64,000 bases of DNA from Sediminibacterium sp. (GTDB taxonomy: Bacteria; Bacteroidota; Bacteroidia; Chitinophagales; Chitinophagaceae). The position numbers and the translations under genes are program-made. Within the stretch, counting starts at the first letter, position 1, and each line of letters starts with the position of its first letter. The DNA is taken from assembly GCA_017537025.1 (NCBI GenBank), contig JAFWCB010000005.1:774104-838103 (forward strand). The letters run 5' to 3'. Positions 1 through 64,000 of this stretch are shown piece by piece. The notes under the pieces are model-generated. The model searched no databases, was not told the DNA's origin, and saw only the letters and a program-made list of their open reading frames with translations.

Positions 1-969
1 TACTGAAACAATAAGCGGCGCTTTTGTGGCAGCTACTTCTTTAATGCGCTGGTATTCTCTACCGGTTGCCTTAATAATATATTGCACACCAAATTCATCG
101 CCTATTCTATCTGCCCGCATTACATTCCATAAATCAATCCCACGATCTTGTGTATCAAAAATTTGTGGGAGCGATTGATTATCGTTGAAATTTTTTAAAC
201 TCAGATTTACACCTTCTTTTTTAGCATCCTCAGGGTTTGATTTATACCATGATGCATCATAATATGTTTGTCTAAGCAAGGCAATATTGCCCATCATGGA
301 AGCGGGGTAAGCAACCGTAGAAGTTCCTTTGTTAAAGGATAGGTTAGCGCTAGCTTTTTCTTTTACAATTACTAAATTGTCTTTTTCATTTGCCAGCGTT
401 ACTAATGCACCCGTACCTCTTACGATACCATCTTTTTGATGTGTAAGTACGGTTCCAAATCCTGCCTCTCTAAGTGGCTTAGCTCTGGCATCATCTACGC
501 CAAATAACCGAATGGCGTCGACCTCCGGTTTAATGGCCGGGTTCCAACCCATTACTCCTTTCTGCGCCGGTGCGGCCTGTGGGCCACCTAGCCCAAACGC
601 AGCGGCGAGCTGAGCCAGGTTGGGCTGTCCGCCGCCTGCGCCCTGACCACCCGCTTGACGTTGCGGCTGTGGCATACCATAATCGGTATAGATATCAATG
701 AATGAAGGATAAATAAATTTGTCTTTACAATCTACCACTACCGCTTCTTTAGGAACGCTAATTCCTGTACCTACACTAACGATTTTGCCATCCTTAATAA
801 TAAGTGTAGCATTTTGTAATGTGGTTTGAGCATCTTTTACAATAGTGGCATTTGTAAATGCGTAGTAACCATCTCGCTTATCGGCTACCCCATTTACAGG
901 AAAGGTTTCCTGAGCTTGTAGCATGGTTGCTAATAACAAGCCCGAAAACAACAGCTTAAATTTTCTCAT
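1..969 (-). CDS. Amidohydrolase-family exported protein (partial, C-terminus outside window)
   Basis: 323 codons are visible, from an ATG at 969 to the window edge, and the C-terminal part is missing. Residues 1-20 form a signal peptide ending in QAQ, so the protein is probably periplasmic. The N-terminal fold resembles metal-dependent amidohydrolases: a beta-sandwich with an 'IIKDGKIVSVG' strand pair, then YPSFID. The family's metal-binding HxH should follow directly, but here residues 94-96 read Y-T-D, so this domain looks catalytically degenerate. A Gly/Gln/Ala-rich low-complexity stretch covers about residues 104-136. Such domains are often followed by a second, intact amidohydrolase domain or gene, which would lie beyond the window. 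The family call is reasonable; the substrate is unknown. Confidence 0.75.
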   Translation of the reverse strand, partial: MRKFKLLFSGLLLATMLQAQETFPVNGVADKRDGYYAFTNATIVKDAQTTLQNATLIIKDGKIVSVGTGISVPKEAVVVDCKDKFIYPSFIDIYTDYGMPQPQRQAGGQGAGGGQPNLAQLAAAFGLGGPQAAPAQKGVMGWNPAIKPEVDAIRLFGVDDARAKPLREAGFGTVLTHQKDGIVRGTGALVTLANEKDNLVIVKEKASANLSFNKGTSTVAYPASMMGNIALLRQTYYDASWYKSNPEDAKKEGVNLSLKNFNDNQSLPQIFDTQDRGIDLWNVMRADRIGDEFGVQYIIKATGREYQRIKEVAATKAPLIVSV

Positions 970-1111
970 ATGTTTTGGTTTAGGAAGAGTTTCTAAAGCT
1001 ACAGAGAACTATCTGCAGGCAGAAATAATTTGCTAATTAAGTGATGAATGGATGAAACAGGGAGAAATGACCTTAAAAGTCTAACAATGTTGTAGGAGTT
1101 TCGGATATAAG

Positions 1112-2980
1112 TTATCTTCCCATGTATACCATTAATATTTGCACGTCACTTGGATTAACACCGCTTATTCTACTTGCCTGACCCAGCGTTTCGGGTTTTA
1201 TTTTACTCAGCTTTTGAACAGCCTCATTAGATAATGCAGATAGTTTTTTGTAATCAAAGTTGGCCGGAATGCGCATGTGCTCTAACTCACTCATCTTTTC
1301 AACGAGTTGATACTCCTTTTCTATATAGCGCTCATATTTAATTTGAATTTCGGCCTGTTCAATACTTTCCGAAGGAATATTATTAAGCTTTTCTGCCAAA
1401 GATGGTATGGCGTCTTTTAGCGCTGTTAAGCTCACATTCGGACGAAGTATAATTTTTGCAGCTTTTTGCTTTTCTGTTAGGGCGGCTGATTGTATCGTTT
1501 CAAAATAGGAGTTAATATCTTCCGGGTCGATGCTGGATTCTATCAGAATATTTTTTACCATAGCCACTTCCTGAGTTTTTCTTTCTACCTGATCTATTCT
1601 CTCCTTACTGGCTAATCCAAGATCATAACTTTTTTTGGTTAATCTAAGGTCGGCATTATCTTGGCGAAGCAATGTTCTAAATTCTGCTCTACTGGTGAAC
1701 ATTCTATATGGCTCATCGGTACCTTTATTAATTAAATCATCTACTAGCACACCCATATAAGCCTCGCTTCTTTTTAGCACAAACGGTTCTTTATGAGCAA
1801 CTTTTTGATGCGCATTGATTCCTGCGATTAAACCTTGACAAGCCGCTTCTTCATAGCCTGTGGTTCCGTTTATTTGTCCCGCAAAAAATAAGTGACTTAC
1901 TAATTTAGTTTCTAGTGCATGTGTTAATTGCGTTGGCATAAAGTAGTCGTACTCAATGGCGTAGCCCGGACGAAAAATCCTTACATTCTCAAATCCCGGA
2001 ACTTGCCTCAGAGCTTCGTTTTGCACTTCTTCGGGTAAAGAAGTGGAGAAGCCATTTACATATATTTCAACCGTATTCCAGCCTTCCGGTTCTACAAATA
2101 ATTGGTGACGATCTCTATCTGCGAATCGGCTAATTTTATCTTCTATACTTGGACAATATCTCGGACCAACGCCTTCAATTCTTCCTTGGTACATGGGACT
2201 TCTATCGAAGCCGGTTTTCAACAAATCGTGAACGATAGTATTCGTATAAGTAATAAAACAACTTCTTTGGTTTTCGGGCTTTACCAAGGGCACATTCATA
2301 TAAGAAAAACCTACAATATGTTCGTCCCCTTTTTGTTCTTCCATTTTGCTATAATCCAAGCTTCTGCCATCTACTCTGGGGGGCGTTCCGGTTTTTAATC
2401 TATCGCTTTCAAAGCCATAAGCCACAAGCTGTTCAGTAATTCCGGTAGCGGCTTTTTCTGCTACCCTTCCCCCGCCAAATTTCTTTTCGCCAATATGTAT
2501 AACACCGTTTAAAAAAGTGCCACTAGTTACAACAACGGCACCAGATTTTATTTCATGTCCCAGACCAGTAATTACACCACAAGCTTTCCCATTTTTAATG
2601 ATGATAGATTGCACCATATCCTGATAGAAATCTACATTGGGTGTTTGTTCGAGCATTTCGCGCCACTTTGCCGCAAAGAGCATACGATCGTTTTGGGCAC
2701 GGGGGCTCCACATTGCCGGCCCCTTACTCCTATTCAACATTCTAAATTGGATCGTGCTCAAGTCGGTAACTATACCGCTATACCCACCCATGGCGTCTAT
2801 CTCACGTACAATTTGTCCTTTTGCTATGCCTCCCATTGCCGGGTTGCAGCTCATTTGGGCAATAGTTTGCATGTTCATGGTAATCAGCAATACTTTACTG
2901 CCAAGATTTGCTGCCGCTGCAGCAGCTTCACATCCGGCATGACCGGCGCCAACTACAATTACATCATAATTAGGGAACAT
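1112..2980 (-). CDS. mnmG: tRNA uridine-5-carboxymethylaminomethyl modification enzyme MnmG (GidA)
   Basis: The FAD-dependent partner of MnmE, which places the (carboxymethyl)aminomethyl group on C5 of wobble uridine in certain tRNAs. The first residues give the dinucleotide-binding motif GAGHAGCEAA, followed by MSCNPAMGG and the SGTFLNG..HIGEKKFGGGR segment typical of the family. The C-terminal helical MnmE/tRNA-binding region ends in ILMVYMGR. With the start at 2980 the protein is 622 aa, matching the usual ~620-630. The frame stays open upstream to 3061, but those 27 codons come from a low-complexity GGTATAAGG-type repeat and lie upstream of the promoter box at 2985-2992, so ATG 2980 is preferred. 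The leader would then be only a few nucleotides or absent. Confidence 0.96.
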   Translation of the reverse strand: MFPNYDVIVVGAGHAGCEAAAAAANLGSKVLLITMNMQTIAQMSCNPAMGGIAKGQIVREIDAMGGYSGIVTDLSTIQFRMLNRSKGPAMWSPRAQNDRMLFAAKWREMLEQTPNVDFYQDMVQSIIIKNGKACGVITGLGHEIKSGAVVVTSGTFLNGVIHIGEKKFGGGRVAEKAATGITEQLVAYGFESDRLKTGTPPRVDGRSLDYSKMEEQKGDEHIVGFSYMNVPLVKPENQRSCFITYTNTIVHDLLKTGFDRSPMYQGRIEGVGPRYCPSIEDKISRFADRDRHQLFVEPEGWNTVEIYVNGFSTSLPEEVQNEALRQVPGFENVRIFRPGYAIEYDYFMPTQLTHALETKLVSHLFFAGQINGTTGYEEAACQGLIAGINAHQKVAHKEPFVLKRSEAYMGVLVDDLINKGTDEPYRMFTSRAEFRTLLRQDNADLRLTKKSYDLGLASKERIDQVERKTQEVAMVKNILIESSIDPEDINSYFETIQSAALTEKQKAAKIILRPNVSLTALKDAIPSLAEKLNNIPSESIEQAEIQIKYERYIEKEYQLVEKMSELEHMRIPANFDYKKLSALSNEAVQKLSKIKPETLGQASRISGVNPSDVQILMVYMGR

Positions 2981-2984
2981 AGTG

Positions 2985-2992
2985 CAAAGATA
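2985..2992 (-). promoter_or_regulatory. Bacteroidota -7 promoter box for mnmG
   Basis: The minus strand reads TATCTTTG, a perfect match to the Bacteroidota TAnnTTTG -7 element. Only four bases separate it from the mnmG ATG, so the transcript should start at or almost at the start codon (leaderless or near-leaderless). No -33 TTTG is visible; that region is filled by the GGTATAAGG repeat. Confidence 0.6.
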
Positions 2993-2993
2993 G

Positions 2994-3090
2994 GGGGTAT
3001 GGGGTAAGGTGAAAGGGGTATGGTATAAGGGGTATGGTATAAGGGGTAAGCCATAAGGCATAGGGTATAAGCTATAGGTTATAGGGTGGA
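2994..3090. repeat. GGTATAAGG / GCCATAAGG low-complexity repeat (family B) upstream of mnmG
   Basis: About 95 bp built from variants of GGGGTATGGTATAAGG, ending in AAGCCATAAGGCATAGGG and AAGCTATAGGTTATAGGG. It is unrelated in composition to its surroundings. The same words occur in frame inside the histidine kinase genes at about 22703-22809, 25619-25680 and 28011-28116. It lies directly upstream of the mnmG promoter box. Confidence 0.6.
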
Positions 3091-3144
3091 GTTGCTAGTT
3101 CCTTGTATTTGGAGCAAATCCGAGAATTCGGGATTGGTTCTTAT

Positions 3145-3211
3145 TTGCGTCTTAGCACCTTCGCGTTTATTTCTGCTACAATCAAAAAAGAGAATCGCTA
3201 AGACGCCAAGG
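3145..3211. repeat. Dispersed inverted repeat of CGCTAAGACGC words (family D)
   Basis: The left arm reads TTTGCGTCTTAGC..CTTCGCG and the right arm AATCGCTAAGACGCCAAGG, about 30 bp apart and able to pair imperfectly. Related copies lie at 10258-10274, 12644-12695 and 28364-28422. All are made of 8-bp words of the form NCGCWAAG or their complement. Confidence 0.6.
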
Positions 3212-3359
3212 AGAGGATAATTTGTTTGTTTTTAAGCTCGGTTTTGGCACTGAAAAGATCGGTTTGAAGGTAAGAAAAGACCTGCCCAAAAAGTCTAAGG
3301 TGATTCGTGGAACATTCTAAATTGTTCCGGGGTGGAACAAAAGGTGATACGTGGAACAT

Positions 3360-4037
3360 TTATTGCGTACATGCAAAATCCTGTACAACTACTAATTGCC
3401 GGTTGGTTCGCTTAGATACCCCCACCCCCATTTGGGTATAACTAGGATTGAAAAGATTAAAACGGTGACCAAGATCAGGTACATTTATATCCAGATATAA
3501 TAATAAAAGAGCTACCAAGCTATTTTGGGGTGATTCGGCTATATTCTCAGCATAACAATATTTTATTCCCTTGCTTTTCATTCTACTGGAAAAGCTTTGT
3601 CCGCTTGAAGATTTGTGACTGATAGTTCCGTTCTTGAGTCTTGCTAAGTCGGTGGCATGTGCCCTTGCGGCTTCTGTTAATAAGGTATTGGGTTCTAAAA
3701 GAGGTAGGGGCGTTTGGTTGACCAAATCTTTTAAAAGGGAGTTAGCATAAGATCCTTTCAGTTTAGGCTGTAGTTCCAAAAAAGGTATTAGTATACTATC
3801 TCTAAAACTTTGTGGAAATAAACGGGCGTGATTGGTCCAGTAAATAAATTCCTTTTCTTCCGGTAAAGCAATTTTATAGGCCTCATAATCTTGTAAGCTT
3901 TCTAAGATAAAGGCTCTTTTTTTAATTTGTAATTGAAAAGGACGATCCTCGAAGTCTACCGAACCAATTTCCTGAGAGTTGGCAAAAGAGTGCAGAAAAA
4001 AAATAAAAAATAGAAGTTTACTAATTCGCAATAGCAT
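3360..4037 (-). CDS. Exported CAP/SCP-domain protein
   Basis: 225 aa with an N-terminal signal peptide (hydrophobic LLFFIFFLHSFA, cleavage near NSQ), so exported. The region from about residue 60 to the end resembles the CAP (cysteine-rich secretory, antigen 5, PR-1; SCP) fold: an opening helix EFIYWTNHAR, then LTEAARAHATDLA, a SHKSSSGQSFSSRM segment, YCYAENIAES, and the ending GHRFNLFNPSYTQMGVGV..VVVQDFA. Bacterial CAP proteins are secreted and their function is mostly unknown. Its ATG overlaps the ybeY stop (TAATG), suggesting translational coupling to ybeY. Confidence 0.8.
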   Translation of the reverse strand: MLLRISKLLFFIFFLHSFANSQEIGSVDFEDRPFQLQIKKRAFILESLQDYEAYKIALPEEKEFIYWTNHARLFPQSFRDSILIPFLELQPKLKGSYANSLLKDLVNQTPLPLLEPNTLLTEAARAHATDLARLKNGTISHKSSSGQSFSSRMKSKGIKYCYAENIAESPQNSLVALLLLYLDINVPDLGHRFNLFNPSYTQMGVGVSKRTNRQLVVVQDFACTQ

Positions 4038-4480
4038 TAACCTATATATTTTTCAAATAATTTTAAATATTCATCCTCTTTAGCCCGCATCTGTTGTACA
4101 TCAGCTTTTTTCTTATCGCGATATCCGCATAAGTGAAGGGTTCCGTGGAAAAGCACCCTTTTCATTTCTTCTTCAAAAGAAATCCTCATGTCTTTAGCAT
4201 TTTCCTTAACCCTCTCTACACTGATATATATTTCTCCGGAAATCAATGCCGACTTGGGTTCCGATAAATCGAAACTGATAATATCCGTATAATAATCGTG
4301 GTTTAAAAATTGTTTATTGATTTTCAACAAGTAGCTATCGGAACAAAAGATGAAAGAAAGACTTTCTAGTTTTTTACCTTCTTTTTTAAAAATGATCGGA
4401 ATAAAACCCTGCAATAATCGCTTATTAGAGAAAAGCGGCTTTGCATCGGCATAATGAAAATAAACCTGTTTGTTTCGCAT
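4037..4480 (-). CDS. ybeY: Endoribonuclease YbeY (16S rRNA 3'-end maturation)
   Basis: 147 aa, the usual size for this single-domain metalloenzyme, which acts in 16S rRNA processing and ribosome quality control. Typical features are FLNHDYYTDIISFDL, then GEIYISVERVKENA, then the metal site HGTLHLCGYRDK at residues 112-123. His112 and His116 match the H-x3-H-x5-H motif, but the third ligand position (122) is Asp rather than His. I believe this substitution is common in Bacteroidota, so it does not imply loss of function. The gene is divergent from feoA and shares a TAATG junction with the downstream CAP gene. Confidence 0.92.
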   Translation of the reverse strand: MRNKQVYFHYADAKPLFSNKRLLQGFIPIIFKKEGKKLESLSFIFCSDSYLLKINKQFLNHDYYTDIISFDLSEPKSALISGEIYISVERVKENAKDMRISFEEEMKRVLFHGTLHLCGYRDKKKADVQQMRAKEDEYLKLFEKYIG

Positions 4481-4521
4481 GATTACTCCAAAATTCGTAA
4501 CAAAACCAATGCGTCGCTGTT

Positions 4522-4529
4522 TACCTTTG
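4522..4529 (+). promoter_or_regulatory. -7 promoter box for feoA-nadD
   Basis: TACCTTTG matches TAnnTTTG exactly and lies 17 bp before the feoA ATG at 4547, inside the 66-bp gap shared with divergent ybeY. No clear -33 TTTG is present. The box supports ATG 4547 over the upstream in-frame ATG at 4454, which would overlap ybeY. Confidence 0.55.
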
Positions 4530-4546
4530 CAGAATTAACAGAACCA

Positions 4547-4777
4547 ATGAAGCGATTGTCTGAATTAGAAGCCGGAGAACAAGGAATTATCAATTCTTTT
4601 GAAAAAGATGAGATCTTTATAAAGCTCATGGAAATGGGCTGTATACCGGGAGAATGTGTTAAAGTAGAACAGATTGCCCCACTTGGCGATCCCATCTCAA
4701 TATCCGTATCGGGTTATACGCTTAGCTTGCGATTAAGCGAGGCAAATAGTATCTTTATTGAGCCGGAAAATTCATAA
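4547..4777 (+). CDS. feoA: FeoA-domain protein
   Basis: 76 aa, a single FeoA (SH3-like) domain beginning MKRLSELEAGEQGII. It contains the family signature KLMEMGCIPGECVKVEQIAPLGDP and ends in the SLRLSEANSIFIE strand. FeoA normally supports the FeoB ferrous-iron transporter at the inner membrane. No feoB is in this window; the next gene, 23 bp on, is nadD, so the pair is probably co-transcribed. The open frame extends 31 codons upstream, but that part overlaps the start of ybeY and lacks FeoA character. The domain call is firm; its role in iron transport is inferred. Confidence 0.85.
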   Translation: MKRLSELEAGEQGIINSFEKDEIFIKLMEMGCIPGECVKVEQIAPLGDPISISVSGYTLSLRLSEANSIFIEPENS

Positions 4778-4800
4778 ATAATTGACTACCAACATTTTAG

Positions 4801-5370
4801 ATGAAAATTGCGCTATATTTTGGCTCCTTTAATCCCATTCATTCAGGCCATTTAATCATTGCTTCCCATGTGGCCAACTATACCGATTATGCACAGGTTT
4901 GGTTCATTGTTTCTCCCCAAAACCCCTTTAAAGCAGAAACCAGTTTGCTGAATGAATACGATAGGCTGCATTTAGTTCGATTAGCGGTTGAAGATGATCC
5001 AAGATTAAAAGTATCAGATATTGAATTCAAATTACCTCGGCCATCTTATACAATAGATACATTGGCATATTTAACAGAAAAATATCCGCAACACGAGTTT
5101 GCTATATTGATGGGAAGTGATGGTTTTCAAAACTTACCCAAATGGAAAAATGCTGATATTCTTATTTCATCTTATTCCTTCATTGTATATACTCGCCCCG
5201 GTTTTCCGATTATAGAAACACACGGTACAAAACTCAACCTGTTAGACGCTCCACAACTCATTATATCGGCAACCTATATAAGAGAAACACTTAAAGCGGG
5301 TAAAACCATTCGCTATTTAGTACCCGATAAGGTTAGAGCGTATATCGAAGAGAATAATTATTATAAATAA
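4801..5370 (+). CDS. nadD: Nicotinate-nucleotide adenylyltransferase
   Basis: 189 aa. Transfers AMP from ATP to nicotinate mononucleotide to form deamido-NAD in NAD biosynthesis. The N-terminus has the nucleotidyltransferase motif GSFNPIHSGHL (His14 and His17), followed by VWFIVSPQNPFK and MGSDGFQNLPKWKNAD. The C-terminal ISATYIRETLKAG corresponds to the ISSTxIR ATP-binding motif. The length fits the family. It sits 23 bp downstream of feoA and probably shares its promoter. Confidence 0.95.
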   Translation: MKIALYFGSFNPIHSGHLIIASHVANYTDYAQVWFIVSPQNPFKAETSLLNEYDRLHLVRLAVEDDPRLKVSDIEFKLPRPSYTIDTLAYLTEKYPQHEFAILMGSDGFQNLPKWKNADILISSYSFIVYTRPGFPIIETHGTKLNLLDAPQLIISATYIRETLKAGKTIRYLVPDKVRAYIEENNYYK

Positions 5371-5419
5371 AATTTACTACTCGATATATTTTTCCTGAAT
5401 GTATAAATGCAATTTCCAT

Positions 5420-5447
5420 TTGCGTAAGAGATAATGCGCTTATGCAA
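5420..5447. promoter_or_regulatory. Imperfect palindrome upstream of the TonB receptor
   Basis: TTGCGTAAG and CTTATGCAA (one mismatch between arms) are separated by 10 bp, ending 26 bp before the receptor ATG. The position suits an operator or the start of the leader, but no regulator can be named from sequence. Confidence 0.3.
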
Positions 5448-5473
5448 AGCAATTTGCAGCCTCAAACATTCAC

Positions 5474-7678
5474 ATGGAAACAAAAAAAATAATTACCATT
5501 ATCAGCTTACTGGTGTTGGGTACAACACAGGCACAAACAAAAACTAAAACTCTTTTCGGCGACACAGCCGTTACTTCTTATTTACCTGATATTACAGTAG
5601 TAGGAAAAAACAGCAAAAGTGATTATCAACAAATGCCCCAGATTGTTGGTACCAATATTTATGCAGGCAAAAAAAATGCACTGATTGTATTAGATAATGT
5701 ACAGGGGAATGTAGTAACCAACAACATGCGACAAGTATTGGCGAAAGTTCCCGGTATACATATTTGGGAAAGCGATCCTAGTGGTATTCAAATTGGTATA
5801 GCTGCGCGCGGCTTGAGTCCTAACAGAAGCTGGGAATTTAATGTGCGACAAAATGGATATGATATTGCAGCAGATCCATTTGGTTATCCGGAAGCTTACT
5901 ATAATCCGCAATTGCAAGCAGTACAAAGAATTGAAATTGTACGCGGACAAGGAGCGTTGCAATATGGTCCACAATTTGGCGGATTAGTAAATTATATTTT
6001 GCGTAATGGCAGTGATATTAATAAAGAGATTGAAATAGAAACACAGCAAACAATTGGCAGTAATGCACTATTTAATAGCTATAACGCTATCGGCGGTAAA
6101 AAAGGAAAACTAAATTATTATTCTTTCTTTGATCATAGAAATGGAAATGGCTGGAGAGAAAATAGTCGCTATTATACAAATGCAGGATTTGCAACGGTTA
6201 CCTATGCCTTTAGTCGTAAGTTTTCTGTAACGGCAGAAATCATGCGCTCCAATATGCACAGCCAGCAACCCGGAGGCTTAACGGATGCACAAATACAAGA
6301 AAATGCGCAACAAAGTTTTAGAAGTAGAAATTGGTTTGATATTACCTGGACCACACCGGCACTTATTGCTAACTATCAAATCAACGAAAACACAAGAATC
6401 AACACCAAATTATTTGGTACTATTGGCGATAGAAACAGCGTTGGTTTTCTACAATCGATAACAACCAAAGACAGTATCAATCCTGCTACCTTAACCTATA
6501 ATAACCGCGTTGTTAACCTCGATCAATATAGAAACTATGGATTCGAAAGTAGGATTATTACTAATTATAGATTAGGCAAAATGAATAATAACCTATCTGC
6601 CGGTATTCGATTATATACGGGTACCACTACCCGGCAAGCCGATGGAAAAGGAACTACCGGTACCAATTATGATGTAACCGTATCAGATCCTTACCCAAGG
6701 GATATTAGATTCAACTCAAAGAATGCGGCTGCTTTTGCAGAAACAATATTGCGTATAAATGATCGGCTCTTGGTTATTCCGGGTGTTCGATATGAATGGC
6801 TGGAAGGATCGGCTGCAGGTAGAAATGGCTTTACACAGAGCGGCGCAGAAATAATTTTACAAGATATCACAAGAAGCAGAAGCTTTTTGTTAGGAGGAAT
6901 TGGGGCAGAATATCATTTTAATAAGTTCACCGAATTATATGGAAATATTTCACAAGCATATAGACCCATACAATTTGCGAACCTTCAAGCTCCACCTACC
7001 ACCGATGTGGTTGATCCGGATTTGAAAGATGCAAAAGGATATAATATAGACCTGGGATATAGAGGGAAGCTGTATAATATTATTCAATTTGATCTTAGTT
7101 TGTTTTACTTACAATATAATAACAGGGTGGGTACTATCACGCCAACAGGTACAAACTATCGGCTCATTACGAATGTGGGAGCCAGCACCAGTAAAGGCTT
7201 TGAAGGTTATGTAGAATTCAATCCTATTAAGGTATTTACGCGAAGCGCGAACACAGACCTTATTATTTTTGGTTCTTATGCTTATACGGATGCCAGATAC
7301 AGCGGCAATCATAAAGATGCTAACACAAAAGATAAGCGTGTGGAAAATGCGCCCGAAACTATTTTTAGAGGCGGCATAACAGCTGGATACAAAGGGCTCT
7401 TGCTTACAGCACAACTCAGTTATGTAGGAGAAACATTTAGCGATGCAAATAACACAGTTGCTGCATCTTCTAATGGAAATACCGGGCTCATTCCCTCTTA
7501 TTCGGTTACCGACCTTACAGCAACCTATAAGTTTTCAAAACAGCTGAATATAAAAGCCGGATTAAACAATGTTTTTGATGCACGATATTTTACCAGAAGA
7601 GCAGGGGGTTATCCCGGTCCGGGTGCAATGCCGGCAGACGGAAGAACCTTTTTTGTTTCTGTTGGGTTTAAGTTATAG
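5474..7678 (+). CDS. TonB-dependent outer-membrane receptor, FecA-like
   Basis: 734 aa with a signal peptide (residues 1-21, ending TTQAQ). The plug domain runs from about residue 35 to 180 (LPDITVVGKNSKSDY, MRQVLAKVPGIHIWE, IGIAARGLSPNRSWEFNVRQNG, VQRIEIVRGQGALQYGPQFGGLVNYIL) and a beta-barrel follows. The barrel ends NVFDARYFTRRAGGYPGPGAMPADGRTFFVSVGFKL, the usual form with a terminal aromatic-containing strand. There is no N-terminal carboxypeptidase-like domain, unlike the SusC types elsewhere in the window. Plug sequence and length recall the ferric-dicitrate receptor FecA, and feoA lies just upstream, so iron-chelate uptake is plausible. The ligand is inferred. Confidence 0.85.
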   Translation: METKKIITIISLLVLGTTQAQTKTKTLFGDTAVTSYLPDITVVGKNSKSDYQQMPQIVGTNIYAGKKNALIVLDNVQGNVVTNNMRQVLAKVPGIHIWESDPSGIQIGIAARGLSPNRSWEFNVRQNGYDIAADPFGYPEAYYNPQLQAVQRIEIVRGQGALQYGPQFGGLVNYILRNGSDINKEIEIETQQTIGSNALFNSYNAIGGKKGKLNYYSFFDHRNGNGWRENSRYYTNAGFATVTYAFSRKFSVTAEIMRSNMHSQQPGGLTDAQIQENAQQSFRSRNWFDITWTTPALIANYQINENTRINTKLFGTIGDRNSVGFLQSITTKDSINPATLTYNNRVVNLDQYRNYGFESRIITNYRLGKMNNNLSAGIRLYTGTTTRQADGKGTTGTNYDVTVSDPYPRDIRFNSKNAAAFAETILRINDRLLVIPGVRYEWLEGSAAGRNGFTQSGAEIILQDITRSRSFLLGGIGAEYHFNKFTELYGNISQAYRPIQFANLQAPPTTDVVDPDLKDAKGYNIDLGYRGKLYNIIQFDLSLFYLQYNNRVGTITPTGTNYRLITNVGASTSKGFEGYVEFNPIKVFTRSANTDLIIFGSYAYTDARYSGNHKDANTKDKRVENAPETIFRGGITAGYKGLLLTAQLSYVGETFSDANNTVAASSNGNTGLIPSYSVTDLTATYKFSKQLNIKAGLNNVFDARYFTRRAGGYPGPGAMPADGRTFFVSVGFKL

Positions 7679-7769
7679 GTAACAGCGTTTTCACCCGTTC
7701 ATATAAATAGCAAGCAGTTCTTTTTTATAGTCGGCGCTTTGCAATAGATTTATAGCTCAAATAACTGCT

Positions 7770-10220
7770 ATGAAAAAGATATTGCTTGCTATTACTTTGT
7801 TGGTTGTAGTAACTACGCATGCCCAACTTACGGTTGAAAAAATTATGGCCGACACGCGCTGGATGGGCACTTCTCCATCAAATGTATTTTGGAGCAGCGA
7901 CAATAAAACGGTTTTCTTTAATTGGAATCCGCAAAAAAATATTTCAGATTCATTGTACAATTATACGGTGGGTGCAACGGCGCCACAAAAAGCAAACCCT
8001 TGGGATATTGCTAAAATAAACGCCATCAATAATGGTGTATATAATGTTGCCGGAACACAAATGGCATATGTGTTTCGTGGCGATTTGTATTGGGTTGACA
8101 TCAAAACCAACAAAACACTACGCATTACACAAACAGAAGAGTTTGAATCATCGCCTAAGTTTATCATGAATGATGAGTGGATAGCGTATTCAAAAAATAA
8201 TAATCTATTCGGATGGCATACAAAAACAGGTATTACCCTTCAACTCACCAATATTACACGTAGTGCTGAAACGGTTGCTGCTACTGCGTTTGCCGGTGGC
8301 AGAGGAGGTAGCGGTGGTAATTTTCAACGCCCGCCCGGAGCCCCTACTGCAGGAGGAGCGAATACTGCTTCTACACAAACACAAGATGGATGGCTTCAAC
8401 AGCAACAGCTTTCCATTTTTCAGGTATTAAAAGAAAGAAAAGATAAAAGAGAAAAACGCGATGCTTTTAATAAAACAGCGCCTAAGTATAATGATACGCT
8501 CAGAACAATTGGTATTGGAGAAAAAATTCTACAAGGCTTGCAGATTAGTCCGGATGCACGCTTTATAACCTATCGGTTATTTCAACCACCATCAACTTCA
8601 GGTAAAAACACTATTGTTCCTGATTATGTAACAGAGAGTGGATATACTACTGATATTCCCGGTAGAACGAAAGTGGGGAATCCTTTGGGTAAATCTGATT
8701 TCTATGTATGGGACAAACAAAAAGATACATTGATATTAGTGACCGTTGATTCGGTACCCGGTATTACTGATTTGCCGGATTATGCAAAGGACTATCCTAA
8801 AAAATATGAAGGAAAAAAAGCGCCTGTTCGCGGAGTAAACATCAACGGGCCATATTGGAATGATGCAGGAACTTTTGCCATTGTTGATATTCGGTCGCAG
8901 GATAATAAAGATCGATGGATCATGCAGCTGGATGCTGCTTCCGGAAAATTAATATTGCTCGATCGTCAACGCGATAATGCTTGGATTGGCGGACCGGGAG
9001 TTGGTGCTTTTGGTGCCAAAATTGGATGGATAAATAATACCAGTTTTTATTTTCAAAGCGAAGCCACCGGCTATTCTCATCTATATGTGTACGATATCAA
9101 CACAAACACTAAAAAAGCACTTACTAGCGGTAACTACGAAGTGCAGGATCTTGCGTTAAGCAAAAACAAACAGTATTGGTATTTACTCACCAATGAAACG
9201 CACCCCGGTAAACAGCATTGGTATAGAATGAAGCTGGATGGTAGTGCTAAAGAACGCATCACTAGTATGGACGGGGGTTATGAGGTATCGATGAGTGGTG
9301 ATGAAAAATGGATTGCGTATAGATATTCCTATATCAACAAACCATGGGAATTATATATCCAAGAAAACGCCCCGGGTAAAAAGCCGCAACAGGTTACAAC
9401 TATGGCTATGAGTGAGGAGTTTAAAGCGTACCCCTGGAAAGAAGCCAAGGTAGTAGGTATTCCTGCACGTGATGGTGCCACTATTTATGCGCGTATTTAT
9501 GAACCTGCTGCAGATAAGAAAAATGGAGCTGCCGTATTTTTTGTACACGGTGCCGGTTATTTGCAGAATGTACATTATTGGTGGAGTAGTTATTTCCGCG
9601 AGTATATGTTCAATAATTTATTGGCAGATAAAGGATATACAGTGGTTGATATCGACTACCGTGCAAGTAGTGGTTATGGTAGAGATTGGCGTACGGGTAT
9701 TTACAGACATATGGGAGGGAAGGATTTAACGGATCATGTGGATGCCGCAGATTATTTAGTAAAGAATTATGGTATAGACCCGGCCCGTATTGGTTTATAT
9801 GGCGGAAGTTATGGCGGTTTTATTACACTTATGGCACTATTCACCACACCCGATGTGTTTAAAGCCGGTGCTGCCTTGAGGCCGGTTACTGATTGGGCAC
9901 ATTATAACCATGGGTATACGGCTAATATTTTAAATGAGCCCGTAAATGATAGTATTGCCTACGCTAAATCATCGCCTATCAATTTTGCGGGTGGACTCAA
10001 AAACTATTTATTGATGTGCCATGGCATGGTAGATGTGAATGTTCATTTCCAAGATGTGGTTAGGCTTTCCCAAAAATTGATTGAGTTAGGAAAAGATAAT
10101 TGGGAATTAGCCGTGTATCCGGTAGAAGATCATGGTTTTGTAGAACCCAGTAGCTGGACGGATGAATATAAAAGGATTTTGAAGTTGTTTGATGAGAGAT
10201 TAAAGAAAAATAGTCCGTAG
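7770..10220 (+). CDS. Exported prolyl oligopeptidase-family (S9) peptidase
   Basis: 816 aa with a signal peptide (MKKILLAITLLVVVTTHAQ). Residues about 25-560 look like the DPP-IV-type beta-propeller, and residues about 580-816 are the alpha/beta-hydrolase domain. The nucleophile motif GGSYGG places Ser680; Asp755 (GMVDVNVHF) and His788 (VEDHGF) complete a likely triad. The family cleaves peptides, often after proline or alanine. The propeller is interrupted near residues 172-212 by a Gly/Pro/Gln-rich insertion. It lies 91 bp after the TonB receptor in the same direction, possibly one transcription unit. Confidence 0.9.
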   Translation: MKKILLAITLLVVVTTHAQLTVEKIMADTRWMGTSPSNVFWSSDNKTVFFNWNPQKNISDSLYNYTVGATAPQKANPWDIAKINAINNGVYNVAGTQMAYVFRGDLYWVDIKTNKTLRITQTEEFESSPKFIMNDEWIAYSKNNNLFGWHTKTGITLQLTNITRSAETVAATAFAGGRGGSGGNFQRPPGAPTAGGANTASTQTQDGWLQQQQLSIFQVLKERKDKREKRDAFNKTAPKYNDTLRTIGIGEKILQGLQISPDARFITYRLFQPPSTSGKNTIVPDYVTESGYTTDIPGRTKVGNPLGKSDFYVWDKQKDTLILVTVDSVPGITDLPDYAKDYPKKYEGKKAPVRGVNINGPYWNDAGTFAIVDIRSQDNKDRWIMQLDAASGKLILLDRQRDNAWIGGPGVGAFGAKIGWINNTSFYFQSEATGYSHLYVYDINTNTKKALTSGNYEVQDLALSKNKQYWYLLTNETHPGKQHWYRMKLDGSAKERITSMDGGYEVSMSGDEKWIAYRYSYINKPWELYIQENAPGKKPQQVTTMAMSEEFKAYPWKEAKVVGIPARDGATIYARIYEPAADKKNGAAVFFVHGAGYLQNVHYWWSSYFREYMFNNLLADKGYTVVDIDYRASSGYGRDWRTGIYRHMGGKDLTDHVDAADYLVKNYGIDPARIGLYGGSYGGFITLMALFTTPDVFKAGAALRPVTDWAHYNHGYTANILNEPVNDSIAYAKSSPINFAGGLKNYLLMCHGMVDVNVHFQDVVRLSQKLIELGKDNWELAVYPVEDHGFVEPSSWTDEYKRILKLFDERLKKNSP

Positions 10221-10257
10221 ACCGGAAGTCGAAAAGTCGGGCTTTGGCTAAGTGCCT

Positions 10258-10274
10258 GGCGCTAAGACGCAAAG
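10258..10274. repeat. Single-arm copy of family D repeat
   Basis: GGCGCTAAGACGCAAAG lies between the S9 peptidase and the first histidine kinase. It matches one arm of the hairpins at 12644-12695 and 28364-28422. Confidence 0.5.
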
Positions 10275-10341
10275 AATCAATATCCCAATAACTTAATAAT
10301 TAATTTATTGCTTAACTTGAAGGAGTAATAAATGCGCTTCG

Positions 10342-12648
10342 ATGCGGAAATATTTTTATTGCCTCCTACTAACTGCTTGGGTATTATGTTTTTTTAATAA
10401 AGCAAATGCGCAGACGGCTATTCCTGAAACGTATTTGATAAAAACAGATACGGCCGCAGAAATTCAACTAGAACGAAAATACTGGCGAGTATGGGATGAT
10501 AGCGCTACAAATACCAAATTTGAAGTGGTTTCTAGTCCCGTATTTGCCAATAGATTTCGCCAATTTGATACAGCCCAGCAATTTGATTTTTCTGTAAAAA
10601 CCTATTGGTTTAAATTCAAAATAAAGAATACTTTACAAAAAGATATTGAAATAGGCATTGCAGCAGAAGCGTCGGAGGCAGATATTTATTATTCCGACTC
10701 ATCTAAACAATGGAAGCATTTAGAGACCGGCTGGAATCGAAACAAGTTATCAAGAGATGGATATAAATATTTGAATACAGTTAGTATTGTATTAAATCCA
10801 AACCAAGAAATTTCAATATTTATTAGAAGACACAACTTGTTTAGATATATTATTCCTCAAAAAATTTCGGTTTATTTAATAAAAGCCTCTTTTGAAAAAA
10901 AGTTTGACTTAAAAAATACATTCACAGGAAAATCTAGTTTTGAAATAATTGTAAATGCATTTTTATTAGGATTGATAGTTATTACATGCATTTTCAATTT
11001 AACTTTTTACCGGGCCATTAAAGAGAAAGAATATCTCAATTTCTCTCTTTTTTTGATGTTTTTTGCACTTAATACGGTATTTGGTTTTTTTTCTGATTTG
11101 TTTTTTGGTGTACAAGGATACGCTTCGTTTATCCTTTTATTTATTACACTAATGCTCTGGTTTTTCTTTTTGATGCTTTTCATACAGTCTTTTTTTAGAA
11201 CAAAAACATATTTACCCAAATGGCATAAATTTTTAACTGTATATAATTATGTGGTTGCTGGGGCATGGATTTTTCAAATGTATTTGTTAAAAGCAGAAAT
11301 AACCACCTATTGGTTCGACAGATTACTTGATGCTAATTCATTACTTTATTTTCTATTTTTTGATTTTTTATTTATAACTATTTTCTTACTACTCTTTAAT
11401 AAAAAAGTAAAGATTAATACACGGTTACTGGCAACGGTTCCATTATTCTTTTTCTTTGGACCTGTATATACGGCTCAGCAATACTATTCTTTAGCAGAAA
11501 AGTATTTTAAAACAAAGCTGCCGCCATTTGTTCAATGGGTGAATGATTGGAACTCCTTGTTTACACTAATTGGTGTTTTTTGGATGATTTTATTTTTTTC
11601 TTGGCTTTTATTTAAGCGATATGAGACGTTACAAAAAAAATTAGTAGAGGAAGAAATTGAAAAAGAAAAAATGGCAAGAGAAATTGAAGAAGAGAAAAAC
11701 AGGATGATAGTGCAACAAAATGAAATACTAGAAAAGCAAGTGGCAGAAAGAACAAAAGCATTACAACAGTCGCTAGAAAATCTTCAATCTACCCAACAAC
11801 AACTCATCCAATCAGAGAAGATGGCAAGCCTGGGAGAGCTTACAGCCGGCATTGCGCATGAGATACAGAATCCGTTGAATTTCGTGAATAATTTCTCGGA
11901 GCTAAATAATGAATTGTTACAAGAGCTGGGACCACTCGACAAGCTCGGGGTGACAGCAGATCAGCAAGATATTCTAAAAGACCTTCAATCCAACTCCGAA
12001 AAAATCAATCACCACGGACAAAGGGCAGCAGCAATCGTAAAGGGTATGCTGCAACATTCAAGAACTTCATCCGGACAAAAAGAGCCAACCGATATCAATG
12101 CTTTATGTGATGAATATTTAAGACTAGCGTATCATGGATTAAGAGCAAAAGACAAGAACTTTAATGCAGAATTTAAAACAGTGTTTGATACAAGTATACC
12201 GAAAGTGAATATCGTACCTCAGGATATGGGAAGGGTGGTGTTGAACTTGATTAATAATGCGTTTTTCGCCGTCGCTGAGCGGCTGAAGGCTTGTCAGGCT
12301 GAGCCTGTCGAAGTCGACAAGCCTAATAACAGCGATGCAACCCTTCCCCGCCAAGGCGGGATAAACTCAGCTCAGGGTGACATCGATTATAACCCACTTG
12401 TTACAGTCACAACCAAAAACTTAGGGAACAAAATAGAAATCACGGTATCCGACAACGGAACGGGCATTCCTAATGAGATCAAAGAAAAGATCTTCCAACC
12501 TTTCTTTACAACCAAACCAACAGGACAAGGAACGGGGTTGGGGTTGAGTTTAGCGTATGATATAGTTACGAAAGTTCATAGCGGGAAGCTAACTGTGGAG
12601 AGTGAGCAAGGAAAGGGAACAACGTTTAAGATTGAGATACCAACTTAG
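10342..12648 (+). CDS. Sensor histidine kinase with 7TMR-DISM sensor (kinase 1)
   Basis: 768 aa. After a signal peptide (ending NANAQ), residues about 30-185 resemble the extracellular 7TMR-DISMED2 domain. Seven hydrophobic segments follow (about 200-425), then a charged coiled coil (EEEIEKEKMAREIEEEK..RTKALQQSL). The HisKA dimerization helix contains GIAHEIQNPLNFVNNFSEL with phospho-acceptor His506. The HATPase domain has NLINNAFFA (N box), SDNGTGIPNEIKEKIFQPFFTTK (G1/F boxes) and GTGLGLSLAYDIV (G2). Two in-frame palindromic inserts interrupt the core, at 11932-11955 and 12271-12390. No receiver domain or adjacent response regulator is present, so it is an orphan kinase. The stop codon lies inside a family D hairpin. 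Confidence 0.9.
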   Translation: MRKYFYCLLLTAWVLCFFNKANAQTAIPETYLIKTDTAAEIQLERKYWRVWDDSATNTKFEVVSSPVFANRFRQFDTAQQFDFSVKTYWFKFKIKNTLQKDIEIGIAAEASEADIYYSDSSKQWKHLETGWNRNKLSRDGYKYLNTVSIVLNPNQEISIFIRRHNLFRYIIPQKISVYLIKASFEKKFDLKNTFTGKSSFEIIVNAFLLGLIVITCIFNLTFYRAIKEKEYLNFSLFLMFFALNTVFGFFSDLFFGVQGYASFILLFITLMLWFFFLMLFIQSFFRTKTYLPKWHKFLTVYNYVVAGAWIFQMYLLKAEITTYWFDRLLDANSLLYFLFFDFLFITIFLLLFNKKVKINTRLLATVPLFFFFGPVYTAQQYYSLAEKYFKTKLPPFVQWVNDWNSLFTLIGVFWMILFFSWLLFKRYETLQKKLVEEEIEKEKMAREIEEEKNRMIVQQNEILEKQVAERTKALQQSLENLQSTQQQLIQSEKMASLGELTAGIAHEIQNPLNFVNNFSELNNELLQELGPLDKLGVTADQQDILKDLQSNSEKINHHGQRAAAIVKGMLQHSRTSSGQKEPTDINALCDEYLRLAYHGLRAKDKNFNAEFKTVFDTSIPKVNIVPQDMGRVVLNLINNAFFAVAERLKACQAEPVEVDKPNNSDATLPRQGGINSAQGDIDYNPLVTVTTKNLGNKIEITVSDNGTGIPNEIKEKIFQPFFTTKPTGQGTGLGLSLAYDIVTKVHSGKLTVESEQGKGTTFKIEIPT
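11932..11955 (+). repeat. In-frame family A repeat in kinase 1 (site 1)
   Basis: CCACTCGACAAGCTCGGGGT followed by GACA matches the intergenic element at 52986-53010 (CCCTTCGACAAGCTCAGGGT then GACA) with few changes. It encodes PLDKLGVT in the loop between the two helices of the dimerization domain, the same place where kinases 2, 3 and 4 carry inserts. Confidence 0.65.
12271..12390 (+). repeat. In-frame composite palindromic insert in kinase 1 (site 2)
   Basis: This replaces the short loop after NLINNAFFAV in the ATPase domain. It contains a hairpin with arms GCTTGTC and GACAAGC around AGGCTGAGCCT, a CCCGCCAAGGCGGG palindrome and a CTCAGGGTGACA word. It encodes about 40 residues, including CQAEPVEVDK and LPRQGG, that have no counterpart in typical kinases. 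The frame is kept. Confidence 0.7.
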
Positions 12649-12695
12649 CGTCTTCGCGTTTAATATTTCAACGCAAAGTCGCTAAGACGCTAAGG
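12644..12695. repeat. Family D hairpin over the stop codon of kinase 1
   Basis: Arms CTTAGCGTCTTCGCGT (12644-12659) and ACGCAAAGTCGCTAAG (12671-12686) pair at 14 of 16 positions around an 11-nt AT-rich loop. The TAG stop at 12646-12648 is inside the left arm. The same sequence follows kinase 4. With no U-tract it is not a classical terminator but could protect or end the transcript. Confidence 0.65.
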
Positions 12696-12729
12696 CTGAA
12701 AATGAAATAAGAATTTTTTTATAAAAGTC

Positions 12730-15700
12730 ATGAATCCAACTAAAAAACAGTTACTTAAAATAGCTTATCAGCGTGTATTAGCCGTAACGCTAATAGATAT
12801 GAAAGCGCCTTTAAAATGGGCGGATGAATATGTATCAGAATCAATAACTGGCTTTGGAACGGCGGCAGATGAAAAAGTCTTTTCCAAGAAAGATTATCGA
12901 GCAATTGTTATAAATAGTAGAAAGCAGGCAAAAGGATTGGTATTCAAATGTGAATTGAAAACCAAGTATAATCCCAAATTTACCGGAGAAAATACGGCCT
13001 GTTTTTTCGATGAATTTATTGTAACTGTTGGAAAGGGGAGCCGGCGAATGGTTATGCCTTTATCTCTTGGTTTAGTATTTGAGTTTTATGATAACAAATG
13101 GAAACTAATAGGATTGTATGCATCTAAAATTGATACGGATACGAGCTCTGAAGACACTTTTCATTTAGGCGAGGCAGAAAAGAAAATGCAGGAACTGCAA
13201 ATGCAAGTGGCTAAAAGAACGGAAGAGCTTAGTCAAAAAAATAACGAGTTAAAAATTGAGGCGGCGTTGGAGCGGGTGAGGGCTATAGCCATGAGCATGA
13301 ATAAAGCAGACGATATGTTGCTTATTTGCAAAGCCATTTCAGAACAACTAAAAATACTCGGGGTAAAAGAAATACGCAATGTGCAAACGGCCATTTTTTA
13401 TGAAAGCAAGGGCACTTACATGAATTATGAGTATTATGCTAAGCATAATAAAACCTTCATCACAGGTGTAGAGTATAAAAAGCATAAGATTCAATTAGCG
13501 TTTGCACAAAAAATGATGAAAGGGCCTAACGAAGAATTTGTAGAACAAATGAAAGGCAAAAAGCTGCAAGACTGGTATGCCTATCAAAAAACAACGAATC
13601 AATTTGCAGATAAATATTTATTGAAAGCCCATTCACTAAATTATTATTGGTTTTCATTGGGTCCGGTTGCATTGGGTATTTCAACATACTATCCACTTAC
13701 AAAAGTGGAGACAGGTTTATTCAAACGCTTTTTGAAAGTTTTCGAATTAGCTTATCGCCGATATCTGGATATTGAACAGGCAACGGCACAGGCAAGAGAA
13801 GCAAAGATTGAAGCAGCTTTAGAAAGGGTACGCGCCGCATCCATGGCAATGCATAAAAGTGAAGAACTGGCCGAAGTAATTCTTTCAATTGATAAGGAAA
13901 TTTCGACACTCAATATAAATATTGATAATTCATCTATCATTACGGACTTCCGTGATTTGAAAACCGGCCTTAATAATTGGATTGCGGTGAAAGGGAGAAA
14001 ATTTCTTCAAAAATTTTATATTCCCTATTCAAACGATCATCTCCTGACAAAACGGATGAAAAGGGCAATCAAGACAGGCGAGCACTTCTATGTGGAGCAG
14101 TATTCAAAATCAGAAAAAAACACATACTTCAAATGGCTGTTTAAGTATTCTGATTTTAGAAACCTGCCAGATGATCGAAAAGAGTATGTTTTAGCCCGCG
14201 AGGGGTGGACCCGTGTATTGATCTTTTCAAAAAATTCATTTTTGATATTTCAACGATATGACCGTAGATGTTTCACAAATGAAGAAGTTGAAATTTTTAA
14301 GCGTTTTGGAAAAGTTTTTGAACAAGCCTACACCCGCTTCCTCGATTTACAAAAAGCAGAAGCGCAGGCAATAGAGGCCCAGATCGAAGCAGCTTTAGAA
14401 AGAGTAAGGGCCAAAAGCATGGCCATGCATACGAGTAGTGAAATTATGGAAGTGGTTTATTTGATAGCAGATCAGCTAAAAGATTTGCGTGTTCAATCGG
14501 ATGCAACTTCTATCATCATTCTTCATGATGATGCCTACGAATATTGGAATGCCAATAATCAACAAACCTACGCTAACAGTCAACTGCAAAAAATTGATAA
14601 ATCCTTTGATGGTGTAGTAAATCAGGATATCATAAAGCATAGTAAACTTACAAAAGATTTTTCGCGCAGCTATTCAAAACAAGAAAAAAACAAGCATTGG
14701 AAATGGCTCTTCCGAATGGAAGGCGGGTTTAAATATATTCCTGAGCAAAGAAAAAAATTTATACTTAGTCAGCCTCATTACAATCTTGCAGTATCATTTA
14801 CAAAAAAGATAGCCTTAGTACTTGTAAAATACCAAAGTGCAACTGCTTATACCGATCCCGAAAGAGCGGTACTTAAAAGATTTGCAGAAGTTTTTGATCA
14901 ATGCTATACCCGCTTCCTCGATTTACAAAAAGCGGAAGAGCAAGCAAGGGAAGCACAGATAGAAGCTGCATTGGAAAGAGTCAGAGCCAAAAGCATGGCA
15001 ATGCAGCAGCCGAATGAATTAAGAGAAGTTGCTGAATTATTACGGAAAGAAATGGGGGTATTGGGAATAGAAGCATTAGAAACCAGTTCTATTTATTTGG
15101 TACATCCTACTATTACTGAGTGTTGGTATGCTATTAAAGATGTGCGACAGAAAAATGCAAAGTTGTTGAGTGATTACATGGAAATTCAGTTGAGTGAAAC
15201 ATGGGTAGGTAGGGAAATGCAAAAATTTTATAAAGGCAGGCAAAAGCAAGCATCCATAGTGATGAAGGGTAATCATAGAAAAGAATGGATTAATTATTGT
15301 GCCGGTAAATCGAGCGGTTTAAAAAATTATTATGGCAAAGAAATTCCTGAACGAACCTATCATGTTCTCAAGTTTGCAGGTGGTTATATGGGTGCGGTAT
15401 CACCGGGCGAATTATCATCAGAAAATTGGGATGTATTAGGAAGAGCCACTACTGTTTTTGCATTGGCCTATACGCGATTTAAAGATTTGCAAGAGTCAGC
15501 GAATAGAGCAAGAGAAGCGCAGATTGAATTGGCTTTAGAAAGAGTGAGAGCCAAAAGTATGGCCATGCATAAAAGTGATGAACTGAAAGAAGTGATAAAG
15601 GTGGTGCTGGAGCAGCTTGTTCATCTCAACATCAAAGCAGAGCATGCAGGGTTTTATATTGATTATAAAGCCCATGATGATATGCATATCTGGCTGGCAG

Positions 15701-18700
15701 ACCCGAATATTGATCCTTTTTACGCAGTGCTTCCCTATTTTGATTCGCCCACATGGAAAAGTTTTTTAGATGCCAAAACAACCGGAAAAAGTTTTTATAC
15801 AGACCTTTTGGATTATAAGGCAAAAAATAAATTCTATAAATCCCTATTTAATATATTTAATGTACCTGAAGAAGCGCAGCAATTTTATCTGAAATGTAAG
15901 GGACTCGCTGTATCTACTGTATTGCTGGAAAATGTAGGGTTGTACATCGAAAACTTTTCTGCTATTCCCTATACTGAAGAAGAGAATAAAATATTGATGC
16001 GCTTTGCCAAAGTATTCGAACAATCATATACCCGCTTCCTCGATTTACAGAAAGCAGAAGCGCAGGCCAGAGAAGCGCAGATTGAAGTGGCATTGGAAAG
16101 AGTGAGAACAAATGCTATGGCATTGAGAGATAGTAAGGAATTGAGTAGCATCATCACAATCATTTTTAAAGAACTTCAAAATTTAGGATTGGCTGTTTAT
16201 GAAACAGGGATTTATTTAAGAAAAGAAAATAGCAGAGAGTTTACAGTTTGGGGTAAAAGTGTAACAGATGATGATTTCTTTACAAATTATGAGTTCGCTT
16301 TTGTAGATCATTATATATTAAATCAAGTTATTAAAAATTTAGATAGTAATATTCCTTATGCGACTTTTGATTTAATAGGAAATGAGGTAAAGGATTATTT
16401 AGACTTTTATTTTTCTCTTGAGCAATTCAAAACAATACCACAAAAAACAAGAAAACAATATTATGCGGTAAAGAAAATTTTTGTAGCGCACGCCTATTTT
16501 CAACACGGATTTTTAGAAATATCCGGAACCGACCCTCTGCCTATTGAAATGTCTGCTCTACTCAAAAGATTTACACAAGTAATTGATTTGGCATACACCC
16601 GCTTCCTCGATTTACAAAAAGCGGAAGCACAGGCAAGGGAAGCGCAAATTCAATTGGCATTAGAAAGGGTACGAGCAAGAACGATGGCCATGCAGCGTAG
16701 CGAAGAATTACTTGAAACCTCTTTAGAGCTGTTTCAGCAATTAAAAGAATTAGGCGAGCCTGCTGAACAACTAACCATTGGTGTAATAAAAGAAAAAGAA
16801 AATATCGTTGAGGTTTCTGCTACAGTTAATGGATTAAAGTTGTTAAAAACTTTTGGGCATGATATCAACGAGCCTTTTGTAATGAATAAAATGTACAAAG
16901 CATGGAAGGCCGGAATAAAAACAATGGTAATAGAGCAAGATTGGAAAGAATTGCAAGCCTACAACCGATATCGTAATAAACTGGTACAAGAGGAACTGTT
17001 TTCTTTGAAGTTTAAGCCCGGAGATAAACGGATATTGTATGTTGCTTTTCATTCAAAAGGAACTTTGGTACTATCTAGTAATGAACCTCGTCCGAAAGAA
17101 ACACTAGAATTATTAATAAGATTTTCAGCTGTATTTGAAGAAGCATATACCCGCTTTCTTGATTTACAAAGAGCGGAAGCACAGGCAAGGGAATCACAGA
17201 TACAATTGGCATTAGAGAGAGTTCGCGGAAGAACTATGGCTATGCAGAAAAGTGATGAATTAGCTGAAACGGCCGCCTTACTTTTTCATCAAGTAAAATC
17301 ATTGGGTATTGAATCGTATAGCAGTGGCTTTACAGTTTGGGAAAATAACGACGAGGAACTCGTATCGTGGATGTGTAATGCAGATGGTTCTATTAATCCG
17401 CCATTCAGAATGCCAACTAAAGAAGTTGAATGGCATCGTAAACAATATAAATCATGGAAACATAAAGAAGAATATATTATTTACGATTTCAAAGGAAAGG
17501 AAATGCAGCAGCACTATGCTTATTTAAGATCCTTTCCTTTATTGGATGAAGCGTTTAAAAAATCTGAAGTTGCAGGAGTTGTCACTCCACCAAGACAGGT
17601 ACATAATGCCTTTAACTTCTCACAGGGCAATTTACTTTTCATCACATTAGAGCCTGTTCCCGAAGCACATGATATTTTTAAGCGTTTTGCAAAAGTTTTC
17701 GAACAAACGTATACGCGGTTCCTTGATCTCCAAAAAGCAGAGGCTCTGGCAAGAGAAGCCAAGATAGAAACGGCATTAGAGCGTATAAGGAGTCGTACTA
17801 TGGGTATGCAAAAAAGTGATGAACTAAATGAAGTAGCTTTTATACTTTTTGAACAAATAAGAATATTAGGTGGCCAATTGTGGGGCACAGGCTTTGTTTT
17901 GTGTGATGTATCGGAAGGTGAAGATCAATTCTGGTTTGCTAATGAAATGGGTGTAAGGCCTCCTGTAAATATTCCTAATACAGAAGATGAAGTACATATC
18001 GGCATGCTACAAGGCTGGAAAGAAAACCATGATTACCTAAGATTGCAAAAAGAAGGCCAAGCCCTGGCAGATCACTACAGGTATCTCAGTTCTCTACCAC
18101 AAATGAAAGCATTCTTCGATCCAATGCTTTCTGCGGGTTTTGAATTTCCTTCATTTCAACAATGGCATGCTGCTTATTTTTCAAAAGGGTATTTACTTTT
18201 CATTACCACAGAACCATATGCAGAACCAGATCTTTTTAAGCGTTTCGCCAAAGTGTTCGACCAAACCTATACCCGCTTCCTAGATCTTCAAAAAGCAGAA
18301 GCGCAAGCAAGAGAGGCGCAGATAGAAGCGGCTTTGGAACGAGTGCGCTCACGTTCTCTGGCTATGCATAAGAGTGACGAGCTACAACAAGTTGTAACAA
18401 CACTTTTTGATCAGCTTCATTTTTTAAACATCGAAAACGATGCCACAGGTATTGTAATTTTTAAACCTGACACAAATCATTTTCAATATTGGTTTGCCAA
18501 CGCCGAGAGAAGTATCAGTAGTTATTTCCTACTAGAGTATAAAAAATTTTCTTTTACCAATGAGCTGAGTATTGCTCACCAAAGCGGGGAGGCTTATTTT
18601 CATAAAATTTATTCCAAGGAAGAAAAGAATGAATTTTATACCAGAATATTAACAGAAACGGATTTTACAAGGTTGTCCGATGAGCGGAAAAAACTCATTC

Positions 18701-21700
18701 TTGAGTCGGAAGGGTTTACCATTTTAGCGCCACTCAACAAAAACACGGCTTTACAGCTAAATCGCTATTACAAAAAATCTTTTTCTGATATCGATATTGA
18801 AGTTGCAAGAAGATTCGGTAATGTTTTCGAGCAAGCCTATACCCGCTTCCTCGATTTACAAAAAGCAGAAGCGCAGACTAGAGAAGCTCAGGTGGAGGCC
18901 GCACTAGAGCGCGTGAGATACAGGGCAATGGCAATGCAAACAAGTGCTGATGTTGGAGAAGCCACAGCTACTATGTTTGCAGAACTTGATGCGCTTGGAA
19001 TTGAAACCTTTCGATGTGGCATTGCTATCTGTAAAGATCAGGAAATGGAAGTATGGTCTGTGGGTGTAACAACGGAAGGAAAAATGGTTCAGGGAGTGGG
19101 GACGCTCGACATATATCTACACCCACTCTGGGAATTATTTTATAAGCAATGGAGCCATAACGAAGAGTTCTTATATTATTTTTTAAAGGATAAAGAAAAA
19201 GAGGACTATGTTCGGATCATAAAAAATACAACCAGCTATCAACTAACGGATAAAAAAATTAATTTTCCAGACTTACATTTTCAGTCTTATTTCTTTTCTG
19301 AGGGAGGTATATTCTCCTTTTCTATTCATGCACATACAGAGGAAGAAAAGTGGGTGATGAAGCGCTTTGCAAAAGTGTTTGCCTTAACCTATAAACGGTA
19401 TGAAGACCTTAAGCTGGCAGAAGCCCAGGCAAGAGAGTCGCAGATTCAGTTAGCATTAGAAAGAATTCGTGCAAGAACAATGGCCATGCAGAAGAGTGAG
19501 GAACTACCGGAAACCTCTTTATTACTTTTTCAACAAATGAAAGAATTAGGAGAAACGGCAGTGCAAAATTCAATTGGTATTCTTAAAGAAGAAGAAGGAG
19601 TCGTTGAATTATCTACAACGGTACAAGGGCAGGCCGAACCAAGATCCTTACGTGTTCCTATGGATGACCCCCATATTATGGCTAAGGCTGTTGCTGCATT
19701 GAAAGCAAAACAAAAATCATTAATAGTTGAGATCAAAGGAGAAGAATTAAAAGAGTATAATAAATTCCGTAATGGTTTTTTAGAAAGAAAAACGAATTTC
19801 CCTGAAGACAATTGGATTGTTAATGTTATTTTCTTTTCCAAAGGCTGGTTATCATTTTCTTCCAATCACAAAATATCTGATGAATCTTTTCAGCTTTTAG
19901 AACGATTTGCGGCAGTATTCGAACAAACCTATACTCGCTTCCTCGATTTACAAAGGGCAGAAGCCCAGGCAAGAGAAGCGCAAATAGAAGCAGCATTGGA
20001 AAGGGTGCGTAGCAAAGCGATGGCCATGCATAATAGTAGCGATTTACCTTCAACTGCAATCATTGCTTTTTCTGAACTAAAAAAATTAGGCTTTGTTCCT
20101 ATCCGCGGAGGTATCAGTATTCAAAATAAAGAGAATAGAAAAAACTTACTATACTCAGCAACTACTACGGAACAAGGAGATAATTTATCGATTGTTGGCT
20201 GGGCGCTGCTCGATAACCACCCCGTACTGACAGAAATTTATAATCATTGGATTGAGGGCAAAGATTATTACCCCGAATTACATGGTGAGCTTCTCAAATC
20301 TTATTATGAGCAGGTAAGCACTAGTTTTAATGTACCTGCAGAACAAACGGAGATAGACCAATATGGTTATTTTATGTATTTCACCCATGGTGTATTTTAT
20401 GGGTGGTGTAATCAACCGGTTAATGAAGATGAAAAGAAATTATTGAAAAGATTTGCTTCAGTAATAGACCTCACTTTCAAAAGATATTTTGATTTACAAA
20501 AAGCCGAAGAGCAAGCTAGAGAAGCGCAAATAGAAGCCTCTTTAGAAAAAGTACGTTCGGTAGCCATGAGCATGCATCATTCAAATGAGCTACTCAATAT
20601 CTGCGAAGCTATTTATGCAGAGCTTATTAAATTGGGAATGATAGAGCTCCGTAACACAATGATCAATATTCACAACGATGCAGAAGAAACATTTTTAAAT
20701 TATGATTACTCGGCTTATGCGGGGAGGGCTGTAACCAAATACGGATATCATATCCATCCTATTATCAATCATTTGGTAATGCAATGTCGATCGGCTCAGG
20801 ATGCTTTTGTGGATATTGCATTTGATGGAAAAGAATTTGAGGAGTGGCGCAGTTTCAGAAAAGCCAGTGGCGAAAAAGATGACGCTCGACTAAAAAAAAT
20901 AACTCATTTACATTATTACTTCTACTCCATAGGCATCGGCTCTATTGGTATTTCTACTTTTGAAAGTATTGATGAGCAAAAAATGGCTTTGCTTAAACGC
21001 TTTCGAAATGTATTTCAACTTGCCTACCAGCGATTTACAGATTTGTCTGCTGCAGAAGCGCAAGCCCGTGAAGCACAGATAGAAACCGCTTTAGAGAGAG
21101 TACGTAGCCGTACCATGGCTATGCAAAACAGTAATGAATTATCGGCAACTGTACAAGTAATGTTTGAAGAATGTAGAAAATTACAACCAATATCAACAGA
21201 TAGTTTAAGTAGGGGTTTTATAACTACCATTCATCAAAGTAAAAAAATGTTTGATTTGTGGATTACAGAGATTGATGGAACAAAAATCGATACTCAATTC
21301 AAAATTAGTTTTGATGAACCTACAACCGGTATTCATATTCATAAAGCCTGGAAACAAAAAAAGCCCTACTTTATAAATGATTTGCAAGGACCTGTATTGG
21401 AGCAATGGCTGGATTATTTAGAGTCAACCGGTTTCAAAATTGCTCCGGGTATTAGAGGAACAAGAAGGGTAAATACTTTTATTTTTTATTCGAATGGATT
21501 CATTGGTATCACATCATCAGTTCCACTTGAAGAGGAAAATATTCAAATTCTACAACGGTTTGCAAAAGTTTTCGATCAAACCTATACTCGCTTTTTAGAT
21601 TTACAAAAAGCAGAAGCGGCGGCTAAGGAAGCTATTAAGCAGGCCGCCCTAGATAGAATCCGAGCCGATATTGCTTCGATGCGTACCATAGAAGATCTCA

Positions 21701-23055
21701 ATCGCATCACCCCGCTTATTTGGAATGAATTAACCATTCTTGGCGTTCGGTTTATTCGTTGTGGTGTATTTATTATGGATGAAGAAGTTGAACAAATACA
21801 TACTTTTCTATCTACGCCGGATGGAAAATCAATTGCTGCATTCCATTTAAGCTTTACAGAATCAGAAAACATTATTGATGTAGTTAGCCACTGGCGAAAT
21901 AAAAAAGTGTACAGCAATCATTGGGATGAAAAAGACTTTGATGTGCTAGCCGATTCCTTAGTAAAGCAAAAGGCAATAACTACTAAATCCAGTTATTTGC
22001 AAAGCATACCCGCAACCGGCATTCACCTGAATTTCCTTCCCTTTTTGCAGGGCATGTTATATGTAGGGAACGAAATGCCATTAAAGCCAGATGAAATTGA
22101 TCTCCTGCAAGCTGTAGCAGATGCTTTCTCTACTGCTTATGCGCGGTATGAAGATTTCAATAAGCTGGAGGCTGCAAAACAAGTTGTAGAGAAAACACTA
22201 AACGAATTAAAATCTACTCAGCAACAATTGATTCAATCAGAAAAAATGGCTTCACTCGGTGAACTCACAGCAGGCATTGCACACGAGATTCAGAACCCGT
22301 TAAACTTTGTAAATAATTTTAGTGAGTTGAATGTGGAATTATTGGAAGAACTGCAAACTGAGATGAGACCCCTCCTCGCCGAAGGCGAAGTCGGGGTGAC
22401 GGCGCTCATTGATGATATCAAGAATAACTCCGAAAAGATCAATCATCATGGACAAAGAGCTGCGTCGATAGTTAAAGGCATGCTACAACACAGTAGAAGC
22501 AGCAGTGCCACTAAAGAGCTAACCGATATCAATGCTTTGTGTGATGAATATTTAAGATTGGCTTATCACGGACTAAGAGCGAAAGACAAGAGCTTTAATG
22601 CGGAGTTTAAAACTGAGTTTGATGCTACTATACCCAAGGTGAGCATTGTACCTCAGGATATGGGAAGAGTGGTGTTGAACTTGATCAATAATGCGTTTTT
22701 CGCCGTAGGCGAAAGGGGGAAGGCAGAAGGAGGAAGCCATAAGGTTGAAGCAATAAGTAGTGAGGAAAAAGGTATTCCTTCCGGCTTACAGCCTACACCT
22801 TATAGCCCGATTGTTACAGTAAGCACCAAAAACTTAGGGAATAAAATAGAGATCCGTGTAACCGACAACGGCACAGGCATACCGAGCGAAATCAAAGAAA
22901 AAATCTTCCAGCCCTTCTTCACTACCAAACCAACAGGACAAGGAACAGGTCTAGGTTTAAGCCTTGCGTACGATATCGTTACCAAAGCGCATGGTGGAGA
23001 GTTGAGGGTAGAGAGCGAGGAGGGAAAAGGAACTGTTTTCAAAATAATCATTTAG
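12730..23055 (+). CDS. Giant cytoplasmic histidine kinase with sixteen tandem sensor modules (kinase 2)
   Basis: 3441 aa, roughly 0.4 MDa, with no signal peptide or membrane segment seen. Residues about 1-150 resemble an NTF2/SnoaL-like domain (KWADEYVSESITGFGTA, VFEFYDNKWKLIGLYASKI). A coiled coil leads into sixteen modules of 180-192 aa. Each opens with a signalling-helix motif like IEAALERVRAKSMAMHKSDEL, continues with a GAF-sized alpha/beta domain, and closes with FAKVFEQTYTRFLDLQKAEAQAREAQ, which runs into the next module. After module 16 come the dimerization helix (GIAHEIQNPLNFVNNF, His3185) and the HATPase (NLINNAFFA, TDNGTGIPSEIKEKIFQPFFTTK, GTGLGLSLAYDIV). The core carries in-frame inserts at 22367-22402 and 22703-22809. 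There is no receiver domain. Kinase 3 follows after 10 bp. The GAF-like assignment is inferred; the ligands are unknown. Confidence 0.88.
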   Translation: MNPTKKQLLKIAYQRVLAVTLIDMKAPLKWADEYVSESITGFGTAADEKVFSKKDYRAIVINSRKQAKGLVFKCELKTKYNPKFTGENTACFFDEFIVTVGKGSRRMVMPLSLGLVFEFYDNKWKLIGLYASKIDTDTSSEDTFHLGEAEKKMQELQMQVAKRTEELSQKNNELKIEAALERVRAIAMSMNKADDMLLICKAISEQLKILGVKEIRNVQTAIFYESKGTYMNYEYYAKHNKTFITGVEYKKHKIQLAFAQKMMKGPNEEFVEQMKGKKLQDWYAYQKTTNQFADKYLLKAHSLNYYWFSLGPVALGISTYYPLTKVETGLFKRFLKVFELAYRRYLDIEQATAQAREAKIEAALERVRAASMAMHKSEELAEVILSIDKEISTLNINIDNSSIITDFRDLKTGLNNWIAVKGRKFLQKFYIPYSNDHLLTKRMKRAIKTGEHFYVEQYSKSEKNTYFKWLFKYSDFRNLPDDRKEYVLAREGWTRVLIFSKNSFLIFQRYDRRCFTNEEVEIFKRFGKVFEQAYTRFLDLQKAEAQAIEAQIEAALERVRAKSMAMHTSSEIMEVVYLIADQLKDLRVQSDATSIIILHDDAYEYWNANNQQTYANSQLQKIDKSFDGVVNQDIIKHSKLTKDFSRSYSKQEKNKHWKWLFRMEGGFKYIPEQRKKFILSQPHYNLAVSFTKKIALVLVKYQSATAYTDPERAVLKRFAEVFDQCYTRFLDLQKAEEQAREAQIEAALERVRAKSMAMQQPNELREVAELLRKEMGVLGIEALETSSIYLVHPTITECWYAIKDVRQKNAKLLSDYMEIQLSETWVGREMQKFYKGRQKQASIVMKGNHRKEWINYCAGKSSGLKNYYGKEIPERTYHVLKFAGGYMGAVSPGELSSENWDVLGRATTVFALAYTRFKDLQESANRAREAQIELALERVRAKSMAMHKSDELKEVIKVVLEQLVHLNIKAEHAGFYIDYKAHDDMHIWLADPNIDPFYAVLPYFDSPTWKSFLDAKTTGKSFYTDLLDYKAKNKFYKSLFNIFNVPEEAQQFYLKCKGLAVSTVLLENVGLYIENFSAIPYTEEENKILMRFAKVFEQSYTRFLDLQKAEAQAREAQIEVALERVRTNAMALRDSKELSSIITIIFKELQNLGLAVYETGIYLRKENSREFTVWGKSVTDDDFFTNYEFAFVDHYILNQVIKNLDSNIPYATFDLIGNEVKDYLDFYFSLEQFKTIPQKTRKQYYAVKKIFVAHAYFQHGFLEISGTDPLPIEMSALLKRFTQVIDLAYTRFLDLQKAEAQAREAQIQLALERVRARTMAMQRSEELLETSLELFQQLKELGEPAEQLTIGVIKEKENIVEVSATVNGLKLLKTFGHDINEPFVMNKMYKAWKAGIKTMVIEQDWKELQAYNRYRNKLVQEELFSLKFKPGDKRILYVAFHSKGTLVLSSNEPRPKETLELLIRFSAVFEEAYTRFLDLQRAEAQARESQIQLALERVRGRTMAMQKSDELAETAALLFHQVKSLGIESYSSGFTVWENNDEELVSWMCNADGSINPPFRMPTKEVEWHRKQYKSWKHKEEYIIYDFKGKEMQQHYAYLRSFPLLDEAFKKSEVAGVVTPPRQVHNAFNFSQGNLLFITLEPVPEAHDIFKRFAKVFEQTYTRFLDLQKAEALAREAKIETALERIRSRTMGMQKSDELNEVAFILFEQIRILGGQLWGTGFVLCDVSEGEDQFWFANEMGVRPPVNIPNTEDEVHIGMLQGWKENHDYLRLQKEGQALADHYRYLSSLPQMKAFFDPMLSAGFEFPSFQQWHAAYFSKGYLLFITTEPYAEPDLFKRFAKVFDQTYTRFLDLQKAEAQAREAQIEAALERVRSRSLAMHKSDELQQVVTTLFDQLHFLNIENDATGIVIFKPDTNHFQYWFANAERSISSYFLLEYKKFSFTNELSIAHQSGEAYFHKIYSKEEKNEFYTRILTETDFTRLSDERKKLILESEGFTILAPLNKNTALQLNRYYKKSFSDIDIEVARRFGNVFEQAYTRFLDLQKAEAQTREAQVEAALERVRYRAMAMQTSADVGEATATMFAELDALGIETFRCGIAICKDQEMEVWSVGVTTEGKMVQGVGTLDIYLHPLWELFYKQWSHNEEFLYYFLKDKEKEDYVRIIKNTTSYQLTDKKINFPDLHFQSYFFSEGGIFSFSIHAHTEEEKWVMKRFAKVFALTYKRYEDLKLAEAQARESQIQLALERIRARTMAMQKSEELPETSLLLFQQMKELGETAVQNSIGILKEEEGVVELSTTVQGQAEPRSLRVPMDDPHIMAKAVAALKAKQKSLIVEIKGEELKEYNKFRNGFLERKTNFPEDNWIVNVIFFSKGWLSFSSNHKISDESFQLLERFAAVFEQTYTRFLDLQRAEAQAREAQIEAALERVRSKAMAMHNSSDLPSTAIIAFSELKKLGFVPIRGGISIQNKENRKNLLYSATTTEQGDNLSIVGWALLDNHPVLTEIYNHWIEGKDYYPELHGELLKSYYEQVSTSFNVPAEQTEIDQYGYFMYFTHGVFYGWCNQPVNEDEKKLLKRFASVIDLTFKRYFDLQKAEEQAREAQIEASLEKVRSVAMSMHHSNELLNICEAIYAELIKLGMIELRNTMINIHNDAEETFLNYDYSAYAGRAVTKYGYHIHPIINHLVMQCRSAQDAFVDIAFDGKEFEEWRSFRKASGEKDDARLKKITHLHYYFYSIGIGSIGISTFESIDEQKMALLKRFRNVFQLAYQRFTDLSAAEAQAREAQIETALERVRSRTMAMQNSNELSATVQVMFEECRKLQPISTDSLSRGFITTIHQSKKMFDLWITEIDGTKIDTQFKISFDEPTTGIHIHKAWKQKKPYFINDLQGPVLEQWLDYLESTGFKIAPGIRGTRRVNTFIFYSNGFIGITSSVPLEEENIQILQRFAKVFDQTYTRFLDLQKAEAAAKEAIKQAALDRIRADIASMRTIEDLNRITPLIWNELTILGVRFIRCGVFIMDEEVEQIHTFLSTPDGKSIAAFHLSFTESENIIDVVSHWRNKKVYSNHWDEKDFDVLADSLVKQKAITTKSSYLQSIPATGIHLNFLPFLQGMLYVGNEMPLKPDEIDLLQAVADAFSTAYARYEDFNKLEAAKQVVEKTLNELKSTQQQLIQSEKMASLGELTAGIAHEIQNPLNFVNNFSELNVELLEELQTEMRPLLAEGEVGVTALIDDIKNNSEKINHHGQRAASIVKGMLQHSRSSSATKELTDINALCDEYLRLAYHGLRAKDKSFNAEFKTEFDATIPKVSIVPQDMGRVVLNLINNAFFAVGERGKAEGGSHKVEAISSEEKGIPSGLQPTPYSPIVTVSTKNLGNKIEIRVTDNGTGIPSEIKEKIFQPFFTTKPTGQGTGLGLSLAYDIVTKAHGGELRVESEEGKGTVFKIII
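13255..22170 (+). repeat. Sixteen-unit intragenic repeat array in the giant kinase
   Basis: Unit starts, taken at the I/V-E-x-A-L-E-R motif, are 13255, 13807, 14383, 14959, 15523, 16081, 16648, 17200, 17764, 18322, 18892, 19444, 19984, 20530, 21079 and 21637. The spacing is 540-576 bp. DNA is best conserved at unit junctions (TATACCCGCTTCCTCGATTT then ACAAAAAGCAGAAGCGCAGGC), while the module interiors are diverged. Some units pair by sequence: 1 with 14, 7 with 12, 8 with 9, and 2, 3 and 10. Confidence 0.9.
22367..22402 (+). repeat. In-frame 36-bp element in kinase 2 (site 1)
   Basis: The core palindrome is CCTCGCCGAAGGCGAAG, ending in TCGGGGTGACGG. It adds twelve codons (around RPLLAEGEVGVT) between the two dimerization helices. 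The element is identical to the one at 27674-27709 in kinase 4, and its GGGGTGAC end matches family A. Confidence 0.7.
22703..22809 (+). repeat. In-frame family B insert in kinase 2 (site 2)
   Basis: It begins at the GTAGGCGAAAGGGGGAAGG end of the N-box loop and contains GCCATAAGGTTGAAGC and, about 50 bp on, CACCTTATAGCCC, whose complement is GGGCTATAAGGTG. It encodes the ERGKAEGG..SGLQPTPYS loop. Kinase 4 has a close copy; the same words occur upstream of mnmG. Confidence 0.6.
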
Positions 23056-23065
23056 AACTGATAAT

Positions 23066-26000
23066 ATGATAAAAGTAATTGGCTTTTTGCTTCTAATCGG
23101 AATGACGTTCGTGTCATTTGCCCAAAATCCTAATCCACTTGCATTTTATAAAGTGGAGAAATATGATTCAAAAAGTGGAATGCCCGCTGATTTCATTACG
23201 AATACCTATCAAACAAAAGATGGGTTTATATGGATGACCACATATAATGGATATCTACGATTTGATGGAAAAAAGTTTACGAATTTTAATTCAACTAATA
23301 CCCCACTCATAAAAACAGACAATAATTCAAGTTTATTTATAGAATCAAAAGACAGTACACTTTGGCTTCCTACCGGAATGGGATTATTGGCATATAAAAA
23401 TGGTATTTTCAAAAGCTATTTAACAAACTATCCAAATATTTTCCTTCAAGGCACAACTAAAAATGGGGATCTTATTCTAAGTTCAACTAAGAAAGATAAA
23501 CGTAATTGGCTTGTTTTCAATATTACTACACATCAATCAACCACAATAAAAGAAGATGACTTCTTATCTATAAAAAACAGTACAGGGACTGATAAAACAA
23601 CCGAAAAAGATAATTGGTTTGTAAAGGATTATAAAATCATACATAAAGAGAAAAATGGAGTATGGAGAACATTAGGTGAGAAAGAGGGGATTAGATCGAA
23701 TATTTTCTTTCATAAAGATGGCTTTTTTGTAGATAGTAAAAATAGAGTATGGCTTACATCTTTATATGGCCTTTTTTTATGGGATGGATTGAGATTTAAT
23801 TTATTTCCGGGAATGGAAAAAATGGTAACACCTAATTCAAATCCAAGCTTTGGTTATATGACAGAAGATAACCAGCAGGGCATCTGGGCATCTATTGATA
23901 ATACTTTAGCGTATTTACCCAACAATGAATCTAGATTTCTGGTATTCCCTAAACAATTTATAAACATTCAAACATTACAGAATATTTCAATTGATAGAGA
24001 GCAGAATATTTGGGTGGCTACAGATAGGGGTTTATATAAGATTTCGAAAACCAAGGTGGTTAACTATGCAGAAGCGGAGGGTATTATAAATAATAGAGTG
24101 TCAAGTGTAAGTGAAATATCACCCAATAAATTTTTAATTACTTCGACCAATGATCAACTCTATATCTTAGAAAACAAAAAAATAAGACCATTTAAAATTG
24201 CTGACAACAAAGTATTAAAAGAGGTAAAAAACTTTATTAGCAACACGGCTGACAGCAAAGGTAATATTTGGCTAGGGCATCAAAAAGGAGTTCTTTGCAT
24301 AAGTAAGAATAAGGTAATTAATTTTAAAACGCCCAACCAGGTAAGATATATAGAGGAAGGGAAAGATGGAAAAATTTATATAGCCGTCGCTTTTACCGGT
24401 ATAGGCATTATTAACGAGCGTAAAGAATTGAAAATGTTGAATGTACCGAACGCAGACTTTTCACTAGATTATTTCAGTTCGTTACACCATTTAAAAGATG
24501 GGTCTATATTAACAACAACATATAGAACCGGCGCTATGATCATTGCAAAGAATGGGGATATCAAAAAAATTGATCTTTTTAATGGCATTACAGGGATAGC
24601 TATTTTTAATGCGTTTGAGCTTACCGATGGAACTATCTGGTTTGCCACAGCAAAAGGATTAATAAAACTTCAAAACGATAAGGTGGTTTCTATCGACAAA
24701 AACGCAGAACTACCCGAATCCGCCATTTTTGGTATTCTTCCCGATAAGAGCGGAAATTGGTGGTTTCCCTCAAATAAAGGAATAATATATGCCCCTTATA
24801 GTGAGATTGATTTATTTACAAGAAACAATAAAGCAAAAATCAACTGGAAAATAATTGATGATGCAGATGGAATGAATAACAAACAGTGTGTTGGTGCTAG
24901 ACATTCTATCATTGGAAGCGATGGCAACCTATACGTTGTAAGTATCGGTGGTTTGGTAGAGGTTAATCCTGAAAAGTTACTCACTAATAATCTTCCTCCG
25001 CTAGTATCTATTAATCAATTAAGGGTAGATGATTCATTATATTTTTCAAAGCAGGTGAATAATATTTCTCCCGGAAGTCATAGGTATATTTTTGAATATA
25101 GTGCATTGAGTTTTGTTGCGCCTGAAAAAAATAAAATCTATTTTAGGTTGGTTGGTCAGGATGCAGATTGGATTCGATCTACGGGAGAGAATAGGGCTAT
25201 TTATACAAATCTTTCTCCGGGCAAATATCGGTTTGAAGTAAAAGCTACAAATAATGATGGCGTATGGAGTGAAAATTCAGTAAACTTTGAATTTACTGTT
25301 CAACCTTTCTTTTATCAAACTAATTGGTTTAAGGTGGCAGTTGTTATTTTTTCAATTTTATTGATATGGCAAATTATTAATTGGAGAACTAGCGTTGTGA
25401 GAGAGGCAAATATTAGACTAGAGAATATAGTCAATCAAAGAACTAAAGAGTTGCAAGAGTCTCTCGAAAATTTAAAACAAACCCAATCCCAACTTATTCA
25501 ATCCGAAAAAATGGCAAGCCTAGGAGAATTGACAGCTGGAATCGCGCATGAGATTCAGAATCCGTTGAATTTTGTGAATAATTTTAGTGAGTTGAATGTG
25601 GAGTTGATAGAAGAGCTAAAAGGTATAAGGAAAAAGGTGGAAGGCGATAGGATACAGGGAATAGGAAATAGAGAACAAGAAGAAGAAATACTGAATGATA
25701 TAAGAGAGAACTCTGAAAAAATCAATCATCACGGACAAAGAGCTGCATCGATAGTGAAAGGCATGCTACAACATAGTAGAAGCAGCAGTGCCACCAAAGA
25801 GCCAACCGATATCAATGCTTTGTGTGATGAATATTTAAGACTGGCATATCATGGATTAAGAGCAAAAGACAAGAGCTTTAATGCAGAATTTAAAACAGAG
25901 TTTGATACAAGTATACCGAAAGTGAATATCGTACCTCAGGATATGGGAAGGGTGGTATTGAATTTGATCAATAATGCGTTTTTCGCGGTCGCTGAGCGGA

Positions 26001-26311
26001 GTCGAAGCGAGGCGGAGAAATCTGGAATCTTCAATCTGGAATCTAATGAGCAATACACCCCTCTTGTTACAGTCACAACCAAAAACTTAGGGAATAAAAT
26101 AGAAATCCTCGTATCCGACAACGGAATGGGGATACCGAGCGAAATCAAAGAAAAGATCTTCCAACCCTTCTTCACTACGAAGCCTACTGGCTCAGGAACT
26201 GGATTGGGGCTGAGTTTGAGTTATGATATTGTAAAAGCGCACGGAGGAGAAATTAAGTTGGAGAGTGAGGGAGGGAAGGGAAGTGAATTTATTATTCAAT
26301 TACCTATATGA
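23066..26311 (+). CDS. Sensor histidine kinase with periplasmic propeller and Y_Y_Y domain (kinase 3)
   Basis: 1081 aa. A signal peptide (ending VSFAQ) is followed to about residue 640 by two-component-regulator propeller blades with phrases such as GFIWMTTYNGYLRFDGKKF, NIWVATDRGLYK and TIWFATAKGLIKL. A Y_Y_Y domain follows (about 660-745: SPGKYRFEVKATNNDGVWSE). One membrane segment lies near 755-771, then a coiled coil and the kinase core with His828 in GIAHEIQNPL. The architecture resembles the first half of Bacteroides hybrid two-component systems, but the receiver and AraC domains are absent. Inserts interrupt the core at 25619-25680 and 25987-26058. It is 10 bp after the giant kinase and overlaps kinase 4 by 4 bp (ATGA). 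Confidence 0.9.
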   Translation: MIKVIGFLLLIGMTFVSFAQNPNPLAFYKVEKYDSKSGMPADFITNTYQTKDGFIWMTTYNGYLRFDGKKFTNFNSTNTPLIKTDNNSSLFIESKDSTLWLPTGMGLLAYKNGIFKSYLTNYPNIFLQGTTKNGDLILSSTKKDKRNWLVFNITTHQSTTIKEDDFLSIKNSTGTDKTTEKDNWFVKDYKIIHKEKNGVWRTLGEKEGIRSNIFFHKDGFFVDSKNRVWLTSLYGLFLWDGLRFNLFPGMEKMVTPNSNPSFGYMTEDNQQGIWASIDNTLAYLPNNESRFLVFPKQFINIQTLQNISIDREQNIWVATDRGLYKISKTKVVNYAEAEGIINNRVSSVSEISPNKFLITSTNDQLYILENKKIRPFKIADNKVLKEVKNFISNTADSKGNIWLGHQKGVLCISKNKVINFKTPNQVRYIEEGKDGKIYIAVAFTGIGIINERKELKMLNVPNADFSLDYFSSLHHLKDGSILTTTYRTGAMIIAKNGDIKKIDLFNGITGIAIFNAFELTDGTIWFATAKGLIKLQNDKVVSIDKNAELPESAIFGILPDKSGNWWFPSNKGIIYAPYSEIDLFTRNNKAKINWKIIDDADGMNNKQCVGARHSIIGSDGNLYVVSIGGLVEVNPEKLLTNNLPPLVSINQLRVDDSLYFSKQVNNISPGSHRYIFEYSALSFVAPEKNKIYFRLVGQDADWIRSTGENRAIYTNLSPGKYRFEVKATNNDGVWSENSVNFEFTVQPFFYQTNWFKVAVVIFSILLIWQIINWRTSVVREANIRLENIVNQRTKELQESLENLKQTQSQLIQSEKMASLGELTAGIAHEIQNPLNFVNNFSELNVELIEELKGIRKKVEGDRIQGIGNREQEEEILNDIRENSEKINHHGQRAASIVKGMLQHSRSSSATKEPTDINALCDEYLRLAYHGLRAKDKSFNAEFKTEFDTSIPKVNIVPQDMGRVVLNLINNAFFAVAERSRSEAEKSGIFNLESNEQYTPLVTVTTKNLGNKIEILVSDNGMGIPSEIKEKIFQPFFTTKPTGSGTGLGLSLSYDIVKAHGGEIKLESEGGKGSEFIIQLPI
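25619..25680 (+). repeat. In-frame family B-like insert in kinase 3 (site 1)
   Basis: AAGGTATAAGGAAAAAGGTG then GAAGGCGATAGGATACAGGG is a purine-rich, GGTATAAGG-type sequence. It encodes KGIRKKVEGDRIQGIGNREQ at the dimerization-helix loop where kinases 2 and 4 carry the 36-bp palindrome. Confidence 0.5.
25987..26058 (+). repeat. In-frame composite insert in kinase 3 (site 2)
   Basis: GTCGCTGAGCGGAGTCGAAG then CGAGGCGG (family A type) is followed by TCTGGAATCTTCAATCTGG (family C flank type). It encodes AERSRSEAEKSGIFNLESN in the N-box loop. Kinase 1 begins its insert at the same base with GTCGCTGAGCGG. Confidence 0.6.
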
Positions 26312-28368
26312 ATATAATCATGAAAAAAATATTGTTTCTTTTGATTTTGGGTATCAGTTGTTCAAATATTGTATTGTCGCAGGCTGCATATTTTCAGATT
26401 GATAAATTAAAATCAGAACTGCAAAATACAAGAGAGGATTCTGTTAAATGCCGTCTTATAAGTGCTATTGCATCAGGCTTTCGTTTTTCTAATTTCGATT
26501 CCTCAAGGTTTTATGCAGATTCTTGTGTTAGGTTGGCAAATAAGGCCGGCAACGAAAAGCTAAAATCTACGGCCCTGTCGATGAAGGGTTTTACATTACT
26601 CTTTAGTGGTCGCTTACCCGAATCATTACAATGTCAATATGATGCACTAAAAATAAGTGAACAAATCAGAGATACTTTTGGTATAGCTTTAGCCCTAAAC
26701 AGGATAGGTAATGTTTACATGGAGCTGGGAGAATACCGTAAATCTATTGAACACTATTTGCTCTCTCAGAATCTTTACAGGTTAATTGGGAAATCTGGAA
26801 GATATTATAACGCATCATCAAATATTGGTAATGTTTATAACCTGATGAACAAGCCGGATTCTGCTCTTTTTTTTCTTACCAAAGCGTATACTGCAAGTTT
26901 AAAAACGACTGATAGAATTGACTTTACAAGGCCGGAAATGATGTTCAGAATCGGAACAGCGTATAAATTAAAAGCGGATACAGCAAATGCTATTCAAAGT
27001 TACCGGATGGGCATAGTTGAAGCTAATAAAGATCATGACCTTGTGAACCTCTCAATGTGTCATTTATTGCTGGCAAAAATATATGATGAGAATCATCTCA
27101 CTGATTCAAGTGTCAGGTTTGCGACCTCAGCTCTCAGAACTTCAAAAGTATTAGGGTTTGAGAAATGTATTCTGGAAGCGGCTTCTTTGCTAAGTGAGAT
27201 TTATAATAGGGGGAAAAAATATGATAGCGCTTATAAATATTTAAAAATATCAATAGTAGCTCAAGAAAGTATAACAAGTAGAAAAAGAATAATAGAATGG
27301 CAGAAGACCATTTTAAACGAACTGGAAGAGAAAAGAAGTACGGCGGATGCTGTTGTAAAAAAAGAAAACCGACAAAAACAAATTGTATTAATTAGCGGCT
27401 TGATTATTGTGGTTGTTATTGCCATATTTCTTTACAGAAATAGTAACCAGCAAAAGAAAGTTAATACCGTATTAAAAAACCAAAAAGAGGAAATTGAAAT
27501 AACACTTGCACAATTAAAGTCTACCCAATCTCAACTGATTCAATCAGAGAAGATGGCAAGCCTCGGAGAACTTACTGCCGGCATTGCGCATGAGATTCAG
27601 AACCCGTTGAACTTTGTAAATAATTTTAGTGAGTTGAATGTGGAATTATTGGAAGAACTGCAAACTGAGATGAGACCCCTCCTCGCCGAAGGCGAAGTCG
27701 GGGTGACGGCGCTCATTGATGATATCAAAAGCAACTCCGAAAAGATCAATCATCATGGACAAAGAGCAGCTGCAATCGTAAAGGGCATGCTACAGCACTC
27801 TAGAACCTCTTCGGGACAAAAAGAGCCAACCGATATCAATGCTTTATGTGATGAGTATTTACGACTAGCGTATCATGGCTTAAGGGCAAAAGATAAGAGC
27901 TTTAATGCGGAGTTTAAAACTGAGTTTGATGAAACAATACCGAAAGTAAATATCGTACCTCAGGATATGGGAAGAGTGGTGTTGAACTTGATTAATAATG
28001 CGTTTTTCGCCGTAGGCGAAAGGGGGAAGGAAGAGGCTATAAGCCATAAGGTTGAAGCAATAGGTAGTGAGGAAAAAGTTATTCCTTCCGGCTTACAGCT
28101 TACACCTTATAGCCCAACAGTTACTGTAAGCACCAAAAACTTGGGGAATAAAATTGAAATCACAGTATCCGACAACGGCACGGGGATACCGAGCGAAATC
28201 AAAGAAAAAATCTTCCAGCCTTTCTTCACTACCAAACCAACAGGACAAGGAACGGGGTTGGGGTTAAGCTTAGCGTACGATATTGTTACGAAAGTGCATG
28301 GGGGCAAGTTAACTGTGGAGAGTGAGCAAGGAAAGGGAACAACGTTTAAGATTGAGATACCAACTTAG
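26308..28368 (+). CDS. Sensor histidine kinase with TPR sensor (kinase 4)
   Basis: 686 aa. The ATG at 26308 overlaps the kinase 3 stop; an alternative ATG at 26320 gives a cleaner signal peptide (MKKILFLLILGISCSNIVLSQ). Residues about 35-330 are helical TPR-like repeats (ALALNRIGNVYMELGEYRKSIEHYLLS, ASSNIGNVYNLMNKPDSALFFL), expected in the periplasm. A single membrane segment lies near 358-377 (LISGLIIVVVIAIFLYRN), then a coiled coil and the kinase core with His428. The ATPase motifs match kinase 1, and the last ~20 codons plus the following hairpin are nearly the same DNA. Inserts lie at 27674-27709 and 28011-28116. No response regulator is adjacent. Confidence 0.9.
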   Translation: MNIIMKKILFLLILGISCSNIVLSQAAYFQIDKLKSELQNTREDSVKCRLISAIASGFRFSNFDSSRFYADSCVRLANKAGNEKLKSTALSMKGFTLLFSGRLPESLQCQYDALKISEQIRDTFGIALALNRIGNVYMELGEYRKSIEHYLLSQNLYRLIGKSGRYYNASSNIGNVYNLMNKPDSALFFLTKAYTASLKTTDRIDFTRPEMMFRIGTAYKLKADTANAIQSYRMGIVEANKDHDLVNLSMCHLLLAKIYDENHLTDSSVRFATSALRTSKVLGFEKCILEAASLLSEIYNRGKKYDSAYKYLKISIVAQESITSRKRIIEWQKTILNELEEKRSTADAVVKKENRQKQIVLISGLIIVVVIAIFLYRNSNQQKKVNTVLKNQKEEIEITLAQLKSTQSQLIQSEKMASLGELTAGIAHEIQNPLNFVNNFSELNVELLEELQTEMRPLLAEGEVGVTALIDDIKSNSEKINHHGQRAAAIVKGMLQHSRTSSGQKEPTDINALCDEYLRLAYHGLRAKDKSFNAEFKTEFDETIPKVNIVPQDMGRVVLNLINNAFFAVGERGKEEAISHKVEAIGSEEKVIPSGLQLTPYSPTVTVSTKNLGNKIEITVSDNGTGIPSEIKEKIFQPFFTTKPTGQGTGLGLSLAYDIVTKVHGGKLTVESEQGKGTTFKIEIPT
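27674..27709 (+). repeat. In-frame 36-bp element in kinase 4 (site 1)
   Basis: Identical in sequence and site to 22367-22402 in kinase 2; the surrounding ~100 bp are also nearly identical. Confidence 0.7.
28011..28116 (+). repeat. In-frame family B insert in kinase 4 (site 2)
   Basis: It contains GGCTATAAGCCATAAGGTTG near its start and CACCTTATAGCC at its end, an imperfect inverted pair. It is the close relative of the kinase 2 insert, with small in-frame differences. Confidence 0.6.
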
Positions 28369-28422
28369 CGCCTTTGCGTCTTCGCGTTTAATATTTCAAC
28401 GCAAAGTCGCTAAGACGCAAAG
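28364..28422. repeat. Family D hairpin between kinase 4 and rho
   Basis: The left arm is CTTAGCGCCTTTGCGTCTTC then GCGT; the right arm is ACGCAAAG, TCGCTAAG, ACGCAAAG (three 8-bp words). The kinase 4 TAG stop is within the left arm. It lies between convergent genes, so it may serve as a transcript end for both. The central part and the preceding coding DNA match the copy after kinase 1. Confidence 0.65.
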
Positions 28423-28450
28423 AAAATAGTCTACGGTCTATCGTCTATTC

Positions 28451-30082
28451 TTACCTATTCATGCTCGCCAAAAACTCTTCATTATCTTTTGTACCACGCA
28501 TACGCTTGAGTAATTCGGTCATAGCTTCTTCGGGGTTCATATCGTTGAGGAATAGTCTTAAGATATTCATGCGGCTAAGAATATCTTTATCGAGTAATAG
28601 ATCATCTCTACGTGTAGATGAGCCGACTAAATCGATAGCAGGGAAAATACGTTTATTAGCCAGCTTACGATCGAGCTGTAATTCCATATTACCGGTTCCT
28701 TTAAATTCTTCGAAAATCACCTCATCCATTTTACTACCGGTTTCAATAAGGGCAGTTGCAAGAATAGTAAGGGATCCTCCGTTTTCAATTTTACGTGCAG
28801 CTCCAAAAAACTGTTTTGGTTTTAATAGCGCATTGGCTTCTACCCCACCACTTAATACTTTACCACTAGATGGTGCCACTGTGTTATGTGCACGCGCCAA
28901 ACGTGTGATAGAGTCAAGTAGAATAACCACATCATGTCCACACTCTACTAATCGCTTTGCTTTTTGCAGTGCGATAGAAGAAACTTTTACGTGTTTTTCT
29001 GCTGGTTCATCGAAAGTTGAAGCAATTACCTCCGCTTTTACACTGCGCTCCATATCGGTAACTTCTTCAGGTCGCTCATCTATCAATACCACCATCAAAT
29101 AACATTCGGGGTGATTTGCGGCAATGGCATTTGCTACCTCTTTGAGCAACATGGTTTTACCCACTTTAGGTTGCGCAACAATCAATCCACGCTGCCCTTT
29201 ACCAATGGGGGTAAACAGATCGATAATACGGGTGCTATAGTTATTAGGAGTAGTAAATAAATTTAATTTCTCATAAGGAAATAAGGGCGTTAGATAATCG
29301 AATGGAACACGATCACGCACTTCATCGGGGCGCTTACCATTGATATAATCAACCTTTAATAAGGCAAAATATTTTTCTCCTTCTTTTGGCGGACGAACAC
29401 TACCTTGAACAGTATCGCCGGTTTTAATACCAAATAATTTTATCTGAGAGGGAGATACATATACATCATCTGGAGATGATAAATAGTTATAATCCGATGA
29501 ACGTAAAAAGCCATAACCATCGGGCATCATTTCCAAAACGCCTTCGCTTGGTATTACCCCTTCAAACTCAATATTAAAGGCTGGCTCTTTGCGCTGCTGT
29601 TGCTGAAATCTGTTTTTATCTTGTGTTTGTGATTCAGCGGCCTGGGTTTGTGCTTCCTGATTTTCGCTGGCTTCCAGTGTTTGAATAATAGCTGCGGCAA
29701 TATGTTCGGTTGGATCGGGTGTGTTTGTTTCGGTAGCCTCCGTAAATACCCTTTCTGTTCCTGCTTTCGCAGCAGGCTTAGCACCTTTTTTAGGAACTGC
29801 TTTTTTGATAGGGCGGCTATTCCTAGAGGGAGCCTCAGGAGCTTCCTGCATTACCTCTGCTTCTTCTGTTCCGTTAGCTGTTTTAACGGTTACGGGACGT
29901 TTTGCCCTTGTTGTTTTTTTCTTATCGTCTTTCACTTCACTAGCTTTTACGGCTTGGTTATCAAGAATTTTATAAATCAAGCCCTGTTTGTCGAGCTTTT
30001 TGGCACCGGTAATTTTGAGCTGCTCAGCAATATCGAGGAGCTCGGGCAATAGCATGTCGTTTAATTGCAGAATGTCGTACAT
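28451..30082 (-). CDS. rho: Transcription termination factor Rho
   Basis: 543 aa from ATG 30082 ([20 protein letters not shown]), the normal Rho N-domain start. The open frame continues 42 codons upstream but without family resemblance. After the N-terminal SAP-like domain there is a long, charged and Gln/Ala/Lys-rich insertion (about residues 50-155). The cold-shock RNA-binding domain follows ([20 protein letters not shown]) and then the ATPase with Walker A AQPKVGKT and [11 protein letters not shown]. Rho is a hexameric RNA-dependent ATPase that ends transcription. The insertion explains the length above the ~420 aa of E. coli Rho and is typical of Bacteroidota. Confidence 0.95.
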
Positions 30083-30297
30083 AAATTCAAAAGGATTAAA
30101 ATAACTAAGTAAAAAACCACTCGAACCAGAAAATTTGTTGGATAATTTGGAAGAGATGACTGAAAACGAGGGGTTATAAAATTCGCTAGTCAGTTGATTC
30201 CGATGCAATTATACACTCTTTTTCTAAAAATCAAGCATAAAAACCTGTTTTTTAGTTGAGGAAACCGATTTTGATGGGGTTTTAGATACCATTCGAG

Positions 30298-30305
30298 TAT
30301 TTTTG
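30298..30305 (+). promoter_or_regulatory. -7 promoter box for asnS
   Basis: TATTTTTG matches TAnnTTTG and lies 7 bp before the asnS ATG. A TTTG at 30270-30273 is a possible -33 element, though the 24-bp spacing is longer than the usual 19-21. The shared upstream region (30083-30312) also has a weaker TATAATTG on the minus strand near 30205 that could drive rho. Confidence 0.55.
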
Positions 30306-30312
30306 CGGCCAT

Positions 30313-31764
30313 ATGTTTAATAAAAGAATAAAAATAAAGACCCTTCTTGAACAGGGGCAACAGGGTTCCGAAGTTATTGTAATGGGATGGGTGCGTAGTT
30401 TTCGCAATAACCAGTTTATAGCATTGAATGATGGTAGTACAAACAGCAATATTCAGGTAGTTGCCGAGCTTGGGCTGTTAGATGAAACTACACTTAAGCG
30501 AATTACAACAGGAGCTTCCATTAAAGCAACGGGAACTGTGGTTGAATCATTGGGTAAGGGTCAACGTATTGAAGTGAAAGCCACTACTATTGAAATACTG
30601 GGAGATAGCGATGCGGAGAAATATCCTCTTCAACCTAAAAAACATAGTTTAGAATTTTTGAGAGAAATAGCACACTTGCGGTTTCGTACCAATACTTTCG
30701 GCGCTGTTTTTCGTATCCGTCATTCCCTTGCATTTGCTGTTCATCAATTTTTTAATGATAAAGGATTCGTGTATTTGCACACCCCTATTATTACGGCGAG
30801 TGATGCAGAGGGTGCAGGCGAAATGTTTCGGGTAACAACATTGCCAATGGATGGTACAGCCCCTAAAAAAGAAGATGGTACCATAGATTATGGAGAAGAT
30901 TTTTTTGGAAAGAGTACGAACTTAACGGTAAGCGGACAATTAGAAGGAGAGCTAGGTGCCATGGCTTTTTCGGAGATCTATACTTTCGGTCCTACATTTC
31001 GTGCAGAAAATTCTAACACTACTCGCCACCTCGCTGAGTTTTGGATGATTGAACCCGAAATGGCTTTTTATGATATTGAAGACAATATGAATTTGGCGGA
31101 AGAATTCATTCAATATCTAATTCGCTATGCGATGGAGCATAACAAAGAAGATCTGGAATTTTTAGACCAGCGATTGGCAGAGGAAGAGAAGCAAAAACCA
31201 CAGCAAGAGCGCGCTGAAATGGGGTTATTAGACAAACTCAATTTTGTATTAAACAATCAATTCGAAAGAATAACATACACAGAAGCCATTCAAATTTTGT
31301 TGGATAGCCCGGCGTATAAAAAGAAAAAATTCAAATACGAGGTAAGCTGGGGAATTGATATGCAGAGCGAGCATGAGCGATATTTGGTAGAGAAGCATTT
31401 TAAAAAACCGGTGATCGTAACAGGGTATCCGGCCAAGATCAAAGCATTTTATATGCGACTAAATGATGGTTGTGAACCGGGGAAAGAAACCGTTGCAGCG
31501 ATGGATATTTTAGCCCCGGGTATTGGTGAAATTGTGGGTGGTAGCCAAAGAGAAGAAAGATTAGATAAATTAGAAGCACGCATGGCAGCCATGCATATAC
31601 CCGCTGAAGAAATGAGTTGGTATTTGGATACTCGACGTTTCGGAACGGTGCCGCATGCAGGTTTTGGATTGGGTTTTGAGCGTATGGTTCAATTTGTAAC
31701 GGGCATGACTAATATCCGCGATGTAATTGCCTTTGCGCGTACGCCGAAGAATTGCGAGTTTTAG
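30313..31764 (+). CDS. asnS: Asparagine--tRNA ligase
   Basis: 483 aa, a class IIb aminoacyl-tRNA synthetase that charges tRNA-Asn. The N-terminal OB-fold anticodon-binding domain has [22 protein letters not shown]. The catalytic domain contains the motif 2 region [21 protein letters not shown] and ends with motif 3, [16 protein letters not shown]. The absence of a large Asp-specific insertion and the clear AsnRS motif 2 separate it from AspS. It is divergent from rho and followed by tRNA-Phe. Confidence 0.96.
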
Positions 31765-31808
31765 AAAGAAAAATCGGGGATAATGGGTGAATAAACATCG
31801 ATTACCCC

Positions 31809-31816
31809 TATATTTG
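31809..31816 (+). promoter_or_regulatory. -7 promoter box for tRNA-Phe
   Basis: TATATTTG matches TAnnTTTG, 40 bp upstream of the mature tRNA 5' end. No clear -33 element is seen. The 12-bp tandem repeat lies between this box and the tRNA and so would be in the tRNA leader. Confidence 0.5.
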
Positions 31817-31830
31817 CAGCCCGCAAGGAA

Positions 31831-31865
31831 TCAGTGCGGTATCAGGTGCGGTATCAGGTGCGGTA
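31831..31865 (+). repeat. 12-bp tandem repeat running into tRNA-Phe
   Basis: Nearly three copies of TGCGGTATCAGG. The last copy is the first nine bases of the tRNA itself (GGTGCGGTA). It therefore looks like a slippage duplication of the tRNA 5' end and the bases before it. Confidence 0.75.
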
Positions 31866-31929
31866 GCTCAGTCGGTAGAGCAAAGGACTGAAAATCCTTG
31901 TGTCGCCGGTTCGATCCCGGCCCACACCA
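31857..31929 (+). tRNA. tRNA-Phe (anticodon GAA)
   Basis: 73 nt to the discriminator A. D arm GCTC/GAGC, anticodon stem AAGGA/TCCTT with loop CTGAAAA (GAA at 31890-31892), variable loop GTGTC, and T arm GCCGG/CCGGC with loop TTCGATC. The acceptor arms GGTGCGG and CCACACC pair except at position 5-68, a C opposite A. The 3' CCA is not encoded (the genome reads ACGG after the acceptor). A terminator follows directly. Confidence 0.93.
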
Positions 31930-31932
31930 CGG

Positions 31933-31968
31933 AAGCCTCAGCAGAAATGTTGAGGCTTTTTTGTTTTT
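31933..31968 (+). terminator. Rho-independent terminator after tRNA-Phe
   Basis: AAGCCTCA and TGAGGCTT form an 8-bp stem around a 10-nt loop, followed by a T-rich run (TTTTTTGTTTTT). Confidence 0.85.
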
Positions 31969-32119
31969 AGTTGTGTCGCCAACAATGGGTTCTTTATTAT
32001 ACTTTTCTTGCGATGCTCCTTTCATCGTAAGTAAAGAATAGGTTCTTAGAATTTATTGGTTAGTCAGAAAAGCTCTTTACTATGAATGAATTACTAAATA
32101 AAGCAGAAGTCAAGCTCAA

Positions 32120-33178
32120 TTAGTTTGTGTTATTTGCTAGGCTATACCATGTTCCCTTCCCAACACCATTCTTTCGGAGCCGATTTGTTTCAACTAATGT
32201 TTCCAAATGCTTCTTTATAGTGTTACGATTTGCGCCGGTAATGCCTACAGCCTCGCGTACCGTTATGCGTCCTCGGGATTTTATGATCTCAAGTATTTTT
32301 TGTGACAGTTCCGGCAATGTTGTTAGAAGCAACTTTTCTCGCTCAAGCTTAATTTCTAGTCTGCGTTTTTGTTGTTGTAACGCTTTTAGAAAGAATATGA
32401 CCCAAGGCTGCCAATTTGGAGTATCTGTTTTCAATGTTCCTTGCGTTTGACGTAAGGATAAATAATAAATCTCCCTACTTTGCTCTACCACAGCCTCTAA
32501 TGAACTATATGGCACATACAAATAGCCAGACTTTAAAAGTAAAAGGGTAGTCAGTATCCGAGAAAGCCTTCCGTTGCCATCCTGAAAAGGGTGAATAGCG
32601 AGGAACTCAACAATGAATAAGGCTGTAACTAAAAGCGGGTGCAGCTTTTTATTGGTAATTACTTCATTTGCCCATGTTACTAGGTCTTGCATATGCAATG
32701 ACGTTTCAAACGGGCTTGACGTTTCGAATACAACACCAAGACTTTTACCATCCGGATCAAATGCCTCTACATGGTTAGGTGACTTTTTATATAATCCGCG
32801 ATGCCAGTGATCTTTTTCACTGTACTGCAATAGTTCGCGGTGAAGTTGCTGAATATAGTTTTCTGTAAGGGGAATTTCTTCGTAGTTCTGAAAGATCAAG
32901 TTCATTACCTGTGCGTATCCGGCTACCTCTTCCTCGTCCCGAGAAGTGAAATGCTGAATTTGAAGGTTACTGAGTAAAACCTCAACTTCCCGATCGGTCA
33001 GACGGCTTCCTTCAATACGAGTTGAAGAGCCGATACTCTCGATTGTAGCAACCCGCTTCAAAGAGGTCAGTTGTTCCGGTGCTAGTTGTCCCAAGGCACG
33101 CCACGCGCCTTTAAACTCATCTACTTCGGTAATGAGTGCCAGTATTTCAGGGGTTATTTTCAGCGACTCAACTTTCAT
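32120..33178 (-). CDS. Fic-family protein (probable AMPylase, class II)
   Basis: 352 aa. Fic proteins transfer AMP or other groups to target hydroxyls. The catalytic motif HPFQDGNGRLSR is at residues 196-207 with catalytic His196. An N-terminal inhibitory helix motif of the S/T-x3-E-G/N type is present (S52-TRI-E56-G57), which makes this a self-inhibited class II Fic protein. The N-terminal helical domain covers about 1-80, the Fic core about 100-230, and the C-terminal part has a winged-helix-like segment (GRITVREAVGITGANRNTIKKHLETLVE). No separate antitoxin gene is adjacent. An array of octamers at its start suggests autoregulation through the winged helix. Confidence 0.92.
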   Translation of the reverse strand: MKVESLKITPEILALITEVDEFKGAWRALGQLAPEQLTSLKRVATIESIGSSTRIEGSRLTDREVEVLLSNLQIQHFTSRDEEEVAGYAQVMNLIFQNYEEIPLTENYIQQLHRELLQYSEKDHWHRGLYKKSPNHVEAFDPDGKSLGVVFETSSPFETSLHMQDLVTWANEVITNKKLHPLLVTALFIVEFLAIHPFQDGNGRLSRILTTLLLLKSGYLYVPYSSLEAVVEQSREIYYLSLRQTQGTLKTDTPNWQPWVIFFLKALQQQKRRLEIKLEREKLLLTTLPELSQKILEIIKSRGRITVREAVGITGANRNTIKKHLETLVETNRLRKNGVGKGTWYSLANNTN

Positions 33179-33179
33179 A

Positions 33180-33249
33180 TACCCATATTTTTACCCATAA
33201 ATATCCATAAAAAATCGAATATCCATAAAATTACCCATAAATATCCAAA
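33180..33249 (-). promoter_or_regulatory. Array of six TATGGGTA/TATGGATA octamers upstream of fic
   Basis: On the plus strand TACCCATA or TATCCATA starts at 33180, 33192, 33202, 33220, 33232 and 33242 (the last is TATCCAAA). The spacing is 12-10-18-12-10, so it is two triplets 40 bp apart, immediately upstream of the fic start codon. The regularity suggests a multi-site operator; the binding protein is not known from sequence. Confidence 0.55.
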
Positions 33250-33267
33250 AAATCAGTCTAATTAGCA

Positions 33268-33330
33268 CTAATATCCTTTTCAATGAACAAGCCATTCACA
33301 GCTGCTACAATCATATTTATTTTAAGAAAT
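33268..33330 (+). pseudogene. Possible remnant copy of the start of the 33781 lipoprotein gene
   Basis: CTAATATCCTTTTCAATGAA then CAAGCCATTC matches CTAATATCATTTTCTATGAA then CAAACCACTC at 33766 at most positions, including the ATG and MNKP codons. Similarity fades after about 30 bp and the frame soon ends. It may be the remains of a duplicated gene or of a duplicated upstream region. Confidence 0.3.
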
Positions 33331-33349
33331 TATACCTACCATTTTATAC

Positions 33350-33387
33350 TCAAAAAATAAAGGCAGGATCAAATCGACCTGCCTTTA
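33350..33387 (-). terminator. Rho-independent terminator of the Lys/Ala-rich small gene
   Basis: On the minus strand AAAGGCAGG and CCTGCCTTT form a 9-bp stem around a 10-nt loop, followed by ATTTTTTG. It is 21 bp beyond the stop codon at 33408. Confidence 0.75.
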
Positions 33388-33407
33388 CGGTACCAAGAAT
33401 TAGAAAA

Positions 33408-33668
33408 CTATCCTTTTGTTCCTTTCTTAGGTGCTTCTTTTACTTCTTTCTTAACCTCTTTAGCCTCATGTTTCGCTTCTTTTACGTCTTTCTTGGCTTC
33501 TTTGGCGTCATGTTTCGCTTCATTGGCCTCATGTTTTGCCTCTTTAGCTTCGTGTTTCGCTTCTTTAGCTTCAGATTTAGCCTTTTCTTTTTCTTTTCCA
33601 ACCTGTTGGGCGTTTGATGTCAATGCAAATACTAATGACATCGCAGTAATCGTAATTATTTTTTTCAT
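33408..33668 (-). CDS. Small exported Lys/Ala/Glu repeat protein
   Basis: 86 aa from ATG 33668 (an upstream TTG at 33686 is also in frame but gives a poor signal peptide). A signal peptide MKKIITITAMSLVFALTSNAQ is followed by about seven repeats of a heptad like AKEAKHE, making a highly charged, probably helical mature protein of about 65 aa. The function is unknown. Similar Lys/Ala/Glu-rich exported proteins are common in Bacteroidota and may bind nucleic acid or membranes, but that is speculation. It has its own terminator and appears monocistronic. Confidence 0.65.
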   Translation of the reverse strand: MKKIITITAMSLVFALTSNAQQVGKEKEKAKSEAKEAKHEAKEAKHEANEAKHDAKEAKKDVKEAKHEAKEVKKEVKEAPKKGTKG

Positions 33669-33780
33669 TTTCGGTGTTTTGTCCAAATTAAAACCATCAT
33701 CTAGTCAGTCCAAAGATGACTGGTTAAAAATTCATTAAAATAATCTTATTTTTTTTATTTTAGCTCTAATATCATTTTCT

Positions 33781-34392
33781 ATGAACAAACCACTCGTCCC
33801 ATGCCTCATTGGCATATTGATAGCCTTTATGGCTACTTCTTGTATTAAAATTCCAACAGCATCGGTTCAACTGGCAACTAATTTGCAAACGCAAGGCAAT
33901 ACTATGCATGAACTGAATATTGCTTTTGTAAATGCATTATTCGCGGAGAAGAAAGCACAGGTATCCACTTTTATTCAGCAGGAATATACGCCTTCAATTA
34001 TCGATAAATATTTTAAGCAACTACCGAACCAATCTTTTACAAAAAAAGAAACGGCAGAAATTATTGCATCACTGATCCCTGAAATCAACAAACAAAAGGA
34101 CGATATGCTTGCTGCATTAGAGCAAAATAGAGTAAAGCTTATTACGAGGTTGAATAATGATCATATTTATTTTATAACAGGTAGTAACGCTTTAAAAGAT
34201 CTATTAGCATCTGCGAGTAAATTACAAGATGCAAATACCAAACTGGGCGTGAATATTACAAATACTTCCGGCGGTAAAATAAATATGGCTGCCATTACCA
34301 AAGCACTCGATAAACTTGTTGCAAGCGGGGGAGATCTGAGCAGTAAAATAAATACCTTATATACTGACATTGACAAAATCCTAGAAAATTAA
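33781..34392 (+). CDS. Lipoprotein of unknown function
   Basis: 203 aa with a lipobox (ATSC, Cys21), so probably membrane anchored. The mature part is helical and rich in Ala, Lys and Asn (QTQGNTMHELNIAFVNALFAEKK, NKQKDDMLAALEQNRVKL, SASKLQDANTKLGVNI, LDKLVASGGDLSSKINTLYTDIDKIL), suggesting a long coiled-coil. I do not recognise a family. It begins a tight three-gene unit with the 88-aa gene (4 bp downstream) and the membrane protein. Confidence 0.7.
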   Translation: MNKPLVPCLIGILIAFMATSCIKIPTASVQLATNLQTQGNTMHELNIAFVNALFAEKKAQVSTFIQQEYTPSIIDKYFKQLPNQSFTKKETAEIIASLIPEINKQKDDMLAALEQNRVKLITRLNNDHIYFITGSNALKDLLASASKLQDANTKLGVNITNTSGGKINMAAITKALDKLVASGGDLSSKINTLYTDIDKILEN

Positions 34393-34396
34393 TACT

Positions 34397-34663
34397 ATGA
34401 CTATAGACTATAAAAAACTAGCCAAAGAAGCAGCAACAGCAACTAATAAAGAGTATGCAGATCGAATAGCATTACTCACTAATTTTAAGTCGGCCGAAAT
34501 TCAAAAGATTATTCAACAGAACAATATTGATAAAGAAGATTTTTTGAAATTAATAGAGGTCATAAAAAATGATACACTCGATAATGAGAAAAAAGCCGTG
34601 GCTATTCAAGAAATCAATAAAGGGCTGGAAACTGTTATTTCTTTAGTAGGTAAGCTTATATAG
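34397..34663 (+). CDS. Small helical protein of unknown function
   Basis: 88 aa, no signal peptide, acidic and basic residues alternating as in an amphipathic helical protein (KLAKEAATATNKEYADRIALL, IQKIIQQNNIDKEDFLKLIEVIKNDTLDNEKKAVAIQEI). It lies between the lipoprotein and a membrane protein with gaps of 4 and 1 bp, so it is surely co-transcribed. No family recognised. Confidence 0.65.
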   Translation: MTIDYKKLAKEAATATNKEYADRIALLTNFKSAEIQKIIQQNNIDKEDFLKLIEVIKNDTLDNEKKAVAIQEINKGLETVISLVGKLI

Positions 34664-34664
34664 T

Positions 34665-35336
34665 ATGAATGAAAAAGAAAAAATACTGCGGGTTTTTATT
34701 GGTTTAGCCGGATTGGCATTGCCGCTCGTTTTATACGCAACACTATTTATTACAGATCATTTTATAGGCACACTTCCTTCCATCAGTCACTATTTTTTTA
34801 CAAAAGCCAACCCATTTTTCTCCCTAATTCTTGGCTATGTGGCTATTACACTCATTATTTATAAAGGCTATGATCAAACAGACGATACAATAAGCTTGAT
34901 AGCCGGGATAGCAGCATTGGTGGTTATCATTTTTCCTACTGCAAACCTCTATAGCCTGGAAAATGGAATCTATAGACCTTATACTATTGCGCAATTACCC
35001 GACTCATCATGGCGACCTGTTCTGCATCTGGTAGCAGCAGGAATTTTTTTATTGTGTTTGGCTATTATGGCTGCTTTTCAATTTACGCAAACGGCCACAT
35101 TGCATGGTGTACCTGTAAAACCTATTACGGCGGATAAGCGTAAGCGAAATATGTTTTATAGAACTTCGGCAAGCATTATCCTCTTGTGTATGGTATTAAT
35201 CGTTTTGGGCTCAAACGGAATTTTGATATCAGCAAACTATTATATAAGCCATCAACTCACTTTTTGGTTCGAAAGTGTTGCTGTATGGGCTTTTGCATTG
35301 AGCTGGCTGGTGAAGGGGCTTTGGGCAACTAAGTAA
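34665..35336 (+). CDS. Integral membrane protein of unknown function (about six TM)
   Basis: 223 aa with about six hydrophobic segments (FIGLAGLALPLVLYATLFI, PFFSLILGYVAITLIIY, TISLIAGIAALVVIIFPTANL, PVLHLVAAGIFLLCLAIMAA, ASIILLCMVLIVLGSNGILI, VAVWAFALSWLVKGLW). Layout and the SISHYF motif after the first helix loosely recall DUF998-like proteins, but the assignment is weak. It is the last gene of the unit starting at 33781 and ends at 35336, with the XRE gene on the opposite strand ending at 35337 (no gap). Confidence 0.7.
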   Translation: MNEKEKILRVFIGLAGLALPLVLYATLFITDHFIGTLPSISHYFFTKANPFFSLILGYVAITLIIYKGYDQTDDTISLIAGIAALVVIIFPTANLYSLENGIYRPYTIAQLPDSSWRPVLHLVAAGIFLLCLAIMAAFQFTQTATLHGVPVKPITADKRKRNMFYRTSASIILLCMVLIVLGSNGILISANYYISHQLTFWFESVAVWAFALSWLVKGLWATK

Positions 35337-35561
35337 CTAGGTAAATAAGTCGGTTATTTCAATGTCGAGTCCTTCACAAATTTGCATTAGGTATAAATAC
35401 GTAGGGTTTATATCACCCAGTTCAACTCTCGATATAGATTGTGGATCTTTATCTACCCGATAACCTAATTCTTTTAATGTAAGCCCTTTAGCTTGCCTAA
35501 TTGATTTAAGTTTTTCACCTAAATGCTTTAATAGTATTTTTTGCTTTTTACTAACGGGCAT
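35337..35561 (-). CDS. XRE-family helix-turn-helix regulator
   Basis: 74 aa, essentially one Cro/CI-type HTH domain (LGEKLKSIRQAKGLTLKELGYRVDKDPQSISRVELGDINPTYLYLMQICEGLDIEITDLF). A short TCAAC-n6-GTTGA inverted repeat at 35595-35610, just upstream of its start, could be its operator. Targets are unknown; the divergent small gene at 35703 is the nearest candidate. Confidence 0.88.
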   Translation of the reverse strand: MPVSKKQKILLKHLGEKLKSIRQAKGLTLKELGYRVDKDPQSISRVELGDINPTYLYLMQICEGLDIEITDLFT

Positions 35562-35594
35562 CGCCCAAAGTATTTATTCAATACAAAAAACTTA

Positions 35595-35610
35595 TCAACA
35601 TATACGTTGA
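35595..35610. promoter_or_regulatory. Inverted repeat upstream of the XRE gene
   Basis: TCAAC and GTTGA arms with a 6-bp spacer, 34 bp before the XRE start. Size and location suit an XRE operator, but arms of 5 bp may arise by chance. Confidence 0.3.
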
Positions 35611-35702
35611 ATATAATCTTTCTTTCGTATAATTGTACCATTATATATTTTACTAGCATTACCCCCCAACATTTGCTATTCGTATTTATTAAACCCATTC
35701 GC

Positions 35703-35969
35703 ATGAAAGCTTTGTGTTTAAATAGGGAATTGTGGGTACAGCGCTCAACTGTACCAAGCGAAACACTCGATGTAATGCTTTGTCGTTTACGCAAAAGAAA
35801 AATATTGGCCTACCATACAGGAACCATTCAATCTAAGCCGTATTGGCAAACCATTACCATCTCCACGGCAGTTAAAATGAAAAACTATACTATCCTCATT
35901 CATCCACTTGGCACCGCTTGGTGTTTATTAAAAACCCAATTCGCCAAAAAACCGAAGAACCCCGTATAG
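35703..35969 (+). CDS. Small hypothetical protein
   Basis: 88 aa from ATG 35703 (MKALCLNRELWVQRSTVPSE). The open frame begins at 35541, but the earlier part overlaps the XRE gene and reads as non-coding. The middle (ETLDVMLCRLRKRKILAYHTG) is basic. No signal peptide and no known family. It sits 49 bp upstream of a SusC gene and may share its transcript. Coding status is uncertain. Confidence 0.35.
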   Translation: MKALCLNRELWVQRSTVPSETLDVMLCRLRKRKILAYHTGTIQSKPYWQTITISTAVKMKNYTILIHPLGTAWCLLKTQFAKKPKNPV

Positions 35970-36018
35970 TATTAGCACCCACTCCGGTATTTATTTTTTA
36001 ACCAATTAACTGCAAAAA

Positions 36019-39000
36019 ATGAAAAAAATTTGCTTACTGGCATTGCTTTGCCTGTACTATAACTTATCTCATGGCCAAACAATACTTAAAGGGCAGGTGC
36101 AAGCTGCTACTACAAATAATCCGATATCAGAAGCGCTCATTTATCTTTCCAAAGCGCGCAAACAAACAATTACAAAGACCGATGGCAGCTTTGAACTAAG
36201 TACAGTTATTTATCCGGATACACTTATAATAAGTATTACCGGTTATACCACACAACGGATTGTAGTTAACAGTAATAATTATCTCAACATCATACTACAA
36301 CCCAATAGCACCAACTTAGTAGATGTAGAAGTACAAACAGGGTATCAATCAGTTTCTATTGAAAGAGCTACCGGCTCCTTCGCTAAAATAAACAATGAAT
36401 TGCTCAACCGAAAAGTAGGGGCTACTATTTTAGAAAGATTAGATGGCATTGCATCGGGGCTCATTTTTAATCGGAACCGTACAGCTAATGCAAATGAATC
36501 GGCGATTCAAATACGCGGCAGGAGTACCATACTCGCTAACACACAACCATTGATTGTAGTAGATAATTTTCCGTATGAAGGAGATATTAACCAAATAAAT
36601 CCCAATGATATCGAATCTATCACCTTATTGAAAGATGCGGCTGCATCATCTATTTGGGGTGTACGTGCTGGCAATGGTGTTATTGTTATTACTACCAAAA
36701 AAGGAAGGGTATCTGCAGCACCGCGTATACAATTCAACACCAACCTTACCTATGGTGAAAAACCAAATCTCTATTACCAGCCACTGGCAACGGGTGCCTC
36801 CATTATAGAAATGGAATCGGCACTTTTTGCAAGAGGTTTTTATAATGGTAGAATTGGGCAACGTTTTCCGGGACTCTCTCCCGCTGTTGTTATTTTTAAC
36901 GATCGAAGAAATAACCTTATCTCAGCCGCCGATTCTGCAACACAAATACAACGGTTAGCGGGGGTAGATAATAGAAGCGAGTTAACCGATTATTTTTATC
37001 GTACCACTATTGCCCAACAATATGCTTTGAATATTTCGGGCGGGGGAGAAAGGATACAATATTATTTTTCTGCCGGTTGGGATGATTCAAGATTTGCGCA
37101 ATTAGGGAGTAGTCAAAACAGGGTTAGCTTACGCAATCGTACACAAATACATGTTATCCCCAATAAACTCAGTTTTAGCAGCGACCTCAATTTTACAACA
37201 AGCACAACGGCTAATCCCTCATCAGCCTATTTAAACAACTTCTCGCTTTATCAATCATTAGTAGGAGCTAATGGTACTGCATTACCTGTTTACAGAGATT
37301 ATACCAAAGCTTGGCTCGATACCATTGGTCAAGGCCAGTTATTACCTTGGCATAATAAACCCTACGATGATATCTTAAACAATAATAATACGACAATAAG
37401 GGTAGATACGCGGGTATTACTATCGCTACAATACAATATTATAAAGGGTTTACAAGTACAAGCATCCTATCAGTTAGAAAAAGGGAATAGTGAGGGTAGA
37501 AATATACAATCCATCGATACCTATGCAACCCGTGATATCATCAATAGATTTACCCAACCGAATTATATTACCGGCATTCCTTCCCGTGCCATTCCTTTAG
37601 GAGATATTATTGATAGAAATAACCAAAGCCTAGCAAGTAATAATAGCAGGCTACAATTTAATTACCAAACCAAATGGGGTGCCGATCATCGGTTAGATGT
37701 ATTAGGTGGTACAGAAATAAGACAGATCATTACCAAAAGATCATCTTATAGAAGATATGGGTATACCCAAGATAATGAAACAGATATTGATGTAAATCCG
37801 ATCACACTATTTCCTACCCTGCCGTCTAATTTTAATTCACGGATCTCCATCAATAATACGCAAAGCCAAACAGTAGATCGATTTATTTCTTGGTTTGGGA
37901 ATGCGGGCTATAGTTATAAAGAAAAATACCAACTGAATCTTAGTGTACGTAACGATGCATCAAATTTATTTGGCGTCAATACAAATCAACAAAGCGTTCC
38001 CTTATGGTCGGCAGGTATGGGCTGGGCATTACATAAAGAAAACTGGTTTCGATCTTCTTTATTCAATCAATTAAAGCTAAGAGCCACTTATGGCGTAAGT
38101 GGTAATATTGATAAAACAACTACTGCTTTTACCACAGCCATATTAGGTATATCCAGTGTGTTTGCACAACCGGCTGCAGCTATTCTCAATCCACCCAATC
38201 CTAATTTATCGTGGGAGCAAATTTATATGCTCAATTTGGCGATTGATTTCTCATTACTAAAAAACAGGGTCAATGGTAGTGTAGAGTATTATATAAAAAA
38301 AGGAAAGGATTTAATTGGGGCAAGCCCGGTGGCACCACAAACAGGGGTTAGCCAATTCAGGCAAAATATTGCCAACCAACAAACCAAGGGTGTAGATATT
38401 ACCCTCAATGCCCATATTATTAAATCACCCATCAATTGGAATACGCAACTTTTATTCAGTTATAATGCTGATGAAATTACGCGTTACCTGGTAAGGCCAG
38501 GTCAAGTAAAAGCCTATATCACTAATATTACCAGTAACCCATTAGAAGGTAAACCATGGTCGGCTATTTTTGCATATCCATGGGCGGGGCTCGACCCATC
38601 TACGGGTGCGGCACAGGGTCTGTTGGCCGATACGGTTAGTAAGAATTATACCAGATTAATTAGTCCGGCCGGTACAGGCGAGCTGCAATATTTTGGTTCA
38701 GGTAGGCCCACTATTTTTGGTAATTGGAGAAATGATATTGCGTATAAAAACTGGTCGATCTCTCTCAACTTCGTGTATTCCCTGGGTTATTATTTTAGAA
38801 GAAATTCAATTTTATATAATAATGCTTTTAATAGCTCATTAGGAGGTATACCTGTTTTACATGCCGATTATGATCGGCGATGGAGAACACCCGGCGATGA
38901 ACAAAATACACAGATACCTGCACTCACGTATCCGGCAATACCGGCTGCAGATGAGTTTTATCAATACTCCTCTGCGTTAGTAGAAAGAGGGGATCATATT

Positions 39001-39201
39001 CGCATACGAGATATCCGAGTAAGTTGGGATATGCCCATAAAGAACCAGCAATTCATGTGGCTAAAAGCTTGTAAGCTATATGCCTATATAAACAATATTG
39101 GTATTATTTGGCGCGCCAACAAACAAGGTATAGACCCCGATAATATTACAGGCTTTCCTACGCCACGAACTTATGCAATAGGGGTACAACTCGATTTTTA
39201 A
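36019..39201 (+). CDS. SusC/RagA-family TonB-linked outer-membrane protein
   Basis: 1060 aa. Signal peptide (ending SHGQ), then a carboxypeptidase-like domain (residues about 22-100: LKGQVQAATTNNPISEALIYL, KTDGSFELS, DTLIISITGY). The plug follows with SIERATGSFAKINNELL, SAIQIRGRSTILANTQPLIVVDNFPYEG and the SusC signature DIESITLLKDAAASSIWGVRAGNGVIVITTKKG. The barrel runs to a terminal RTYAIGVQLDF. SusC proteins import glycans or peptides across the outer membrane with a SusD lid; that lid is the next gene, 17 bp downstream, followed by a thioredoxin-fold protein. The ligand is unknown, and no glycosidase is in the operon. Confidence 0.93.
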   Translation: MKKICLLALLCLYYNLSHGQTILKGQVQAATTNNPISEALIYLSKARKQTITKTDGSFELSTVIYPDTLIISITGYTTQRIVVNSNNYLNIILQPNSTNLVDVEVQTGYQSVSIERATGSFAKINNELLNRKVGATILERLDGIASGLIFNRNRTANANESAIQIRGRSTILANTQPLIVVDNFPYEGDINQINPNDIESITLLKDAAASSIWGVRAGNGVIVITTKKGRVSAAPRIQFNTNLTYGEKPNLYYQPLATGASIIEMESALFARGFYNGRIGQRFPGLSPAVVIFNDRRNNLISAADSATQIQRLAGVDNRSELTDYFYRTTIAQQYALNISGGGERIQYYFSAGWDDSRFAQLGSSQNRVSLRNRTQIHVIPNKLSFSSDLNFTTSTTANPSSAYLNNFSLYQSLVGANGTALPVYRDYTKAWLDTIGQGQLLPWHNKPYDDILNNNNTTIRVDTRVLLSLQYNIIKGLQVQASYQLEKGNSEGRNIQSIDTYATRDIINRFTQPNYITGIPSRAIPLGDIIDRNNQSLASNNSRLQFNYQTKWGADHRLDVLGGTEIRQIITKRSSYRRYGYTQDNETDIDVNPITLFPTLPSNFNSRISINNTQSQTVDRFISWFGNAGYSYKEKYQLNLSVRNDASNLFGVNTNQQSVPLWSAGMGWALHKENWFRSSLFNQLKLRATYGVSGNIDKTTTAFTTAILGISSVFAQPAAAILNPPNPNLSWEQIYMLNLAIDFSLLKNRVNGSVEYYIKKGKDLIGASPVAPQTGVSQFRQNIANQQTKGVDITLNAHIIKSPINWNTQLLFSYNADEITRYLVRPGQVKAYITNITSNPLEGKPWSAIFAYPWAGLDPSTGAAQGLLADTVSKNYTRLISPAGTGELQYFGSGRPTIFGNWRNDIAYKNWSISLNFVYSLGYYFRRNSILYNNAFNSSLGGIPVLHADYDRRWRTPGDEQNTQIPALTYPAIPAADEFYQYSSALVERGDHIRIRDIRVSWDMPIKNQQFMWLKACKLYAYINNIGIIWRANKQGIDPDNITGFPTPRTYAIGVQLDF

Positions 39202-39218
39202 TTTTTAAAAAACTAGTG

Positions 39219-40595
39219 ATGAAAAAACAAATCATAGTATATGTATTCATAGCTGTTTGTGTAATGCAAGTAGCTTGTAATAAAACGGAGTTCTTAGATC
39301 AAAAACCAAACTCAGGTATCATTATACCCACCACATTAACAGATATGCGATTGTTGCTAGATTATACGCAGGTATTTACATTTTCGCCCGGGTTAGGAGA
39401 AATGGCAGCAGATGATTATTATGTATTACCTGCAAATTGGCAGGCATTACCTGCTATTGAGCGCAGCAGTTATATATGGGATGCAGATATATATACTAAT
39501 CAACAGAGTGTAAGTGATTGGTCGTTACCCTATCAACAAATACTCTATTGTAATATTATATTGGAGCAGCTAGAAAAAATAAACCCTGCTAGTACCGAGT
39601 TAACAGAATGGAGAGATATAAAGGGTGCAGCACTTTTTGCAAGAGCCTTTGCATTGAGTGGATTAGTACAACATTTTGCACCTGCTTTTGATAGCAGTAC
39701 CATGACGAGCGATTTGGGCGTACCCATACGCTTGAATACCGATGTAAAAAATTATAGTCAACGTAATACGGTGAAAGAATGTTATGATCAAATTTTTAGT
39801 GATTTACAAACAGCAGTTCCCTTATTACTCCCCTCAGTACCGCCAATAGCCAAGAACAGACCATCACGGCCTGCAGCTTATGCTTTATTGGCGCGTACTG
39901 CTTTGTTTACTTCACAATACGCACAAGCAAAGCTGTATGCGGATAGCTGCTTGCAATTGTATAATACGCTTATAGATTATAATACGGTAAGCACAAGTTC
40001 GGTAACCCCCTTCGATCGATCGCCACAAGAGTCCTTGTATTATAGTCAGGCCATTAGCAGCTATACAATCCTATCAACTATTTCAACCACCACTTTTGTA
40101 GATACCCTGCTGTATAACCAATATGCAAATAACGATTTGCGAAGAGCAATATTTTTTAGAACCATTAGTGGTAATAATATGGGTTTTAAAAGGGGCTATA
40201 CGGGCGCTATTACTATATTCACCGGATTGGCAACTAATGAAGTGTACCTCATACGCGCAGAAGCATTGGCACGTTTAGGGCAAGCAACTGCTGCTATGAC
40301 CGATTTGAATAGTTTATTAAGAAACAGATGGCGAACAGGCACATTTATTCCGCTCACTGCTATTTCTCCGGCCGATGCATTAGCTAAAGTATTGGTAGAA
40401 AGAAGAAAAGAACTGGTATGGCGCGGCTTGCGTTGGCAAGATCTCAAACGCTATAATAAGCAAGGGCAAACCACTACCCTTACGCGCCTTTTAGGTACTA
40501 GCCGCTATACCCTTAGCCCCAATAGTAATAAATATGTATTTGCCATACCGCAAGACGAAATTTCTCAAAGTAACCTTATTCAAAACCCCCGTTAA
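39219..40595 (+). CDS. SusD/RagB-family outer-membrane lipoprotein
   Basis: 458 aa from ATG 39219 (an in-frame GTG at 39216 precedes it). Lipobox Cys20 in MQVACNKTEFLDQKP. The helical SusD fold has TPR-like segments, including DIKGAALFARAFALSGLVQHFAPAF, and the C-terminal EVYLIRAEALARLGQATAAMTDLNSLLRNRW, then VLVERRKELVWRGLRWQDLKRYN, a standard SusD ending. It forms the ligand-capturing lid for the adjacent SusC protein. Confidence 0.92.
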   Translation: MKKQIIVYVFIAVCVMQVACNKTEFLDQKPNSGIIIPTTLTDMRLLLDYTQVFTFSPGLGEMAADDYYVLPANWQALPAIERSSYIWDADIYTNQQSVSDWSLPYQQILYCNIILEQLEKINPASTELTEWRDIKGAALFARAFALSGLVQHFAPAFDSSTMTSDLGVPIRLNTDVKNYSQRNTVKECYDQIFSDLQTAVPLLLPSVPPIAKNRPSRPAAYALLARTALFTSQYAQAKLYADSCLQLYNTLIDYNTVSTSSVTPFDRSPQESLYYSQAISSYTILSTISTTTFVDTLLYNQYANNDLRRAIFFRTISGNNMGFKRGYTGAITIFTGLATNEVYLIRAEALARLGQATAAMTDLNSLLRNRWRTGTFIPLTAISPADALAKVLVERRKELVWRGLRWQDLKRYNKQGQTTTLTRLLGTSRYTLSPNSNKYVFAIPQDEISQSNLIQNPR

Positions 40596-40604
40596 AAATT
40601 AATC

Positions 40605-42104
40605 ATGAAAAAAATAATCTATTTCCTACTATTGGCTATAGGTATCCATAGCCATTTATTTGCCCAGAAAAATACGATAATACAAGGTAAAATTTGGGCA
40701 GCACCAAATGATACAGTAAATGTTTCTATATACTCAATGAAAATCGGATATGAATCTTTAGGAAGTACAGTACAAAGAATAGCTACAAGCAACGGAACTT
40801 TTGAAGCTAAAATCCCAAATCAAACCAAGCCATTTTATTGTACTATAACTACTAAGCGATTGGGGAATTTATTACTAAACGATCTATTGATAGAACCAGG
40901 TGATAGTTTAGTGATAAAAACAAAAGTATCAATAGACGAAATCGCGTCAAAAAAAGGAGACCCCTTTATAATAATAACTGGAAGAAATGCAGATAAAAAT
41001 CAAGTACAACATAATTTAAGGTTTGTTGAAAGATATGGAGCGTATTTTGGAATTAAGCCAATCATTGCAAATATGTACAATAGCTTTAAAGAGGCATATA
41101 GAGATGTTGAAACGAATCATAAAATCAAACAACGATTTTTAGATAGTTTATTGAGTTTGCCGAGTATGTCAATTGATACTGCAGTTCGGGCAGAACTACT
41201 ATTTAATCTTGATTTGGAAAAAGTAGGTTTATTACTTGGAGCATACCGAAATATTTCTGAAAAACTGATTGATAATAATGACTCATTAGGAGCCTACAAT
41301 CAACTAAAGGAAGACTACCGGCTACTTGTTGAATTGCCAATGAAGAAAATAATTGGAGATCAGCAATTTAAGTTTATATCTCCACTTTTTTTGGATGTAG
41401 CAATCATTAAAACTATTGATGAAACAAAAACAAAAAATGGAACTTTCGGTCGGCTGCCTGCCTCATCATTTCTGCCTGCGCTTGAACAATGGCCGGAAAC
41501 CTGCAGGCAGGAAGTAGCAACTTGCCTAGCTACCGTCTTTACACTTAGTGGCTCTAATGTTAGCGACTTGCCTAATATGTATGAGGCTTTAACCCCATTA
41601 CTAACAAAGCCATTTTTAAAAGCTATAATTGAGCAGTACGCCAAAAAATATGCTAAGGGTGTAAGTGTATTTCCTTTTGAACTTGTAGGCGTTGATGGGA
41701 AAAAAATAAATATAACCGCATTTAAAGATAAAGTAGTAGTACTCGATTTTTGGTTTACTGGATGTAGACCCTGTATGGCAATGTCTAAGTTTTTAAAGAA
41801 AGTGAAAGATAAACTTGGGAATAATAATGATATTGTATTTATGAGTATTTGTGTGGATGAAGATAAAGAGAGGTGGTTGAAAAGTGTGGAAGAAGAAGTA
41901 TACACGCATAAAGACTTTGTAAATCTTTATACGAATGGCGAGGGGGTAAAACATTCCTTAGTAAAAAATTACAATATCTCTTTGTATCCGAGGGTAATGA
42001 TTATTGGGAAAAACAATATTCTATCCGAAGCAAGTCCACCAAGATCTGACTCACCAACCAATGTGGATGATTTTATTGCATCAATATTGAAGCTTGTAAA
42101 TTAA
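40605..42104 (+). CDS. Exported TlpA-like thioredoxin-fold protein
   Basis: 499 aa. Signal peptide (ending HLFAQ), then a beta-rich N-terminal region (about 25-105: IIQGKIWAAPNDTVNVSIY, LLIEPGDSLVIKTK) similar to the DUF4369-type domain that precedes many Bacteroidota TlpA proteins. A helical linker follows, and residues about 355-499 form a TlpA/AhpC-type thioredoxin domain with VVVLDFWFTGCRPCMAMSKFL, where C387-R-P-C390 is the redox pair. Probably a periplasmic thiol-disulfide reductase. It is 9 bp behind the SusD gene. A GC-richer patch (41445-41520) encodes RLPASSFLPALEQWPETCRQ and contains CTGCCTGC/GCAGGCAG inverted words. Confidence 0.85.
   Translation: MKKIIYFLLLAIGIHSHLFAQKNTIIQGKIWAAPNDTVNVSIYSMKIGYESLGSTVQRIATSNGTFEAKIPNQTKPFYCTITTKRLGNLLLNDLLIEPGDSLVIKTKVSIDEIASKKGDPFIIITGRNADKNQVQHNLRFVERYGAYFGIKPIIANMYNSFKEAYRDVETNHKIKQRFLDSLLSLPSMSIDTAVRAELLFNLDLEKVGLLLGAYRNISEKLIDNNDSLGAYNQLKEDYRLLVELPMKKIIGDQQFKFISPLFLDVAIIKTIDETKTKNGTFGRLPASSFLPALEQWPETCRQEVATCLATVFTLSGSNVSDLPNMYEALTPLLTKPFLKAIIEQYAKKYAKGVSVFPFELVGVDGKKINITAFKDKVVVLDFWFTGCRPCMAMSKFLKKVKDKLGNNNDIVFMSICVDEDKERWLKSVEEEVYTHKDFVNLYTNGEGVKHSLVKNYNISLYPRVMIIGKNNILSEASPPRSDSPTNVDDFIASILKLVN
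41445..41520 (+). repeat. GC-rich inverted-word segment inside the TlpA-like gene
   Basis: CGGCTGCCTGCCTC, TCTGCCTGCGC and ACCTGCAGGCAGGAAG occur within 76 bp in an otherwise AT-rich gene. CTGCCTGC and GCAGGCAG can pair. It resembles the in-frame palindromic inserts in the kinases but is of a different sequence type; TCTGCAGGCAGA also occurs at about 1011-1022. Confidence 0.4.
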
Positions 42105-42105
42105 A

Positions 42106-42135
42106 GAAGGGGGCAGCGCCCCCTTCTCATTTTTA
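42106..42135. terminator. Bidirectional terminator between convergent genes
   Basis: GAAGGGGGC and GCCCCCTTC form a perfect 9-bp stem with a 3-nt loop, flanked by A-rich and T-rich sequence on both sides. It sits between the stops of the TlpA-like gene (42104) and the DUF6520-like gene (42133). Confidence 0.85.
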
Positions 42136-42387
42136 ACGAATCAATCTAAACTGCTTATCCTGCGTTTGTCCTGGGAGTGGAGTACCGTTAGGTTGATCAT
42201 ACAAGCAATAATCAGAGCCCACTTCACAATTAAAAGTAATACCGATATCACTTGTCTCTACCTGTACCCAACCCACAACCGGATCATTTCCATAAGCTAT
42301 TTGTGGTACTGCTTTAGGTGCAGTGGTAAAAGCGCTGGCTACACCAATAATGAGTGCGCCGAGCAAGAAAACTGAAATCTTTTTCAT
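42133..42387 (-). CDS. DUF6520-like small exported protein
   Basis: 84 aa. Signal peptide MKKISVFLLGALIIGVASAFTT, then a mature part of about 60 aa with exactly two cysteines (TFNCEVGSDYCLYDQPNGTPL). The pattern of a short Chitinophaga/Pedobacter-type exported protein with a Cys pair matches what I know as the DUF6520 family, usually found with a MauE-like membrane protein. Such a gene lies 61 bp upstream on the same strand here. The function is unknown. Confidence 0.7.
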   Translation of the reverse strand: MKKISVFLLGALIIGVASAFTTAPKAVPQIAYGNDPVVGWVQVETSDIGITFNCEVGSDYCLYDQPNGTPLPGQTQDKQFRLIR

Positions 42388-42448
42388 GGTTCAAAGTTTA
42401 ATAATTGTTTATGCCTACTCTTTTATACAGGTTTTCGGCTTCGCCTGA

Positions 42449-42865
42449 TCATGCATGAATATGTTTATGGTATCGAATGGCTATTATACTGAGCATCAAA
42501 AAAAATAAGTTGAGCCATAAATGTGCGACCCACCCCAATGAACCTATAATACCCCCACAGGAGCAAGGCACCCTTTTAAAGAGCCCCAACAAAATGGCTA
42601 TTACGTATAGGGTAAATAATCCCATTAAAGAACCGGCTATATACAAGCCAACCAGCCTGGTTTTATTAAACATCATCAGCAATACTGTTACTAACTCAAT
42701 AATGGGTAAGCCATAAGCCAACGCATCATTCATGATTCGTGGAAATGGCTGGTTACGCATTTCATATAGCGTAGTATCCATGTGCAAGCCTTTACTAAAA
42801 GCGGCGTACGTAAATAATAAAATTAGCAAAGCACAAGCGGTAGTATAGCTGATGGTTTTTAGCAT
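42449..42865 (-). CDS. MauE/DoxX-like redox-associated membrane protein
   Basis: 138 aa with four hydrophobic segments. The pattern is AAFSKGLHMDTTLYEMRNQPFPR after helix 1, PIIELVTVLLMMF, then RVPCSCGGIIGSLGWVAHLWLNLFFL, which fits MauE-like proteins that handle disulfides or vitamin-K-type redox at the membrane. The CSC pair lies at the start of the last loop. Its partner is the DUF6520-like protein downstream. A role in the oxidation state of that small protein, or of the nearby TlpA protein, is inference. Confidence 0.75.
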   Translation of the reverse strand: MLKTISYTTACALLILLFTYAAFSKGLHMDTTLYEMRNQPFPRIMNDALAYGLPIIELVTVLLMMFNKTRLVGLYIAGSLMGLFTLYVIAILLGLFKRVPCSCGGIIGSLGWVAHLWLNLFFLMLSIIAIRYHKHIHA

Positions 42866-42884
42866 ATCATTTTATTGGCTTCTT

Positions 42885-42941
42885 AAAACTATAGTTTTCC
42901 CAAAAAGACAACAAGCAATTACCATATATAGGGTATATACC
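42885..42941. promoter_or_regulatory. Two perfect palindromes in a divergent promoter region
   Basis: AAAACTATAGTTTT (42885-42898, 14 bp) and GGTATATACC (42932-42941) lie in the 150-bp gap between the MauE-like gene and the divergent CPPxCPP gene. They could be operators for both units. Palindromes of AT bases are common by chance, so confidence is low. Confidence 0.35.
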
Positions 42942-43015
42942 GCAAATAATAGAGTAAATCACACCTTGGTAAAAAGTGTTTTCCGTAAGTAGTTTGTTGT
43001 TTCAAAACTTAATAT

Positions 43016-43348
43016 ATGAAACAACATCAAATTTCGCTGCAAACAGCTATCGAGTACACCAAACGTTTTAGAGAAAACCCCGGGCCCGATATGCCTTTAT
43101 CGGAAACTTTTTCAGCAGATTCCGTAAGGGCTTTACTAGCACAGCCCGAAACTCAATCCTTTCGCATATATTTGGGAAGAAAGGCAGATAATCGTATATG
43201 CAGTATTTTAGTTGCTGCAGATAAAAACGGGCACGATATTCTCCCCCCAACAAATAATGCCCGGGAAACCGACGACGATGGAATTATCCTTGAAGATGCA
43301 TTCCAATGTCCGCCGGTTTGTCCTCCGCCTTCTCCGCTAAATGAGTAG
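43016..43348 (+). CDS. Small protein with C-terminal CPPxCPP tail, unknown function
   Basis: 110 aa, no signal peptide or membrane segment. The N-terminal part is helical (ISLQTAIEYTKRFREN), then LPLSETFSADSVRALLAQPETQSFRIYLGRKADNRICSILVAADKNGHDILP. The protein ends in a proline-rich tail with two cysteines, DAFQCPPVCPPPSPLNE. I recall similar small Bacteroidota proteins with this ending, all uncharacterised. It is 2 bp upstream of a 7-TM protein, then a kinase and a response regulator, so the four genes form one operon. Confidence 0.75.
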   Translation: MKQHQISLQTAIEYTKRFRENPGPDMPLSETFSADSVRALLAQPETQSFRIYLGRKADNRICSILVAADKNGHDILPPTNNARETDDDGIILEDAFQCPPVCPPPSPLNE

Positions 43349-43350
43349 CT

Positions 43351-43998
43351 ATGAACTTCTTTTTGTTTGCAACTATATCGGCATTCTCTATTGGTATACC
43401 AACACTAATAGCCCTGTGTAGTTATAAACAAATGAAAGGCAAATACCTGCCTTTATTTATTTTACTCTTAATAGGGTTTATAAACGAAGTAATTAGCCTG
43501 CTCATGATAATGGTGATGCGTACAAATATGCTTGCTTCCAATATATATGTAGGTATAGAATTTGTATTATTTACCTGGTTATTTTATAACTTAAAAAAGC
43601 AAGACCGATTATTATTTATTATCAGTTTATTGCTGGGTACCATGCTTTGGATACTCGATAATATAATACTTCATACCATTATCCAAGCTAATGCCGTATT
43701 TAAGTTATTTGCTTGTGTGGCTATTATCTGGTATTGCGTTTATAAACTTTCAGAATTAACGTTAAACAGCGTAGCAGATCAATTTAGATTAGTTGATTTG
43801 CTACTCTGTTTCTCCTTACTAATATATTTTACGTTTAAGGGTTTTATACTTGTATTACATACATTCTCTGCAGTATCTGGCAGTATGTACTTTATTCACC
43901 TCAGTATGATTTTATGTGCACTCAATATCATTATTAATATTTTTTTAAGTTTGGTAATCCTATGTATTCGGAAATCGTTAAGCACTATACCGTATTAG
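43351..43998 (+). CDS. Seven-TM membrane protein of unknown function
   Basis: 215 aa with seven hydrophobic segments and short loops: FFLFATISAFSIGIPTLIAL, YLPLFILLLIGFINEVISLL, ASNIYVGIEFVLFTWLFYNL, LLFIISLLLGTMLWILDNII, VFKLFACVAIIWYCVY, LVDLLLCFSLLIYFTFKGFI, and a long last one to VILCIRKS. No enzymatic motif or known family. Gene order (small CPPxCPP protein, this protein, kinase, regulator) suggests it is the membrane sensor or target of the two-component pair. Its last 37 bp overlap the kinase gene. Confidence 0.75.
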   Translation: MNFFLFATISAFSIGIPTLIALCSYKQMKGKYLPLFILLLIGFINEVISLLMIMVMRTNMLASNIYVGIEFVLFTWLFYNLKKQDRLLFIISLLLGTMLWILDNIILHTIIQANAVFKLFACVAIIWYCVYKLSELTLNSVADQFRLVDLLLCFSLLIYFTFKGFILVLHTFSAVSGSMYFIHLSMILCALNIIINIFLSLVILCIRKSLSTIPY

Positions 43999-44708
43999 TT
44001 GCAGGGCTTGTTTTTTTATCATTGATTATGGCCATGTTTTTGTTGGGCATATTTTTTCAATACCGCCTGCGCTTACAAGAATATGCACTGCAATTAACCA
44101 GAGAAATTGAACTGATAGATGCAGAAAGAAAACGCATACATATTGACCTACACGATGAAATAGGCGCAGGACTTGCTTCTGTAGGTATTTTAATACAACA
44201 GCAACCCTGTGATGATAGGGTCATCCAAGAAAAAATAACGAATCAGATAATCACCATGCGCGCCAGGATAAAAGAAATAGCATACGATTTGGTGCCTATT
44301 ATATTGGATACACAAGGGCTTTATGTTACCATCAGGGAGTTGGCATCGGAAATGGGTGAGCATATTCCCATTGCTTTTGTATGTAATACAAGCATCAGCG
44401 ACAAACAATTTAATCCCGTTAAAGCCACTCATATTTATCGTATTATAAAAGAAGCTTTCGCCAATGCTATTACACATGCCAATTGTACCAAAATTCATTG
44501 TATCATTTCTAATGATAGTAAACAATTACAGGTACAAGTTGCCGATAATGGTAGCGGATTTAACAAGCAAATAGCTCCTAAAAAAGGCACGGGTATATCG
44601 CATATTTATGTGAGGGCAAAAATACTACATGCCAAAGTTGACCTGGAAAGCACACAACAGAAGGGCACCGTATACAAGATTCAAATACCTATAGAAGCTT
44701 TACAATAG
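43962..44708 (+). CDS. NarL-type sensor histidine kinase (HisKA_3)
   Basis: 248 aa. One N-terminal membrane segment (about 10-33) and almost no extracellular loop, so it does not itself carry a clear sensor. The dimerization helix has RIHIDLHDEIGAGLASVGI, the HisKA_3 form, with His64 as acceptor. The ATPase domain has KEAFANAITHA (N box), VADNGSGF (G1) and GTGISHIYVRAKIL (G2). It begins inside the 7-TM gene and is followed 7 bp later by its response regulator, a typical pair. Confidence 0.9.
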   Translation: MYSEIVKHYTVLVAGLVFLSLIMAMFLLGIFFQYRLRLQEYALQLTREIELIDAERKRIHIDLHDEIGAGLASVGILIQQQPCDDRVIQEKITNQIITMRARIKEIAYDLVPIILDTQGLYVTIRELASEMGEHIPIAFVCNTSISDKQFNPVKATHIYRIIKEAFANAITHANCTKIHCIISNDSKQLQVQVADNGSGFNKQIAPKKGTGISHIYVRAKILHAKVDLESTQQKGTVYKIQIPIEALQ

Positions 44709-44715
44709 GGGAACC

Positions 44716-45378
44716 ATGAAAAATAAGATTCGTGTTTTAATAGCAGATGATCATGAATTATATATTGATGGGATAAAAGGCTTCTTTAAAGACAATGCTA
44801 TTTATACGATTGTGGGAGAAGCGTATAATGGACAAGAACTGGTTGATAAAGCAGCAGACCTGCAACCACATATTGTGTTAACAGATTTACGCATGCCTTT
44901 GTTAGATGGTTCAAGCGCCATTCATCTCATCACAAAAGCTAATCTCTCTGTTAAATGTATTGTGCTCACGAATTATGAAAACGACATGTCTATTATTGAG
45001 GCATTAGAAGCCGGGGCAATAGGCTATATCACTAAGAATATGCCTAAAGCAGAACTGTTTACCGCTTTAGATCAGGTAAGTAGAGGGTATCCTTATTATT
45101 GTACCACTACCAATACAAAGATGATTAAACTACTAGCTAGAAGTCAGTTTAATCCTCATAAGCATGAAAAGAAAAAAACATTTAGCGAAAGAGAAAGGCA
45201 GATCATTCGGTTAATTTGCGAAGAAAAAACGAATGAAGAAATTGCAACGCAACTTTTTATGAGTAGAAGAACGGTAGAAAATAATAAGGCCCGGTTATTT
45301 AAACGCATGGAAGTTAAAACATCAGTAGGAATGGCTATTTATGCCATTAAGATGGGTTTGTATGTTTTAGGGGAATAA
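44716..45378 (+). CDS. NarL/LuxR-family response regulator
   Basis: 220 aa. Receiver domain (about 5-120) with ADDH, phospho-acceptor Asp57 in IVLTDLRMP and conserved Lys in GYITKN. The C-terminal LuxR-type HTH (about 155-215) is SERERQIIRLICEEKTNEEIATQLFMSRRTVENNKARLFKRMEV in order. It pairs with the kinase 7 bp upstream. Targets are unknown; its own operon and the divergent MauE/DUF6520 unit are candidates. Confidence 0.93.
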   Translation: MKNKIRVLIADDHELYIDGIKGFFKDNAIYTIVGEAYNGQELVDKAADLQPHIVLTDLRMPLLDGSSAIHLITKANLSVKCIVLTNYENDMSIIEALEAGAIGYITKNMPKAELFTALDQVSRGYPYYCTTTNTKMIKLLARSQFNPHKHEKKKTFSERERQIIRLICEEKTNEEIATQLFMSRRTVENNKARLFKRMEVKTSVGMAIYAIKMGLYVLGE

Positions 45379-45428
45379 GCAACTAGGTAACTAAGTATAC
45401 TATGCACTCTTATAATCTTCAGTCTTCA

Positions 45429-45473
45429 ATCTACAATCTGATTGAATTCGCCTTGGCGAACCAGATTGTAGAT
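45429..45473. repeat. Perfect nested palindrome (family C)
   Basis: Outer arms ATCTACAATCTG and CAGATTGTAGAT (12 bp, perfect) enclose a TTCGCCTTGGCGAA core. It lies between the response regulator and the sugar transporter. Related elements are at 51648-51682 and 55907-55941. Confidence 0.75.
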
Positions 45474-45508
45474 CCAAAATCCGTAACTTGGTAGCATAAC
45501 TGCTTGCC

Positions 45509-46816
45509 ATGAATTCAAAACTCATTCTCTGGTCGATCACCGTTGGTTTAGGTGGATTGTTATTTGGTTTAGATGTAGCTGTAATTTCGGGAGCCGAATC
45601 TGCCATTCAAAAATTATGGAACTTAAGCGATTGGATGCATGGTACGGCCATTGCTATGGCATTATATGGTACTGCTTTTGGCGCCGCATTAGGCACTATT
45701 CCGGCAAACAAAATAGGCAGAAAGAAAACGCTGATATGGATTGGTATTTTATTTCTGCTAACATCTGTTGGTGCGGCTCTAGCACAAGATGTGTATACTT
45801 TTATGGTCTTCCGATTTATTAGCGGACTTTCTATCGGGGCTTCATCTGTTGTAGCACCGGTATATATTTCTGAGATTGCACCTGCAAAATATCGTGGACG
45901 CATGGTAATCTCATTTCAACTAAATGTAGTAACAGGAATATTGGTAGCGTATGGGTCGAATTATTTATTAGCCGGCGTTGGTGGTGCCAATGATTGGCGT
46001 TGGATGTTGGGTGTAGTGGCTATTCCCTCTGCATTATTCTCTGCTTGTATGTTACTTGTTCCGGAAACGCCCCGTTGGTTGGTGTTGTATAAAAAAGATG
46101 AGGAAGCTGCCAAAAAAGTGATGAGCATAACAGGCGAAGCGACAGATGACATGATAGCTGATATTAAAAATTCCGTAGGAGCCGTAAAAGAATCTTTATT
46201 CAACCCCAAATTCTATAAGCCATTATTATTAGCTTTTTTGATAGCTACATTCAATCAACTTTCCGGTATTAATGCGATCATTTATTTCGCACCCAAAGTA
46301 TTTGAAATGGCAGGTATAGGAAGAAGTGGTGCTTTATTATCAACCGTTGGTATTGGGGTGGTGAACTTATTATTTACAATTACGGGATGGTATTTAATCG
46401 ATCGCTTTGGTCGCAGAACATTGATGTTTATCGGCTCTATAGGGTATATCATTTCTCTTTCCATGATTGCTATTTCTTTTAATGGCGATGATCATAGTGC
46501 AATCGTATATTATGTATTCATGTTTATAGCTGCGCATGCTGTGGGGCAAGGCGCTGTTATATGGGTATTTCTATCAGAACTTTTTCCGAATGCTGTGCGT
46601 GCAGCCGGTACCAGTTTCGGGTGTCTTACCCATTGGGTGTTCGCAGCGCTGGTTGCACAGGTATTTCCCTACTTTGCAGCCACCGTGTCCGGCACTTATA
46701 TCTTCGGATTTTTTGCAGTAATGATGGTGTTACAGCTACTCTATGTTTGGAAAATGATGCCTGAAACAAAGGGGTTAGCCTTAGAAGATATGGAGGGGAC
46801 TATAGTACTACATTGA
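45509..46816 (+). CDS. Sugar porter (MFS) family transporter
   Basis: 435 aa with twelve predicted membrane helices. Sugar porter signatures: GLLFGLDVAVISGAE in helix 1, NKIGRKK, RFISGLSIGASSVVAPVYISEIAPAKYRG, PETPRWLVL, QLSGINAIIYFAPKVFEMAG, IDRFGRRTLM and PETKGLALEDME at the end. The family moves monosaccharides with protons across the inner membrane; the substrate (xylose or glucose-type) is inferred from these motifs only. The stop at 46816 slightly overlaps an upstream extension of the next reading frame, but the actual next ATG is at 46852. Confidence 0.93.
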   Translation: MNSKLILWSITVGLGGLLFGLDVAVISGAESAIQKLWNLSDWMHGTAIAMALYGTAFGAALGTIPANKIGRKKTLIWIGILFLLTSVGAALAQDVYTFMVFRFISGLSIGASSVVAPVYISEIAPAKYRGRMVISFQLNVVTGILVAYGSNYLLAGVGGANDWRWMLGVVAIPSALFSACMLLVPETPRWLVLYKKDEEAAKKVMSITGEATDDMIADIKNSVGAVKESLFNPKFYKPLLLAFLIATFNQLSGINAIIYFAPKVFEMAGIGRSGALLSTVGIGVVNLLFTITGWYLIDRFGRRTLMFIGSIGYIISLSMIAISFNGDDHSAIVYYVFMFIAAHAVGQGAVIWVFLSELFPNAVRAAGTSFGCLTHWVFAALVAQVFPYFAATVSGTYIFGFFAVMMVLQLLYVWKMMPETKGLALEDMEGTIVLH

Positions 46817-46851
46817 TTAGTAAAGTTTCGTACCTTCCCCAAAACGATTGT

Positions 46852-47799
46852 ATGAAAAAAATAGGGATTGCCTTTTTATTATTGGCAACAATAAGTAGCA
46901 GTAAAATTTTTGCGCAGAACAACGACCAAAAGGCGGCTATTGGTCGTTGGGATTTAACAGTAAAAATGGGTGATAGAGAACGCCCCTCTTGGTTAGAAGT
47001 AAAGCTCTCCGGAATCAAAACATTAGTGGGTTATTTTGTAGCCGATGGAGGAAGTGCCAGACCTGTTTCGCATATCATTTATAAAGACGGAAAAATTAGT
47101 TTCACCATTCCACCGCAATGGGAAAGAGTAGATAAATACATGGAGTTTGAAGGAACCCTAGAGAACGATAAATTAAGCGGTGTTATTAAAGCAAGTAATG
47201 GGAATACCTATACTTTTACCGGAGAACGAGCGCCACTCTTAAAAAGAGAAGGCACTCCTGTTTGGGGTAAATCAATAAACCTTATTCAGGGAAATACATT
47301 AACAGGCTGGAAAGCTTCTTCAACTGCAACCAATCAATGGCAGGTAATTGATGGGGTACTTACCAGTCCAAAATCGGGAGTAAATTTAATTACAGAAGAA
47401 CAATTCGAAGACTTTAAGCTGCATGTAGAATTCAGGTATCCTGCAGGAAGCAATAGCGGCGTGTATTTGCGGGGAAGATATGAAGTACAGGTAGAAGATA
47501 ATAAAGGACTCGAACCTTCATCTACCTATTTCGGCGGTATTTATGGTTTTCTTACACCTAATGAAATGGTAGCAAAATCACCGGGCGAATGGCAGAGTTA
47601 TGATATTACCTTGATAGGAAGAAGGGTAACAGTGGTTGCAAATGGTAAAACTATTATTAACGATCAGATTATTCCGGGTATTACCGGTGGCGCCATAGAT
47701 AGTAATGAAGGAAACCCCGGTCCTATCTACTTGCAAGGCGATCATGGTCCTATTGAATATAGGAACATGAAACTAACGCCTGTGGTATCGTATAAATAG
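46852..47799 (+). CDS. Exported DUF1080 protein (3-keto-disaccharide hydrolase family)
   Basis: 315 aa from ATG 46852 (MKKIGIAFLLLATISSSKIFAQ signal peptide); the frame is open a further 13 codons. Residues about 20-120 are a beta-rich N-terminal domain (GRWDLTVKMGDRERPSWLEV). Residues about 135-312 are the DUF1080 lectin-like fold, with NTLTGWK, NQWQVIDGVLTSPKSG, FEDFKLHVEFRYPAGSNSGVYLRGRYEVQVED and GPIYLQGDHGPIEYRNMKL. Family members hydrolyse 3-keto-glycosides. Its position 35 bp after a sugar transporter supports a carbohydrate role. Confidence 0.88.
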   Translation: MKKIGIAFLLLATISSSKIFAQNNDQKAAIGRWDLTVKMGDRERPSWLEVKLSGIKTLVGYFVADGGSARPVSHIIYKDGKISFTIPPQWERVDKYMEFEGTLENDKLSGVIKASNGNTYTFTGERAPLLKREGTPVWGKSINLIQGNTLTGWKASSTATNQWQVIDGVLTSPKSGVNLITEEQFEDFKLHVEFRYPAGSNSGVYLRGRYEVQVEDNKGLEPSSTYFGGIYGFLTPNEMVAKSPGEWQSYDITLIGRRVTVVANGKTIINDQIIPGITGGAIDSNEGNPGPIYLQGDHGPIEYRNMKLTPVVSYK

Positions 47800-47808
47800 T
47801 TACGAAGC

Positions 47809-49323
47809 TTAAAATCTTTTTACTGGGATGGAAAATGTATTCAGGTAACTCATTTTTTTCGAAACCTGATACCATCCGGCATTAGGATCTGTTTTGCCAA
47901 ACTTTAAAAACCACACAAAATCTCTATTGCCAATAACTTCAGAGGAGCTATAAGATGCGCTACAACTAAAGCTATTAGCAAGTAAATCTAGATAAAATGA
48001 GTTAATAGCTGTAAGGTTGTTTACCATTAACGATAATTCAGCTTTGCTTGGTAGAAACCAGTTTCCACTTGGCCAATAATTATTATCCTTAATGAAAGTA
48101 ACCGCCAAAAAATCTGATGAACGTGGAACTGCTGCAATTAGTAAGGTATTATTTTCACCTGTAAACAAGGAAGTATCAGTACCAATTACGGGGGTTGGTG
48201 GTCCCCAGTTAGATACAGGACCATACCAAGGAAGTTTTGAGATAGGAATGGCAACTATAAATCCATGTTTAGTTGTAGGATCATACCCTGGGTCTCCGGG
48301 TTTTAATAAATAAAATATAACGCCGCCATCATATACATCTCCAATACTTGCGGTGCTAAGTGGTACAGGAGTTCTTAAAATAACTTGCGGACCATAGCTG
48401 GTTCCTATGCTATTTGTTGCATACTCCCGTATATAAACAGTAGTTGATAGAGGAAAAGATGGAAGTTTTATGGAGGTAGCTAATTTAAACGTATTGGTTG
48501 AGATTGAATTTACGGGTAGCATCGGATTAGGGCTTAATGACCAAACAATACCTCTTGCAGTAATGCTGCTAAATCCATCACTGCGAATAGAATCCAGAAG
48601 AATTGTTGCATCTGCCCCATAATTAGCAAAACTTGGATTAGCAGAAATAATTGGCGCAGATCTATTTGGAGTAGTGAGTGTTTTCGTTTCTGTTGTGATT
48701 AAGCCTCTGTTTTTAGCATAGGCAACTATTTTATAAGTTGTACCAGGTTTAGTGGTAATCGAAGCTGTAAAACGTTGGTTATTTTTATAGGGTTGGGCCG
48801 TAATACCATCATTTATAGTTTCACTGAGTGACCCAATATTTGGCGAATTTTGATTCATCCAATAATAACCACATATAGCAGCGGTATCTCTAGTATAAGA
48901 CAACGTAGAGCTTGCAAAAATACTATCTGCATGTACAATTGTAGTAAAATCAAACGCAATAATAGTAGGTGGCGAACTTATTGCAGTGATGTAATTATTT
49001 GTGCTAACAAAAGCGCTAAAACCAGCACTATTTTTTGCAGCAACTTCGTATGAATAGGTTAGTTGCGGAGAGGCTACTGTATCAATAAATTGAGTAGTAT
49101 TTGCAGGTAAAACAAATGGCACTCTACTAATATTATTAATAACTCTATTTACTACATATGCCGTTTCGTTATCTGCATTATCTGTCCAGGTTACTGTAAT
49201 CTTACTTATATTATTAAGTGATGCGGAAACATTACTAGGGGCAAGCGGAGGCGATAAAACAACTTGGCTTTTTTTACACCCCAATAGGATGCATATAAAG
49301 AAAAGGGATACTATTTTTTTCAA
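47809..49323 (-). CDS. FN3/DUF1566-type surface lipoprotein
   Basis: 504 aa. Lipobox Cys16 (LLGCKK). A fibronectin type III domain covers about residues 28-115 (APSNVSASLNNISKITVTWTDNADNETAYVVNR). A middle of beta-sandwich-like repeats has the YEVAAKN and GTTYKIVAYAKN types. The C-terminal part (GDVYDGGVIFYLLKPGDPGYDP, WFLPSKAELSLMVNNL, SCSASYSSSE) resembles the DUF1566/Lcl domain of Bacteroidota surface proteins. Probably a cell-surface protein; the role is unknown. It is convergent with the DUF1080 gene (9 bp apart). Confidence 0.75.
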   Translation of the reverse strand: MKKIVSLFFICILLGCKKSQVVLSPPLAPSNVSASLNNISKITVTWTDNADNETAYVVNRVINNISRVPFVLPANTTQFIDTVASPQLTYSYEVAAKNSAGFSAFVSTNNYITAISSPPTIIAFDFTTIVHADSIFASSTLSYTRDTAAICGYYWMNQNSPNIGSLSETINDGITAQPYKNNQRFTASITTKPGTTYKIVAYAKNRGLITTETKTLTTPNRSAPIISANPSFANYGADATILLDSIRSDGFSSITARGIVWSLSPNPMLPVNSISTNTFKLATSIKLPSFPLSTTVYIREYATNSIGTSYGPQVILRTPVPLSTASIGDVYDGGVIFYLLKPGDPGYDPTTKHGFIVAIPISKLPWYGPVSNWGPPTPVIGTDTSLFTGENNTLLIAAVPRSSDFLAVTFIKDNNYWPSGNWFLPSKAELSLMVNNLTAINSFYLDLLANSFSCSASYSSSEVIGNRDFVWFLKFGKTDPNAGWYQVSKKMSYLNTFSIPVKRF

Positions 49324-49355
49324 TTTACATAGGATTGATGCATAAAGCTACTCTA

Positions 49356-50684
49356 CTATTCAAAACCAACCAAATGCAACTGTGTTTGCCTTCCGGCGAT
49401 ATAACGAAAACCGGTTTCATCAAAATATCCATCCTGCTCCAGCATAATGCGTATGTTTTTTTTCCATTCTTTAATAGGTACGGCAGCATTGAGTTCTATG
49501 GAATAAGCGGTTTTATAGTGTAACGGAAAATCACCACTGCCGGGCACACCTCCTTGCTGATCCCATAAACCAATCGTAGGCCCTGCAGCATGACCATGAT
49601 AACCTATAGGATGCGTATAAATAGTGGCAGCAATATTTTCTTTTTTAGCTTGTGCTAATGCGTCTGCCAATATTTGATTACCTGTTTTACCTGCTTTAAA
49701 TTGTTCTGTTAAAATATCTTGTAATCGATTTCCTTGCTCCATAGCTTTTTGTAAAAAAGCAGGTGCTTGTTTTTCACCGGGCATTAATACATATGCGTGC
49801 TCTTGTATGTCGGTATTCAAACGTAAATAACTAATTCCAAAATCTACATGTAATAAATCGCCCGGACGAATCGTGTTGCTATTATCCCAACCTTTGCTGC
49901 TAAAGGCTTTCAAATGATCAAAAACTACCGAATCATTTCTTTGAATTTCTACCGAAGGATGAAACCAGGTATTCAAGCCTAAGTTTTGAATTTTTTGTCG
50001 GTACCACCACACTAAATCTTCAGCAGTAGTAATACCCGGTGTAATAACTTTATTACTGAATCCTTCGGCAATAATATCTTTTGATAGTTTAATTAATTGC
50101 GGCCATAGCTGTAACTCCCGCTCAATACGCGTTTCAAGCCAACCAACTGCTAAAGGCTCGTTCGATACTATTTTAGTTTTAAAAGTAACAGGTAGTTTGT
50201 CGGTAAATAATTTGTATTCGGTATGATCTAATCCATCGGCATGGCCAAAATTTTCAGAGGTATTAATAGCTATTTTTTTAGGCTGATAGTTTTGTACAAT
50301 ATCTATCAAAGCATCCCACTGATCGGGAAATTTTTGCATATCCCAGGCAGCTGTAATTTCACTGCCTACACTATAGCGGGCAACCGCTAATTTTTTAAAT
50401 AGTTTTTTCTCAGGTTGATTGATAAAAACCAAGATGGTTCTTCTTCTGGCGCTTAACCAAGTAGCGGGCAACATTGTTTTTACAATCGGGTCTTCATTAT
50501 ACTCTCTGGTTATTAATACCCACATATCTATTCCATGTTGTTCCATAAGTGTAGGTAGAACGGTATTCAATCTCTCAGCGGTTATTTCATCAATCAGTTT
50601 TGCCTGCTCGCGTAGTGGTAGAACCTGTGCGTGAATCAGAAAAAAGATGAAGTTGAAAGCGGTAAGGAGTAAGGTTTTTTTCAT
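49356..50684 (-). CDS. Exported M24-family metallopeptidase (aminopeptidase P-like)
   Basis: 442 aa. Signal peptide ending HAQ; N-terminal creatinase-like domain (about 25-195) and C-terminal pita-bread domain. Likely dimetal ligands are Asp281 (LLHVDFGI), Asp292 (NTDIQE), His363 (GYHGHAAGP), Glu397 (SIELNA) and Glu415 (MLEQDG). The family removes residues N-terminal to proline. Its start overlaps the stop of the ABC ATPase by 4 bp (ATGA), so it is translated with a transport unit. Confidence 0.88.
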   Translation of the reverse strand: MKKTLLLTAFNFIFFLIHAQVLPLREQAKLIDEITAERLNTVLPTLMEQHGIDMWVLITREYNEDPIVKTMLPATWLSARRRTILVFINQPEKKLFKKLAVARYSVGSEITAAWDMQKFPDQWDALIDIVQNYQPKKIAINTSENFGHADGLDHTEYKLFTDKLPVTFKTKIVSNEPLAVGWLETRIERELQLWPQLIKLSKDIIAEGFSNKVITPGITTAEDLVWWYRQKIQNLGLNTWFHPSVEIQRNDSVVFDHLKAFSSKGWDNSNTIRPGDLLHVDFGISYLRLNTDIQEHAYVLMPGEKQAPAFLQKAMEQGNRLQDILTEQFKAGKTGNQILADALAQAKKENIAATIYTHPIGYHGHAAGPTIGLWDQQGGVPGSGDFPLHYKTAYSIELNAAVPIKEWKKNIRIMLEQDGYFDETGFRYIAGRQTQLHLVGFE

Positions 50685-51340
50685 GATCTAGTTTTTAAAT
50701 ATCCATATTGTTCAATATCCGAAATATTTTTTGTTAAATGCGTTCTGCCATTTGATAAAACATATAAGCTATCACTAATATCAAGAATGTGCTGATACAT
50801 ATGATCGGTTACAAGTAACCCTTTATTTTCTTTTTCTTCATGTAATAGTATCTTAAGTTTTTCTATTTGCAAAGGGCTTAACTGAGTGAAAGGCTCATCG
50901 AGTAATATAAACCGGGTGGTTGATTTAGCAATTGTATATACTTCAATTAATCTCCGCTCACCCCCCGATAAGCTTCCTATTAAGGATGTTTCTCTCGCTT
51001 TCATATCAGGGAAAGCGTGATAGAATTTTGTAAAATCAAGATCAAAATCTTTGAAAACACGTTTAATGGAAAGAGAGCCTGGAATAAAATGATGCTGTGG
51101 TAAGTATCTTACTAATTCGGGATGTTTAAAAGGCGTTACTATGGAAATCCTATCGAACCGGATTGATTTTTCTGCAGGCAAACTGCCAAACATGATTTTC
51201 AGAAGGCAGGATTTCCCTTGACCATTTCTTCCTAATAAGCCTGTAATTTTTCCGGTTTCACATTTTAAGTAAATACCCGATAATATTTTTCTTTCATAAA
51301 ATGAAAGTTGAATCCCATCCGCCTCTAATATATGCGTCAT
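50681..51340 (-). CDS. ABC transporter ATP-binding protein
   Basis: 219 aa. Walker A GLLGRNGQGKSCLL, signature SLSGGERRLIE, Walker B FILLDEPFTQLSP and a late His switch (LLVTDHMYQHIL). It overlaps the small membrane gene upstream by 4 bp and the M24 peptidase gene downstream by 4 bp. The only membrane partner in sight is the 100-aa protein. Confidence 0.92.
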   Translation of the reverse strand: MTHILEADGIQLSFYERKILSGIYLKCETGKITGLLGRNGQGKSCLLKIMFGSLPAEKSIRFDRISIVTPFKHPELVRYLPQHHFIPGSLSIKRVFKDFDLDFTKFYHAFPDMKARETSLIGSLSGGERRLIEVYTIAKSTTRFILLDEPFTQLSPLQIEKLKILLHEEKENKGLLVTDHMYQHILDISDSLYVLSNGRTHLTKNISDIEQYGYLKTRS

Positions 51341-51639
51341 CTTATATGATGTATGGTAATGAGAAGAAAAATAAATAGTACAAAATCAAAGGCTAATGTG
51401 GCTACCCATAATATTGTTTTTGAAATCCCTAAGTTTTGATAATAGTAATATTCTTGTTTTTTGTAAAGATCAATAAAATAGTAAGCGATGGCAAGGGTAA
51501 ATATCTTCCCCCAGAAAATAGCGAAGAAACTACTAAAATCATTCAACCAAAAAACGCGCAGACAAAATACATTTATCAGTAAAGAAAAAATGAAATAATT
51601 TTTATAAAAAGTTATGAGGAGCCTGATTTTTTTATACAT
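51337..51639 (-). CDS. Small membrane protein, likely ABC partner
   Basis: 100 aa with about three hydrophobic segments (YFIFSLLINVFCLRVFWL, FFAIFWGKIFTLAIAYYFI, TILWVATLAFDFVLFIFLLITI). Far smaller than a normal ABC permease. The 4-bp overlap with the ATPase gene argues they work together, perhaps as a minimal homo-oligomeric permease. No family recognised. Confidence 0.65.
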   Translation of the reverse strand: MYKKIRLLITFYKNYFIFSLLINVFCLRVFWLNDFSSFFAIFWGKIFTLAIAYYFIDLYKKQEYYYYQNLGISKTILWVATLAFDFVLFIFLLITIHHIR

Positions 51640-51647
51640 GCGAGAAT

Positions 51648-51682
51648 AGATTGAATTCGCCGAGGCGAACCAGATTGAAGAT
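51648..51682. repeat. Palindromic element between the M20 gene and the ABC unit (family C)
   Basis: Arms AGATTGAA and CCAGATTGAAGAT flank a TTCGCCGAGGCGAA core, the same build as 45429-45473. Confidence 0.65.
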
Positions 51683-51684
51683 TT

Positions 51685-52968
51685 TTATTGCAGTAATCGA
51701 TAAATCAACAATGCACTTCTTTTCATCAAAATCGGAAACTCTTTTAAATTAATAATCTCTCCCGGGGCGTGTGCCCCTTTTCCGGAAGCGCCTAATCCGT
51801 CCAAACAATCCAGATAAGCAGCTATATAGGAAATATCACCCGCACCTCTGCTACCGGCATTGCCCGGCACCACTTTCCCAACACCCATGGCTTCACTGAT
51901 ACTGCTTAACTGCTTTGCCAATGCCTCATTACCTGCTGTTGGCGCCATAGATGGTATACCATCCATAAACCTGATACTCGCGCTTGTACCGGCTAATGAT
52001 TTGCTAACAATATTCTTCATTTTTTCTCTTGCTTTATTTTTTTGCTCTTCGGTGAGAAAACGCAAATCGCCAATTACGATAGTACGTGGTGAAATAATAT
52101 TTGTTTTGCCGGAAGCATTACCTAATTGTTTCTCCCAATTAGCATTTACTTCTGAGCCACCAATAAACAAACCGGGATTGATACTTACGAACTCTTCTTT
52201 TACAAAAGTTTCTCGAAAAGCGTTTACAATTCTTGAAGCCTCGTATATACTTCCAAAGTTATTACCACCAAAAACGCCTGATGAATGAGCCTGTTTCCCC
52301 GTTACTTCCAATTGCCATCCACTAGCACCTCTTCTTGCTGTGGCTACTGTGCTAAGGTTTCCACCCTCATACGCCAAAGCAATATCATGTTGTTTTGCTC
52401 GCTCAATAAAATCGCCTCTCGAGATATTGCGGGGTTCCCCTGCATTTTCTTCATCACTGGTCATATAAACCGTAATGGTTGCATCATCAAGCAGATTCAA
52501 TTCCTTCAATGCTTTTAGCGAACCAATGATAATTACATCACCTCCTTTCATATCATTCACACCCTGACCGGTAGCTGTACTATCAGTTAATTGTTGGTAT
52601 GGGTTAGGCGGCATATCGGGTTCAAATACGGTATCTAAATGTCCTATTAAAAATAATTTCTTTCCTTTTTTACCCTTACGCGTTGCAACCAAGTGCGGTG
52701 CTCTTTTGAGGGAATCGGGTAGAACAATCCATTCAATCGTAAAACCTAATTTTTTTAATTCGGTGGCATACATGTCACCTACGGCTCGTACACCTTTTAC
52801 ATTAAAAGTGCCACTATTGATGTTTACGGAGTTTTTCAAGAGCTCCGTCATGGCGGGCATACCTTGCTCAATCTTTGTAAGTATTTTTTCTTCTTCCTTG
52901 GTTAGGGCTTGCGCATGAGTAGCAACAAGGAATAGGGTGAAAGCAATAAGGAATAAGGTCTTTTTCAT
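51685..52968 (-). CDS. Exported M20-family metallopeptidase
   Basis: 427 aa. Signal peptide ending THAQ. Metal-site motifs: IGHLDTVF (His110, Asp112), GVNDMKGG (Asp139) and TSDEENAGEP (Glu173-Glu174), with a dimerization lid domain in the middle (about 205-320) and a C-terminal GAGDISYIA and GKGAHAPGE. Most similar in layout to glutamate carboxypeptidase-type M20 enzymes. Substrate unknown. It lies between the ABC unit and the sortilin-like gene, both on the same strand. Confidence 0.9.
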   Translation of the reverse strand: MKKTLFLIAFTLFLVATHAQALTKEEEKILTKIEQGMPAMTELLKNSVNINSGTFNVKGVRAVGDMYATELKKLGFTIEWIVLPDSLKRAPHLVATRKGKKGKKLFLIGHLDTVFEPDMPPNPYQQLTDSTATGQGVNDMKGGDVIIIGSLKALKELNLLDDATITVYMTSDEENAGEPRNISRGDFIERAKQHDIALAYEGGNLSTVATARRGASGWQLEVTGKQAHSSGVFGGNNFGSIYEASRIVNAFRETFVKEEFVSINPGLFIGGSEVNANWEKQLGNASGKTNIISPRTIVIGDLRFLTEEQKNKAREKMKNIVSKSLAGTSASIRFMDGIPSMAPTAGNEALAKQLSSISEAMGVGKVVPGNAGSRGAGDISYIAAYLDCLDGLGASGKGAHAPGEIINLKEFPILMKRSALLIYRLLQ

Positions 52969-52985
52969 ATTTCTTTTTTACCACA

Positions 52986-53010
52986 CCCTTCGACAAGCTC
53001 AGGGTGACAT
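52986..53010. repeat. Intergenic family A element
   Basis: CCCTTCGACAAGCTCAGGGT then GACAT lies in the 45-bp gap between the M20 and sortilin-like genes. It is the intergenic form of the sequence found in frame at 11932-11955 in kinase 1. Confidence 0.65.
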
Positions 53011-53013
53011 AAT

Positions 53014-55950
53014 TTAGTATTTTTTCAATTCAATTGATAATGCATTCACTGCTTCAACAGCTTGTGAAGTAGGCGCTACATCTGCGTCTTGTAAAATATT
53101 CAACACAGATGAAAAACCGGATTGCAATTTGCGTAAAGCAGCTAACTTAGTTGCATCAGTTATGGTTTTTAATAATGCTTCTATTTTTATTTTCGATTGG
53201 TAACAGGTAAGCGATAAATTATATTGCTGTTGTAAAGCAGCGAGTGATGTTTTAACGCGCGGGTCCATCTTCACCGTAAACTGTTTGCTAAATGTTTTTC
53301 CATTTACTGTTAGTGTAGCCGTATATACTCCGGGCATTACCCAAGGGGATGTAAAATCGGGTGCTGTGTTTTTGTAAATAGCAGCTATAGGGTAAGCTGC
53401 TGTTTCGTTCAATGGGGTATGATGCATATCCCACAAAAAGCGATGCGCTCCTGCTTTACCCGATAAAATTTGTTGCTCGCGTATCCAATAATCGGGCGTA
53501 TTCGATTTTGGTATAGTATATAAAGTATCATTGCTGCTATAGGTTCTGATGCTATTTCCTTGCGTATCTTTGATCTCTAATTTTATGTCTCCTTTCGCAT
53601 TATCGGCTAAAAAATAATTAATGATGGCACCATCGGGTGGATTACTGCCTGCAGGTTCTTCTTGCGGCAAAGGCGTATCGGTATTCATATTCCAACGTAC
53701 CCGTATGGCTGTTTGAGGTTGAAATAATTGTGTTTGTAAAGAAGTTGTAGTGAGTTGTCTTAACGGTGTGATATCATCCAATATCCAAAATCCTCTTCCA
53801 TGTGTTCCCAATACCAAATCATCATCTTTAATTACTAAATCGCGAATAGAAGTGGCGGGCATATTCAAGCGAAGTGATTGCCAATGTTCACCTTCATCAA
53901 AAGAAACATATACTGCATTTTCTGAGCCGGCAAAAATCAATCCTTTTCTTACCGGGTCTTCACGTACCGCATTTATAGGACCGGTTGTTGGTAATCCGTT
54001 TACAATTAATTTCCATGTTTTACCCCCGTCATTTGTTTTGTAGATATAAGGTTGCATATCATCACAACGAATTCTATTGACTGCTGCAAATGCGGTGTTT
54101 ACATCAAAATGCGAAGCTTCGATCAATGAAATTTTACTCCATGATGTAATAGCTGCAGGTGTTGTGTTCGTCCATTTTTTACCACCATCTTTGGTAACAT
54201 GAATGAGCCCATCATCGGTACCTGCCCAAATAGTATTGATATCTTTATAAGAGGGTGCTACGGTATACACTACACCACGGCGCGGCATTTTCTTTAATTC
54301 TTCTGTTGTATAAATACCAACACTGGCAGGTATATCCCATGCTTCGCGGGATAAATCGGGACTAATAACTTCCCATTTTTGTCCGCCGTTTTTTGTTTTA
54401 AAAACAACATTGCCTGCAAAATATAATGTAGTAGGGTCTATTGGCGAAAACACTACCGGTGCTGTACGTAAGAAGCGATACTTGCCACTACGTACCGCTT
54501 CGGGCGCAATATTTTGTGTTTGCCCGGTTCGTTTATCATAACGCGTAATTTTTCCTCCATAAATAATATTCGGATCGAGCGGGTCGGCAGCAACATAACC
54601 ATATTCTTCAACACCAACGGGATGCCACTCGCGAAATGTTATTTGTCCGTCGTTACCACGCGATGCAATACCTACAGATCCACTCTCTTGTTGTCCGCCG
54701 TATACATTGTATGGAAAAGCATTATCAGTACTTACATGATAAAACTGTGCGGTAGATTGATTATACCAGGATGAAAATGTTTCGCCACCGTTTACGGTTA
54801 CGATACCACCTTGATCAACGGCAATCAACATGATCTTTGGATTTTTTGGATTGATCCAAATACGATGATAATCATCGCCACCGGGTGCCCCTCTAAACGC
54901 ATTCCAGTTCTTTCCGCCATCTGTAGATTTCCAGGTAACAACATTGGCACTATATACAATATCTGCATTGGTAGGGTCTACTTTTATTTCCGCAAAATCG
55001 CTACCTCTTCCCCAGTATCTACCATCGTTGCTCAATAAGTACCAGTTTTCGCCTGCATCATCGCTTCTATAAACACCGCCATATCTTCCTGCATCTACTG
55101 TTGCATATAAACGATTGCTATTGGTTGGTGCAATGGCGAAACCAATTCTACCCAAACCTTGCTGTGTAGTGGGTAAACCTTTAGTCAGTTTTTTCCAAGT
55201 GTTTCCTCCATCAGTAGATTTGAACAAACCACTTTCCGGTCCGTTCCATTGTCCGTTTTCCCAAGGCCCTTGTCTGCCTGCCCACAAATCCGCATAAATA
55301 ATATTTGAATTATTGGGGTCGAAGGAAACCTGCACGGCGCCTGTATTTTCATCTTTATATAAAACCTGCTCCCATGTTTTTCCGCCGTCGATGCTGCGAT
55401 ATACACCGCGTTCTTTATTGGGGCCGTAGGGGTGACCCAATATCGCCACAAAAATTCTGTTTTCATTATTCGGGTCGATGATAATGCCACCTATTTGTTG
55501 GCCATCGTGTAAACCCATATTGGTCCAGGTTTTGCCGGCATCGGTAGATTTATACACGCCATCTCCGATAGATAGGTCGGGGCGTTGAATACCTTCTCCG
55601 CAAGCAGCCCAAACAATATTAGGGTTTGATTCGCTAACGGCAACATCTCCCACAGAGCCGGTAGGCATAGCATCGAAAATGGGATTCCAGGTGCGGCCAT
55701 AATCGGTGCTTTTCCAAACACCACCATTATTTACGCCAATATAAAATACATTGGGTTGTGATGGAACACCGCAGGCACCAACGGTACGTCCGCCACGATG
55801 CGGACCAATATTACGCCATTGCAATGCTTTGAAGTAATCGGAGGGATAGGACTGAGCGAAGGAAGAAAGGGGAAAGCTGGAGGCAATGAGGAGTAAGCTA
55901 AGAAAACAGATTGATCCGCCTAGGCGGACAAGATTGAAGACTATTCGCAT
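53014..55950 (-). CDS. Exported sortilin/VPS10-like beta-propeller protein
   Basis: 978 aa. The first ~760 residues carry many Asp-box/BNR-like blades (GVWKSTDYGRTWNPIF, GVYKSTDAGKTWTNMGL, GVYRSIDGGKTWEQVLY, GLFKSTDGGNTWKKL, YKTNDGGKTWKLI), the fold of VPS10/sortilin domains and exo-alpha-sialidase-like propellers. The C-terminal part (about 830-978) has a beta-sandwich (MPGVYTATLTVNGKTFSKQF) and helices. The N-terminal export signal is unusual: residues 4-15 are encoded by a palindromic element (55907-55941), followed by CFLSLLLIASSFPLSSFAQ. There is no later ATG before the mature protein, so the element has become part of the signal peptide. Function unknown. Confidence 0.8.
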   Translation of the reverse strand: MRIVFNLVRLGGSICFLSLLLIASSFPLSSFAQSYPSDYFKALQWRNIGPHRGGRTVGACGVPSQPNVFYIGVNNGGVWKSTDYGRTWNPIFDAMPTGSVGDVAVSESNPNIVWAACGEGIQRPDLSIGDGVYKSTDAGKTWTNMGLHDGQQIGGIIIDPNNENRIFVAILGHPYGPNKERGVYRSIDGGKTWEQVLYKDENTGAVQVSFDPNNSNIIYADLWAGRQGPWENGQWNGPESGLFKSTDGGNTWKKLTKGLPTTQQGLGRIGFAIAPTNSNRLYATVDAGRYGGVYRSDDAGENWYLLSNDGRYWGRGSDFAEIKVDPTNADIVYSANVVTWKSTDGGKNWNAFRGAPGGDDYHRIWINPKNPKIMLIAVDQGGIVTVNGGETFSSWYNQSTAQFYHVSTDNAFPYNVYGGQQESGSVGIASRGNDGQITFREWHPVGVEEYGYVAADPLDPNIIYGGKITRYDKRTGQTQNIAPEAVRSGKYRFLRTAPVVFSPIDPTTLYFAGNVVFKTKNGGQKWEVISPDLSREAWDIPASVGIYTTEELKKMPRRGVVYTVAPSYKDINTIWAGTDDGLIHVTKDGGKKWTNTTPAAITSWSKISLIEASHFDVNTAFAAVNRIRCDDMQPYIYKTNDGGKTWKLIVNGLPTTGPINAVREDPVRKGLIFAGSENAVYVSFDEGEHWQSLRLNMPATSIRDLVIKDDDLVLGTHGRGFWILDDITPLRQLTTTSLQTQLFQPQTAIRVRWNMNTDTPLPQEEPAGSNPPDGAIINYFLADNAKGDIKLEIKDTQGNSIRTYSSNDTLYTIPKSNTPDYWIREQQILSGKAGAHRFLWDMHHTPLNETAAYPIAAIYKNTAPDFTSPWVMPGVYTATLTVNGKTFSKQFTVKMDPRVKTSLAALQQQYNLSLTCYQSKIKIEALLKTITDATKLAALRKLQSGFSSVLNILQDADVAPTSQAVEAVNALSIELKKY
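55907..55941 (-). repeat. Palindromic element inside the signal-peptide codons (family C)
   Basis: The minus strand reads GTCTTCAATCTTGTCCGCCT then AGGCGGATCAATCTG, with a perfect TCCGCCTAGGCGGA core and flanks like 51648-51682. It encodes VFNLVRLGGSI at the start of the sortilin-like protein. Confidence 0.75.
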
Positions 55951-55988
55951 ACCTACTATTTTTGAGTAAGGTATTTAAAAATCCTAAG

Positions 55989-57221
55989 CTAAAGAACAGC
56001 TAACACTTTATTTCTGGCAATTAAACAGGCACCTAAAATACCCGCCTTTTCACCGAGCTTCGATAACTTTAGTTGAGTATCGGTATTAACCAAGCTCAAT
56101 GAATATTTATTAATAGCACTGCGAGCGGGTAAGCGCAAGTAATCACCTGTTTCAGAAAGGGTACCTCCTAAAATAATTAACTCAGGGTTGAATACATTGA
56201 TAAGTACAGCGAGACCGCGACCAATATTTTCACCTACTTCTGCCAAGAGTTCTATGCAGAGCACATCTTCATGGTTTGCTGCTTGAATAATATCGGTGAG
56301 GGTAATATCTTCTACGTTTTTATTTTTTTTGATCAGGCTAGAACTGTAGCCCTGCTTGATTTTTTCTTTGAAGTTACGAATTAAGGATGAGCCTGAGGCT
56401 TCTGTTTCTAAACAACCCTTTTTACCACAGTGACAAATAATTTCGTTGTTAAAAAAGGGAATATGTCCGAACTCACCACTAAAACCCGATTTGCCATAGT
56501 ACACTTTTCCGTCTACTAAAATGCCTAAACCAATGCCGTAGTCTACGTTTACAAACAATACATTTTTTTCGGTGCTTATTTCGCCACAACAAAACTCACC
56601 AAAAGCCATAGCGCGTGAATCATTTTCTAAGTAGGTGCGAATACCAATTGCTTTTTGAATGATGGCCGAAAGAGGTTCTTCTTGAAAATGGAAGAAGCTA
56701 TAACTATAACCACTAGTATTATTAATGCGACCTGAAAGGTTGATACCGATGCTTAAAATTTTTTCTTTTTTAACCGGTAAATCGCCGATAAAAGATTTGA
56801 TAATAGTGATGAGTTGCTTTAGCGACTCCGGTGTATTCTCCAGTTTAAAGGGGATACGATTTTTTTGTGTACCGAGGTGTTTTTTAAAATCGAGTAAACC
56901 AATATTGATATAATATTTCTTTACATCTACTCCTAAAAAAAAGCAAGCATCGGATACAAGACCGTACATACTGGCTTTCCTCCCGCCAGTAGAGTCAACT
57001 TTTCCATAATCTTTAATAAGTCCGTCTTCTATTAATTCATTTACCAAACTGGTGGTTTTGGGAACACTGATATTGAGCTCTTTGCTGATTTCGGTGATAG
57101 AAGCACTGTCTATCGTGTCTAATAGTCTGAATATCAGTTTCTTAAGCGCTTTATTTTTGAGTGCTACTCCCGAGTTGCTTTCCTCGTTAAACACTTCGAA
57201 CAACTGGTGTGCTTTTTTCAT
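55989..57221 (-). CDS. ROK-family transcriptional regulator (NagC/XylR type)
   Basis: 410 aa. N-terminal winged HTH (about 25-85: SITEISKELNISVPKTTSLVNELIEDGLI), then the ROK sugar-kinase-like domain with FVNVDYGIGLGILVDG, a GEFGHIPF motif and the zinc-binding CHCGKKGCLE. Regulators of this type repress sugar or amino-sugar genes. It is divergent from an AGE-type epimerase operon and most likely controls it. The 138-bp gap between them is very AT-rich. Confidence 0.92.
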   Translation of the reverse strand: MKKAHQLFEVFNEESNSGVALKNKALKKLIFRLLDTIDSASITEISKELNISVPKTTSLVNELIEDGLIKDYGKVDSTGGRKASMYGLVSDACFFLGVDVKKYYINIGLLDFKKHLGTQKNRIPFKLENTPESLKQLITIIKSFIGDLPVKKEKILSIGINLSGRINNTSGYSYSFFHFQEEPLSAIIQKAIGIRTYLENDSRAMAFGEFCCGEISTEKNVLFVNVDYGIGLGILVDGKVYYGKSGFSGEFGHIPFFNNEIICHCGKKGCLETEASGSSLIRNFKEKIKQGYSSSLIKKNKNVEDITLTDIIQAANHEDVLCIELLAEVGENIGRGLAVLINVFNPELIILGGTLSETGDYLRLPARSAINKYSLSLVNTDTQLKLSKLGEKAGILGACLIARNKVLAVL

Positions 57222-57359
57222 TGCGTAAATCTACTTCCTTTAAAAAAAACAGCGAAAAATGAAACTAAATAAAAAAATTTAAAAAGATTGTTGTTTTTTA
57301 TAAAAAAATTAAGATATTGGGAACGATTAGGTTAATTCCTTTATAAACTATACCGGTTT
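57222..57359. promoter_or_regulatory. AT-rich divergent promoter region of the ROK regulator and epimerase operon
   Basis: 138 bp with A and T runs (about 57240-57320), the expected site for the ROK regulator. The end contains TAAAC and GTTTA arms 7 bp apart (about 57344-57360) just before the epimerase ATG. No clear TAnnTTTG box is seen. Confidence 0.4.
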
Positions 57360-58565
57360 ATGCAACCAACTACGAACGCTGCCATAGCTACACATACCAT
57401 TGCTGCTTATGCTTCTTTATACCAAAAAGAGCTAGTAGAGCAGATTCTTCCTTTTTGGGTAAAACACAGCAGGGATACGGAATACGGTGGGTTCTTTACC
57501 TGCTTAGATGCAAGAGGAAAGGTATACGATACGGATAAATTTATGTGGCTTCAAGGCAGACAGGTTTGGTGTTTTAGTTATATGTATCAGCATGTAACCC
57601 AAAATCCGGAATGGTTGCAAATGGCTTTGAATGGTGCCGAATTCATGCAAAAGCATGGTAGAGATGAGGCCGGCAATTGGTATTTTTCAACAACGGCAGA
57701 GGGTAAGCCACTGGTTCAACCATATAATATTTTTAGCGACTGCTTTGCTACGATGGCGTTTGCGGCTCTAGATCGCATACAACCATCAACAGAATATAAA
57801 AGAATAGCACTAGATACTTTCAATAATATCATCGCCCGAAGGGCAAATACAAAGGGTAATTATAATAAAGCTTACCCGGGTACCCGCTCGCTTAAGAACT
57901 TCAGCTTACCAATGATATTATGCAACTTATCGCTTGAGCTAGAACATATCATTGGATCTGAAAAAGTAGACGCTTTTATTCCGGAAATTATTCATGAAGT
58001 AATGGAAGTATTTTACCAACCTCATCTAGGATTGGTATTAGAGAATGTATATGAAGATGGTTCTTTCTCCAACAGTTTTGATGGTCGATTAATAAATCCA
58101 GGTCACACTATTGAAGCTATGTGGTTTATTATGGATTTGGCAAAGCGAAATAATGATACTGCGCTTATCCAAAAAGCAGTAAGCATTATGCTCAACACAT
58201 TGGAGTACGGATGGGATGCTGAATACGATGGCATCTTTTATTTCAAGGATGTAAAAGGATATCCGCCCCAGCAATTAGAGTGGGATCAAAAACTATGGTG
58301 GGTTCATGTAGAAGCTTTGGTAGCACTGGCTAAAGGATATGCATTAACGGGAGATGAAAGATGTGCAACTTGGTTTGAAAAAGTACATGCGTATACCTGG
58401 AGTCATTTTCGAGATACTGAAAACGGTGGTGAGTGGTATGGGTATTTGAATAGAAGAGGTGAAGTACTGTTACCGCTAAAAGGTGGTAAGTGGAAAGGTT
58501 GTTTTCATATTCCCCGCTCACTTTATCAGGTTTGGAAAACATTAGAAACAATTCAAAGTGCTTAA
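57360..58565 (+). CDS. N-acylglucosamine 2-epimerase (AGE/renin-binding family)
   Basis: 401 aa, all helical (alpha6/alpha6 barrel). AGE motifs are FMWLQGRQVWCFSYMY, PGHTIEAMWFI, WDQKLWWVHVEALVAL and the C-terminal GGKWKGCFHIPRSLYQ, which resembles renin-binding-type AGE rather than cellobiose 2-epimerase. It interconverts GlcNAc and ManNAc, a step in sialic-acid use. It is the first gene of the operon divergent from the ROK regulator. Substrate is inferred from family. Confidence 0.88.
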   Translation: MQPTTNAAIATHTIAAYASLYQKELVEQILPFWVKHSRDTEYGGFFTCLDARGKVYDTDKFMWLQGRQVWCFSYMYQHVTQNPEWLQMALNGAEFMQKHGRDEAGNWYFSTTAEGKPLVQPYNIFSDCFATMAFAALDRIQPSTEYKRIALDTFNNIIARRANTKGNYNKAYPGTRSLKNFSLPMILCNLSLELEHIIGSEKVDAFIPEIIHEVMEVFYQPHLGLVLENVYEDGSFSNSFDGRLINPGHTIEAMWFIMDLAKRNNDTALIQKAVSIMLNTLEYGWDAEYDGIFYFKDVKGYPPQQLEWDQKLWWVHVEALVALAKGYALTGDERCATWFEKVHAYTWSHFRDTENGGEWYGYLNRRGEVLLPLKGGKWKGCFHIPRSLYQVWKTLETIQSA

Positions 58566-58569
58566 TGCT

Positions 58570-60426
58570 ATGCGGTTACGATATACTTATATAGTAATGA
58601 TCTGTTGTTTTGTAAGTACCTCTTATATAGATGCACAGCAAACTATTAAAACCGATGTATTAGTAATTGGAGGTGGTGCGAGTGGTATATCTGCGGGATT
58701 ACAAAGTGCCAGATTAGGTGCGCGAACAATTATTGCAGAATCAACACCATGGTTAGGTGGCATGATCACATCCGCGGGCGTCGCAGCTTTTGATGGTAAT
58801 CATAATTTACCATCGGGCATATGGGCAGAGTTTAGAGAAGGCTTATACAAAGTATATGGAGGGCCTGCTAAAGTTGCTACCGGTTGGGTAAGTATGACCC
58901 AGTTTGAACCGCATATCGGGGATAGTATTTTTAAAGCGATGGCTGCCAATGAAAAAAAGTTGAAAGTATTATTCAAGCATCGTTTTATAAAAATTCTTAA
59001 AGAAAAAAATCGAGTTATAGGTGCTGTGTTTACCAATACGCCCAATAAAACAATCACCATTCTTGCGAAGCAAACCATTGATGCAACAGAATTAGGAGAT
59101 GCTATTGCCAAAGCTGGTGTAGCGTATGATGTAGGAATGGAAGCAGGATCTATTACAGGAGAAAATGTTGGTGTTGAAAAATCGAATAATATTATTCAGG
59201 ATATTACATACACTGCTATCGTAAAAGATTACGGCATAGGTAAAGATTGTACTATCGCTAAGCCGGCAAACTATGATCCGCGCGAATTCGATGGCGCATG
59301 CAGCGATTATTATTTTGATAAAAGCAGGTTGAAGCCCAATGTAGATGCCAAAAAAATGCTTGATTATGGGCGCTTACCTAATCATAAATTCATGTTGAAC
59401 TGGCCGGGTTATGGTAATGATATTTATTTGAACATAATTGAAATGAATGATGAAGAGCGGGAGCGCGAATTAGTAAAAGCCAAACAACAAACCTATCGAT
59501 TCATTTATTTTATCCAACATCAACTCGGCTTTAAAAATATTGGTATTGCTGATGATGAATATCCCACTGCCGATCGTCTTCCACTCATTCCATATCACCG
59601 CGAAGCAAGAAGAATACAAGGCGTTATTCGCTTTACCGTTAACTCCATTGCTAAACCTTTTGAAGGAGACCCCTTATACAGAACAGGAATTTCAGTAGGT
59701 GATTATCCAATAGATCATCATCATCGTAAAAACCCGGAAGCGCCACAACATTTACATTTTTATCCTGTACCTTCTTTTAATGTACCCCTGGGTGCTTTGA
59801 TCCCTAAAACCGTTGAGGGTATCATTGCAGCAGAAAAATGTATTAGTGTTTCTAATATAGTGAATGGTACAACACGTTTGCAACCATCTGTATTGTTAAT
59901 CGGACAAGCAGCGGGAACCCTTGCTGCACTTAGTGTTCAGGCAAATACACAAGCAAGGAATATTTCGGTTCGAAAAGTACAAACAGCTTTACTCCGGAGC
60001 AAAGCCTATATCATGCCCTATATAGATGTGCCTGTTACCCATCCTCATTTTGCAGCCGTACAACGCATTGGTGCAAGCGGTATTTTAAGAGGAACGGGTA
60101 TCCCTAAGAACTGGGCAAATCAAACCTGGTTCTATCCGGATTCATTAGTGAACAACGCAGCGCTAAGAAAAGATATGGCTGCATTTGTGAGTACAAAAAA
60201 TATAAAAGAAGAAGGCTGGCTAACACAAGGCGAAGCTGCGACACTGATTTCAGCGTATACCCGGAAGCAAAAAATAGAAACTATTTGGAAAAATTATGGG
60301 TGGGGCTCTTTTTCTCCAGAGGCGCCGATTACACGCTTACAACTGGCCGTTTTGATTGACGCAACCATGCATCCGTTTGAAACAAAACCGGTAAATCATC
60401 AAGGATTTTTTAAATCACCATACTAA
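58570..60426 (+). CDS. Exported FAD-dependent oxidoreductase
   Basis: 618 aa from ATG 58570 (an in-frame GTG at 58558 overlaps the epimerase stop). Signal peptide ends IDAQ. The Rossmann motif is DVLVIGGGASGISAG, then ARTIIAESTPWLGGMITSAGV, as in the FAD-dependent oxidoreductase family PF12831. The C-terminal part has TTRLQPSVLLIGQAAGTLAA. Often found in Bacteroidota glycan loci; the substrate is unknown. It lies between the epimerase and the SusC gene. Confidence 0.82.
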   Translation: MRLRYTYIVMICCFVSTSYIDAQQTIKTDVLVIGGGASGISAGLQSARLGARTIIAESTPWLGGMITSAGVAAFDGNHNLPSGIWAEFREGLYKVYGGPAKVATGWVSMTQFEPHIGDSIFKAMAANEKKLKVLFKHRFIKILKEKNRVIGAVFTNTPNKTITILAKQTIDATELGDAIAKAGVAYDVGMEAGSITGENVGVEKSNNIIQDITYTAIVKDYGIGKDCTIAKPANYDPREFDGACSDYYFDKSRLKPNVDAKKMLDYGRLPNHKFMLNWPGYGNDIYLNIIEMNDEERERELVKAKQQTYRFIYFIQHQLGFKNIGIADDEYPTADRLPLIPYHREARRIQGVIRFTVNSIAKPFEGDPLYRTGISVGDYPIDHHHRKNPEAPQHLHFYPVPSFNVPLGALIPKTVEGIIAAEKCISVSNIVNGTTRLQPSVLLIGQAAGTLAALSVQANTQARNISVRKVQTALLRSKAYIMPYIDVPVTHPHFAAVQRIGASGILRGTGIPKNWANQTWFYPDSLVNNAALRKDMAAFVSTKNIKEEGWLTQGEAATLISAYTRKQKIETIWKNYGWGSFSPEAPITRLQLAVLIDATMHPFETKPVNHQGFFKSPY

Positions 60427-60441
60427 CAAAAACACAGGCTT

Positions 60442-63400
60442 ATGAAAAAATTAATGCTCTTTTGCTGTACGTTGCTATTGCTTGGTAGTACAGTTGCGCA
60501 ATCCATAAGGGTTGTAGGAAGAGTTACCAGTGCTGCTACCGGAAATGGAGCAGAAGGTGTTACCGTTACTGTAAAAGGTTCCAAAACAGGTACCACTACT
60601 GGTAGCAATGGAGAATACGTTATTAACGTTGCTAAAGATGCGGTATTGGTATTTTCCGGAATCGGATTTACTACACAGGAACAAAAAGTAACAGACAACG
60701 TGTTAAATATCTCCCTAAAATCAACAACGGGTGATTTAGGAGAAGTAGTAGTTGTGGGTTATGGCTCACAGAAAAAAGCAAGCTTAACGGGGGCTTTGGT
60801 AACCCTAGGTAATACCGACCTAAACCGCCGACAAGTATCAAGCACAAGCCAAGCCCTACAAGGCTTAGCGCCGGGTGTTACCGTACAACAACAATCAGGT
60901 AAGCCGGGTGCAGATGGTGCGAGTATTGTAATTCGTGGACAAGGATCTATATCCGGTTCTAATGCACCTTTAATTATTGTAGACGGATTAGCAGTAGGCT
61001 CTTTAGATTTAATTGACCCCAATGTTATTGAGAGTATTACCTTACTTAAAGATGCCGCATCTACTGCTATTTATGGTAACCGGGCGAGTGCCGGAGTAAT
61101 TTTAGTAAAAACAAAAAGAGCTGTTGGTAATACCATGAAGCTTAGTTATAACGGGTTTGTTTCTAAGCAACAGGCTACCGCCATACCAAAGCGCGTAAGT
61201 GGTATTGATCACATGCGCCTAAGTAATGTGGCAGAACAAAACCGTACCGGCAACCCTGCCGCTACAATCTTCCCGCAAGCACTTATTGATAAGTATGCAA
61301 CTACAGCCGCTAATAATTTAGATGTTATTGATACAGATTGGTTGAACGAAATACTTACCAATAGTGGTTTAATGCAAAACCATAATGTGCAATTGAATGC
61401 CGGAGGAGAAAAAATGAATTTGTTTGGGTCGTTTACCTATTTGAATCAACAAGGGCTTATTCAAAACTCCTCTTTTCAGAAATATGATTTGCGGTTAAAC
61501 CCGGAGTTCAAAATAAGTGATAAATTGAAATTAATCGGTGTTTTAGCATATACCAATACAACTAACACTAACCCTTCTACAGGTTCGGCGGAATTTATTA
61601 TTCGTCAGGCAATAGGCTTACCCGCTATCGGTGGTGGCAAGTTTGGTCCGGGTATGTACGGTAATGCGGGACAATCAAATAACAGAAACCCGATTGCCAT
61701 GGCAGAAGCAACCGGTAATTCTGTTTCAAAAGGAAATACTTTGTTAACTCGATTTGGCTTTAATTTTCGTCCAATCGATGGTTTAGAAGTGGAAGGTTAT
61801 TGGGGTAAGCAAACATCAAATCCTACTACGAAAACATGGGTTACAAATGCAGATATATATACCCCTAACCTAACTACGAGTTCATATACATTAGTTGGTA
61901 CATGGCCGGGTACCACATCTTTATCAGAATCGTACACGAATAATGTATATACCACATATTTGGGACAAGCAACGTATACTAAACGTTTTGGTGTACATAC
62001 GGTGAAGGCTTTAGTAGGCGGACAATCAGAGTTATTCACTAACTATTTCTTTGGTGCTTCTCGCCAAGGCTTCGTTAATCCTAATCAACCTTATTTGAAT
62101 TTAGGATCGGGAACAAGAGATAATAATGCAGGAGCATCTGAATTGGCGCTTGCCGGCTTCTTTGCCCGTATTAATTATAGTTATGATGATAAATATTTTC
62201 TTGAACTGAACGGAAGAAGAGATGGCACATCTCGTTTTTCTCAAGCAAGAAATAAACAGTGGGGAAATTTTGGAGCAGTATCTGCCGGTTGGATCTTTAC
62301 GAAAGAGAGTTTCTTGAAAAGTATTTTACCTTATGTAAGCTACGGTAAACTTCGGGCATCCATTGGCGGTAATGGTAACCAAAATATTGGTAACAACTAT
62401 GCTTACGATGCCTTCTATTCACAATCTAATTATAGCAATCCTATTAATGGTACAAACGCTTACTTCGGAGGTACTACCAATTTAGGTTTAGCATTATTGC
62501 AATTTGCAAATCCTGAATTGAGTTGGGAAACTTCTAAGCAATGGAATATTGGTTTGGATGTTCAAGTGATTAAACATTTTACTGTATCGGCCGACTATTA
62601 TGTAAAAACATTGAAAAATATGTTATTACAAAGAACGCTTCCACAATCGGCAGGTGGCTTAACCAACCCCTTTGTGAATGCAGGTAATATGGAAAACAAA
62701 GGATGGGAATTTAGCTTGAATTATAAAAATCAGTTCGGCAAATTGGGTGTGAATGTTACCGGAATGATCTCCGATGTAAAAAATAAAGTGTTGAACTTGG
62801 TTGAAGGAACACCGTTTATTGGAGATGGTATTCGTACTGCTCCGGGTGAGGCATTAGGTTCCTATTTTGGTTATGTAAGTGCCGGTTATTTTTCAGATTC
62901 GAATGATGTGAAGAACTCTCCTGTACAATTTGGTCAGGGCTGGAATCCAAGTCCAACGGTTGGCTCTAAACCCGGAGATGTAAAATATGCGGATACCAAT
63001 GGAGATGGAAAAATTGACGCCAACGATCGCGTATTTATAGGTAATGCCTTTCCACGATATGAATATAGCATCAATGTAAACCTTACATATGGTAATTGGG
63101 ATATGAATATATTCGGACAAGGTGTGGGGCAACGTAATAATTATTTAAGTGGTACCGGAGCGATCCCTTTTAATAGTGCAGATTTTGCTGCTTCTTTATT
63201 AGATATTCATAAAGATTACTGGAGGCCTGATAATCAAAATGCTACTTTCCCTCGCTTACTACCTTCCGGCTCAGGCGGAAACAACTTCTTATTAGCATCT
63301 CAATGGATTAGAAGTGCAGCTTATTTCCGAATAAAAAATATTAGTGTAGGATATACGGTTCCCAAACAATGGCTAAATAAAGCAAAAATTAGTAATATCA

Positions 63401-63537
63401 GAATTTATGTAAGTGCTTCTAACCTGCTAACACTATCAAAAGCATGGAAAGGATTCGATCCTGAAATCAATAGCGCCAATGCAGAATTTTATCCACTGAT
63501 GCGTACGTATACAGCAGGTGTAAACGTAACTTTTTAA
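60442..63537 (+). CDS. SusC/RagA-family TonB-linked outer-membrane protein
   Basis: 1031 aa. Signal peptide (ending TVAQ), carboxypeptidase-like domain (VVGRVTSAATGNGAEGVTVTVKG, TTTGSNGEYVINV, LVFSGIGFTTQE), the Bacteroidota TonB-linked motif LGEVVVVGYGSQKKASLTGAL, the plug with SIVIRGQGSISGSNAPLIIVDG and the SusC signature NVIESITLLKDAASTAIYGNRASAGVILVKTK. The barrel ends RTYTAGVNVTF. 22 bp before the SusD gene. Given the AGE epimerase upstream, import of an amino-sugar-containing or sialylated glycan is plausible but inferred. Confidence 0.94.
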   Translation: MKKLMLFCCTLLLLGSTVAQSIRVVGRVTSAATGNGAEGVTVTVKGSKTGTTTGSNGEYVINVAKDAVLVFSGIGFTTQEQKVTDNVLNISLKSTTGDLGEVVVVGYGSQKKASLTGALVTLGNTDLNRRQVSSTSQALQGLAPGVTVQQQSGKPGADGASIVIRGQGSISGSNAPLIIVDGLAVGSLDLIDPNVIESITLLKDAASTAIYGNRASAGVILVKTKRAVGNTMKLSYNGFVSKQQATAIPKRVSGIDHMRLSNVAEQNRTGNPAATIFPQALIDKYATTAANNLDVIDTDWLNEILTNSGLMQNHNVQLNAGGEKMNLFGSFTYLNQQGLIQNSSFQKYDLRLNPEFKISDKLKLIGVLAYTNTTNTNPSTGSAEFIIRQAIGLPAIGGGKFGPGMYGNAGQSNNRNPIAMAEATGNSVSKGNTLLTRFGFNFRPIDGLEVEGYWGKQTSNPTTKTWVTNADIYTPNLTTSSYTLVGTWPGTTSLSESYTNNVYTTYLGQATYTKRFGVHTVKALVGGQSELFTNYFFGASRQGFVNPNQPYLNLGSGTRDNNAGASELALAGFFARINYSYDDKYFLELNGRRDGTSRFSQARNKQWGNFGAVSAGWIFTKESFLKSILPYVSYGKLRASIGGNGNQNIGNNYAYDAFYSQSNYSNPINGTNAYFGGTTNLGLALLQFANPELSWETSKQWNIGLDVQVIKHFTVSADYYVKTLKNMLLQRTLPQSAGGLTNPFVNAGNMENKGWEFSLNYKNQFGKLGVNVTGMISDVKNKVLNLVEGTPFIGDGIRTAPGEALGSYFGYVSAGYFSDSNDVKNSPVQFGQGWNPSPTVGSKPGDVKYADTNGDGKIDANDRVFIGNAFPRYEYSINVNLTYGNWDMNIFGQGVGQRNNYLSGTGAIPFNSADFAASLLDIHKDYWRPDNQNATFPRLLPSGSGGNNFLLASQWIRSAAYFRIKNISVGYTVPKQWLNKAKISNIRIYVSASNLLTLSKAWKGFDPEINSANAEFYPLMRTYTAGVNVTF

Positions 63538-63559
63538 ATGAACCAGTAAAAAAATAATT

Positions 63560-64000
63560 ATGAAAAAATATACAATAATACTGCTTTCATCAGCTGCGTT
63601 AGCGCTTGGAGCTTGTCAGAAGTTTCTCGATCGCAAACCACTTGATGCTTCTTCTTCTTCGACCTTTTTAAGTAATCAGGCCGAAATGGAACAAGGGTTA
63701 ATTGGTGTATATGCTGCCGGCATGTGGAGCATAGCCAATAACACCCCCATGCACTACGCTATTGAATCGAGTACCGATTTAGCTATGCGGCGCCCGGGAA
63801 ATGCAGACGACCAAATTGCTTTAGGGGATGCGGGTTTTTTATATAATAATAGTTTACCTATCAGTGCTTGGAATGCTGCGTATCGGTTAGTTCAACGCGC
63901 TAACCAACAAATAGTTGGCATGGAGAATGGGAGAGCCGCTGTAAATGCAACTATTTATAATCGTATCAAAGCAGAAGCATTGGTACTTCGCGCTTGGGGT
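63560..64000 (+). CDS. SusD/RagB-family lipoprotein (partial, C-terminus outside window)
   Basis: The first 147 codons are visible. Lipobox Cys19 (LALGACQKFLDRKPLD), then AEMEQGLIGVYAAGMWS and YRLVQRANQQIVGMENGRA, followed by RIKAEALVLRAW, the usual SusD first-helix pattern. It is the lid partner of the SusC gene 22 bp upstream. Confidence 0.9.
   Translation, partial: MKKYTIILLSSAALALGACQKFLDRKPLDASSSSTFLSNQAEMEQGLIGVYAAGMWSIANNTPMHYAIESSTDLAMRRPGNADDQIALGDAGFLYNNSLPISAWNAAYRLVQRANQQIVGMENGRAAVNATIYNRIKAEALVLRAWG

Follow-up and report, generated by a model that had tools for sequence, protein, structure and literature searches.

Signalling helices and coiled coils are known to act as relays between sensor and output domains, and kinases, cyclases and SpoIIE phosphatases are output classes commonly regulated by sensors. 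Exchange of units in modular proteins is familiar from PKS/NRPS assembly lines. Histidine kinases with many inputs have been described in cyanobacteria, where one kinase can carry up to 19 PAS domains (PMC10468136), so a large number of sensors is not new in itself. The passages of that paper that concern these kinases describe domain counts and not an exchange of cassettes.

We analyzed a window of 64,000 nucleotides from a draft genome of Sediminibacterium sp. (3.19 Mb, 29 contigs, 94.7% complete). A single frame at 12730-23055 on the plus strand, with an ATG start and no internal stop, encodes 3441 residues, as the first-pass annotation of this DNA had claimed. Sixteen helix starts of the [A/S]LERVR type are spread over residues 179-2973, and the 16 modules, of 180-192 residues each, together fill residues 171-3150; the sixteen modules of about 185 residues proposed earlier are thus present. 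As in the multi-PAS cyanobacterial kinases, many sensor-type domains stand in series ahead of one kinase core. A profile of the module gave 16 matches at E ≤ 0.001 in the draft genome, every one inside this frame. The array gene and the neighboring kinases are laid out below, with amino acid identities to modules of related loci: L050, from a metagenome-assembled genome (MAG) labelled uncultured Flavihumibacter; L131, from the same genus as the window; and L096.

10342-12648, plus strand: 7TMR-DISM histidine kinase, neighbor with a closely similar core
12730-13239, plus strand: NTF2/SnoaL-like N-terminal domain and coiled coil, residues 1-170 (SnoaL_3 21.6 bits, cut-off 22)
13240-13791, plus strand: module 1, a type usually at the first position; 96% to L050 module 1
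13792-14367, plus strand: module 2, without L050 counterpart
14368-14943, plus strand: module 3, without L050 counterpart; 83% to L131 module 3
14944-15507, plus strand: module 4, 99% to L050 module 3
15508-16065, plus strand: module 5, 100% to L050 module 4
16066-16632, plus strand: module 6, without L050 counterpart
16633-17184, plus strand: module 7, without L050 counterpart
17185-17748, plus strand: module 8, without L050 counterpart
17749-18306, plus strand: module 9, without L050 counterpart
18307-18876, plus strand: module 10, 99% to L050 module 7
18877-19428, plus strand: module 11, without L050 counterpart
19429-19968, plus strand: module 12, without L050 counterpart; 83% to L096 module 9
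19969-20514, plus strand: module 13, 95% to L050 module 8
20515-21063, plus strand: module 14, without L050 counterpart
21064-21621, plus strand: module 15, 97% to L050 module 9
21622-22179, plus strand: module 16, a type usually at the last position; 93% to L050 module 10
22255-22497, plus strand: HisKA phospho-acceptor domain (PF00512, 25.2 bits, slightly below the cut-off of 26.9)
22654-23046, plus strand: HATPase_c catalytic domain (PF02518, 74.1 bits, cut-off 26.4)
23066-26311, plus strand: Reg_prop/Y_Y_Y histidine kinase, neighbor with a closely similar core
26308-28368, plus strand: TPR histidine kinase, neighbor with a closely similar core

The remaining parts of the protein also agree with the earlier description. 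The NTF2-like start is borderline in the window by its SnoaL_3 score, and all nine relatives scored, drawn from 62 ORFs with an N-terminus of similar size, exceed the cut-off. Arrays that lack an NTF2-like start (L143, L055, L062, L070 and others) often open with a conserved helical segment of about 80 residues or a minimal coiled coil. A single kinase core follows the modules: HATPase_c is well above its cut-off, the H-box GIAHEIQNPLNF is present beside the weaker HisKA match, and the residues that we take to form the H, N, G1, F and G2 boxes appear intact by eye. The highest 19-residue hydropathy mean is 1.31 and no transmembrane segment is evident, which supports a soluble protein. The modules common to the window and L050 have a dN/dS of 0.053, and the gene is under purifying selection.

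The identity of the modules themselves is harder to place. They average 28.5% identity among themselves, unevenly spread: each terminal helix is about 50% identical and the core 14.5%; the pair 7 and 12 is 54% alike. Searches of Pfam and NCBIfam returned no convincing match for the 16 window modules or for 86 representatives of module types, among the best 25 families of longer lists. A GAF-like fold had been expected, yet GAF and PAS are both absent from all 15 Pfam families matched by any window module, and from the 25 of 53 Pfam families listed for the type representatives; the lack of a PAS match among listed families also distinguishes the modules from those of the multi-PAS kinases. Among Pfam matches of the representatives, DUF5647 had the best score (E 0.00042, in one member) and DUF2388 recurred most often (10 members, best E 0.073); we judged both to be chance matches. 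Profile searches of the PDB, two in all, gave E-values of 0.02 or worse and no relative of the module.

The same genome encodes a tandem-GAF kinase (G000:C19:746496-750344, a 1568-residue frame with six GAF_2 matches and one HATPase_c match), a class that resembles the array in having small, helix-joined cytoplasmic domains upstream of a kinase. The array differs from these proteins in having no outstanding GAF profile match, a linker signature with a constant length of 21 residues, and certain module types preferred at its ends. Alignment of the module profile to 11 of the 12 GAF_2 stretches of this genome (one was left out because of a stop in its extended translation) gave E 0.048 over 25 columns in hhalign, and 20 PAS stretches gave E 0.49. 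The GAF score beat five other controls, yet reversed modules scored higher (E 0.00055; probability 30%, versus 1.1% for GAF). Since the reversed modules gave the strongest score, we treat the GAF signal as noise that proves nothing; assignment to GAF or PAS by profile comparison failed, and a GAF-like fold is only a suspicion. The domain merits its own family entry, as it is carried by many proteins and no Pfam or NCBIfam model for it was found. Our search of the open-licence PubMed Central literature found no description of this module family or of its exchange, so that within that literature we did not find either the unnamed family or its cassette-like behavior described.

The connections between modules are far more uniform than the modules. 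We examined 821 junctions, of which 744 could be scored and 77 lacked a motif. In 742 of the 744, 21 residues separate the end-helix motif of a module from the start-helix motif of its successor, whereas the length of full modules ranges from 179 to 204. Proline and glycine together make up 1.7% of 69 linker columns versus 9.3% of the core, and the outer 20 columns at either module end retain 56-71% identity between pairs selected for core identity below 22%. This fixed spacing, low Pro/Gly content and likeness of the ends fit a continuous helix in fixed register. A continuous helix of fixed length with similar inputs on kinases, cyclases and SpoIIE phosphatases would be in keeping with known signalling-helix relays; the difference is that here the helix recurs at every junction, at the very points that delimit gained and lost modules. 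We also considered homogenization of linkers by gene conversion within arrays. Codon sharing among the linkers of an array (0.488 versus 0.404 expected; 0.442 versus 0.381) is barely above the between-array level; it gives the idea weak support and does not establish that gene conversion between linkers is frequent.

Comparison with close relatives indicates, at the level of sequence, that arrays acquire, lose and swap entire modules at these conserved connecting helices, which is our main result. The flanks of L050 are syntenic with the window (DNA 91-94% identical), and its array has 10 modules. Seven of these equal window modules 1, 4, 5, 10, 13, 15 and 16 at 93-100% amino acid identity and stand in the same order; the nine window modules 2, 3, 6-9, 11, 12 and 14 have no counterpart in L050, and three L050 modules have no equivalent in the window array. 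The blocks of matching DNA (listed if they exceeded 300 nt or 80% identity) begin and end at module junctions. Two pairs of adjoining blocks overlap in L050, by 115 and 53 nt, as expected if units were lost or gained between linker repeats. Similarly, the array of Algoriphagus ornithinivorans has 11 modules and that of A. algorifonticola 9; two whole modules make up the difference, and the remainder are 95-99% identical. In L131, the module 4 and module 3 types stand in reversed order relative to the window.

This pattern holds across nine close array pairs, picked from a list of close arrays, with some arrays recurring between pairs. We counted block ends inside the arrays, using blocks with 78% identity or more over at least 350 nt and setting aside ends within 150 nt of the array ends. 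Of 42 such ends, 40 lie between -90 and +75 nt of a junction, and the remaining two are at -140 and +77. That interval is 165 nt of a period of about 558 nt, and would hold about 30% of ends if these were uniform. Block ends fall in linkers partly because conserved linker DNA extends the alignments, and selection removing inexact exchanges could also contribute. None of the 432 modules in which both halves could be matched, of 921 examined, was chimeric. Synonymous divergence decides nothing about how recent the exchange was, because dS of the modules common to the window and L050 (0.08-0.60) overlaps that of the flanking genes (0.14-0.63).

The modules belong to a large repertoire that is shared across lineages. 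At 50% identity, 905 full modules fall into 142 types, 56 of them with a single member; the type of window module 5 is among the common ones, with 59 members. We took 581 modules from 68 complete kinase arrays with at least three modules, out of 141 ORFs kept, and asked where the closest relative of each lay. For 571 it was in another genome and for 10 in the module's own array, with a median best match of 74% in the other genome and 37% within the array; the cross-genome median was still 73% once the nine closest array pairs were removed. In a first version of this count other arrays of the same genome were allowed as "other"; a repeat restricted to different genomes (62 genomes) again gave 10 of 581 and left the order counts unchanged.

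Position within the array is partly conserved. Of 66 first modules, 56 have their best match in a first module and 10 in an inner one; of 68 last modules, 57 best match a last module and 11 an inner one, so the end positions are preferred and not absolute. Among inner modules of 224 array pairs, 303 module pairs are concordant in order and 146 discordant; descent therefore contributes. Divergence of the first module shows almost no correlation with that of the kinase (Spearman 0.06); for the last module the value is 0.43. In 61 of 2204 different-genome array pairs (75 discordant pairs when same-genome arrays are allowed), an inner module is at least 80% identical while the kinase is at most 70% identical. 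Six hand-picked pairs of this kind have inner modules at 86-89% identity with kinase cores at 48-60%, MnmG at 67-74% (five pairs) and AsnS at 70-76% (five pairs). Horizontal exchange would be the simplest reading of this cross-genome likeness; exceptional constraint on some module types may be an alternative.

The module family occurs in 10 of 101 sampled genomes of the genus, 48 of 294 of the family and 35 of 395 of the phylum (the window's own genome included each time); up to 11 candidates per genome were scored in the family scan and up to 8 in the phylum scan, so that a genome may have more matches than were counted. The named loci belong to Chitinophagaceae, Cytophagales (Algoriphagus, Belliella, Spirosoma), Bacteroidales, Ignavibacteria and a Calditrichales MAG. 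These 80 loci are the ones nearest module 1 among 508 confirmed stretches, so arrays with the module 1 type at the first position are over-represented. Modules in L085 and L051 (MAGs labelled Proteobacteria and Ignavibacteria) are 82% and 79% identical to window modules, which reflects either wide transfer or wrong binning. A plasmid search with window module 5 gave no match.

We retrieved 60 array regions, a part of the arrays found. The non-duplicate set of 141 ORFs includes 92 closed ones, 74 of them with kinase motifs. The number of full modules in these runs from 0, where the matches are partial, up to 22. The window array is third among these 74, behind arrays of 22 and 20; the longest is from an isolate, Algoriphagus lacus (22 modules, 4607 residues), and one cut ORF likewise has at least 20. 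Long arrays thus recur in other assemblies, isolates among them. It is fair to say, as the first-pass annotation does, that most kinases carry no more than a few sensor domains, but within this family 16 modules are unexceptional.

Similar arrays also precede enzymes other than kinases. Of the 18 closed ORFs that lack both kinase motifs, 3 end in a nucleotide cyclase (PF00211) and 6 in a SpoIIE phosphatase (PF07228); the rest are one kinase with a slightly different motif and 8 fragments or ORFs running into undetermined sequence. The presence of similar arrays ahead of three unrelated output enzymes is the best evidence that the arrays are inputs. Together with the fixed spacing and low Pro/Gly content of the linkers, it indirectly favors the earlier proposal of sensor-like modules relayed by helices to one kinase; the GAF fold in that proposal found no such backing.

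The array gene lies within a run of four consecutive histidine kinases (10342-12648, 22180-23055 and 23066-28368) that have different sensors and closely similar, mosaic-looking cores. Over 90 alignment columns, the array-gene core is 100% identical to that of the TPR kinase and 48-51% identical to those of the other two neighbors, which suggests gene conversion or core swapping. The L050 array core aligns continuously with DNA downstream of the window TPR kinase, so cores too may be exchanged. Across the 40 kb of the comparison, the listed L050 matches include neither the 7TMR-DISM nor the Reg_prop kinase, apart from their cores, nor the sensor part of the TPR kinase (window 10208-12729 and 23046-27511); the neighboring kinases may turn over too. 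A stretch with a Fic/Doc-family gene (window 32120-33178) likewise has no listed L050 match, and at that place L050 has about 3 kb of other DNA. Another kinase with the same motif lies within 2.5 kb of 39 of the 52 array kinases with enough flank. No response regulator was found in the neighborhood of the window array gene, and among 60 other arrays just 3 are within 1.5 kb of a receiver domain. Small receiver-domain proteins just upstream of the array kinase in a Pararhodonellum genome and in a Cyclobacteriaceae bacterium (L119:9084-9467 and L122:8547-8939) are possible partners.

A long repetitive frame in a draft genome of 29 contigs, with linkers alike at the DNA level, could be a chimera of several shorter array genes. 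We consider this very improbable: no exact direct repeat in the frame exceeds 36 nt, the separately deposited L050 has seven of the modules in the same order between syntenic flanks, all modules detected in the genome sit in this one frame, and other long arrays occur in isolates and unrelated assemblies. The frame does not look like an assembly artefact, and there is no sign of a broken or chimeric gene. The arrays might have grown only by duplication of modules in tandem inside a single gene and their later divergence, as is usual for repeat proteins, the differences between relatives being losses from a longer ancestor. The likeness of modules 7 and 12, the conserved order of 303 of 449 inner module pairs and the existence of arrays with 20-22 modules speak for such a history. 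We rejected it for the most part because the closest relative of 571 of the 581 modules lies in another genome, and it also has to accommodate the opposite order of the module 3 and 4 types in L131, inner modules that, in the pairs checked, resemble each other across lineages more than kinases or housekeeping proteins do, and the fact that all 16 copies detected in the genome lie in the array gene, so that no other donor is seen there. We regard it as unlikely.

The array might instead be a ruler or scaffold, as the first-pass annotation had suggested, in which length or multivalent binding matters and sensing does not. Regular unit size and long continuous helices would suit this function. 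The number of modules differs between close relatives, however (16 versus 10, and 11 versus 9); cores of the same type are alike across species and those of different types strongly unlike; and the arrays feed three catalytic output classes. We think a spacer role quite improbable.

Overall, the best explanation, which we consider reasonably probable from the sequence comparisons, is that the modules are exchangeable cytoplasmic sensor cassettes that signal through helical linkers to an output enzyme. The array protein would be a cytoplasmic histidine kinase with many inputs, and each module a small sensor-like cassette with a variable core, probably ligand-binding and perhaps GAF-like in fold, between two conserved helices. 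The C-terminal helix of each module would continue into the N-terminal helix of the next at fixed length, making the array one long relay, presumably a parallel dimer, through which the conformational state of any cassette could reach the HisKA/HATPase core, where many signals might be integrated. The relay idea derives from general knowledge of helix-coupled sensors. Recombination in linker DNA would insert, delete or replace whole cassettes, and we propose that the register stays unbroken because the junction helices are alike. Since whole cassettes would move, arrays would be mosaics drawn from a repertoire common to several species, with mostly dedicated types at the first and last positions. 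By analogy only, this recalls the gain, loss and replacement of whole modules in PKS/NRPS; the array modules would be signalling inputs and not catalytic steps, and we claim no homology.

In a broader and more tentative form, which we find plausible without leaning toward it, Bacteroidota and neighboring lineages would hold a common library of well over a hundred cassette types, each reading its own cytoplasmic signal and exchanged horizontally as a whole via a standard helical linker, in arrays of 1 to 22 cassettes flanked by the adaptors preferred at the first and last positions, with kinase, cyclase or phosphatase outputs. The finding bears on the question of how signalling proteins gain new inputs while keeping control of the output. 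Close relatives differ by whole modules with their junctions kept, and nature may thus have repeated the experiment of swapping inputs often. If this is confirmed, nature's own linker would be a standard connector for the construction of multi-input sensors, and the module types would offer a set of cytoplasmic sensors that is still unexploited; if module exchange holds, the array kinase would be a natural plug-in sensor board.
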